30,898 nucleotides of DNA from a virus, in the IMG/VR virus record IMGVR_UViG_3300032268_000862, positions 1-30,898 of that record; one strand, 5' to 3'. Below the pieces are notes generated by a model. That model saw nothing but the letters and a program-made list of their open reading frames with translations, ran no database searches and was not told where the DNA came from. The position numbers were made by a program, and so were the translations under genes. Below, piece after piece: positions 1 through 30,898 of the stretch; position 1 is the first letter of the stretch; every line of letters begins with the position of its first letter.

Positions 1-756
1 ACGGCGAACGGGACGCAGTTCGCGACTACGACCGTCGCCACCCTGCCCGTTGGCTCAACGGGGCCCGTGACGGCGACGGCTCGGGCGTCTCAGGCCGGGA
101 CGGCTGGGAACGTCGCGGCTGCCTCCCTGAACTCCCTCGCGGCTCCTCTCTCGGACCCTCTCGTCCAGGTCACCAACAACGCACCAGCGACCGGCGGCGA
201 CGAGACCGAGACCGACGCGAGGCTTCGATCCAGAGCGCGGGACTTCTTCCGGACGGCTCGACGCGGGACGCTTGCGGCGATCGAGTTCGGAGCCCTCACG
301 GTCCCCGGGGTTAGGCAAGCGACGGCGATCGAGGAGACCGACTCCTTCGGGATCCCGACCGGCCGCGTGGCCCTCTACGTCGCGGACGCTCTCGGTCAGG
401 CGAACGCGGCGCTCTGCGCGGCGGTGCGTGCGGCCCTCCTGGAGTATCGGGCGGCCGGGATCTACGTCGACGTCGTCGGCTCGACTCCGAACTTCGTCCC
501 GATCCTCTACCGTCTCCGCTTCGAGGCGGGAGTGGACACGACGGCGGCCTTCTCGCAGATCCAGAGCGCGACCGTCGCGGCCGTGAACAACCTCCGCCCG
601 AGCGAGACCCTCGCCGTCTCGCTCCTCTTCTCGGTCGCCCGGAGCGTGCCCGGAGTGATCGTCCTCGATGACGCGGTCCAGGAACCCGTCGGCGACCTCG
701 TCCCGGCTCCGAATCAGGTGATCCGAACGCGAGCCGATCTCGTCCAGGCGGAGTGA
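1..756 (+). CDS. Baseplate J-like protein, 5'-truncated
   Basis: The reading frame is open from base 1, so the N-terminus lies outside the window; 251 residues are visible. The visible part carries features of the baseplate J / Mu gp47 family, a wedge component of tailed-phage baseplates: a GTQFAT stretch at the beginning, the GTAGNVAA turn near codon 37, and an E-T-D-A-R-L-R segment near codon 69 matching the family's 'E(S/T)DExLRxR' motif. A second family member follows 3 bases downstream (760-2055), so two J-like proteins are in tandem. An internal GTG at 67 is not the start, because homologous sequence continues upstream of it. The family call is good; its exact position in the baseplate is inferred. 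Confidence 0.8.
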   Translation, partial: TANGTQFATTTVATLPVGSTGPVTATARASQAGTAGNVAAASLNSLAAPLSDPLVQVTNNAPATGGDETETDARLRSRARDFFRTARRGTLAAIEFGALTVPGVRQATAIEETDSFGIPTGRVALYVADALGQANAALCAAVRAALLEYRAAGIYVDVVGSTPNFVPILYRLRFEAGVDTTAAFSQIQSATVAAVNNLRPSETLAVSLLFSVARSVPGVIVLDDAVQEPVGDLVPAPNQVIRTRADLVQAE

Positions 757-759
757 TCG

Positions 760-2055
760 GTGGCCTTCGACCCGACCGACTACGATGCGTTCCTGGCCCT
801 CTGGAGGACGCTCTTCCCGCGGAGCTACACGGTCCCGATCGAGACCGAGGGCGACGGGCAAGGGCTCGACGTCTACGCGCAACAGGCAGCCCAGTTCGCT
901 CGTCTGAGCGACGCTCTCAACACGACGACCCAAGCCTACTACCTCCGGCCTCACTCGACGCAGACGGCTCCGGAGTCGGCGGGAGCCGTGAGAGCGTCGG
1001 GCTCGATCGAGGTCTCCCGGGAGGCCCCGGCGACGGGCGCGATCACGCTCTCCCAGGGAACGCAGTTCGTCGCCGACGTCCGATCTCCGGACGGCTCGAT
1101 CTTGGACGGGATCTTCGTCGAGTCGACAGAAGACGTCCTCCTCCCGGCCGGGACGCTCGGACCCTACTCCGTTACCGTCCGGGCGGTCCGTCCGGGCTAC
1201 CAGGGCAACGTCCCTGCGGGCTCGATCGTTCGCTTCGCCCTCCGGGGTCGAGCGACCATCCTCGGCGCGACGGTCGAGGCCGGGAACGTCCTCCGGGACA
1301 CCGGAGTCCCGGACCGCCTGACCCAGGCGATGATCGGACAGTACGTCCGCCTCGTCGGCGGAGCGAACGGAGGAACGGTCCCGCGTCGCATCCTCTCTGT
1401 GACCCAGGGCCCCACGAGCTTCGCGGTCCTCGACGGCGCTCCCTTGGTCGCTCCTGACACGCTGACCCAGGCGGAGGTCGAGGAGTTCGGCGACCTCGGC
1501 CTGACGGTCTCGCAGTCCTCCGCGCTCTCGGGAGGGAGGCACGGCTTTCTCGACGCGATCGCGACCGACCGGAACACGGGGAGACAGCCCGGAGAGAGCG
1601 ACGAGCAACTCCGGGCCCGTCTCGTTGCTCTCGATGACGTCGTCTCTCCGGCGGCGATTCGTCGGGCGGCCTCTCGCGTCCTCTCGCCTCTCGGGATCGC
1701 GTTCGACCTCCGAGAGACGCGAGACCCTGGAGGGCTCTTCGGCTTCGTCTACGACTTTCACCCCTACGACGCGTTCGACCTGTTCTCGAACGCCTCTCCG
1801 GTCTACGTCGACGAGTTCTCCTCCGTGACCTTCTTCGTCCTCCTCGTCGCCTTTGGGAACCAGGGAGAGTTCGGCTTCTCCTACGATGCCCCCTACCCTC
1901 GGAACGCCTACGACGCGACGACGGCGGACGCCCTGAACTTCTACGACGGATCGCCGAGGCTCTATCTCGCGGCCCTCGCGTCGCTCTACGATGCGGTGAA
2001 CCGTGCGCGGGCGGCCGGAGTCGGCTGGGTGTTGGCGAGAGACCCGAACCTCTGA
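760..2055 (+). CDS. Second baseplate J-like protein
   Basis: A 431-residue protein starting at GTG 760, just after the previous stop. It repeats the J-family layout: GTQFVADVR near residue 105, a GYQGNVPAGSI segment near 147, and R-Q-P-G-E-S-D-E-Q-L-R-A-R-L near residue 272, the most typical motif of the family. The last third (about residues 310-431) is rich in F, Y and D and has no motif I recognise; it may be the part that differs from the first copy. It probably forms part of the baseplate with the preceding gene and is followed by a third structural gene at 2068. The family assignment is firm; whether the two J proteins have distinct positions or form a heteromer is unknown. Confidence 0.78.
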   Translation: MAFDPTDYDAFLALWRTLFPRSYTVPIETEGDGQGLDVYAQQAAQFARLSDALNTTTQAYYLRPHSTQTAPESAGAVRASGSIEVSREAPATGAITLSQGTQFVADVRSPDGSILDGIFVESTEDVLLPAGTLGPYSVTVRAVRPGYQGNVPAGSIVRFALRGRATILGATVEAGNVLRDTGVPDRLTQAMIGQYVRLVGGANGGTVPRRILSVTQGPTSFAVLDGAPLVAPDTLTQAEVEEFGDLGLTVSQSSALSGGRHGFLDAIATDRNTGRQPGESDEQLRARLVALDDVVSPAAIRRAASRVLSPLGIAFDLRETRDPGGLFGFVYDFHPYDAFDLFSNASPVYVDEFSSVTFFVLLVAFGNQGEFGFSYDAPYPRNAYDATTADALNFYDGSPRLYLAALASLYDAVNRARAAGVGWVLARDPNL

Positions 2056-2067
2056 CAGAGAGAGACC

Positions 2068-3540
2068 ATGAGCGGCAACGACAACGTCCTGATCAACAAC
2101 CTGGAGCGTGCGCTCTCCACGGACACGAACAACCTCCAGAGCGTCCAGGCTCGGGTGCTCGCGGAGCTTGCGCGGTTCCTCTTCCGGTCTCGGGTCCAGG
2201 GCGCGGCCTTCGTGGAGACGACGGAGCCCTTCCTCGCCGGTCTGGCGGTTACGGCCTCGGGCTCGGACCTCCAGGTCGGAGTCGGTGTCCTCGGTCAGCA
2301 GAGCGCGACGGTGCTTCCCGTCCCTGGCCCTCTGGACTCGGACTACCGGCTTTCGCGGCTCGACACTCCCGCGACGATCGCGGGGCCCGTTCCGGGCGTG
2401 AACACTTGGTATCTCGTCGAGGCCCAGGCGACCCAGGTCGTCGCGTCCTCGGTCGTCCGGGACATCTACAACCCGGGGACGGGGACCTTCGCTCCCGCGC
2501 TCGTGAACAAGCTCCTGACGAACTCGATCCAGTTCCAACTCACCGCGGGCGGAGCCAACGTGCCCCTGCCGGTCGGAGGAGACTGGGTGCCGTTGGCGGC
2601 CGTGCAGTTCCCGGCGGGCGGCGGCGCTCCTCTCCAGATCGTGGACGCCCGACCGTTGCCGGAGATCGACTCCGAAGGCCGGAGCATCGACGGTCAGATC
2701 TTGCACCAGACGATCAGGACGACCTCGACGCCTGACGTCCCGTCGAACGCGGCCTTCGTCTCGGCCTCGGTCGTCGGTCCCGCCGGAAAGCTCGGAGGGC
2801 TCTACTCCGGGAGCCTGACGGCCTCCTCGGTCCTGGAGCCCGGGACCGTCCTCGCGGGCTCGACGTGGTACTACCTCTGGCTGTGCCCGTGGTCCGCGTT
2901 CGACCTCCGACCGAGCCCCGGACAGCTTTCCGGAGCCGACTTCCAGGGCGTGCTCACCGTCTCTCCGACTCCTCCCTCCGCCGGGACCATCCTCCCGTCG
3001 GCTCCGATCCAGCTTCCTGTCCCGTGGTCGCTCTTCTCGACCTCGGACGCGGTCTGCGTCGGAGCGGTCCGGAGGAACGCGGCGAACTCGGGCTGGGTCT
3101 CCTCGATCGAGGCCGCGCACCAGGGCTCGCTCCCTCTCGGCGCGTTCTCTCTCTCGGGCGTTCCCGTTGCCGGGACGAACTTCGTCCGGGCCTACTTTGA
3201 CGCGGTCCCCTCGGCCGTCCTGAACACTCGGACCGTGGCGGTGAACCTCGCGGGCTTCGTCCCGGAGCACGCCTCGTCCGTCCGCCTCGCGGTCCACGTC
3301 GAGACAAGCCTGAACGTGGGGACGGGCCGCTTCGACCTGGGCGTCGCTGCGAGCGGGAGCACGTTCGGCTGGTCCTACCAGTCGATGGGCCAGGAGAACG
3401 GAACGGGCTCGACGACGACGGAGGTCTGGTCTTTCGTCGACTGGCCTCGCGGCTCCCTCGGCGACGCGATCGACGTGAACACGTTCTGCACCGCTTCCGC
3501 CCAGCAACTCTCCGTCTACGTCGTCGGGTGGACCGTCTGA
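2068..3540 (+). CDS. Large tail/baseplate-associated structural protein
   Basis: A 490-residue protein starting at ATG 2068 after a purine-rich GAGAGAGA sequence. It is rich in G, S, T, V and P with few charged residues after residue 60, which suggests an extended beta-rich virion protein. The N-terminal 50 residues are helical and charged (N-N-L-E-R-A-L-S, then L-A-E-L-A-R-F-L-F), as in proteins that dock onto a baseplate. It lies directly after two J-like proteins, the usual place for tail-fibre or baseplate-periphery proteins. I recognise no enzymatic motif. The stop codon overlaps the ATG of the endolysin by one base (TGATG). A fibre-connector or receptor-binding role is inference from position and composition. 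Confidence 0.55.
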   Translation: MSGNDNVLINNLERALSTDTNNLQSVQARVLAELARFLFRSRVQGAAFVETTEPFLAGLAVTASGSDLQVGVGVLGQQSATVLPVPGPLDSDYRLSRLDTPATIAGPVPGVNTWYLVEAQATQVVASSVVRDIYNPGTGTFAPALVNKLLTNSIQFQLTAGGANVPLPVGGDWVPLAAVQFPAGGGAPLQIVDARPLPEIDSEGRSIDGQILHQTIRTTSTPDVPSNAAFVSASVVGPAGKLGGLYSGSLTASSVLEPGTVLAGSTWYYLWLCPWSAFDLRPSPGQLSGADFQGVLTVSPTPPSAGTILPSAPIQLPVPWSLFSTSDAVCVGAVRRNAANSGWVSSIEAAHQGSLPLGAFSLSGVPVAGTNFVRAYFDAVPSAVLNTRTVAVNLAGFVPEHASSVRLAVHVETSLNVGTGRFDLGVAASGSTFGWSYQSMGQENGTGSTTTEVWSFVDWPRGSLGDAIDVNTFCTASAQQLSVYVVGWTV

Positions 3541-4244
3541 TGCTTGTCCTCGGAGGGAAGATCGTCGCCGGAACGGAGTGGATCCTCGGCTGGAGAGAGA
3601 CCGGCCTCCTCTTCGACCCCTCGAAGTACTCGGGGTGCCGCAAGCGCAAGGGGACCGTGCGCCACGTCGTCGGGCATTGGACTGGAGGCGAGGCCGGGAC
3701 GACGAACGGCGACGATGATGGGAAGCGTGTGTACGACGCGCTTCGAGGACGAAAGGACGCGGACGGGAAGCCTTCTCCGCTCTCGGTCCACTTCACGATC
3801 GGGGCGACCGGGAAGGTCTGGCAACACGCGGACGCCCTCTCGACGGTGGCCTTCCACGCCGGAGCGGTCAACGAAACGTCGATCGGGATCGAGGTCGTCT
3901 CGAAGGGCTTCCCTCCGGCCGACCCAGGCCGTCCTCGACCCGAGGTCGAGCACGTCGTCCACGGTCGGAAGGTCCGACAGGTCGCGTTCCTCCCGGCTCA
4001 GATCGAGAGCTACGTCCGACTGTGCGCGGTCCTCGCGAGAGAGTGCGCTCTTCCGATGCGAGTCCCCGGGAAGGGCGTCGCTGGGGAAGTCGAGATCGCG
4101 AGCGATCGGATCTCCGACGAGGCCATCCAGCGTTGGTCTGGCTTCCTCGAACACCTCCACGTCTCGTCTTCCAAGGCCGACGCGGGGACCCAACTCTCCC
4201 GGGCTCTCCGGGAGGCGGGCTTCGTGGCCTCCGTTCCGTCGTGA
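3540..4244 (+). CDS. N-acetylmuramoyl-L-alanine amidase (endolysin)
   Basis: A 234-residue protein of the amidase_2/PGRP family, which cleaves the bond between MurNAc and L-alanine in peptidoglycan. Visible landmarks are the first zinc ligand in V-V-G-H46-W-T, the core strand V-H84-F-T-I, the motif W-Q-H96, A-F-H106-A-G and N-x-x-S-I-G-I-E (111-118), and a late K-A-D-A-G segment resembling the family's 'KxDPG'. The ATG at 3540 overlaps the upstream stop; an upstream in-frame GTG at 3528 would lie inside the previous gene and is less likely. There is no signal peptide, so release should need a holin; small hydrophobic proteins follow at 4831 and 5732. It opens the lysis block. Confidence 0.88.
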   Translation: MLVLGGKIVAGTEWILGWRETGLLFDPSKYSGCRKRKGTVRHVVGHWTGGEAGTTNGDDDGKRVYDALRGRKDADGKPSPLSVHFTIGATGKVWQHADALSTVAFHAGAVNETSIGIEVVSKGFPPADPGRPRPEVEHVVHGRKVRQVAFLPAQIESYVRLCAVLARECALPMRVPGKGVAGEVEIASDRISDEAIQRWSGFLEHLHVSSSKADAGTQLSRALREAGFVASVPS

Positions 4245-4262
4245 TGCTACCCCGAGGGGCCT

Positions 4263-4844
4263 ATGCGCTACCTCCTCGCCCTGACCATCCTCCTCCTGCC
4301 CTCTCTCGCCTCGTCGCAGGACCGGCGGAGAGAGCCTGACGCGCTCCTCCTGGCTCGAATCTGCGCGCACGAGGCGGGCTGGGAAGCTCGCGGAGAGTGC
4401 GCGGCGATCTACGACGTCCTCCTCCGAGTCGCCGAGAGGCACGGGATGACCTTCCGAGGCGCGGCCTACGCCTACTCGGGAAGGGCTCTCCGGGGCTCGA
4501 CGAACCGAGCGTGGGTCTCCCAACTCGACGAAGCGGGGACCGCTCCCTCGTCCTGGCCTACGATCCGGACCGTCTGCCGTCGGGCGGGCGAGCCTTGCTC
4601 GGTGGAGAGGCACGCCCCTTGGGTCTCGTATCGTCGGCCCTGGCTTGACCTCCTGGACCACGCTCGCTCGATCGTGCGCGGCGACGTCGCGTCTCCCTGC
4701 GTTTCGCGGCCCGACGACTGGGGTGGGGCGATGGATCGCGATCGGGCCTCGCGGATCGGGCTCGTGACGGTAAACTGCGGAGAGACTCGGAACGATTTCT
4801 ACGTCCGACCGTCAACCCTCCGGGAGCAGTATGAGCCTGAGTGA
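4263..4844 (+). CDS. Secreted protein, possible second cell-wall hydrolase
   Basis: A 193-residue protein with a clear signal peptide: M-R-Y, then a hydrophobic stretch L-L-A-L-T-I-L-L-L-P-S-L-A with likely cleavage after A-S-S. The mature part starts with an A-R-I-C-A-H-E-A-G-W-E-A-R-G-E-C segment followed by a helix, reminiscent of the 'E-x-x-G/E-A-R-G-E' active-site region of SleB/lysozyme-like wall enzymes. It ends with D-D-W-G-G and V-N-C-G-E-T-R-N-D-F-Y, resembling the end of phage transglycosylase-like proteins. Six cysteines in the exported part would suit disulphides. It sits between the amidase and a spanin-like gene. Export is well supported; the enzymatic role is tentative and an export-only accessory protein is possible. 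Confidence 0.5.
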   Translation: MRYLLALTILLLPSLASSQDRRREPDALLLARICAHEAGWEARGECAAIYDVLLRVAERHGMTFRGAAYAYSGRALRGSTNRAWVSQLDEAGTAPSSWPTIRTVCRRAGEPCSVERHAPWVSYRRPWLDLLDHARSIVRGDVASPCVSRPDDWGGAMDRDRASRIGLVTVNCGETRNDFYVRPSTLREQYEPE

Positions 4845-5208
4845 TGTTCTGGTTGCAGCGGTCTCGATCCTCGGCTCCGGAGGCTTCGCCGGAGCGATCG
4901 GTGGAGCGATCCAGGCAAAGGCCCGAGAGGGCCAGGAGACGGCAACGGCAGAGAGGTTGAAGGCCGAGAGCGAAGCTCGAACAGCCCAGGCCGTCGCGGA
5001 CGCGTTGAGCCACGCGAGGGCAGATCTGAACGACGCGAAGAAGCTCTACGACGAGGCGATTCGCAACGAGCGAGCATGCCATCAACGGGTCGAAGACCTC
5101 CGCCGAGAGGGCGAGACGCAACGAGCGGAGTGCGACCGTCGCGTGGAGGAACTCGCCCGGAAGGTCGAGCGGCTCGGCTCGACGATCCGGCCTCCCGCGC
5201 ACACTTGA
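4831..5208 (+). CDS. Coiled-coil protein with N-terminal hydrophobic segment (i-spanin-like)
   Basis: A 125-residue protein whose ATG lies 14 bases inside the previous gene. Residues 4-27 form a weakly hydrophobic, glycine-rich segment that could be a membrane anchor. Residues 30-115 are almost entirely charged and alanine-rich heptads with two cysteines, a long coiled coil. This anchor-plus-coiled-coil layout is that of inner-membrane spanins (Rz type), and a small lipoprotein follows at 5329 as an outer-membrane partner would. No sequence-level family match is recognised, so the spanin role rests on topology and position. A tail or holin-accessory protein is the alternative. The gap after it (5209-5328) holds a strong hairpin. 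Confidence 0.55.
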   Translation: MSLSDVLVAAVSILGSGGFAGAIGGAIQAKAREGQETATAERLKAESEARTAQAVADALSHARADLNDAKKLYDEAIRNERACHQRVEDLRREGETQRAECDRRVEELARKVERLGSTIRPPAHT

Positions 5209-5252
5209 CGGACGATCCCGGAGCGGACACGATCGGAGGGCGAGGTAGGGTG

Positions 5253-5290
5253 CCCCGCATCGCTCCGGAGACGGAGCCGGAGCCTCGGGG
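5253..5290 (+). terminator. Nested stem-loop in lysis-block intergenic gap
   Basis: A perfect 7-bp stem (GCTCCGG 5262-5268 with CCGGAGC 5277-5283, 8-nt loop) sits inside an outer 5-bp stem (CCCCG 5253-5257 with CGGGG 5286-5290). It lies in a 120-bp gap between the coiled-coil gene and the lipoprotein gene. No U-tract follows at once (CTTTT appears at about 5307), so it may be a weak terminator, an mRNA-processing site or a structural leader for the lipoprotein message. Confidence 0.35.
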
Positions 5291-5313
5291 AGACCTGGGG
5301 CTTCGCCTTTTCG

Positions 5314-5322
5314 TGCTACCGT
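5314..5322 (+). promoter_or_regulatory. Possible extended -10 promoter for the lipoprotein
   Basis: TGCTACCGT at 5314-5322 fits an extended -10 (TGnTAnnnT). The ATG of the lipoprotein lies only 6 bases after it, so the transcript would start at or next to the start codon and be leaderless. I see no convincing -35 at 16-18 bp. There is no Shine-Dalgarno-like sequence in front of this ATG, which fits a leaderless message. Weak evidence. Confidence 0.2.
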
Positions 5323-5328
5323 CAACGG

Positions 5329-5571
5329 ATGCACGCGACCCCTCTCCACGGTCTCGCCGTCGTCCTCGGGACGTCGCTCCTCTTCGGAGCGTCCTGCGGA
5401 GCCTCGGCGGAGCTTCGTACCCGCTACGCGACCGAGGTCGCCCGATGCACCTCGAACGAGCGGGCGATCGTCGACCGCGAAGGCTCGACTTACGAGCAGG
5501 ACCGAGCCGACCTCGCGACCGAGCGGGCTCGGTGCGACGCGGCCCTGGCCGCGATCGGAGGTGCCCCGTGA
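5329..5571 (+). CDS. Small lipoprotein (o-spanin-like)
   Basis: An 80-residue protein with a signal sequence (residues 8-22, L-A-V-V-L-G-T-S-L-L-F-G-A-S) ending at C23, a probable but not perfect lipobox (G-A-S-C). The mature part is a short charged region with two further cysteines (A-R-C-T-S and A-R-C-D-A) and periodic A/R/E residues, probably helical. It follows the anchored coiled-coil protein, the usual order for an i-spanin/o-spanin pair that fuses inner and outer membranes at the end of lysis. It is shorter in proline than typical o-spanins, so the role is inferred mainly from position and lipidation. Its stop overlaps the next GTG. Confidence 0.55.
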   Translation: MHATPLHGLAVVLGTSLLFGASCGASAELRTRYATEVARCTSNERAIVDREGSTYEQDRADLATERARCDAALAAIGGAP

Positions 5572-5735
5572 CCGCGGAGCAAGTCGTCCGCCTCGCGGTC
5601 GAGGCGATCCGGGCCGTGATCTCCCTCGCCGAGGGCCTGGGCCACAGGGACGCGGTCCTCTCGGCTCTCGACGCGACCCTGGCGGCCGTCCGCGGCCGAA
5701 CGGACTCCGATCTCGAAAGGAAGCACGGCCGATGA
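5568..5735 (+). CDS. Small helical protein of lysis block
   Basis: A 55-residue protein starting at GTG 5568, overlapping the previous stop by 4 bases (GTGA), and ending in an overlap with the next ATG (5732). The composition (V-V-R-L-A-V-E-A-I-R-A-V-I-S-L-A-E-G-L) suggests an amphipathic helix followed by a charged C-terminus. There is no membrane segment long enough for a holin. It is supported as a gene by the tight overlaps on both sides and by codon use like its neighbours. No family is recognised; a holin accessory or antiholin is a guess from position. Confidence 0.5.
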   Translation: MTAEQVVRLAVEAIRAVISLAEGLGHRDAVLSALDATLAAVRGRTDSDLERKHGR

Positions 5736-5896
5736 AGCTCCCGAAAATCGATGGTCCCCAGGCGGCCGTGATCGTCTCGATCGTCATCGCTACGACGGCG
5801 ATCTGCGTCCTGGCCCCCGAGGAGTATCGGGCACCGATCGTCGCCCTCCTGACGGCTCTCGCTGGCCTCGCTCGATCTCCTACCTCGCCGACCTGA
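5732..5896 (+). CDS. Small membrane protein, holin candidate
   Basis: A 54-residue protein whose ATG overlaps the previous stop. After a short charged N-terminus (M-K-L-P-K-I-D) come two hydrophobic segments separated by a charged turn: A-A-V-I-V-S-I-V-I-A-T-T-A-I-C-V-L-A (11-28) and I-V-A-L-L-T-A-L-A-G-L-A (36-47), with P-E-E-Y-R between. Two short membrane helices in a tiny protein at the end of a lysis block is the typical layout of a class II holin. Holins lack conserved motifs, so this rests on topology and context. It is the last gene before the large noncoding region. Confidence 0.5.
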   Translation: MKLPKIDGPQAAVIVSIVIATTAICVLAPEEYRAPIVALLTALAGLARSPTSPT

Positions 5897-6273
5897 CGGG
5901 AGCGGACCGAGCGGAGGGATGGAGGGAGTCCCCCCTTACCCCCCAGAGCAGGGAGTAAGGGAGGGCTTCGACGGTCCGCGTCCTCGCGTCGGTCAGTCGG
6001 TCGGCCTCGCGGTCTCGCCTCTCTGGAGGCTCGGTCCCGCGACACCCACTCCTCCCGCGGCTCGGCGCTCCTGGGGCGCACGTCTCCTCGCGGCTGACCC
6101 TCGTCCGCCGGAGGCTATCCAGGCGGAGGATTGACGTCCGAGCCCCGGACGCAGGGTTCGCGGCGAGGCCGCTTAGGGTGGGTGCCCCAAGCCCTCCGAG
6201 GAGGGCACGAGCACAAGTTCCCCCATCTTCCGAGGCAGATCAAGCGGTCGACCAGAATTCGCACCGAATCGAA
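5897..6273. other. Noncoding boundary region with four stem-loops
   Basis: I see no credible gene in these about 377 bases. The region holds four inverted repeats: 5933-5961 (listed separately), CGTCCG/CGGACG at 6135-6140 and 6146-6151, GCGGC/GCCGC at 6160-6164 and 6168-6172, and GCCCTC/GAGGGC at 6191-6196 and 6201-6206. It separates the late lysis genes from the first of the repeated promoters at 6274. In GC-rich DNA some hairpins are expected by chance, but three in 72 bases is dense. A terminator cluster, a small RNA or an origin are all possible; none is proven. Confidence 0.4.
5930..5965 (+). terminator. Stem-loop after lysis block (possible late terminator)
   Basis: CCCTTAC (5933-5939) pairs perfectly with GTAAGGG (5955-5961), and the loop holds a further CCC/GGG pair, giving a strong hairpin 36 bases after the last lysis gene. 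No U-run follows. Its position at the end of a long run of late genes makes a terminator or 3'-end-stabilising structure plausible. Confidence 0.4.
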
Positions 6274-6311
6274 GATTCTTTCTTGAACATCTCTCCTTTT
6301 GAGATTAGAAC
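6274..6311 (+). promoter_or_regulatory. Repeated early promoter, copy 1
   Basis: GATTCTTTC box (6274-6282) directly followed by -35 TTGAAC (6283-6288), a 17-bp spacer and -10 TAGAAC (6306-6311). The same arrangement recurs in front of genes at 6693, 8111 and 9319. The AT-rich box stands out against the GC-rich background. It should be read by the host vegetative sigma factor; the box may be an UP element or activator site. Confidence 0.75.
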
Positions 6312-6318
6312 ATCACTC

Positions 6319-6333
6319 GTGGCGCAGGGCCAC
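6319..6333 (+). promoter_or_regulatory. Leader stem-loop 1 at +1
   Basis: GTGGC (6319-6323), loop GCAGG, GCCAC (6329-6333), starting 8 bases after the -10, about at the expected transcript start. The surrounding 33 bases (6315-6347) recur at 6653-6685 with only two differences. A 5'-terminal hairpin like this commonly protects phage early mRNA from decay or presents the ribosome site (GAAGGAGAG follows). Confidence 0.6.
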
Positions 6334-6351
6334 AGCGAAGGAGAGACGAAG

Positions 6352-6516
6352 ATGGGAAGCCAGGAACAGCGCGCGGAAGAGGCGACGATCGCTCGGATGC
6401 TTCGGGAGCTTGCTTCGGACATGGCGGACCTCGTCGCGGCCGGAGAGATGACGGACGAGGAGGCGAACGAGTGGGTCAATCGGAAGGCCGACCAATGGGC
6501 CTTCGGCCTCTCCTGA
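6352..6516 (+). CDS. Small acidic early protein of unknown function
   Basis: A 54-residue acidic helical protein, first gene after promoter copy 1. ATG 6352 is chosen because it follows a good ribosome site (GAAGGAGAG) and the promoter leader; the open frame extends further upstream, but through the promoter. Residues 3-30 look like an amphipathic helix (E-E-A-T-I-A-R-M-L-R-E-L-A), followed by G-E-M-T-D-E-E-A-N-E-W-V-N-R-K-A, a second helix. It is not recognised. Its size, acidity and place right behind a strong early promoter fit a host-takeover protein, but that is inference only. Confidence 0.65.
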   Translation: MGSQEQRAEEATIARMLRELASDMADLVAAGEMTDEEANEWVNRKADQWAFGLS

Positions 6517-6602
6517 GAGGACTTGAAAGAGCCCCGTCGGAGGACGAAGCCGGTTCGCCACCGGCACGGGGCCTTGGTCCGGTCTTCTCGGTCGAAGTCC
6601 TT
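6517..6602 (+). ncRNA. Structured intergenic element with tRNA-like minihelix
   Basis: Directly after the stop at 6516, AGGACTT (6518-6524) pairs with AAGTCCT (6595-6601) and closes a domain. Inside, GCCCCGT (6531-6537) pairs with ACGGGGC (6566-6572), and GCCGG (6549-6553) with CCGGC (6561-6565) around a 7-base loop TTCGCCA. The 3' strands of the two helices are contiguous, as in the acceptor plus T-arm of a tRNA, with an 11-base bulge in place of the D and anticodon arms. There is no CCA end or anticodon, so it is not a functional tRNA. Pairing is seen in the sequence; an RNA function is inferred. Confidence 0.35.
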
Positions 6603-6612
6603 CCCTGAAGTC

Positions 6613-6650
6613 GATTCTTTCTTGACCCTCGTCCATTTTGAGATCAAAAC
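6613..6650 (+). promoter_or_regulatory. Repeated early promoter, copy 2
   Basis: GATTCTTTC (6613-6621), -35 TTGACC (6622-6627), 17-bp spacer, -10 CAAAAC (6645-6650). The -10 lacks the first T and is the weakest of the four copies. The spacer end (TTTTGAGAT) is identical to copy 1. Confidence 0.7.
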
Positions 6651-6656
6651 TAACTC

Positions 6657-6671
6657 GTGGCGCAGGGCCAC
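6657..6671 (+). promoter_or_regulatory. Leader stem-loop 2 at +1
   Basis: GTGGC (6657-6661), loop GCAGG, GCCAC (6667-6671), 7 bases after the -10. It is identical in stem and loop to copy 1 and is followed by the ribosome site GAAGGAAAG. Confidence 0.6.
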
Positions 6672-6692
6672 GGCGAAGGAAAGACATCCCAG

Positions 6693-6917
6693 ATGAAGAT
6701 CAACATTCAGTTCCCCTTGTTCTGCGCTCGCCTTCCCCTCGTCGCGGCTGACGCTCGCGACCCTCACCTTGCTGGCGCGGTGGCTGGCCTCGCGGGCCTC
6801 ATCCAAGACCGCGCATTTACTCCGGCGACCTTGCAAGAGGTGGCCCGAGAGGCTGGCCTTTTGGTCACGCGTCGAGGCGTCGGCCTTTCAACCCAGGTCG
6901 TGCTTCGTTGGCTTTGA
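6693..6917 (+). CDS. Small early protein of unknown function
   Basis: A 74-residue protein from ATG 6693, the first ATG after promoter copy 2 and its ribosome site. The N-terminus (M-K-I-N-I-Q-F-P-L-F) looks like a beta strand. The rest is alanine- and leucine-rich: a helix L-A-G-A-V-A-G-L-A-G-L-I and a short F-T-P-A-T-L-Q-E-V-A-R-E-A-G-L-L segment that could be part of a small helix-turn-helix, followed by S-T-Q-V-V-L-R-W-L. No family is recognised. Its stop overlaps the TTG start of the zinc-ribbon gene, so the two are probably translated together. A DNA-binding role is only a possibility. Confidence 0.6.
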   Translation: MKINIQFPLFCARLPLVAADARDPHLAGAVAGLAGLIQDRAFTPATLQEVAREAGLLVTRRGVGLSTQVVLRWL

Positions 6918-7090
6918 GAGAGTTCATCGGCACCTACGCCTGTCACGGGTGTAGGTGCCGAGTCCGCGTCTACGATTGGCTTCCGGCTATGCTCCTTTGT
7001 GCAAGATGCTCAAAGGAGGAACACCGAAACGAAAGATTGGCTACGGGTCTTTGGTCCGAAGGGGACCAGCAAAGGGAGAGAGAAACATGA
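6914..7090 (+). CDS. Small zinc-ribbon protein
   Basis: A 58-residue protein with C10-x2-C13 and C29-x2-C32 (plus C15), the spacing of a zinc ribbon. The start is uncertain: TTG 6914 overlaps the previous stop (TTGA) and is preferred for coupling, while TTG 6908 would add two residues; no ATG or GTG is available before the first cysteines. The C-terminal third is charged (E-G-D-Q-Q-R-E-R-E-T). The stop overlaps the ATG of the next gene (7087). The codons for the first cysteines lie inside a 16-bp RNA hairpin (6927-6961), so this stretch may serve both as coding sequence and RNA structure. Such ribbons often bind nucleic acid or RNA polymerase; the partner is unknown. Confidence 0.6.
   Translation: MREFIGTYACHGCRCRVRVYDWLPAMLLCARCSKEEHRNERLATGLWSEGDQQRERET
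6927..6961 (+). promoter_or_regulatory. 16-bp hairpin with 3-nt loop
   Basis: Bases 6927-6942 pair with 6946-6961 around a TCA loop. There are 14 Watson-Crick pairs, the outer 11 in an unbroken run, and 2 G-U pairs. It starts 10 bases after the stop of the 6693 gene, where a terminator or attenuator would lie, but no U-tract follows. It overlaps the start of the zinc-ribbon gene. It could partly terminate transcription, be a processing site, or hide the start of the zinc-ribbon gene. Confidence 0.55.
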
Positions 7091-8007
7091 CGATCCAGGA
7101 CGTTCGCTCGGTTCTTCGCGGTGAGGGCTCGCACATTGTCGGCGCGATCACGATGTGGTCGCTCTCCGAGGTCCGCGTTCGCTGGGACGACCTCCGGACC
7201 GCCTTCGAGGCGATCGGTTTGGGTGACGCGGTCCCTCGTCGTCCGGTCGCGAAAGCTCTGATCAAGCGAGCGTGCCGTCGAGCGAGCCTCGGGCGTGCGG
7301 CCCTCGTCGCCGACGTCGTGCGCGACGACGTCGATCAGGTGATCGTCGCCCTCTCCTCCCGAGCGACCGACGAGACCCAGGCCGAGGCTCGCTACGCTCA
7401 CCAGACCCGGATCATGGTCTCGAAGCGGGACGGCTCGATCCTCCTGGAGAACTCCGAACACGCGGCGGCGGCCGAGGTCTCGGCCCTCTACCTCGACAGC
7501 CTGGACTACGCGACCGGCGAGGACCTCGCGACGGCGCTCCACCACGCCCTCTCGGGGCGGACGCACGACCCGATGCTCGCAGGGGTCAACCTCCGCGGCG
7601 ACGCGGGAGGCGTGTACTTCGTGCCGGAGACCCACCTCGCTCGCCTTCAGGCTCTCGCGGGATTCGTCTCCGAGCAGGGCTCCTCGACGATGGAGGTCTG
7701 GGAGGTCACGGGCTCGGACAAGCACCTTGCCCAGGCCGCCCGAGCGGTCGAGGGGGCCTTTGGGGTCAAGCTCGCGAAGCTCCGCGAGGACGTGGCGGCC
7801 TTCGCGACGAAGCTCCGCTCCGAGTCCTCCGACCCGAAGGCCCAGGAGGCTCTCGACGAGGCGATCTCCTCCCGTCGAGCGCGGTACGAGGAACTCGCAG
7901 CCCAGGTCGACACCTACGCGGACGTCCTCGGAGCGAAGCGAGACGGACTCCTCTCCTCGATCTCGGAGGCCCGCGACGCCCTCCGAGCGGCGATCCTCGG
8001 GGACTGA
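7087..8007 (+). CDS. DUF6744-like phage protein
   Basis: A 306-residue protein starting at ATG 7087, which overlaps the upstream stop (ATGA). Residues 1-60 look helical (W-D-D-L-R-T-A-F-E-A-I-G-L). The central part has V-S-K-R-D-G-S-I-L-L-E and a typical G-D-A-G-G-V-Y-F-V-P motif near residue 180, which I associate with phage DUF6744 proteins. Residues 215-300 form a long charged coiled coil (L-R-E-D-V-A-A-F-A-T-K-L-R through L-S-S-I-S-E-A-R-D-A-L). It lies in promoter unit 2 and directly before the RavA-like ATPase and VWA protein, so it may be a partner or client of that pair. The family name is from memory of the motif; the function is unknown. Confidence 0.6.
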   Translation: MTIQDVRSVLRGEGSHIVGAITMWSLSEVRVRWDDLRTAFEAIGLGDAVPRRPVAKALIKRACRRASLGRAALVADVVRDDVDQVIVALSSRATDETQAEARYAHQTRIMVSKRDGSILLENSEHAAAAEVSALYLDSLDYATGEDLATALHHALSGRTHDPMLAGVNLRGDAGGVYFVPETHLARLQALAGFVSEQGSSTMEVWEVTGSDKHLAQAARAVEGAFGVKLAKLREDVAAFATKLRSESSDPKAQEALDEAISSRRARYEELAAQVDTYADVLGAKRDGLLSSISEARDALRAAILGD

Positions 8008-8033
8008 CAGTCGAGCCAAGGCGGAGCGGACAA

Positions 8034-8071
8034 GATTCTTTCTTGACCCCTCCGCCTTTCGAGATTAGAAA
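8034..8071 (+). promoter_or_regulatory. Repeated early promoter, copy 3
   Basis: GATTCTTTC (8034-8042), -35 TTGACC (8043-8048), 17-bp spacer, -10 TAGAAA (8066-8071). It drives the RavA-like ATPase gene. Confidence 0.75.
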
Positions 8072-8079
8072 CACAACTC

Positions 8080-8094
8080 GCGACTGCGGGTCGC
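8080..8094 (+). promoter_or_regulatory. Leader stem-loop 3 with compensatory changes
   Basis: GCGAC (8080-8084), loop TGCGG, GTCGC (8090-8094). Aligned to leaders 1 and 2 (GTGGC/GCCAC), two stem positions have changed on both strands so that pairing is kept. This argues that the RNA fold itself is selected. An alternative fold CTGCG/CGCAG (8084-8088 and 8092-8096) is also possible. Confidence 0.6.
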
Positions 8095-8110
8095 AGAAAG
8101 GCAAGTCACG

Positions 8111-9238
8111 ATGACCGTCCACTCCCAGGTCCTGGCCCTCCGCTCCTCCCTCCTCGGCGCGTTCTGCGAGCGGGAGCGAGAGATCGACTCCCTCCTGATC
8201 GCGGCCCTCGCTCGCGAGCACATTCTCCTCCTCGGTCCTCCGGGGACGGCGAAGTCCGAACTCGCTCGGGCCTTCGCGGGTGCCCTCTCGGGCGCGACGC
8301 ACTTCGAGTGGCTCCTCTCCCGCTTCTCCTCGCCGGAGGAACTCTTCGGGCCGGTCAGCCTCTCGGGCCTGAAGGCCGACCGCTTCGAGCGTGTCACGAC
8401 CGGGAAGCTCCCGGAGGCCCACGTCGCCTTCCTCGACGAGGTATTCAAGGCGAACTCCGCGGTCCTGAACTCGCTCCTCGGCGTGATCAACGAGAGGCAC
8501 TTCCACAACGGGACCGGGATCCAGAAGTGCCCGCTCGTGACGTGCGTCGCGGCCTCGAACGAGCTTCCGGAGGGCCCGGAACTCGGCGCGCTCTGGGATC
8601 GGTTCGTCCTCCGGCATTGGGTGGACTACGTCCAGAGCCCGGACTCGTTCGCGGCGATCGTCGGCGGGACGAAGAGCCTCCGGGCCTCGGTCTCGATCTC
8701 CCTCGGCGAGTGGGAGGCGGCCCAGGCCGAGGTCGACGCGGTCGCCCTCCCGAAGAAGGTCATCGAAGCCCTCTTCTCGCTCCGGGCGAAGCTCCAGGCC
8801 GAGGGCATCACGGCCTCCGACCGTCGGTGGCGCAAGTGCGGCGCGCTCCTCCGGGCGGCCGCTTGGCTCGACGGTCTCCAGGCCGTCGAGGTCGAGCACC
8901 TCGCGGTCCTCGCTCACGCGCTCTGGAACACGCCCGATCAGGCCCCGAAGGTCGCGGGCCTCGTCGCGGGCTTCGCCTCGGAGGAACTCGCCAAGGCGCA
9001 GCAGATCGCGGACAGCCTCGTCGAGGTCCTCGCGAAGGTCCCGGCGGAGTCGGACGGGAGCTTCGAGGCTCGGGCGGTCTCGGCACGACGGGAGGTCCGG
9101 AAGGGCCTGGAGCGGATCTCCGCCCTCCGGTCCGCGGCAAGCCCGAGCGCGGCTCGGAAGATCGAGGCGATCGCCTCCGACCTCCAGGCCCGAAGCGCGA
9201 CCCTCCGCGAGGCCGTCGAGCGTCTCCTCTCGCTCTGA
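8111..9238 (+). CDS. RavA/MoxR-family AAA+ ATPase
   Basis: A 375-residue AAA+ protein of the MoxR class, closest by eye to E. coli RavA. Motifs in order: Walker A G-P-P-G-T-A-K-S at 42-49; the RavA-typical F-S-S-P-E-E-L-F-G-P at 72-81; Walker B H-V-A-F-L-D-E at 104-110 followed by F-K-A-N-S; I-N-E-R-x-F-H-N-G at 126-134; sensor 1 A-S-N-E at 148-151; and D-R-F-V-L-R at 163-168 with a likely arginine finger. The C-terminal 110 residues are helical, and the protein is shorter than RavA (about 500), probably lacking its extra domain. MoxR ATPases act as chaperone-like remodellers with a VWA partner; the VWA gene follows at 9319 under its own identical promoter. The target in this phage is unknown. 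Confidence 0.88.
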   Translation: MTVHSQVLALRSSLLGAFCEREREIDSLLIAALAREHILLLGPPGTAKSELARAFAGALSGATHFEWLLSRFSSPEELFGPVSLSGLKADRFERVTTGKLPEAHVAFLDEVFKANSAVLNSLLGVINERHFHNGTGIQKCPLVTCVAASNELPEGPELGALWDRFVLRHWVDYVQSPDSFAAIVGGTKSLRASVSISLGEWEAAQAEVDAVALPKKVIEALFSLRAKLQAEGITASDRRWRKCGALLRAAAWLDGLQAVEVEHLAVLAHALWNTPDQAPKVAGLVAGFASEELAKAQQIADSLVEVLAKVPAESDGSFEARAVSARREVRKGLERISALRSAASPSAARKIEAIASDLQARSATLREAVERLLSL

Positions 9239-9242
9239 CGAT

Positions 9243-9280
9243 GATTCTTTCTTGACCTCGCTCGCCGTCGAGTCTATACA
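9243..9280 (+). promoter_or_regulatory. Repeated early promoter, copy 4
   Basis: GATTCTTTC (9243-9251), -35 TTGACC (9252-9257), 17-bp spacer, -10 TATACA (9275-9280), the closest of the four to the sigma-70 consensus. It starts 4 bases after the stop of the ATPase gene and drives the VWA gene. Confidence 0.75.
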
Positions 9281-9282
9281 AA

Positions 9283-9299
9283 GGCTCGACGGTCGAGCC
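9283..9299 (+). promoter_or_regulatory. Leader stem-loop 4
   Basis: GGCTCGA (9283-9289), loop CGG, TCGAGCC (9293-9299). Its sequence and length differ from the other three leaders and it starts only 3 bases after the -10, so the transcript start may fall inside it. The presence of a hairpin at this place is nevertheless kept. It could also be a DNA palindrome bound by a regulator. Confidence 0.45.
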
Positions 9300-9318
9300 G
9301 TCAGAGAGGCAAGGCAAG

Positions 9319-10791
9319 ATGGATCAGGCGAAGGCGATCGAGATCATGCAGGGCGGCGCGGACGGCGCGGTGCGGGTCGGTTCCTGGGTTCGCTCCCTTG
9401 CGGTCGAGGAGGCCCAGGGAGGCGGAGCCTTCGGCGACTCGATCACCCGCCACGACTCCGCGGCCTGGGCGGGCTTCGCCCGAGAGGTCTTCGGATCGCT
9501 CTACGGTCTCGGGGTCGAGGCCGTCGAAGGCTCCTCCTGGGCCCGGGAGATCCTCTCCCAAGCGGAGAGCCTCCCGGAGTGGCGGGCCCTTCAGGCGCGG
9601 GCCGAGGGCGACTCCTGGGCGTGCGGCCTCGCGGCTTCCCAAGCTCTCGACGTCCTCGCCCCGATCTCGACGCCTCCCTCCGAGGACGCGGCTCAGGCAC
9701 GCGAGAAGGCCGAGGCTCTCCGCGAGGCTCTCGCCGAGAACCCGACCTCGGAGCGTCTCTTCTCGAAGCTGTCCAGGGCGATCGGCGACCTCGCACGGGC
9801 CGAGAAGTCCGACGAGGATGCGGCGGCCCAGGCTCGGGAGAGCGCGGCGAAGATTCGATCCGCCCTCCGTCGGGCGGCCGCTTCGGCCTCGGAAGCGGTC
9901 GACGAGGCTCAGGAGGCCCTCGCCGGTCTCGGGTGCTCGAAGGAGCCCGGATCGAAGGGCCAGGGCAAGCGTCCGGAGGCCGTCGCGGCTCTCCGCGGCT
10001 CGGCGAAGCTCCGCCGGATCGCCCGTCTCGCCGGTCGGCTGAAGGCCCAGGCGATCGCGAAGCAGAGCACGAAGGCCGACCACGGCCGGGAGGAACTCTG
10101 CGACGTCGAGTGCGGAGACGACCTCGGCCGCCTCCTCCCGAGTGAGTCGGTCTTCCTCGCCGACTCGGACCTGGAGGCCGTCCTCTTCCGCCGACTCCTG
10201 GAGCGGAGCGCGCTCCAGTACCGGCTCCGCGGGCGGGACGTCGAGGCCCAGGGCCCGATCGTGGTCGCGATTGACGAGAGCGGCTCGATGCAGGGCTCTC
10301 GCGACGAGTGGGCGAAGGCCGTCGCCCTTGCTCTGCTGGAGATCGCGCAGCGTCAGAACCGAGCCTTCGCCGTCGTCCCCTTCTCCGGCAAGGTGGGCGC
10401 GATCGCGGAGTTCCGAACCCCGAAGAGCGCAAGCCTGGAGGAGATCCTCTCGGTGCTGGGCGGCTTCATGGGCGGCGGGACGGCGATCGGCGCGGCCCTG
10501 GCGGCCTCCGCCGGTTTGATCTCGGCCGACTCCGAGCGTCGCCTCACCTCGGGCTCGAAGGCCTGGAAGAAGGCGGACGTCATCCTGATCACCGACGGGG
10601 TCGACCACGACCTCTCCGGGATCTCCCTGGGCCTCGACCGAGTCCGGGACTCCGGCGCGACGCTCCACGCGATCGCGATCGGATGCGACCTCGGGAAGAC
10701 GATCTCCGATCGGGCCGCGAGCACGACCCGAATCGACCACGAGGACCTCGGCGGCGCTTCGCCGAAGGTCGACGCGGTGTTCTCGATCTGA
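9319..10791 (+). CDS. VWA-domain protein (ViaA-like partner of the AAA+ ATPase)
   Basis: A 490-residue protein, about the size of E. coli ViaA. The N-terminal 300 residues are helical and alanine/glutamate-rich. The von Willebrand A domain begins near 310 with G-P-I-V-V-A-I-D319-E-S-G-S-M, the DxSxS metal-ion site, followed by a helix (A-K-A-V-A-L-A-L-L-E-I-A) and V-V-P-F-S-G as in ViaA; a G-G-G-T-A-I segment supplies the threonine and I-T-D-G-V-D the later aspartate. All metal-site residues appear intact. VWA partners of MoxR ATPases recruit substrates or bridge to them. Being next to a RavA-like ATPase under a matching promoter strongly suggests a working pair. CobT-like chelatase subunits are an alternative, but no CobN is seen. 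Confidence 0.85.
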   Translation: MDQAKAIEIMQGGADGAVRVGSWVRSLAVEEAQGGGAFGDSITRHDSAAWAGFAREVFGSLYGLGVEAVEGSSWAREILSQAESLPEWRALQARAEGDSWACGLAASQALDVLAPISTPPSEDAAQAREKAEALREALAENPTSERLFSKLSRAIGDLARAEKSDEDAAAQARESAAKIRSALRRAAASASEAVDEAQEALAGLGCSKEPGSKGQGKRPEAVAALRGSAKLRRIARLAGRLKAQAIAKQSTKADHGREELCDVECGDDLGRLLPSESVFLADSDLEAVLFRRLLERSALQYRLRGRDVEAQGPIVVAIDESGSMQGSRDEWAKAVALALLEIAQRQNRAFAVVPFSGKVGAIAEFRTPKSASLEEILSVLGGFMGGGTAIGAALAASAGLISADSERRLTSGSKAWKKADVILITDGVDHDLSGISLGLDRVRDSGATLHAIAIGCDLGKTISDRAASTTRIDHEDLGGASPKVDAVFSI

Positions 10792-10820
10792 CGGGCCCCG
10801 GGCCCGAGAAAGGCAGAAAC

Positions 10821-12038
10821 GTGACCAAGCACTCGAAGAAGCGGACGCTCTGCGTCCTGACGAACTCGGAGACGGAGACCTTCCGGACGTGCCCTCAGAA
10901 GTGGAGCTTCGCCTACCGCGAGGGGCTCCGGCCGAAAGTGGCGGCTCGGCCTCTCGCCTTCGGCTCGGCGATCCACTCCGGCCTGGAGGCCGCCTACCGC
11001 GAGATCGCGGCGGCCCGTCAGGCCGGGACGCATCAGGGCTTGTCGCCGGAGGGCCTCTCGGCGATCTCCAGGGCAGCGTGCGAGGCGAAGCTCCGGGCCT
11101 GGGACGATACCGTCGCGGCCGCCTCCGCCGAGCCGAACGAGGACGCGGTCGAAGAGTCCGAGCAGACGGCCGACCTCGCGAAGGTCATGCTCGCGAGGTA
11201 CTGGGATCGGTTCCAGCACGACGCGGTCGACCTGATTCCCCTCGCGATCGAGTGGCCCTTCGAGGTCGTCCTCCGCTCCTCGATCGGTCGAGCGGTCTCC
11301 CACCTTCGGTGGGCTGGCGTGATCGACCTCGTCGCCTTCGACCCTGTCGCCGGAGACGTCGTGATCTTCGACCATAAGACCACGAGCGGGCCGGTCTCTT
11401 CGATCGATCGCAGGGTCGAGATGGACCCGCAGATCGCGGGCTACCTCTGGGCCCTCCGCGAGGTCTTGATCCGAGACAAGGAACGAGCCCTCCCTCTCTT
11501 CGGCCTTTTGACGCCGGAGCAGAGGTCGCGGGCCATCTCCGGCCGCGCTCCGCTCGGTCGAGTGATCTACAACGTCCTCCGAAAGTCGGCCCCGAGGCAG
11601 CCTGTGGTCACGCTGAAGGGCCTCGTCTCCTCCGCGGCAATCGACACGACGTCCGAGATCTACGAGGCCGCCCTCCTGGCCCAGGAGGCCCGAGGCCTCC
11701 CGAGGACGGAGGCCCAGGCGGATCGTCTACACGGGCTCCGAGAGCGCGGGGACGTCTTCGTCTCTCGTCGAGCGTTCTGGAGGTCGGACTCCGAGATCGA
11801 CCGCTGGCGTCGAGAGGCTCTCCTCGACGCGAGCCGGATTCGTCAGGCGAAGGACGACCCGAGCTTGCTGACCCGGAGCCCGGGAGCTTGCACGGCTCCG
11901 TGGTCGCCTCCCTGCGCTTACCGATCGATCTGCCTCCAGCCCGAGTCCCAGGAACTCCGGAGCCTGTTCCGGGTCGCGACGACGGCCCACGAGGAGATCC
12001 GAGAGGCCGAAGAGGTGGCGCAGCCCGACCCGTTCTGA
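10821..12038 (+). CDS. PD-(D/E)XK nuclease with Fe-S cysteines (RecB/Cas4-like)
   Basis: A 405-residue protein; GTG 10821 is chosen since it follows a GAAAGG ribosome site and the family N-terminus begins right after it. The exonuclease core shows G-V-I-D169, then I-F-D184-H-K186-T-T and the helix D-P-Q-I-A-G-Y, the D...(D/E)xK...QxxxY pattern of RecB/Cas4 nucleases. One cysteine near the N-terminus (C24 in T-C-P-Q-K-W) and three near the C-terminus (C357, C365, C371) match the split 4Fe-4S site of AddB/Cas4. It would process DNA ends for the Sak4/SSB recombination pair that follows. I class it as a phage exonuclease rather than CRISPR Cas4, since no cas genes or repeats are present. Confidence 0.85.
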   Translation: MTKHSKKRTLCVLTNSETETFRTCPQKWSFAYREGLRPKVAARPLAFGSAIHSGLEAAYREIAAARQAGTHQGLSPEGLSAISRAACEAKLRAWDDTVAAASAEPNEDAVEESEQTADLAKVMLARYWDRFQHDAVDLIPLAIEWPFEVVLRSSIGRAVSHLRWAGVIDLVAFDPVAGDVVIFDHKTTSGPVSSIDRRVEMDPQIAGYLWALREVLIRDKERALPLFGLLTPEQRSRAISGRAPLGRVIYNVLRKSAPRQPVVTLKGLVSSAAIDTTSEIYEAALLAQEARGLPRTEAQADRLHGLRERGDVFVSRRAFWRSDSEIDRWRREALLDASRIRQAKDDPSLLTRSPGACTAPWSPPCAYRSICLQPESQELRSLFRVATTAHEEIREAEEVAQPDPF

Positions 12039-12072
12039 ACTTGACTTGCGGCGAACCATCGAGGATTAGAAC
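12032..12072 (+). promoter_or_regulatory. Degenerate fifth copy of the early promoter
   Basis: GTTCTGAACTTGACT overlaps the stop of the nuclease gene and resembles the GATTCTTTCTTGACC block with an insertion. A GATTAGAAC -10 region (TAGAAC 12067-12072) is identical to copy 1. The spacer, however, is 20 bp, so it should be weak or need an activator. Confidence 0.35.
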
Positions 12073-12091
12073 CAAGGAAGGTGAGGCGAGG

Positions 12092-12499
12092 ATGAAGGAC
12101 GAGACGAAGAAAGCGGTCGCTGACGCGATCGCGAAGGGCGGAGAGCGGGAGCGTCAGATCGTCGCCCGCTTCCGAGCCTGGGAGGGCTTTCAGAAGGCCC
12201 TCCAGGACGCGAGGCGGACGGCGAAGGAGCGTGTCGACGCGGCCCAGGCTCGGTTCCGAGAGGCGATCGAGGCGGGGACTCAGCAGACCCAGGCGAGCAA
12301 GGCCGGGAAGCTCCAGGCCGTCGAGTCTTCCTGGCAAGCTCTGGAGGAGGCGAAGGCGGAGAAGATCGAGGACGTCAAGGCGGCGAAGGACGACCTCCAG
12401 GTGGCGGAGTCGAGGCTCCGGGAGGCCGTCGAGAACGCCGCCCAGTTGACGCTCTGGCCCTCCGAGGAGACCGGAGAGATCGAGGACGAGGACGCCTGA
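12092..12499 (+). CDS. Coiled-coil protein of recombination block
   Basis: A 135-residue protein starting at ATG 12092 behind GAAGGTGAGGCGAGG. Nearly the whole length is charged helix rich in A, E, K, R and Q (I-V-A-R-F-R-A-W-E-G-F-Q-K-A-L, then long heptads to residue 118), ending with Q-L-T-L-W-P and an acidic tail E-I-E-D-E-D-A. No catalytic motif is seen and no family is recognised. The acidic tail and the place between the nuclease and the Sak4-like gene suggest a structural or accessory factor in recombination, which is inference. The frame is open upstream, but that part overlaps the nuclease gene and is not coding. Confidence 0.6.
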   Translation: MKDETKKAVADAIAKGGERERQIVARFRAWEGFQKALQDARRTAKERVDAAQARFREAIEAGTQQTQASKAGKLQAVESSWQALEEAKAEKIEDVKAAKDDLQVAESRLREAVENAAQLTLWPSEETGEIEDEDA

Positions 12500-12504
12500 C
12501 GTGG

Positions 12505-12513
12505 TGTTAGGCT
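12505..12513 (+). promoter_or_regulatory. Extended -10-like element before Sak4 gene
   Basis: TGTTAGGCT fits TGnTAnnnT, in the only gap (60 bp) before the Sak4-like gene. The nearly identical TGATAGGCT lies at 13926-13934 before the replication gene. I see no good -35 for either. A small CGAGG/CCTCG hairpin (about 12525-12541) follows. Confidence 0.3.
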
Positions 12514-12559
12514 CCGAGCGAGGCACGAGGATTCGGCCTCGAAAGAAAGGGAAGAGACA

Positions 12560-13420
12560 ATGCGACGAGTAGACGAAGACCCGAACGAGAAGTGGGTGAA
12601 GGCGGGCCTCTACGGGCCTCCCGGGAGCGGGAAGACGGACTTCGGAGTCTCGGCTCCGAAGCCCCTGATCCTCCTCTCGGAGAGGCAGGGCCTCCGGTCG
12701 ATCAAGGCGGCGGCGGCGCGTCGAGGCGTCCCCGTTCCGACGGTCCTGGCGATGGACAACCTCCAGGACTACCGGGACGTCCTCCGGGCCCTCCACGGGC
12801 CGAAGGATCAGCCGTTCCGGATCGTGACCGGCCGAGGCGAGGTGGCTCACGAGGGCGAGTGGCCCGAGACCGTCGTGCTCGACTCCCTGACCGACGCTTG
12901 CGAACTCGTCGAGGCCGAGGTCCGGAAGGAGAGCCCTCCGGAGAAGGCGAAGGACGGGCTTGAACGCTGGACGGAGCGCCATTGGTCCGCGCTTCGGGAC
13001 CGCTGCGAGCGGCTGATCCGCTCCTTCCGGGACGCTCCGGTCCACGTCCTCTTCCTGGCTCTCCAGGACGATCGGACGGTCGGCGAGGGAGAGGAGGCGG
13101 CACGTCAGGTCGGCCCGTCGCTCCCGATGCGAGCCCTCCCGGGAGTTCTCGCGGCGAGCGTGAACGTGGTCGGGATCACGTCTCGGGCGTTCCGAGACCG
13201 AGGCGAGGACGGGCAGAGGGAGATTGCCTACGAGATCAGGACCGTCGGGCCCTCGTTCTACCTCCTGAAGCCGTTCCGCCCGCTCCTCGACCTGGAGACG
13301 AGCGACTTCGCCTCCTGGGTTCAGAGGATCGCGTCCGCGGAGTCTCCGCAGACCAAGGAACCGAAGAAGAGCGAGAAGGCCGAGAAGAAGACCGAGAAGA
13401 AGGACGAGGTGGCGCGATGA
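12560..13420 (+). CDS. Sak4-like RecA-core ATPase (single-strand annealing recombinase)
   Basis: A 286-residue phage nucleotide-binding protein (AAA_24/Sak4 type). Walker A is G-P-P-G-S-G-K-T at 19-26, and Walker B is E-T-V-V-L-D108-S-L. Other family hallmarks are a short beta strand with P-L-I-L-L-S-E after the first helix and L-F-L-A-L-Q-D-D near residue 165. The C-terminus (from about 262) is a lysine/glutamate tail (K-K-S-E-K-A-E-K-K). Sak4 proteins anneal single strands and are usually encoded next to an SSB, as here (13417). Together with the upstream nuclease this makes a complete phage recombination set. ATG 12560 follows AGGGAAGAG. Confidence 0.82.
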   Translation: MRRVDEDPNEKWVKAGLYGPPGSGKTDFGVSAPKPLILLSERQGLRSIKAAAARRGVPVPTVLAMDNLQDYRDVLRALHGPKDQPFRIVTGRGEVAHEGEWPETVVLDSLTDACELVEAEVRKESPPEKAKDGLERWTERHWSALRDRCERLIRSFRDAPVHVLFLALQDDRTVGEGEEAARQVGPSLPMRALPGVLAASVNVVGITSRAFRDRGEDGQREIAYEIRTVGPSFYLLKPFRPLLDLETSDFASWVQRIASAESPQTKEPKKSEKAEKKTEKKDEVAR

Positions 13421-13911
13421 TGTTCGACCCGAAGAAGCACTCCGAAGACGGCGGCGGCGGCGGAGACTCGAAGACCGTTCCGGCGGGCGACTACGTCCTG
13501 GCGGCGACGTGGCTGGAGCGGAAGGTCAGCAAGGCCGGAGCCCCGTACCTCCGGGTCAAGTTCCAGGTGGTCGGCGGACCTCTCGCCGGTCGCTCCTTCT
13601 TCGCGGCTTGCTCCCTGAACCAGGGCTCGCCCGGGGCGATGAAGCGGCTCGCGACGTGGTGCGCCTTCCTCGGTCAGCAGGACTCGTTCGACCTCGGAAA
13701 GGACTCGGACCTCCGTCGAGTCTTCCTCGATCGACCCTTCGCGGCTCGCGTCGCTCTTCGGACCGAGGGCGGCTTCACGAACAACGACATCGAGCGTTAC
13801 ACGGCTATGTCCTCCGACCAGCGTCGAGTCGCTGACGGCTGGGTGCTCGACCGGCAGGAGAGCGCGGCGATGGGCGGCCGAGACGACGACGAGGATCAGA
13901 TCCCGTTCTGA
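13417..13911 (+). CDS. SSB-like single-stranded DNA-binding protein
   Basis: A 164-residue protein whose ATG overlaps the previous stop; a second ATG follows at once at 13420. The N-terminal region P-A-G-D-Y-V-L-A-A-T-W-x-E-R-K-V-S-K-A-G and Y-L-R-V-K-F-Q-V-V-G-G-P-L-A-G-R resembles the OB-fold of DUF669-type phage SSBs. The decisive feature is the C-terminal tip D-D-D-E-D-Q-I-P-F, the acidic tail plus I-P-F that bacterial SSBs use to recruit partner proteins. A glycine run (G-G-G-G-G) precedes the fold. It probably protects ssDNA and loads the Sak4-like recombinase. Host recruitment through the tail is inference. Confidence 0.78.
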   Translation: MMFDPKKHSEDGGGGGDSKTVPAGDYVLAATWLERKVSKAGAPYLRVKFQVVGGPLAGRSFFAACSLNQGSPGAMKRLATWCAFLGQQDSFDLGKDSDLRRVFLDRPFAARVALRTEGGFTNNDIERYTAMSSDQRRVADGWVLDRQESAAMGGRDDDEDQIPF

Positions 13912-13915
13912 CCCT

Positions 13916-14002
13916 GCGCGAGGTCTGATAGGCTCGGGCCTCGCGCTCCTCGCTTGACTTGGTCGAGCGCGGAGCGGAAGGTCCGAGCGGGCTCCAGAGC
14001 CC
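13916..14002 (+). other. Three consecutive stem-loops before replication gene
   Basis: GCGCGAGG/CCTCGCGC (13916-13923 and 13939-13946, 15-nt loop); CGCTTGAC/GTCGAGCG (13951-13958 and 13962-13969, TTG loop, one G-U); and GGGCT/AGCCC (13989-13993 and 13998-14002). The first begins 5 bases after the SSB gene's stop, so it may be a terminator. The first loop contains TGATAGGCT (13926-13934), an extended -10-like sequence. An origin or leader regulation are alternatives. Confidence 0.4.
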
Positions 14003-14017
14003 AGAGAGGAGAGACGG

Positions 14018-14566
14018 GTGGATCGATTGCAACACCTCGCGACGCTGGCCGACCTTGCGGCTCGCTACGCTCGCGGAGAGGACGTGAGGGCAGACCTCGC
14101 GACGCTCGCGGAGACGATGGGCGGAGGGCCCCAGCTTGCGCTCGTGCCTCAGGCCCAGGAGGCCGAGAGCCCTCGCGACGTGGCGCTCCGGGTCTTCGGG
14201 TACTGGCAGAAGCGGACGGGTCATCATCGAGCGAAGGTGACGCCCGAGAGAGCCAGGAAGATCCTCGCGAGGCTCCGCGAGGGATACTCGGAGGATGACC
14301 TCCGGAGGGCGATTGACGGGTGCGCGGCGAGCGCATTCCACTCGGGGTTGAACGACTCAGGCGTCCGGTACGACGATCTGGAGTTGATCCTCCGGACGGG
14401 CTCGAACGTCGAGCGGTTCAGGGAACTCAACGGAGGAGAAGCTCCGATCCAGACGGAGCAAGATCCGGAGGCGGCGAAGCGAGCCTCCCTGATGGCGGAA
14501 GCGAAGCGGCTCCGGGCCGCAGGAGACGTAGATGGCTACAACAGAATCATTCGATCCCTCGCTTGA
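14018..14566 (+). CDS. Phage replication-associated protein (replisome organiser/loader-like C-terminal domain)
   Basis: A 182-residue protein starting at GTG 14018 after AGAGAGGAGAG. Residues 55-140 carry F-G-Y-W-Q-K-R-T-G, A-K-V-T-P-E-R-A-R-K-I-L-A-R-L-R-E-G-Y, L-R-R-A-I-D-G-C and Y-D-D-L-E-L-I-L-R. This is the compact helical domain found at the C-terminus of many phage replication-initiation or helicase-loading proteins. The usual N-terminal winged-helix is missing; only about 50 residues (R-A-D-L-A-T-L-A-E-T) precede it. It follows the SSB gene and precedes genes of unknown function. The domain recognition is fair; an exact role such as helicase loading is inferred, and no helicase gene is visible in this window. 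Confidence 0.6.
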   Translation: MDRLQHLATLADLAARYARGEDVRADLATLAETMGGGPQLALVPQAQEAESPRDVALRVFGYWQKRTGHHRAKVTPERARKILARLREGYSEDDLRRAIDGCAASAFHSGLNDSGVRYDDLELILRTGSNVERFRELNGGEAPIQTEQDPEAAKRASLMAEAKRLRAAGDVDGYNRIIRSLA

Positions 14567-15140
14567 AAACCCCGTCAAGGCGGCGAAGCTCTTCGCCCGT
14601 GCCCTCGGTCGGCTCTACGACCCGAAGGCCGGGGCGGACGAGAGGCTCTCCGTCCGCTTCGAGGTCGCCGAGGAGATCCGTCGAGGCCTCCGCCGGTTCC
14701 GTCGCCCGGAGCTTCCTCTCCGAGACCCGACGTGGCCTCGGGACGAGAGGGCGATCCGAGAGCGCATCCGGTTCGCCTCTCGCTCGAAAGCGCCCGAAGA
14801 CCGCTCCTTCCTGGGCGAGTACGGGGAGTGGCGCTACGCGATCTGGCACGTGGAGAGCGTCGCCGAGGGCAACGTCCAGGCCCTCCTCTCCTGCCTCGAC
14901 ACCTACGAGGCGATCCTGGAGCGCATCCCGGGAGAGCCGAACGTCGAGGCGGCGAGGCTCGACGTCGAGGGCTGGCTACTGAGCGAGTGGCGGATCCCGG
15001 GGCCTATCCCGCAGGCCTACGCGGACCGGAAGGTGTACGTCGAGGCCCACGTCCGGTCGGCGATCCGAGGAGAGCCGGTCAAGCTCGCGGGACCGAAGAT
15101 GAACAACGCGTCCTGGTACGACGCAGACGAGGAGAGGTGA
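14532..15140 (+). CDS. Unknown phage protein
   Basis: A 202-residue protein beginning at ATG 14532, 35 bases inside the previous gene and after an AGGAGA site. It is largely helical and charged; recognisable stretches are A-A-K-L-F-A-R-A-L-G-R-L-Y, S-F-L-G-E-Y-G-E-W-R-Y-A-I-W-H and A-L-L-S-C-L-D-T-Y-E-A-I-L-E-R-I-P. No catalytic motif or family is recognised. The long overlap implies translational coupling to the replication-associated protein, so a role in replication is the simplest guess. It ends just before the next gene (4-base gap). Confidence 0.6.
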   Translation: MATTESFDPSLENPVKAAKLFARALGRLYDPKAGADERLSVRFEVAEEIRRGLRRFRRPELPLRDPTWPRDERAIRERIRFASRSKAPEDRSFLGEYGEWRYAIWHVESVAEGNVQALLSCLDTYEAILERIPGEPNVEAARLDVEGWLLSEWRIPGPIPQAYADRKVYVEAHVRSAIRGEPVKLAGPKMNNASWYDADEER

Positions 15141-15143
15141 GCG

Positions 15144-15728
15144 ATGAACGAGAATAACAACGAGGAACTGCTCCGAGAGAGGCTCCGCTCGCTCCGCCTG
15201 GAGAGCGGCGACATGGTCGAGATCGAGGCCGAGGACGCAGGACGCTACGCCCTCCGGATGCGTCCGGAGTTCGCGGCTCTCGTCGCCCAGATGCGGTCGA
15301 CGATGGGGCCCGAGACTCTAAAGCCCCACGGGATCCTCTTCCTCAACGAGCTTGCGCGCCTTTCGGTCTCGGTCTACCGGGACGCTCAGAAGACAATCGG
15401 AGACGGCCTGACCGCGGAGAGCTTGATCGGGGTCGACGACATGGGGTTCGTGATCGGAGCGGTCGGGGAACTCCTCCACGGGGCAGCCCGAGCGGCCCTC
15501 TCGGCCTACGAGGGCGAGAGGGGGCGAGACGACGGCGACACGCTCCGGGAGTACGAGGCCGGTCAGAGAGCGGGCGTGCGCTGGGTCGAGGCTTTCCGCA
15601 AGGCTCAGGAGAAGGGGTCGATCGTCCAGATCGCGGGAGGTCTAAACTTCCAGGCCGATCGAGACCAGAAGTTGACGGTCGACGACCTCGCCCTTCTCCT
15701 CCGGAAGCGAGACGGAGCCGTCTCGTGA
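15144..15728 (+). CDS. Unknown phage protein
   Basis: A 194-residue acidic protein from ATG 15144 (site GAGGAGAGG upstream). The N-terminus M-N-E-N-N-N-E-E-L-L-R-E-R-L-R is charged, with helices around F-A-A-L-V-A-Q-M-R and I-L-F-L-N-E-L-A-R-L-S-V-S-V. The C-terminus reads V-D-D-L-A-L-L-L-R-K-R. The base sequence near its start (AACGAGAATAACAACGAGG) is richer in A than its neighbours. No family is recognised. It is co-transcribed with the RusA gene, whose ATG overlaps its stop. Confidence 0.6.
   Translation: MNENNNEELLRERLRSLRLESGDMVEIEAEDAGRYALRMRPEFAALVAQMRSTMGPETLKPHGILFLNELARLSVSVYRDAQKTIGDGLTAESLIGVDDMGFVIGAVGELLHGAARAALSAYEGERGRDDGDTLREYEAGQRAGVRWVEAFRKAQEKGSIVQIAGGLNFQADRDQKLTVDDLALLLRKRDGAVS
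15709..15724 (+). promoter_or_regulatory. Hairpin over the RusA ribosome-binding region
   Basis: GAGACGG (15709-15715) and CCGTCTC (15718-15724) form an inverted repeat ending 3 bases before the RusA ATG (15728) and covering its GGAG-like ribosome site. It could make RusA synthesis depend on ribosomes translating the upstream gene to its end. Confidence 0.3.
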
Positions 15729-16120
15729 TGGAGGTCCGATTCGTCATCCTCGGCCCTCCGCAGCCGAAACAGAGGCCTCGTCGAGCGACCCTCGGCCCGG
15801 GGAAACGGGCGGTGTGGTACACGCCGAAGCCGACCAAGGTCTACGAGGAGTGGGTGGGTCTCTCCGGCTGGCGAGCCCTTGAAGCTGCGGGTCTCTGGGC
15901 CTCCTGGCCTCGGAGGGCATCCTACGAGGTCGACCTCCGGATCGTCCGGAGAATGAAGCGGAAGCTCGACGTCGACAACGTCGCGAAGTCCGTCCTCGAC
16001 GGCCTGAACCGCGTCCTCTGGGAGGACGATTCTATGGTGAGGAAGCTCTCCGCGGAGATGCTCGATCCGGACGGGACGCCTCGCGTCGAGGTCTTCGTTC
16101 GAGCCCTGGAGGGAGCATGA
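15728..16120 (+). CDS. rusA: RusA-family Holliday-junction resolvase
   Basis: A 130-residue protein, normal length for RusA, which cuts four-way DNA junctions as a dimer. The N-terminal strand F-V-I-L-G-P-P-Q-P-K-Q-R-P-R-R is typical of the family. The catalytic region D81-V-D83-N-V-A-K87 followed by L-D-G-L-N and E-D100-D101-S-M-V matches the conserved aspartates and lysine of RusA. ATG 15728 overlaps the upstream stop; GTG 15725 is an alternative start adding one residue. It completes the recombination set with the nuclease, Sak4-like and SSB-like proteins and would resolve branches before packaging. Confidence 0.88.
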   Translation: MEVRFVILGPPQPKQRPRRATLGPGKRAVWYTPKPTKVYEEWVGLSGWRALEAAGLWASWPRRASYEVDLRIVRRMKRKLDVDNVAKSVLDGLNRVLWEDDSMVRKLSAEMLDPDGTPRVEVFVRALEGA

Positions 16121-16416
16121 TCTCGGAGCAACAGGCGAGGGAGGCGACGGTCTGGCGTCTCCTCCGGCAGACCTACCTCCGCCTCGTCGGGCACTACACC
16201 GGGCAGGACCTCCTCCGGGCTCGGAACGAGGAGCAGGAACTCGCCCTCGACCGCTGGCACCGATCGATGGAGCAAGACCTCGCTCTTCTGTCCGAGGCCC
16301 TCCGGGCCGCCCGCTCCTCCGGGATCGCGGAGGTCCACCGGAGGCTCCACTCGGCGGAGAACACCGACCACGAGATGCTCGATCAGGCGATCGAGTATGC
16401 GGAGGAGGACGGATGA
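16117..16416 (+). CDS. Unknown small helical protein
   Basis: A 99-residue protein with ATG 16117 overlapping the RusA stop (ATGA), and its own stop overlapping the next ATG (16413). It is almost all helix: T-V-W-R-L-L-R-Q-T-Y-L-R-L-V-G, then E-Q-E-L-A-L-D-R-W-H-R-S-M and an acidic end I-E-Y-A-E-E-D-G. No family is recognised. The four-base overlaps on both sides support it as a real gene in the same operon as RusA and the HNH-like gene. Confidence 0.6.
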   Translation: MISEQQAREATVWRLLRQTYLRLVGHYTGQDLLRARNEEQELALDRWHRSMEQDLALLSEALRAARSSGIAEVHRRLHSAENTDHEMLDQAIEYAEEDG

Positions 16417-16706
16417 AGCCCGCTCGGAACGCCCGACACCTCCGCCTCGTCCGGGCTCTCCCGTGCTGCTACTGCGCGGCTCCGGCTCCGAGCGATGCTC
16501 ACCATTGGGGCCCGAGAGGAGTCGGGCAGAAGACGTCCGACTATCGGACCGTGCCCCTTTGCCGGAGGTGCCACGACGGCTTCCACGCCTCCGGGGCGCT
16601 GGGGAACATGACCGCGGAGGACACGCGGTGGTTCTTTCTGCGGACCCAGGTCGAAATTCTGGAGCGTCGGATCGAGGGAGAGCTAGACTCCGGGGACGCG
16701 ACTTGA
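16413..16706 (+). CDS. HNH-like nuclease/zinc-finger protein (DUF968/Ref type)
   Basis: A 97-residue protein with a treble-clef zinc-finger layout: C18-C-Y-C21, then S-D-A-H30-H31-W-G and C50-R-R-C53-H54-x3-H58. The arrangement C-x2-C...HH...C-x2-C-H...H, with K-T-S-D-Y before the second pair, is that of phage HNH-like proteins of the DUF968/Ref group, which accompany recombination genes. It is short for the group and appears complete. It may nick DNA near recombining ends. Position right after RusA supports a recombination role. Nuclease activity is inferred from the fold. Confidence 0.72.
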   Translation: MKPARNARHLRLVRALPCCYCAAPAPSDAHHWGPRGVGQKTSDYRTVPLCRRCHDGFHASGALGNMTAEDTRWFFLRTQVEILERRIEGELDSGDAT

Positions 16707-16723
16707 TCGCAAGGGAGGCGAGG

Positions 16724-16897
16724 ATGGAGGAGTGGAAGGTGTACTTGCTGCGCGGCCGCCAATGGTGGCCCGCAAGACACGCGCCGACGATCGAGGCGGC
16801 CCGGAAGAACGCGAAGGCGGGCCTCGCCGAGTGGCCGAACGCCGAGAAGGCGAGGATCCTCCGCGACTTCGTCGTGGTCGAGGAGGTCGTCCGATGA
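16724..16897 (+). CDS. Unknown small protein
   Basis: A 57-residue protein from ATG 16724 after AAGGGAGGCGAGG. It starts W-K-V-Y-L-L-R-G-R-Q-W-W-P-A, a beta-like, tryptophan-rich stretch, followed by a helix (T-I-E-A-A-R-K-N-A-K-A-G-L) and a final strand I-L-R-D-F-V-V-V-E-E-V-V. This looks like a small alpha/beta fold. The stop overlaps the next ATG. It is not recognised. Confidence 0.55.
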   Translation: MEEWKVYLLRGRQWWPARHAPTIEAARKNAKAGLAEWPNAEKARILRDFVVVEEVVR

Positions 16898-17094
16898 GCG
16901 CCAGGAAGCTCGCGGCCCTCGTCCTCGAAGCGATCCAGGAGGACGTCCGGATCTCCGACCCTGCCTCCGGGTCCGAAGACCTCGCCGACGTCCTCGTCCG
17001 AGGCCGGGACGGGCGGCCTTCCTACAGAATCACGGTCCAGCGTCTCTCCGGGAAGGCAACCCTCGGGGACGTCTTGCTCGACGGCGAGTCCTGA
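16894..17094 (+). CDS. Unknown small protein
   Basis: A 66-residue protein with ATG 16894 overlapping the upstream stop. An N-terminal helix K-L-A-A-L-V-L-E-A-I-Q-E-D is followed by two short strand-like stretches (A-D-V-L-V-R-G-R and S-Y-R-I-T-V-Q-R-L-S-G). No family is recognised. The overlap and codon use like neighbouring genes are the evidence that it is real. Confidence 0.5.
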   Translation: MSARKLAALVLEAIQEDVRISDPASGSEDLADVLVRGRDGRPSYRITVQRLSGKATLGDVLLDGES

Positions 17095-17103
17095 GAGGCT
17101 ACG

Positions 17104-17502
17104 ATGCGGAAGATCATCGAAGTCGGGCGCGAAGAAAGCGCGAGAGAGGCGAGGCCGATCATGCACCACGACGGAAGCGGGACGCTCGGACCGAGGATCG
17201 AGAGGGTCAACGCGAAAATTGGGATCTTGGAACGTCGGTGCGACTGGCTCCGGACCCGTCTCGCGGAGCCTGGAAGGAACGATCGTCAGCAGAGCTTCGA
17301 CCGAGCCGAGGTCGAGGCCCTGGAGGCCGCTTGCTCGGCGCTCCGGTACCATCGTCAGTCGCTTGACGCGGACACCGATCCGGTCCTCTCCCTGGCGGAG
17401 ATCCTCGACGCGGTCGAGGAGTCGGGCCCCGCACTCTCGGAACGAATCGAGAGCGCGATCATCCGAGCGAGACGAGTTCTCCGAGACCTGTCACCAGACT
17501 GA
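17104..17502 (+). CDS. Unknown helical protein
   Basis: A 132-residue protein. The first ATG is 17104 (site GAGAGG); a second, 17161, has a stronger site (GAGAGGCGAGG) and would give 113 residues, so the start is uncertain. The body is helical and charged (R-I-E-R-V-N-A-K-I-G-I-L-E-R-R-C-D-W-L-R), resembling a short coiled coil. The C-terminus is L-S-L-A-E-I-L-D-A-V-E-E-S. No family is recognised. Confidence 0.5.
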   Translation: MRKIIEVGREESAREARPIMHHDGSGTLGPRIERVNAKIGILERRCDWLRTRLAEPGRNDRQQSFDRAEVEALEAACSALRYHRQSLDADTDPVLSLAEILDAVEESGPALSERIESAIIRARRVLRDLSPD

Positions 17503-17539
17503 TCGAGCGTCCGCGGGACGCAGGAAGGCGAGGGAAGAA

Positions 17540-17830
17540 ATGGAAACGAAAGCGAAAGCGAGAGCGAAGCTCCTGGGGCTTGGGAAGGGCGTCACCTACA
17601 TGGACCTCCGGGAGGCGATCCGAGCGGCGGCGGCCCAGGTTGTCGCCGAACTGATGGCCGACTTTCCGGGATGCGAGCACGAGGTGATCGAGGAACTCTG
17701 GCGAGCGGGGAGTGACGCGACCTTCGAGGCCGGATTCCAGCAAGCGATCCGAGACGCGGCGGAACCTCCCGAGGCAGAGCAGAGCGAGGAGTCCGACGAG
17801 ACCTGGGGGGCGGACGATGACGCAGACTGA
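17540..17830 (+). CDS. Unknown protein with acidic tail
   Basis: A 96-residue protein starting at ATG 17540 after AAGGCGAGGGAAG. The N-terminus is basic (E-T-K-A-K-A-R-A-K), the middle helical (L-R-E-A-I-R-A-A-A-A-Q-V-V-A-E-L-M), and the last 25 residues are highly acidic (E-E-S-D-E-T-W-G-A-D-D-D-A-D). Acidic tails are common in phage proteins that mimic DNA or bind SSB-like partners, but no specific family is recognised. Its stop overlaps the next ATG (17817). Confidence 0.55.
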   Translation: METKAKARAKLLGLGKGVTYMDLREAIRAAAAQVVAELMADFPGCEHEVIEELWRAGSDATFEAGFQQAIRDAAEPPEAEQSEESDETWGADDDAD

Positions 17831-18155
17831 CCTCTTCGCCCTGATCCCGGTCGAACCTCCTCCGGCTCCTACGACCGAGGAGGAGAAGCGGGACGCGGTC
17901 CTCGACCACCTCGCGAGCCTCCGAGCGGACCTCGTCCGACTCGCCCGAGAGGCGGCCCTCCGCCTCGCCCACGCGAACGGCTCGGTCACGTCCTCGGACG
18001 TCCTCCGGGAGCTTCGGGCGACGGGCCACGGACCGGCGATCGACTCGGTCGATCGGAGGTTCATGGGCGTCGTGTTCCGCGACGGCTGGGAACGGACGGG
18101 CTGGGTCCCGGACGGATCGCACAGCCGACCGATCGCGGTCTGGAGGCGGCGATGA
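17817..18155 (+). CDS. Putative winged-helix-like small protein
   Basis: A 112-residue protein from ATG 17817, overlapping the previous gene by 14 bases. After a proline-rich N-terminus (V-E-P-P-P-A-P-T) comes a helix (L-R-L-A-H-A-N-G-S-V-T-S-S-D-V-L-R-E-L-R) and a second half with D-R-R-F-M-G-V-V-F and W-V-P-D-G-S-H-S-R-P-I-A-V-W. The V-T-S-S-D-V-L-R-E-L pattern is like the recognition part of a winged helix. Similar domains occur in phage replication regions; that resemblance is from memory and weak. DNA binding is possible. Confidence 0.5.
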   Translation: MTQTDLFALIPVEPPPAPTTEEEKRDAVLDHLASLRADLVRLAREAALRLAHANGSVTSSDVLRELRATGHGPAIDSVDRRFMGVVFRDGWERTGWVPDGSHSRPIAVWRRR

Positions 18156-18391
18156 ACCACTTTGCCTTGGTCTTCGCGGCCCTGCTCTCGGGGTGCGGCT
18201 TCTTGCGGGAGGCCCCGAGTCCTCGCAGGGAGGCGTACACCTACACGTTCTGCCGAGAGCAGACGGAGGCCGACCGGGAACTGATCCTGAACCGTCTCCT
18301 TGAGATCGGATGGGTCTACGAAGGTCCGCTGAACAACGACGGCCTGAACTGCTCGACGGTGCTCTTTACTCGGGAAGCGAGGGAGCGATGA
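18152..18391 (+). CDS. Small lipoprotein
   Basis: A 79-residue protein with a perfect lipobox: a short signal (F-A-L-V-F-A-A) ending L-L-S-G-C15. The mature part is about 65 residues with E-A-Y-T-Y-T-F-C-R and N-C-S-T-V-L-F-T, so two further cysteines could form a disulphide. It sits far from the lysis genes, inside a block of early/middle-type genes, with ATG 18152 overlapping the upstream stop and its own stop overlapping the next ATG. Phage lipoproteins in such places often alter the cell surface, for example to block superinfection; here that is inference. Confidence 0.65.
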   Translation: MNHFALVFAALLSGCGFLREAPSPRREAYTYTFCREQTEADRELILNRLLEIGWVYEGPLNNDGLNCSTVLFTREARER

Positions 18392-18816
18392 GCGTCCTCG
18401 ATGGTCCCGGCGACGAGACGCAATCGCTCCTCGCGGCGTCCCTCGAACTGAACCTGCGGCTCGAAGCAAAGCTCCGAGAGGTCACCGCCGACGCGATCGG
18501 CCTCGCAGAGCGCCTCGACGATGCGGAGGCCGAGGTCGAGCGGCTCCGAGGGGTTGTCGAGCGCATGAAGGCGGAGGAAGAGCAGGGAGTCTGGGACTAC
18601 CTCGACCTCCGAGACGTCGCCGACCGAGCAATCTCCGATCGTGGGAGAGCGGAGATCAGGTCCTCGGCGCTCCTCGAAGAGATCGGCCGACTCCAGAGCA
18701 GGGCGGAAAGACATCGGACCTACCGTCTTTTGGTCGACGGCTTCGCCCGAGACACGATGACGCCCGCGGCCTACGAGACCCTCCGCGGCTTCGCCGAGAT
18801 CCTGGAGGAGCCGTGA
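18388..18816 (+). CDS. Coiled-coil protein of unknown function
   Basis: A 142-residue protein whose ATG (18388) overlaps the lipoprotein stop. Residues 20-70 are a leucine/glutamate heptad region (L-R-L-E-A-K-L-R-E-V-T, L-D-D-A-E-A-E-V-E-R-L-R), and a second helical part follows (A-E-I-R-S-S-A-L-L-E-E-I-G-R-L-Q). The C-terminus has M-T-P-A-A-Y-E-T-L-R-G-F. No family is recognised. Its stop overlaps the next GTG. Confidence 0.55.
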   Translation: MSVLDGPGDETQSLLAASLELNLRLEAKLREVTADAIGLAERLDDAEAEVERLRGVVERMKAEEEQGVWDYLDLRDVADRAISDRGRAEIRSSALLEEIGRLQSRAERHRTYRLLVDGFARDTMTPAAYETLRGFAEILEEP

Positions 18817-19169
18817 CAGGCGAGCACAGGGCGACGGCGCTCTACGCGATCTCCGTCGCGACCAAGGCCGTCCGGGCTCGACTCGCCGAGGCGGAGAAGC
18901 TCCCGACGTCGACGAATCGAGAGCGAGGCGAGAGTGCTCGGAGGCAGCGTCTGGAGCGAGGACGCCTCGCGGCCTTGAAAGCCGCTCGCGTCGGGATCTC
19001 GGTCGACGAGGCTCCGGCAAGGGACACGCAGACCAGAGCAATCCTCGAAGATCTGGTCCAGTTCTACGCGGCGGCCGAGAGGGCTCCGGCGATCCGACGT
19101 CAGGCGGCGATGGAGAGCCTCTCCCAGGTCATCTCGAAAGCCCGAGCGCATCTCCGGGAGGAGTGGTGA
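18813..19169 (+). CDS. Unknown small helical protein
   Basis: A 118-residue basic protein beginning at GTG 18813 (overlapping the previous stop). It is arginine- and alanine-rich (R-A-R-L-A-E-A-E-K-L, R-G-R-L-A-A-L-K-A-A-R) with a C-terminal helix A-M-E-S-L-S-Q-V-I-S-K-A-R. No motif is recognised. Its stop overlaps the start of the MT-A70 methyltransferase, so it is the first-line neighbour of the modification island and may be co-translated with it. Confidence 0.5.
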   Translation: MTGEHRATALYAISVATKAVRARLAEAEKLPTSTNRERGESARRQRLERGRLAALKAARVGISVDEAPARDTQTRAILEDLVQFYAAAERAPAIRRQAAMESLSQVISKARAHLREEW

Positions 19170-19720
19170 CCGGCTATCGATGGAGGACCGCCCTCGTCGA
19201 CCCTCCCTGGAACGAGACCGGCGGAGGACGAATCAAGCGAGGGGCAGACCGGCACTACGGGCTCCTGGAGACCGGAGAGATCGCCCCGGTCCTCCTCGAC
19301 TCCGGGCTCTGGGCCCCGGAGAAGGACGCACACCTCTACCTCTGGACGACCGCGAGCCACCTCCGGGCGGCCTTCGACGTCATCGACGCCCTCGGCTTCC
19401 GCTACGTCTCGAACGTCGTCTGGGTGAAGCGACAGCCCGGACTCGGGCAGTACTTCCGAGGCAAGCACGAGACCCTCCTCTTCGCGACGCGAGGGCGGGG
19501 CTTCGAGGTTAGAACAGAGCGTCGGGACCTCCCGTCGGCGATCTTCGCCGAGCACGTCCGGGACGAGACCGGTAAGAGAGTTCACTCGGCGAAACCCGAG
19601 GCGTTCTACGAGTTGGTGGAGGCTCGGAGCCGAGGCCCGTTCGCGGAGTTCTTCGCGAGGCGACCGCGGGCGGGTTGGGCGGCCTGGGGGAACGAACTGA
19701 AGATCGAGGAGAGCAGATGA
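19166..19720 (+). CDS. MT-A70-family DNA N6-adenine methyltransferase
   Basis: A 184-residue protein of the MT-A70 family, which methylates adenine N6 using S-adenosylmethionine. The catalytic motif D12-P-P-W15 is intact. It is followed by the family features H-Y-G-L-L, L-Y-L-W-T-T-A-S-H-L, F-R-Y-V-S-N-V-V-W-V-K and G-L-G-Q-Y-F-R-G-K-H-E-T-L-L-F-A-T-R-G, ending with E-A-F-Y-E-L-V-E-A-R and W-A-A-W-G-N-E. The start is GTG 19166 (GTGA overlap), with GTG 19163 as alternative. Its length is normal for phage members. It opens the modification island; it probably protects phage DNA from restriction. The target sequence is unknown. Confidence 0.88.
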   Translation: MTGYRWRTALVDPPWNETGGGRIKRGADRHYGLLETGEIAPVLLDSGLWAPEKDAHLYLWTTASHLRAAFDVIDALGFRYVSNVVWVKRQPGLGQYFRGKHETLLFATRGRGFEVRTERRDLPSAIFAEHVRDETGKRVHSAKPEAFYELVEARSRGPFAEFFARRPRAGWAAWGNELKIEESR

Positions 19721-20589
19721 GTACGATTGTCGTTCCGAAAGAGATCGAGGGCCTCCCGATCATCGCCTCCGTCTCCGGAGGGAAAGACTCGACCGCCCTC
19801 GTCCTGGCTCTGAGGGAGGCCGGTCTCGACTTCCGGATGGTCTTCGCCGACACCGGATGGGAGGCTCCAGAGACCTACGACTACGTAGAGATGCTCCGTC
19901 AGAAGGTCGGCCCGATAGACGTGGTCGGGGCCCCTGGCGGCATGGAAGAGAGGGCGCGGCACCGTGCAGGGTTCCCGGCTCGGATGCAGCGTTGGTGTAC
20001 CCGAGAGTTGAAGATCAAGCCGATCCAGGATTATCACAGGGCCGCGGGCGACGACGCGGTCTCCGCGGTGGGAGTCAGGGCAGACGAGAGTGAGTCTCGA
20101 TCAAGGATGCCCGAACTCGAAGATTCTCACGAATGGGGCGGGTACGTCTGGCGTCCCCTGATTCGATGGACGATCGAGGACGTCATCCTGATCCTTCGTC
20201 GGAACGGTGTTCCGATGAACGCGCTCTACCATCGCGGGCATAGTCGGGTCGGGTGCTTCCCGTGCATCTTTTCGACGAAGGAGGAGATCCGGCTCATCTC
20301 AGAACACTCGCCAGAGACGATTGATCGAATCCGACGGCTAGAAGCGGAGACGACCGAGATCAGGGCACAGAGAAATGCGGAGAAGCCAGGGAGGTACGCT
20401 CACAACGAATCGACGTTTTTCCAGACCCGCGTCCCTGGTTTGATCATGGGCATCGACGATATCGTGGCTTGGTCGAAGACCTCCAGGGGGGGACACCAGT
20501 TGCCGCTCCTGCAAGAGCCCCCAAGCGGGGGGTGTTTCCGTTGGGGGCTCTGCGAGTCTCCGACCAAGAAGACCGAGGAGAGCGAGTGA
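19717..20589 (+). CDS. PAPS-reductase/DndC-like PP-loop enzyme
   Basis: A 290-residue adenine-nucleotide alpha-hydrolase superfamily protein. The PP-loop is S20-G-G-K-D-S25, followed by F-A-D-T-G-W-E. Further family features are R-W-C94-T-R-E-L-K-I-K-P, V-G-V-R-A-D-E-S and R-P-L-I-R-W-T. Cysteines C94, C180 and C183 (G-C-F-P-C), C273 and C279 could hold an Fe-S cluster or zinc, as in DndC-like enzymes. Members activate a substrate by adenylation, for example for sulphur transfer. Phage versions often lie next to ParB-like genes, as here, and are suspected in DNA modification. ATG 19717 overlaps the MT-A70 stop. The actual substrate is unknown. Confidence 0.82.
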   Translation: MSTIVVPKEIEGLPIIASVSGGKDSTALVLALREAGLDFRMVFADTGWEAPETYDYVEMLRQKVGPIDVVGAPGGMEERARHRAGFPARMQRWCTRELKIKPIQDYHRAAGDDAVSAVGVRADESESRSRMPELEDSHEWGGYVWRPLIRWTIEDVILILRRNGVPMNALYHRGHSRVGCFPCIFSTKEEIRLISEHSPETIDRIRRLEAETTEIRAQRNAEKPGRYAHNESTFFQTRVPGLIMGIDDIVAWSKTSRGGHQLPLLQEPPSGGCFRWGLCESPTKKTEESE

Positions 20590-21416
20590 TGCCGAAGGAG
20601 AGAGAGAAGATCCACGCCCAGTTGGAGCCGCTCGCGGTCCAGATCTCGACGCTCGTCCCGGACCCTCACAACGCGAGGAAGCACGACGCGAGGAACGTCG
20701 ACGCGATCGCCGAGAGCCTCCGGGAGCACGGGCAGAGGAAGCCGGTCGTCGCCCAGAAGGTCGGCGACACGCTCGTGGTCCGAGCCGGGAACGGGACGCT
20801 CCAGGCGGCGAAGAAGCTCGGCTGGAAGCGGCTCGCGGTACTCGTCGTCGAGGAGGACGACCGAGAGGCGACGCGGTTCGCCCTCCGGGACAATCGGACG
20901 GCGGAGCTTGCGGAGTGGGACGACGAGGCCCTCCGGAAGGCCCTTCGGGAGTGCGCGGAGAACGAGGCCGAGATCGCGGCTCTCGGCTGGAATCCGGACG
21001 AGTTCCAGGTCGAGGAGGGTCAGGCGTCACCCGCTGACACCTCGACCAGCGACTCGCCTTACACGGCGAAGATCAAGGCCCCGATCTACGAGCCGACCGG
21101 GGCGAAGCCAAGTACGGATATGCTCTTCGACCGCGGGAAGACGGACCGTCTTCTGGCAGAGATTGCCTCGGCGGACCTCCCGGATAAGGTGCGCTCGTTC
21201 CTGCGCTTCGCGGCCGAAAGGCACACGGTCTTCAACTACCGGCAAATCGCCGAGTTCTACGCTCACGCGGACGAAAAGACGCAGGGCCTCATGGAGGCGT
21301 CCGCCCTCGTGATTATCGACTTCGACAAGGCGATCGAGCACGGGTTCGTGAGACTGACGGAGCGGCTCGGGAACATCGTCGGCCTGACCCCGAGCGAGGA
21401 CGAGAGCGATGCGTGA
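20589..21416 (+). CDS. ParB-like protein with extra C-terminal domain
   Basis: A 275-residue protein. Residues 15-115 form a ParB/Srx-like nuclease or NTPase fold: L-V-P-D-P-H-N-A-R-K-H, I-A-E-S-L-R-E-H-G-Q-R-K-P-V-V, R-A-G-N-G-T-L-Q-A-A-K-K-L-G-W and D-N-R-T-A-E-L-A-E-W. After a linker rich in S, T and D (about 140-157) comes a separate domain of about 115 residues with Y-E-P-T-G-A-K-P-S, F-L-R-F-A-A-E-R-H-T-V-F-N-Y-R-Q-I-A-E-F-Y-A-H and A-L-V-I-I-D-F-D-K-A-I. Many phage ParB-like proteins serve as DNA-modification or substrate adaptors rather than partition proteins. ATG overlaps the previous stop by one base; the gene overlaps the next by 8. Confidence 0.75.
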   Translation: MPKEREKIHAQLEPLAVQISTLVPDPHNARKHDARNVDAIAESLREHGQRKPVVAQKVGDTLVVRAGNGTLQAAKKLGWKRLAVLVVEEDDREATRFALRDNRTAELAEWDDEALRKALRECAENEAEIAALGWNPDEFQVEEGQASPADTSTSDSPYTAKIKAPIYEPTGAKPSTDMLFDRGKTDRLLAEIASADLPDKVRSFLRFAAERHTVFNYRQIAEFYAHADEKTQGLMEASALVIIDFDKAIEHGFVRLTERLGNIVGLTPSEDESDA

Positions 21417-22272
21417 CGACTTCTGCGTCTTCATCCTGACGCACGGAAGGCCTGACAACGTCCGCACCTACAACACGCTTATGCGGCTCGGGTACACGGG
21501 CAAACTTTTCTTCGTCATCGACGACGAAGACAAGACGGGCCCGGAGTACGTCAAGCGGTACGGCCAAGAGAGGGTTCTCGTCTTCGACAAGGCTGCCGCA
21601 GCAGCGAAGACCGACCAGGGAGACAACTTCCGAGGCCGAGGCACGGTCCTCTTCGCTCGCAATGTTTGCTTCGACCTCGCGGTTCAAGTCGGGTGCAGGT
21701 ACTTCCTCCAGTTTGACGACGATTATACGGGTTTTATGCTCAGAAGGGACGGCCTGGGTCAATACGGCTATTGGAGGCTCCAGGACGGGAAGATCAACGA
21801 GGCGATCTCCGCGATGCTCGACTTCTTCATCGCCACGCCTACGCAGTCGATCGCAATGTCTCAGGGCGGCGACTGGATCGGAGGGCAGACCTCGTCAGGG
21901 ATGCGACGGAAGGCGATGAACTCGTTCTTCTGTGACACAGGCCGTCGCTTCGACTTCGTCGGCCGATTGAACGACGACGTGAACACCTACGTCACTCTCG
22001 GCTCGCGGGGCGCTCTCTTCCTGACCGTGATGCAGATCCAACTTGTCCAGATGCCGACGCAGTCGCAGTCGGGCGGTCTGACCGAGGCCTACCTTGACGC
22101 GGGAACCTACGTCAAAAGCTTCTACACGGTGATGATGGATCCGAGTTCCGTGAAGATCGGCTGGATTGGAGACGGGCACGACCGGATCCACCACGAGATC
22201 GACTGGCCCAGGGCCGTCCCTCAGATCCTCAGAGAGACTTTCCGGAAGGCGAAGCGAGAGGTGAAGGCATGA
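21409..22272 (+). CDS. TAGT/GREB1-like glycosyltransferase
   Basis: A 287-residue GT-A-like protein. Visible motifs: F-I-L-T-H-G-R-P15-D, L-G-Y-T-G-K-L-F-F-V-I-D-D-E-D (27-41), a following R-G-T-V-L-F-A-R-N-V-C-F-D and the metal-binding F-D103-D-D-Y106. This pattern matches the TET/JBP-associated glycosyltransferases (TAGT, related to the C-terminus of eukaryotic GREB1), which are believed to glycosylate hydroxymethylated bases in phage DNA. The second half has S-G-M-R-R-K-A-M-N-S-F and R-L-N-D-D-V-N-T-Y. Base use is clearly less GC-rich than in neighbouring genes, suggesting a different origin. It overlaps the ParB-like gene by 8 bases. No oxidising enzyme for a base is visible in this window. 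Confidence 0.72.
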   Translation: MRDDFCVFILTHGRPDNVRTYNTLMRLGYTGKLFFVIDDEDKTGPEYVKRYGQERVLVFDKAAAAAKTDQGDNFRGRGTVLFARNVCFDLAVQVGCRYFLQFDDDYTGFMLRRDGLGQYGYWRLQDGKINEAISAMLDFFIATPTQSIAMSQGGDWIGGQTSSGMRRKAMNSFFCDTGRRFDFVGRLNDDVNTYVTLGSRGALFLTVMQIQLVQMPTQSQSGGLTEAYLDAGTYVKSFYTVMMDPSSVKIGWIGDGHDRIHHEIDWPRAVPQILRETFRKAKREVKA

Positions 22273-22622
22273 GAACGATCGCCCGTTGGCAGGAGGAGAT
22301 CCACGCCCTCGCCGTCTCGAAGGGCTGGTGGTCCGACCCGGACTCCGGAGAGCCTGTCGATCCCGTCCTCCGAATCCCCGAAGCTCTCTGCCTTGTCCAC
22401 TCCGAGGTCTCCGAGGCCCTGGAGGAGTACCGGCGCGGCAAGCTGGACCCGTACCTCGGGATCGGAGGCAAGCCCGAGGGCTTCGCGGTCGAGGTCGCCG
22501 ACGCGGTCATCCGCCTCCTCGACCTCTGCGGCGCTCTCGGGATCGACCTCGAAGAGGCGATGGAGCGGAAGCACGCCTACAACCAGACCCGACCCTACCG
22601 GCACGGTGGAAAGCGGGCGTGA
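22269..22622 (+). CDS. MazG-like nucleotide pyrophosphohydrolase
   Basis: A 117-residue protein starting at ATG 22269 (ATGA overlap). The helical MazG core is seen as L-V-H-S-E-V-S-E-A-L-E-E-Y-R-R-G and K-P-E-G-F-A-V-E-V-A-D-A-V-I-R-L-L-D, giving the E-x-x-E and E-x-x-D metal ligands, and it ends with Y-N-Q-T-R-P-Y-R-H-G-G-K, a tail found in many phage members. Such enzymes hydrolyse (d)NTPs to monophosphates. In a modification island it could remove competing unmodified or toxic nucleotides, or adjust (p)ppGpp-like signals; both are inference. Its codon use is typical of the GC-rich part of the genome. Confidence 0.82.
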   Translation: MRTIARWQEEIHALAVSKGWWSDPDSGEPVDPVLRIPEALCLVHSEVSEALEEYRRGKLDPYLGIGGKPEGFAVEVADAVIRLLDLCGALGIDLEEAMERKHAYNQTRPYRHGGKRA

Positions 22623-23314
22623 TTCCGCTCTTCGTGGGCGAGCATCCTCCTCCCGGCGCTCCCTGGGCCGAACCCTGGGAGGGAGAGAGCGGGACGAGGC
22701 TCGCCCTCCTCGCTGGCCTGGAGACGAGGCAGGATCTCCTCGACCTGATCGAGGGGGCCCATCTCGTCGACCGGCCTTCCGAGTCCAGAATGGTCCTCCG
22801 AGACGCGGCGGCGACCCTCGCTCAGAGAGCCGGAGACCATCCACTCGTCCTCTGCGGCTGCAAGGTCGCCTGGGCCTTCGGGGTCGACCCTCGGGCCTAC
22901 CGGCTCCGCTGGACCTGGGCCGAGGTCGGAGGGCGGACTCTGAGGGTCTCCGCCTTTCCGTTTCCGAGCGGTCGGTGCCCTACGATCTGCAATCCTGCGT
23001 TCCGTCTCTCCGCCCGGGGCTTCTTGCGCGAAACGCTCGGAATTCCGATTGCGGGACGTTACGAGACGTTACACTTTTCTGGCGTGCGGTTGACGCTTCC
23101 GGACCCGGACGAGACTCTCCTGGACTACGAGGCGGCGGCTCGCCTCCTGGGGTGCTCGGTCGGGGCTCTCCGGGTCAGGGTCCACCGAGGGATTGTCCCG
23201 GTGATCCGCATGGGCCCGAGGACGGTCCGGTTCAGGGAGCGGGACCTCCGGGCGTGGCTTCGACGAGTGACGGTCCTGCCCGCAGTCGGCAGGAAGAAGG
23301 CGGAGGCGAGGTGA
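22619..23314 (+). CDS. Uracil-DNA-glycosylase-fold protein fused to helix-turn-helix
   Basis: A 231-residue, two-domain protein starting at GTG 22619 (GTGA overlap). Residues 1-141 follow the UDG-superfamily pattern: P-L-F-V-G7-E-H-P-P-P-G, G-E-S-G-T-R-L-A-L-L-A-G-L, V-L-C-G-C-K-V-A-W-A-F-G and F-P-F115-P-S-G118. In related phage proteins the last motif reads P-H-P-S-G; here the histidine is phenylalanine. Residues 167-215 (L-D-Y-E-A-A-A-R-L-L-G-C-S...R-F-R-E-R-D-L-R-A-W-L) are an excisionase/MerR-like helix-turn-helix. It might bind or edit a modified base rather than remove uracil. The frame is in order and complete; the UDG call rests on a pattern match by eye. Confidence 0.65.
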   Translation: MIPLFVGEHPPPGAPWAEPWEGESGTRLALLAGLETRQDLLDLIEGAHLVDRPSESRMVLRDAAATLAQRAGDHPLVLCGCKVAWAFGVDPRAYRLRWTWAEVGGRTLRVSAFPFPSGRCPTICNPAFRLSARGFLRETLGIPIAGRYETLHFSGVRLTLPDPDETLLDYEAAARLLGCSVGALRVRVHRGIVPVIRMGPRTVRFRERDLRAWLRRVTVLPAVGRKKAEAR

Positions 23315-23754
23315 GCACGAGAACGGCGACGAGAGTCTCCCACCAGAAGAGGGAGGCGATGGTCTCTCTCGCGGCGGACGGGCTCTCGAATCGGCAGATC
23401 GGGGAGAGGCTCCAGACCGCGGAAAGGACCGTCTACGACGTCCTCCGGACCGAGGACGCGAGGGCGGAAATTAGGGAAGCCCGGGAGGCCCGGGTCGCCC
23501 GAGCCAAGGCCCGCCTAGAGTTCCTCGCCGACGCGGCGATCGGGGCCCTTGGTCAGGCGATCGTCGGGAGCCACGAGTCGAAGATCCGCCTCGCGGCGGC
23601 AGACTCGATCCTCGACCGCATCGGCCTGACGCGGAGCGTCAAGACGGAAAGCGTCACCCGCCACGCCTCCGGAGGGGGAGACGGCTTCGGTTCGAGGTCA
23701 GAAGAGGACCTCCGTTTCTTCGTCGAGTTCGGCCGCTGGCCCGAGGAGACGTGA
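23311..23754 (+). CDS. terS: Terminase small subunit (HTH)
   Basis: A 147-residue protein starting at GTG 23311, overlapping the previous stop. Residues 17-45 form a helix-turn-helix (M-V-S-L-A-A-D-G-L-S-N-R-Q-I-G-E-R-L...R-T-V-Y-D-V-L), followed by a basic helix (R-V-A-R-A-K-A-R-L-E-F-L-A-D-A-A) and A-L-G-Q-A-I-V-G-S-H-E-S-K-I-R-L-A-A-A-D. This is the layout of small terminases: DNA recognition, then oligomerisation. It sits directly before the large subunit, the standard order. It selects phage DNA for packaging. The role follows mostly from position; the HTH is visible. Confidence 0.7.
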   Translation: MSTRTATRVSHQKREAMVSLAADGLSNRQIGERLQTAERTVYDVLRTEDARAEIREAREARVARAKARLEFLADAAIGALGQAIVGSHESKIRLAAADSILDRIGLTRSVKTESVTRHASGGGDGFGSRSEEDLRFFVEFGRWPEET

Positions 23755-25232
23755 CCTCCTGGGCCGCTCGGGCGAGAGCCCGGAAGGAACTCCTCCTCCG
23801 CTCGTGCCGGAGGTCGGCCTCGGCCTTCATCGAGTACGCGCTCTCCCACGAGAAGACCGGGAAGAGACTCCAGAACGCGGCTCACCACGTCGAGTGGCAA
23901 GCCTTTCTCGATGCGAACGACCGAGCGGTGCTCTGGGCCCCGGTCGAGCACGGGAAAACCCAGCAGATCGCGATTGGGCGCGTCCTCTGGCTCCTCGGGA
24001 ACGACCCGTCGAGGCGTCTCGCCTTGGTCTCGAACACGTCATCCCAGGGGGCGAAGCTCATCGCGTCGATCAAGGCCCACATCGAAAGGAACGAGCGCGT
24101 TCACGAGGTCTTCCCTCACCTCCGGCAGAGCCCGCACGAGGAGGACCCGTGGCACGCGACGGCGATCACGGTCGAGCGCGCTACGATCGCGAAGGACCCG
24201 AGCGTCCAGGCCCTCGGGGTCGGAGGCCCGATCGTCGGCTCTCGCCTCGACGGCGCGATCCTCGACGACGTCCTCGACTTCGAGAACACCCGGACGGCCG
24301 ACCAGATGGGCAAGCTCGAAGACTGGTTCGACTCTACGCTCTCGACCCGCGTGGTCGAGGGCGGCTTCATTCACGCGATCAACACGCCCTGGCATCCCGA
24401 GGACCTCTCGCACCGTCTCGCGAAGCGTCCGGGCTACCAGAGTCGACGCTACTCGGCGATCGAGAACCCGTCCGACCCTCCGGACCTCTGGCGGCCGCTC
24501 TGGCCCGAGCAGTTCTCCGTGGAGCGTCTGAAGCTCATTCAATCGGGGACGACGGGCCCGAACTTCTCCCGGAAGTACCTCTGCGAGGTGCGGTCGGATT
24601 CGGCCTCTCGCTTCTCCCAGGCGTGGCTCGACTCGATGGTCTCGGCCGGTCGAGGCTGGGGGACCTACCGTCGAGCCCCGGTCTCGGGCGGGAAGCTCTG
24701 GCCTTGCTTCACCGGGGTGGACCTCGGGATCGGCGAGAGCGCACAGCACGGGCTGACCGTTCTGTTCACGATTGCCCTCGAACCGACCGGGAGGAGGAGG
24801 CGGATCGTGGTCGAGATCCAGAGCGGACGCTGGACCGCTCCGGAGATCGTCTCCCGGCTCCAGGACGTCCAGGCTCGCTACCAGAGCCTGATCCTCGTCG
24901 AGAGCAACGGGGCCCAGAAGTTCCTCGTCCAGTTCGCGAGCGACCGGCACCTCCCGGTCCGACCCTTCTTCACGACGGCCCAGAACAAGTTCTCCGAGTC
25001 TTTCGGCGTCGAAAGCCTTGCGGTCGAGATGCGGAACAACCTCTGGGTGGTCCCGAGCGGAGAGCAGGGCGACGACGTCGGCTCCGAGGCCCGGGAGTGG
25101 ATGCGGGAGGCCCTCTTCTACTCGCCCGAGGCTCACACCGGGGACCGGCTGATGGCGTCCTGGTTCGCGAGAGAAGGGGCCCGTCAGTACGCTCCGACGG
25201 TCTTCGGCCAGCACAACCTCCAGGCTAGGTGA
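23751..25232 (+). CDS. terL: Terminase large subunit
   Basis: A 493-residue protein from GTG 23751 (GTGA overlap). The ATPase half has an unusual Walker A (A63-P-V-E-H-G-K-T70) and Walker B G-A-I-L-D172-D173. The nuclease half starts with F-T-G-V-D325-L-G-I-G-E. The Walker A with E-H-G before K-T is a recognised variant among terminase motors. Size and order are normal for a packaging motor that cuts concatemers and pumps DNA into heads. It lies after terS, but the portal comes only after three intervening genes (25229-28857). Confidence 0.88.
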   Translation: MTSWAARARARKELLLRSCRRSASAFIEYALSHEKTGKRLQNAAHHVEWQAFLDANDRAVLWAPVEHGKTQQIAIGRVLWLLGNDPSRRLALVSNTSSQGAKLIASIKAHIERNERVHEVFPHLRQSPHEEDPWHATAITVERATIAKDPSVQALGVGGPIVGSRLDGAILDDVLDFENTRTADQMGKLEDWFDSTLSTRVVEGGFIHAINTPWHPEDLSHRLAKRPGYQSRRYSAIENPSDPPDLWRPLWPEQFSVERLKLIQSGTTGPNFSRKYLCEVRSDSASRFSQAWLDSMVSAGRGWGTYRRAPVSGGKLWPCFTGVDLGIGESAQHGLTVLFTIALEPTGRRRRIVVEIQSGRWTAPEIVSRLQDVQARYQSLILVESNGAQKFLVQFASDRHLPVRPFFTTAQNKFSESFGVESLAVEMRNNLWVVPSGEQGDDVGSEAREWMREALFYSPEAHTGDRLMASWFAREGARQYAPTVFGQHNLQAR

Positions 25233-25678
25233 CTCGCTCTTCCGGTCGCGCTACGCTCTCGGCCATGTTCTTCCCTGCCGTCGCCTCCTCGTCCCCGGGC
25301 CTCGTCGGGCCCGATCCCGTCGCCTCTCCCGGCGACGTCCCCTCGGAGTTGCTCCTCCGCTTTCCGGCGATCATGCCGGGGACGAGCGTCTCTCCGGTCT
25401 CGGCCCACCTTGTCCTCGACGCTCCGGCGGCCGAGACGATCACGGTCGACCTCTACGTTCTCGACGAGGCGACCGACGTCGACCAGACCCAGGACGACCC
25501 GACGGCGGCCCTCGCGTCTCGTCGGTTCTACCTCTGGGACTCGGCGGTGACGTTGACGGGCGGGACTGTCACGGCGATTACGGTCGCGGGCGTCGCGGCC
25601 GTTCTGGGCTCGGTCTACGTTCGGCCGACGGCGGACACTCTGGCGGCGGATCGGACGATCCGCGGATCGGTGGCCTGA
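25229..25678 (+). CDS. Unknown virion-type protein
   Basis: A protein of 149 residues from GTG 25229 (GTGA overlap with terL), or 137 residues from ATG 25265. The ATG has no ribosome site, but a TACGCT at 25252-25257 with GTGACT 17 bp upstream lies just before it, so a leaderless start is conceivable. The sequence is beta-rich (V-S-A-H-L-V-L-D-A-P-A-A-E-T-I-T-V-D-L-Y-V-L-D, then A-V-T-L-T-G-G-T-V-T-A-I-T-V-A-G). No family is recognised. It lies directly before two receptor-binding-type genes and may be a fibre connector or head-tail protein. Start choice is uncertain. Confidence 0.55.
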   Translation: MTRSSGRATLSAMFFPAVASSSPGLVGPDPVASPGDVPSELLLRFPAIMPGTSVSPVSAHLVLDAPAAETITVDLYVLDEATDVDQTQDDPTAALASRRFYLWDSAVTLTGGTVTAITVAGVAAVLGSVYVRPTADTLAADRTIRGSVA

Positions 25679-25679
25679 C

Positions 25680-27863
25680 ATGGCGCTCTTCCTCGTCCTC
25701 GAAGACTTCACGGGTCCCGCGACGATCACGGCCGGGAGCGTCATTGACTCCGGGGCCTACGACCTCCCGGCGCTCCAGGCCTCGGGCCTCGCCGTTCTCC
25801 CGTACCTCTCCACGATGGACGGGGCGATCGCGGCCTACCTCTCCCAGCGAGGCTCGACGCCTCCCGTCAAGACGGCGGAGGGAGACCTCCTCGCGCTCCT
25901 CGCGGCGGCGGGCTTCATCGGCGGAGGCGGAGGAGTCACGTCCGTTGGGGCGACGTTGCCTCTCCTCTCCTCGGGAGGTGCCACCCCGGACATCAGCCTG
26001 ACGGCGGGCGGTCCGGCGGGCGAAGTGCTGACGTGGAACGGCTCGGCGTGGGCCGCGGCAGCACCCGCGGCGGCCGGGATCACGGCTCTGACCGGAGACG
26101 TGACCGCTTCGGGCTCGGGCTCGGTGGCGGCGACCGTTGCCAAGATCCAGGGCTACGAGGTCGCGACCGCTGCGCCCATCAACGGGAACGTGCTCGCGTG
26201 GAGTTCCGCGCAGAGCAAGTGGGTTCCCGGCGCTCCGGCCGTTGGCGGCGGATCGGGCGGAGTGATTTTGTACCTCAACGGGTCCACCGCGGCGACCGCT
26301 CCGACCACCAACCTCCCGGTCCCGTCGAACGTCCCAGGGACGATCGTGCAGGAGTTGGGAACCACGGGTCAGGTCGCGGCGGCGAACGTCGAGTCGAACG
26401 ACCTGACGCAGGTTCCCGGCGCATACGACCTCGTCGCGAGCTTCGTCTCGCCCCCCAACTCGCCAGGGGTCACCTCGGTCCCTGCGGGCTTGTGGAATTT
26501 CAACATCTGGGCCTCCGCGTCGGGGACTGCGAACCAGACCGTGATGCAGGTTCGCGTCTACAAGTACGACGGCGCGGCCGTCCCGACCCTGCTTGCCACC
26601 TCGGACGACGTTTCGATCTACGACCCCGCGGTCATCTCGCAATACATCCTGACCGTCGTCATCCCCGCGGGCGTGACGCTCCTGGCGACCGACCGGCTTT
26701 ACGTCGAGCTTCGGGGACGGGCGACGCAGAACAACCGCCGGATCACGTTCCAGTTTGGAGACGGAGAGCCAACCCACGTCACGACCACGCTCCCGTCCGC
26801 GGCTGGCGGCGACCTCTCGGGTACCTTCCCGAACCCGACCGTCGCCAAGCTCCAGGGCAACGCGGTCTCCTCGACGGCCCCCACGTCAAACCAGATTCTC
26901 CAATGGATCTCGGGCACCTCGGAGTGGACCCCTACCGCGAACGGGGTCGGACTCGGCAGCAAGGTCCTCCTCGTTGTCGAGGGAGGGGCCTACGCAACCA
27001 TCCAGGCGGCGATTGACGCGGCGGCCGACTGGGACGTGATCCTCGTCGGACCCAAGGCGGCGGGCGCGTCCTGGGGCCCTGCGGCCTTCGTTCCAGGCAA
27101 GCGTCTCGTGGTCGCCTCGCTCGGGTCCAAGTGGAGCACTCAGGTCCGCGTGGACTCGATCACGTTCAACGTGTCCTCGGGGTTGAACGTCCTACTGAAC
27201 ACCGTCTTCGTTCGGGGGCTGTACATCAACTCCTCCTTCACGGCGTTGGCTCCCGGCGTGAATTTCTATGGGACGTTCCCCGGTCGCCTCCGCCTCCAGG
27301 AGTGCTTCCTTTTCAACAGCAACGCGGCGGGTGGGACTGGGGTCGTCTCCAATAACTCCGGGTCGGGGTCGTCGCTCTACCTGGACAATTGCATCGTGCA
27401 GTCCGGGGCCTCTACCGGCATCGGAGTAGACCACCAAGCGGGCTACACGAACATCCGAGGCGACTCGGAGATCAGCCGGTACCAGTACCCGCTCCAATGC
27501 GCGGGTGTCGCTCCGGCGTCCAACGTCGAGATCCTGAACAGCGTCCTCGACGGAACCGGAATCGCGAACGAGGTCGTCCGCATCACGGGAGGGCTCGTGA
27601 CGCTCGGGTACTCTACGATCAAGAACACGACGGCCAACGCGAGCGGGGTCAATCTGACAGCGGCGGGAGCGACCCTCGGGATGGGGGACGCGACGTTCGC
27701 TATCGCCACAGGGACCGGCTACTGCGTCCGGGGCGTGGCCTCCTCGTTCTACCTCTACGGGAACGTGACGTACTCCAACTCAGCGGCGGGCGCGTTCAAC
27801 GTCAAGGTCCAGACTGCCGTCACCTCGCTGCCGGTCACGCAAGCGTTCACCCCGACCGCGTGA
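25680..27863 (+). CDS. Tail fibre/tailspike with beta-helix
   Basis: A 727-residue protein. The first 58 residues (M-A-L-F-L-V-L-E-D-F, L-Q-A-S-G-L-A-V-L-P-Y-L) are shared with the next gene and probably anchor the protein to the tail. Two repeat units follow, G-D-V-T-A-S-G-S-G-S-V-A-A-T-V-A-K-I-Q-G at about 140 and G-G-D-L-S-G-T-F-P-N-P-T-V-A-K-L-Q-G at about 375, typical of phage fibre shafts. From about 430 (Y-A-T-I-Q-A-A-I-D-A-A) the sequence looks like a pectate-lyase-type right-handed beta-helix, as in tailspikes. It would recognise or cut surface polysaccharide; no catalytic residues can be named with confidence. ATG 25680 follows the previous stop by one base. Confidence 0.8.
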   Translation: MALFLVLEDFTGPATITAGSVIDSGAYDLPALQASGLAVLPYLSTMDGAIAAYLSQRGSTPPVKTAEGDLLALLAAAGFIGGGGGVTSVGATLPLLSSGGATPDISLTAGGPAGEVLTWNGSAWAAAAPAAAGITALTGDVTASGSGSVAATVAKIQGYEVATAAPINGNVLAWSSAQSKWVPGAPAVGGGSGGVILYLNGSTAATAPTTNLPVPSNVPGTIVQELGTTGQVAAANVESNDLTQVPGAYDLVASFVSPPNSPGVTSVPAGLWNFNIWASASGTANQTVMQVRVYKYDGAAVPTLLATSDDVSIYDPAVISQYILTVVIPAGVTLLATDRLYVELRGRATQNNRRITFQFGDGEPTHVTTTLPSAAGGDLSGTFPNPTVAKLQGNAVSSTAPTSNQILQWISGTSEWTPTANGVGLGSKVLLVVEGGAYATIQAAIDAAADWDVILVGPKAAGASWGPAAFVPGKRLVVASLGSKWSTQVRVDSITFNVSSGLNVLLNTVFVRGLYINSSFTALAPGVNFYGTFPGRLRLQECFLFNSNAAGGTGVVSNNSGSGSSLYLDNCIVQSGASTGIGVDHQAGYTNIRGDSEISRYQYPLQCAGVAPASNVEILNSVLDGTGIANEVVRITGGLVTLGYSTIKNTTANASGVNLTAAGATLGMGDATFAIATGTGYCVRGVASSFYLYGNVTYSNSAAGAFNVKVQTAVTSLPVTQAFTPTA

Positions 27864-27873
27864 AGGAGACTGC

Positions 27874-28857
27874 ATGGCGCTCTATCTCGTCTTGGAAGAC
27901 TTCCGCGGCTCGGAGAGCTTCGCCGCGGCTCAGACGATCGACGACGGGACCTACAACGTCCCGACCCTCCAGGCCGAGGGGCTCGCGGTCGTCCCCTACC
28001 TCCCGACCCAGGACGGCGTGATCGCGACCTTCCTCGCTCCGACCGTGGCGTCCACTCCGACGTCGGAGCGTCCGAGCTTCACGAGCTTGCTCCTCGCGGC
28101 GGGCCTCCTCGGAGGAGGGGGGGCAGCGTCGGATGTCCTGTGGGAGTGGAACGGGCTCGACACGAGCCAGTTTGACCCCGTCGCGGTAGCGAGCGCGGGT
28201 CAGACGGCCGCCCTCTCGGTCAGCGGCCCGGACCTCGCGACGAACAAGGCGTTCGCGACGCTGGACATGACCTCGGTCTGGGCTCCTCCCGGAGGCGGCG
28301 CGGCTTTCCGCGTCGCTACCTCGGAGGGGCTCGTGCTGCCCGAGCGGTTCCGACTGCGCTTCGGCGTGTCGAGCGTCGGTTACGCCACGACGCGAATCGG
28401 GTTCGTGTTCTTCGACCCGACGACCTGGGGCCCCGGCTTGCTCGGCGGAGGAATGACCTACGGGAACACGTTCATCGCCTGGATCGCGGCCGTTGGTGCC
28501 GCCGGGAGCAATCCTCCGTTCACGCTTCAGAACGCCACGCCTCCCTTCGCCTCCGTTGGCACGCTCGACGAGTACGGGGGGATGCTCTGCGAGTGGGATT
28601 GCACCGTCCGCCCCGGGGACGCGAGCAACCCTCCCTCCGTCGCGTGCTACGGGAACACGCTCGGAGCGGTCAACGGAGACGGGCTGACGGTCGTGGCGGA
28701 TCGCGGTCGCCTGATCGGAGACGGCAATCTGGCCGGGACGGTGCCCGCTGCGTTCAACGCGGCGTCTCTGACGGGGCTCGCGATCGTCTCGAACTCGGTC
28801 CTGGCTGGGGCGGCGGCGGGCAAGATCAGCCGACTCCAGATCCTCCAGCCGATCTGA
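27874..28857 (+). CDS. Second receptor-binding-type protein sharing the N-terminal anchor
   Basis: A 327-residue protein from ATG 27874 (AAGGAGA site). Its first about 55 residues repeat those of the preceding tailspike: M-A-L-Y-L-V-L-E-D-F, I-D-D-G-T-Y, L-Q-A-E-G-L-A-V-V-P-Y-L and Q-D-G-V-I-A. After a short glycine-rich link (G-L-L-G-G-G-G-A-A) the rest is an unrelated beta-rich domain (R-F-R-L-R-F-G-V-S-S-V-G-Y, F-V-F-F-D-P-T-T-W, C-E-W-D-C-T-V-R-P-G-D). It has the look of a concanavalin-like carbohydrate-binding domain, but this is not certain. The shared anchor with different ends suggests two host-recognition modules on one docking site. Confidence 0.7.
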   Translation: MALYLVLEDFRGSESFAAAQTIDDGTYNVPTLQAEGLAVVPYLPTQDGVIATFLAPTVASTPTSERPSFTSLLLAAGLLGGGGAASDVLWEWNGLDTSQFDPVAVASAGQTAALSVSGPDLATNKAFATLDMTSVWAPPGGGAAFRVATSEGLVLPERFRLRFGVSSVGYATTRIGFVFFDPTTWGPGLLGGGMTYGNTFIAWIAAVGAAGSNPPFTLQNATPPFASVGTLDEYGGMLCEWDCTVRPGDASNPPSVACYGNTLGAVNGDGLTVVADRGRLIGDGNLAGTVPAAFNAASLTGLAIVSNSVLAGAAAGKISRLQILQPI

Positions 28858-28888
28858 CGAACGCCTCGGGCGTAGAAGAGGAGAGAGC

Positions 28889-30565
28889 GTGGCAGACGGC
28901 GGAATCATGGCCGGGGCGGAGTCTGGAGAGGATGCTCTCCGGGGGATCCGCCTCGTCGACCTCGCGGAGACGAATCGCTTCCGCTCCCTCGACCGGATGG
29001 AAGCCTACTACCGCTGCGCCCAAGACGAGCACAAGACCTACGACTGGGACGGTTACTTCCTGGGCTACGGGGCGGAGGCCGACATCTCCCCAGGCTGGTT
29101 CGTCCCCTACAAGCGACGCAAGCCCTCCTCGCGCTACGACCTCGCGAAGGTCATCGTGAACCGGCTCTCCTCGATGCTCTTCGGGAGCGATCGCTTCCCG
29201 GAGATCCGCGTCCCCGGGGACCACGAGGCCGAAGACTACGTCAAAGCTTTGTCCGACGCGGCCCGCCTCCCGGCCCGCATGGCCGAGGCTCGCTCTCTCG
29301 GAGGGGCGTGCGGCTCGGTCTGCCTCTCCTGGGGCTTCGTCTCGGGACGCCCTCGTGTCGAGGTCCACAACTCGAAGCACGTCACGGTCCTCCGCTGGGC
29401 CGACCAATCGGAGTGGAGGGTCGGCGCGGCGATCAAGGCGTTCGTGTTCCCGCGTCAGGTCGTGGAGAACGGCAAGATCAAGGTGAAGGACTTCTTCTTC
29501 GCCCGTTACTGGGACGAGAACGTCGAGATCGTCTGGGAGCCGATGCCTCGCGAGGTCGCTCAGACCGGACGCTGGGTCGACTGGAGGCACCGACGGATCG
29601 CGCACGCCGGAGACTCGACGCCCTTCTACTGGGTCCAGAACCACCCCGACTCCGAGAGCCCGGACGGGGAGAGCGACTTCGCGGGTCTCTGCGACACGCT
29701 TGACGAGATCAACCAACTCCTGTCAGCGACGGGCCGAGGGACCAAGGCCAACGTGGATCCGACCCTCGTCCTCCGGATGGATCCGGCGATGAACGAGGGC
29801 ACGATCAAGCGGGGCACGGACAACGTGATCTTCTCGCCCGGAGGGGCGGAGTACCTGGAGCTTCGAGGCACCTCGACCCAGGTCGCTCTCGGTCTCGTGA
29901 ATCAGCTTCGGTCCTACGTCCTCGACGCGGCCGGGGTCGTCCTCGCCGACCCCGAGAAGCTCTCCGGGGCGGCTCAGAGCGCCCAGGCCCTCCGAATCCT
30001 CTACGCTCCGATGCTCGCCCGCTGCGACGTCCTCCGGGAGCAGTACTCGGAATTCGCGATCAAGCCGATCCTCCGGGATATGCTCCGGCACGCCCGGACG
30101 CTCTCGACGCAGACCCGGGAATCGACCGATCCCGACGGGAATCCGGTCGTGGTCGTCTCCGAGGTCGTCCTCCCGGCGAAGATGGTCCAGGAAGGCGACG
30201 AGGCCCGGTTCGAGCCCCGAACGCCTGGGTCCAGCGAGGAACTAAGCCTCAACTGGAACCCCTACTTCTCGCCGACCTGGACCGACATCAAGGCCGCCAC
30301 GGAAGCGGTCAAGGCGGCGAACGGCGGCAAGCAAGTGATCTCCCAGAAGACCTCGATCGCGAGCGTCCAAACCCTCTTCGGGGTCGAGGACGTCGAGGCG
30401 GAGCTTCAGGCGATCCACGAGGAGACCGAACGCGAGACCGAGCAAGCCACGAAGGCCCTCTCCGGCGGAGCCGTCCCATCGTTCCTCCCTCCCGAGCCTG
30501 GAGAGGCCGAGGAAGAGGAGGGCGAGGAGGAAGCCGAAGAGGACGACGAGGACGAGGAGGACTGA
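28889..30565 (+). CDS. Portal protein
   Basis: A 558-residue protein from GTG 28889 (AGAGGAGAGA site). It resembles SPP1 gp6-type portals: N-terminal W-F-V-P-Y-K-R-R-K-P-S-S-R-Y-D-L-A-K-V-I-V-N-R-L-S-S-M-L-F-G, a central F-A-G-L-C-D-T-L-D-E-I-N-Q-L-L, a helix A-L-G-L-V-N-Q-L-R-S-Y-V-L-D-A-A-G, and a C-terminal N-W-N-P-Y-F-S-P-T-W-T-D. It ends in a long acidic tail (E-E-E-E-G-E-E-E-A). The ring of portals forms the DNA channel of the head and binds the terminase. The gene is complete and followed 3 bases later by a head-protein gene. Confidence 0.85.
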   Translation: MADGGIMAGAESGEDALRGIRLVDLAETNRFRSLDRMEAYYRCAQDEHKTYDWDGYFLGYGAEADISPGWFVPYKRRKPSSRYDLAKVIVNRLSSMLFGSDRFPEIRVPGDHEAEDYVKALSDAARLPARMAEARSLGGACGSVCLSWGFVSGRPRVEVHNSKHVTVLRWADQSEWRVGAAIKAFVFPRQVVENGKIKVKDFFFARYWDENVEIVWEPMPREVAQTGRWVDWRHRRIAHAGDSTPFYWVQNHPDSESPDGESDFAGLCDTLDEINQLLSATGRGTKANVDPTLVLRMDPAMNEGTIKRGTDNVIFSPGGAEYLELRGTSTQVALGLVNQLRSYVLDAAGVVLADPEKLSGAAQSAQALRILYAPMLARCDVLREQYSEFAIKPILRDMLRHARTLSTQTRESTDPDGNPVVVVSEVVLPAKMVQEGDEARFEPRTPGSSEELSLNWNPYFSPTWTDIKAATEAVKAANGGKQVISQKTSIASVQTLFGVEDVEAELQAIHEETERETEQATKALSGGAVPSFLPPEPGEAEEEEGEEEAEEDDEDEED

Positions 30566-30568
30566 CCC

Positions 30569-30898
30569 GTGGCCATCTCGGACGCGGCTCGGGCCGCGGA
30601 CGACGTCCTCCGGGTCTCGCTCGCGAGGGCCGATCGCGTCGTCTCGGGGCTGGACAAGGGCGGGAGGTCGGCTCTCCGAGAACTCCTCGCCGACCTGGAG
30701 GCGGCCGACGACGACCTCCGCCGTCGCTTGACCCGCTTCGGCCGCCTCGACGAGACGTTCACGGCAGCCTCCCTCGCCCAGTATCAGGCCCAGGTCGCGC
30801 TCGTCCGGAGGATGGTCGCCGACCGGCTCTCGAAGACCACGAACGCGGCCTCCGCGGCCGCCTTCGCCCAGGGCCGAGACGGGACCGCTCGGCTCCTC
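30569..30898 (+). CDS. Head morphogenesis-type protein, 3'-truncated
   Basis: GTG 30569 starts 3 bases after the portal stop, and the frame stays open to the last base (110 codons visible). The visible part is helical and charged: A-I-S-D-A-A-R-A-A-D-D-V-L-R-V-S-L-A-R-A, L-R-E-L-L-A-D-L-E-A-A-D-D-D-L-R-R-R-L and A-Q-Y-Q-A-Q-V-A-L-V-R-R-M-V. Proteins encoded directly after the portal are commonly Mu gpF/SPP1 gp7-type minor head proteins, and the helical N-terminus suits this. No diagnostic motif falls within the window, so the call rests mainly on position. Confidence 0.5.
   Translation, partial: MAISDAARAADDVLRVSLARADRVVSGLDKGGRSALRELLADLEAADDDLRRRLTRFGRLDETFTAASLAQYQAQVALVRRMVADRLSKTTNAASAAAFAQGRDGTARLL

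Follow-up and report, generated by a model that had tools for sequence, protein, structure and literature searches.

Directly behind a small early gene in the virus record IMGVR_UViG_3300032268_000862 lies a short stretch whose letters can be arranged as the acceptor/T-arm half of a tRNA, which raises the question of whether the phage carries a tRNA-like RNA at this point, the remains of a tRNA gene, or a plain stem-loop between two genes. The window, meaning the entire stretch of DNA analysed, is the whole IMG/VR record (30,898 bases, 67% GC) and includes baseplate J, portal and terminase genes. The minihelix is found between the late/lysis-side genes and an early block that comprises small ORFs, DUF6744, a bpMoxR ATPase and a VWA gene. 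Elsewhere in the window, genes for an MT-A70 methyltransferase (19163-19720), a PAPS-reductase-like protein (19675-20589) and a TET-associated glycosyltransferase (TAGT, 21409-22272) are clustered, which suggests DNA modification.

Genomic setting of the minihelix

An earlier note on this DNA had described a 7-bp and a 5-bp helix with contiguous 3' strands and an 11-base bulge, and this arrangement is exact in the letters (Table 1). Its position right behind a small early gene was also described correctly, the minihelix starting 14 nt 3' of the TGA (6514-6516) that ends a 54-aa ORF. This gene matches nothing in Pfam or PHROGs and has one distant relative, in L005 (61% identity over residues 15-50), where the next gene follows directly and no minihelix is present.

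Table 1. Features of the minihelix region (window positions unless marked L004).
Feature	Position	Strand	Remarks
Promoter-like box P1, TTGAAC - 17 nt - TAGAAC	6274-6311	+	5' of first early gene; own reading
Small early gene, 54 aa, MGSQEQRAEE...	6352-6516	+	Directly 5' of minihelix
Outer stem, 5' arm AGGACTT	6518-6524	+	Judged incidental; unused in MFE; absent in L004
Minihelix (7-bp 'acceptor', 5-bp 'T-arm', 11-nt bulge)	6531-6572	+	Direct reading
Acceptor 5' strand GCCCCGT	6531-6537	+	
Bulge CGGAGGACGAA, 11 nt	6538-6548	+	L004 counterpart is CAGAGGACGGCC
T-arm strands GCCGG, CCGGC	6549-6553, 6561-6565	+	
Loop TTCGCCA	6554-6560	+	
Acceptor 3' strand ACGGGGC	6566-6572	+	Contiguous with T-arm 3' strand
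Direct repeat, left copy ACGGGGCCTTGGTCC	6566-6580	+	At minihelix base; imperfect; family D9
Orphan 3' coding tail of L004-type small gene	6569-6610	+	42/42 nt identical to L004 12417-12458
Outer stem, 3' arm AAGTCCT	6595-6601	+	Inside orphan coding tail 6569-6610
Promoter-like box P2 and leader hairpin	6613-6685	+	Before MKIN ORF (6693-6917)
Direct repeat, right copy ACGGGTCTTTGGTCC	7043-7057	+	Homology with L004 (12502 onward) resumes here
DUF6744 leader hairpin TGGTCC-GAAGG-GGACCA and Shine-Dalgarno	7050-7086	+	Gene starts at 7087
L004 small gene (MSSK), 75 aa	L004 12229-12456		Whole in L004; ends ...GLGPVFSVEVLP-stop

The early genes are accompanied by promoter-like boxes. A motif of the form GATTCTTTCTTGA...GAGATNA is present at 6274, 6613 and 8034 and occurred in none of 100 shuffles, and a fourth promoter-like box lies at about 9243-9245; TTCTTTCTTGA is common to all four. 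A sigma-70 consensus scan of 5400-8000 returned no promoter-like sites; the boxes are putative promoters, judging by their repetition and position. Among 11 other records searched, the motif was found only in the contig IMGVR_UViG_3300009152_000140 (hereafter L004), in three copies, and the whole of that record has P-type boxes only at 12153, 13495 and 14704.

Leader hairpins precede all five early genes that were checked (6321-6351, 6658-6692, 7051-7086, 8074-8110 and 9284-9318), and in each their 3' ends lie 16-20 nt before the start codon. The stems differ (GTGGC/GCCAC twice, TGGTCC/GGACCA, GCGAC/GTCGC and GGCTCGA/TCGAGCC), and the loop is of 5 nt and ends in GG in four of the five. Stems of at least 5 bp at the same distance were seen at 3 of 21 other starts checked. 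These hairpins may act as 5' stabilisers of the mRNAs.

Comparison with the related contig L004

L004 was the sole close relative found, and the window was compared with its positions 1-20694. Identity is 97.3% over window 1-6364 and 98.3% over 7043-15233, and within window 1-15233 homology breaks at one stretch only, where 678 bp of the window (6365-7042) stand against 260 bp of L004 (12242-12501). Since the stretch surrounding the minihelix is the only one replaced within the 15.2 kb compared, the element belongs to a mosaic early-gene region. The stretch 6365-7042 is a replacement hot spot, with different small genes placed between a common leader and a common downstream gene.

The minihelix is present in L004 at 12466-12508, with both stems unchanged and with its acceptor/T-like geometry kept, so that the same element stands behind two unrelated small genes, 14 nt after the stop codon in the window and 9 nt after it in L004. 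The order in L004 is promoter-like box and leader (common to both genomes), small gene, minihelix, DUF6744 leader hairpin directly after it, and DUF6744, with no P-type box between the minihelix and the start of DUF6744 (12546). Substitutions and gaps fall outside the helices: none of the 24 columns in the stems differs, whereas 5 of the 19 columns without pairing do (four substitutions and one gap; Fisher p 0.012), in a hand-made alignment of two genomes that are 97-98% identical and display no covariation. The pattern weakly favours selection on pairing.

The mosaic joint can be traced around the base of the minihelix. The GGGC(C/T)TTGGTCC of the imperfect 15-bp direct repeats is found again in the small-gene tail of L004, and by our own reading window 6525-6572 joined to 7050-7095 gives the L004 arrangement, apart from changes in bulge and loop and three differences in the flanks. 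In the simplest history, cassettes carrying small genes would have recombined at this short homology, in either direction.

This joint also bears on the outer 7-bp stem with which the earlier note had closed the element into an RNA domain. Both arms exist in the letters, but the stem is not used in the MFE structure of the window, where its GGACU pairs with GGUCC directly 3' of the minihelix, and L004 lacks it: the longest complement that its tested flanks share is 3 nt. A 7-bp complement between shuffled flanks arose in 2.1% of 20,000 trials. Because the 3' arm lies in the orphan coding tail, L004 is without the stem and the MFE pairs otherwise, the closed domain would most simply be a by-product of the recombination junction. 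The minihelix is a real but small feature that had been extended wrongly into a closed domain.

Translation across the element was considered and rejected, on the grounds that a 1-nt indel of the bulge puts window and L004 into different frames and that in L004 no ATG, GTG or TTG occurs between the small-gene stop and the TGA (own reading). Downstream in the window, an ORF of 60 aa (6908-7090) with a zinc-ribbon-like CxxC...CxxC pattern (own reading) overlaps at its end the DUF6744 leader hairpin and start codon. Residues 32-60 of this ORF matched L004 12460-12546 by tblastn (59%, E 1e-5), a match attributed mainly to the DNA common to both from 12502 on.

Chance expectation and predicted folding

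The chance level of the minihelix depends on what is asked of its loop. Dinucleotide shuffling of the window (300 shuffles; Watson-Crick pairs only, linker 5-20, both strands searched) gave an expectation of 0.0067 per window for a 7+5 bp minihelix whose loop has TTC or TTCG, and of 0.45, against one observed, when any 7-nt loop was accepted. With 60 first-order Markov sequences and one G-U pair permitted per helix, the expectations were 0.083 (TTC), 0.017 (TTCG) and 3.7 (any loop). The topology alone is therefore not unusual; the rarity comes from the TTC loop, a criterion that was chosen post hoc, after sight of the sequence.

Folding energies are, by prediction, mildly better than those of shuffled sequences and no more: the 86 nt that include the outer stem gave z -1.70, with 11 of 200 shuffles equally good, and for the 42-nt core 15 of 500 shuffles had equal or better energy. 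The T-arm is populated at 23% in the predicted ensemble of the window, and a rival fold is favoured at -23.4 vs -19.9 kcal/mol for the minihelix fold. The folding program awards no coaxial-stacking bonus across a bulge. For L004 the corresponding predictions are 97-99% for the T-arm and 67-82% for the acceptor. The 7-base loop starting with TTCG, as earlier proposed, is correct as letters, but its first and last bases (U and A) are able to pair, which leaves a 6-bp stem with a 5-nt loop, and the rival fold wins.

Resemblance to tRNA

ARAGORN found no tRNA in the window, and covariance-model searches (tRNA, tmRNA and other families) gave no family match at the element in the window. Rfam returned nothing at gathering score in the whole window, nothing at the minihelix up to E 10 in 1.1 kb of context, and no tRNA-type, tmRNA or YrlA match for the cut-out window element at E<=10; RF00005 (tRNA) was detected in 0 of 3 records at E<=10. 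The window loop has C at position 58 and A at 60, while the L004 loop, TTCGACA, keeps T54, T55, C56, G57 and A58 together with G53-C61 and likewise has A at 60, a position that is a pyrimidine in nearly all tRNAs. A 3' CCA is not encoded (CTTGG in the window, TTTGG in L004). In a typical T-loop, residues 1 and 5 close the loop as a U-A reverse-Hoogsteen pair (PMC4810234), and the window loop cannot make this U54-A58 pair because position 58 is C. With no encoded CCA, no equivalent of A58, a competing fold and no tRNA or Rfam match, the suggestion of a functional tRNA mimic lacks support in the window.

At default settings ARAGORN reported a tRNA-Phe in L004 (12424-12510) that uses the T-arm of the minihelix. 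The call was rejected: its D and anticodon arms are made of coding sequence at the small gene's tail, its acceptor includes a G-G mismatch, and at a 70% threshold the program adds six more tRNAs in the same 1 kb. The cut-out L004 element scored 10.5 bits against YrlA (gathering score 69) and 6.1 bits against tmRNA (E 0.23; gathering score 47), and the 3' half of a tRNA-Leu, used as a control, scored hardly higher (11.2 and 7.6 bits), in runs that omit lower-scoring clan members and so could hide a weak match to the tRNA model. As a real tRNA-Leu 3' half does hardly better, weak family scores do not count against a tRNA remnant. The bulge of the window (6538-6548) could form a short GTC/GAC hairpin resembling a tRNA variable arm, and that of L004 a CCGTC-AGAG-GACGG hairpin just 5' of the T-arm; the tRNA-Leu genes of two other contigs, L145 and L148, are alike in having a variable-arm hairpin before the T-arm. 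The tRNA likeness of the window minihelix is weak, and the T-arm of L004 is closer to a real one.

Occurrence elsewhere

Searching viral_contigs with the exact minihelix pattern gave 86 stretches, with both helices complete in one, the L004 contig. A looser pattern (bulge and T-arm) gave 14 stretches, i.e., L004 and 13 others, of which L148 alone can also form seven acceptor pairs in a span of 20 nt when G-U is counted; this match is inside the tRNA-Leu. Four of the 13 lie inside ARAGORN tRNAs, although the pattern contains a T-arm and so favours tRNAs. The T-arm plus acceptor pattern was absent from all 396 Actinomycetota genomes (exact match only; the true host may lie elsewhere) and matched once in genome_contigs (L102), outside any tRNA.

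A search for DUF6744 gave one locus, that of L004. The eight MoxR loci besides L004 (of nine) showed no minihelix in the stretches scanned and no P-type box in their records, and the small-gene relatives L005 and L104 are without the minihelix. Phages yielded no relatives by blastn or by protein search. Matches to the promoter motif in 25 stretches (GC 0.34-0.55) were judged to be chance in the 24 besides L004, as were matches of 21-24 nt to five plasmid records (E 0.3). Among the loci scanned, perfect TTC minihelices besides that of L004 were seen in L027 and L035. The L027 example (5776-5820) is a perfect 7+5 bp minihelix with the canonical T-loop TTCAACT, shortly before an ATG; the locus has no ARAGORN tRNA and is unrelated to the window phage as far as seen.

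Interpretation

Our preferred reading, to which we give about an even chance, takes the 42 nt for a GC-rich stem-loop of the ordinary intercistronic kind, lying in an early-gene region that is mosaic. Among the three proposals of the earlier note, an RNA-stabilising 3' end, or intercistronic stem-loop, fits the position best, and the tRNA mimic is unsupported. We infer that the region is transcribed and that the element has a role at a 3' end. Transcription from P1 would read the small early gene, and the stem-loop would form 9-14 nt past its stop codon, where it might shield the small mRNA on its 3' side or mark a boundary (a pause, a partial stop or an exonuclease end point). In L004, transcription would have to run through the minihelix into DUF6744, a gene preceded by a leader hairpin of its own; in the window, P2 would take over the role of driving downstream transcription. 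A GC-rich hairpin whose loop contains UUCG would here resemble a tRNA mostly by coincidence, and recombination would have produced the outer stem as a by-product. A complete terminator is unlikely, as there is no U-tract (at most three T, in the TTTGG of L004), the minihelix is not among the two terminator-like sites of the 5400-8000 scan, and a full stop would sever DUF6744 of L004 from its only evident promoter. What speaks for an intercistronic stem-loop is position and conservation in one relative, its stability being only mildly above that of shuffles; the rarity of the TTC loop, the T-loop signature and ARAGORN call of L004, and the weak YrlA/tmRNA matches count against an ordinary hairpin.

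The same data can be read as a degraded tRNA gene of the Leu type, which lost its D and anticodon arms, retained its acceptor strands, its T-arm and some of its long variable arm, and is now carried passively or as a stem-loop. The retention of G53, T54-A58 and C61 in L004, its variable-arm-like hairpin as in the tRNA-Leu of L145 and L148, the four matches within tRNAs (from a pattern that favours them) and the low scores of a genuine tRNA-Leu 3' half would all fit. We regard this origin as doubtful, given A at loop position 60 in both genomes and C at 58 in the window, no D- or anticodon-arm remnant beside the minihelix, arms borrowed from the small-gene tail in the tRNA-Phe call, and no exactly matching source tRNA among the 396 Actinomycetota genomes or in genome_contigs, where the one match is outside a tRNA. 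It is unlikely that the element is only the joint of repeated cassette recombination, kept without RNA function as one event separates the two genomes; the direct repeats, their recurrence in the L004 tail and the reconstructed joint agree with such a relic, and at 97-98% general identity 24 unchanged positions are unremarkable by themselves, but the changes are concentrated in unpaired positions. An attP that duplicates the end of a host's tRNA gene, on the 3' side, is highly improbable at this site: attP sites of the tRNA type usually carry a T-arm and 3' acceptor strand, as here, but a perfect 5' acceptor complement would not be expected, and neither tyrosine integrase (PF00589) nor serine recombinase (PF00239) was found in the two records (possibly fragments).

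Host RNase P might instead cleave the 12-bp acceptor/T-like stack on its 5' side, with 3' trimming, and so free the mRNA of the small gene as well as, in L004, one for DUF6744 that starts near its leader hairpin. E. coli RNase P cleaves hairpin-loop model substrates consisting of acceptor stem, T-stem and T-loop (PMC11143913, PMC4919922), and section 5.4 of the latter lists bacterial mRNAs, the lac operon and phage-induced RNAs as substrates. The stack, with a G+1-C+72 first pair, is present as letters in both genomes, and in L004 it lies directly 5' of a leader hairpin with no P-type box between. We consider such a signal quite unlikely: there is no 3' RCCA, position -1 is A rather than U in both genomes (with U73 as a possible partner in L004), no U54-A58 pair is possible in the loop of the window, and the window's T-arm is predicted in a minority of folds, the stack being a likely prediction in L004 only. 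The element might go further and be a portable processing site in an early-gene cassette: host RNase P would cut the polycistronic early mRNA at a tRNA-derived or tRNA-like minihelix, and recombination at the minihelix base would exchange the gene that precedes it; we think this very unlikely.

If an RNase P cut were real, the promoterless DUF6744 of L004 would acquire a fixed 5' end close to its leader hairpin, and as a natural signal of this type the element would represent a minimal tRNA-like structure that originated in a phage. Should it be just a hairpin, the locus is a small example of a phage early region rebuilt from exchangeable promoter-leader-gene units, and shows that recombination joints are able to create false RNA domains.

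Comparison with known systems

The hairpin-loop substrates of RNase P (McClain 1987, cited in PMC11143913) resemble the minihelix in their 7+5-bp helix, continuous 3' strand and G-C first pair, and in the replacement of the rest of the tRNA by a short linker. The minihelix differs from these model substrates in lacking RCCA, in having A at -1 and, in the window, no A58, and in its natural intercistronic position. RNase P-cut mRNAs and phage-induced RNAs, and MALAT1/mascRNA, also have a tRNA-like fold within a longer transcript, near an upstream RNA end, and are described with biochemical evidence in section 5.4 of PMC4919922; the minihelix is known from sequence and predicted fold.

The 3' half of tRNA-Leu is similar in having GAGGACG near GCCGG-TTCG..-CCGGC, as in L145 and L148; the minihelix differs in lacking a D arm, anticodon arm and encoded CCA, in having A at loop position 60 and in the loss of A58 in the window. 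YrlA and tmRNA (RF02553, RF00023) share with the L004 copy a T-arm with GGUUCGA, but scores are far below gathering, no flanking module was found and the window copy is unmatched. Intercistronic and 3' protective stem-loops of phage mRNAs lack the two-part helix, large bulge and tRNA-like proportions seen here; what they have in common with the minihelix is a stable GC-rich hairpin 9-14 nt past a stop codon.
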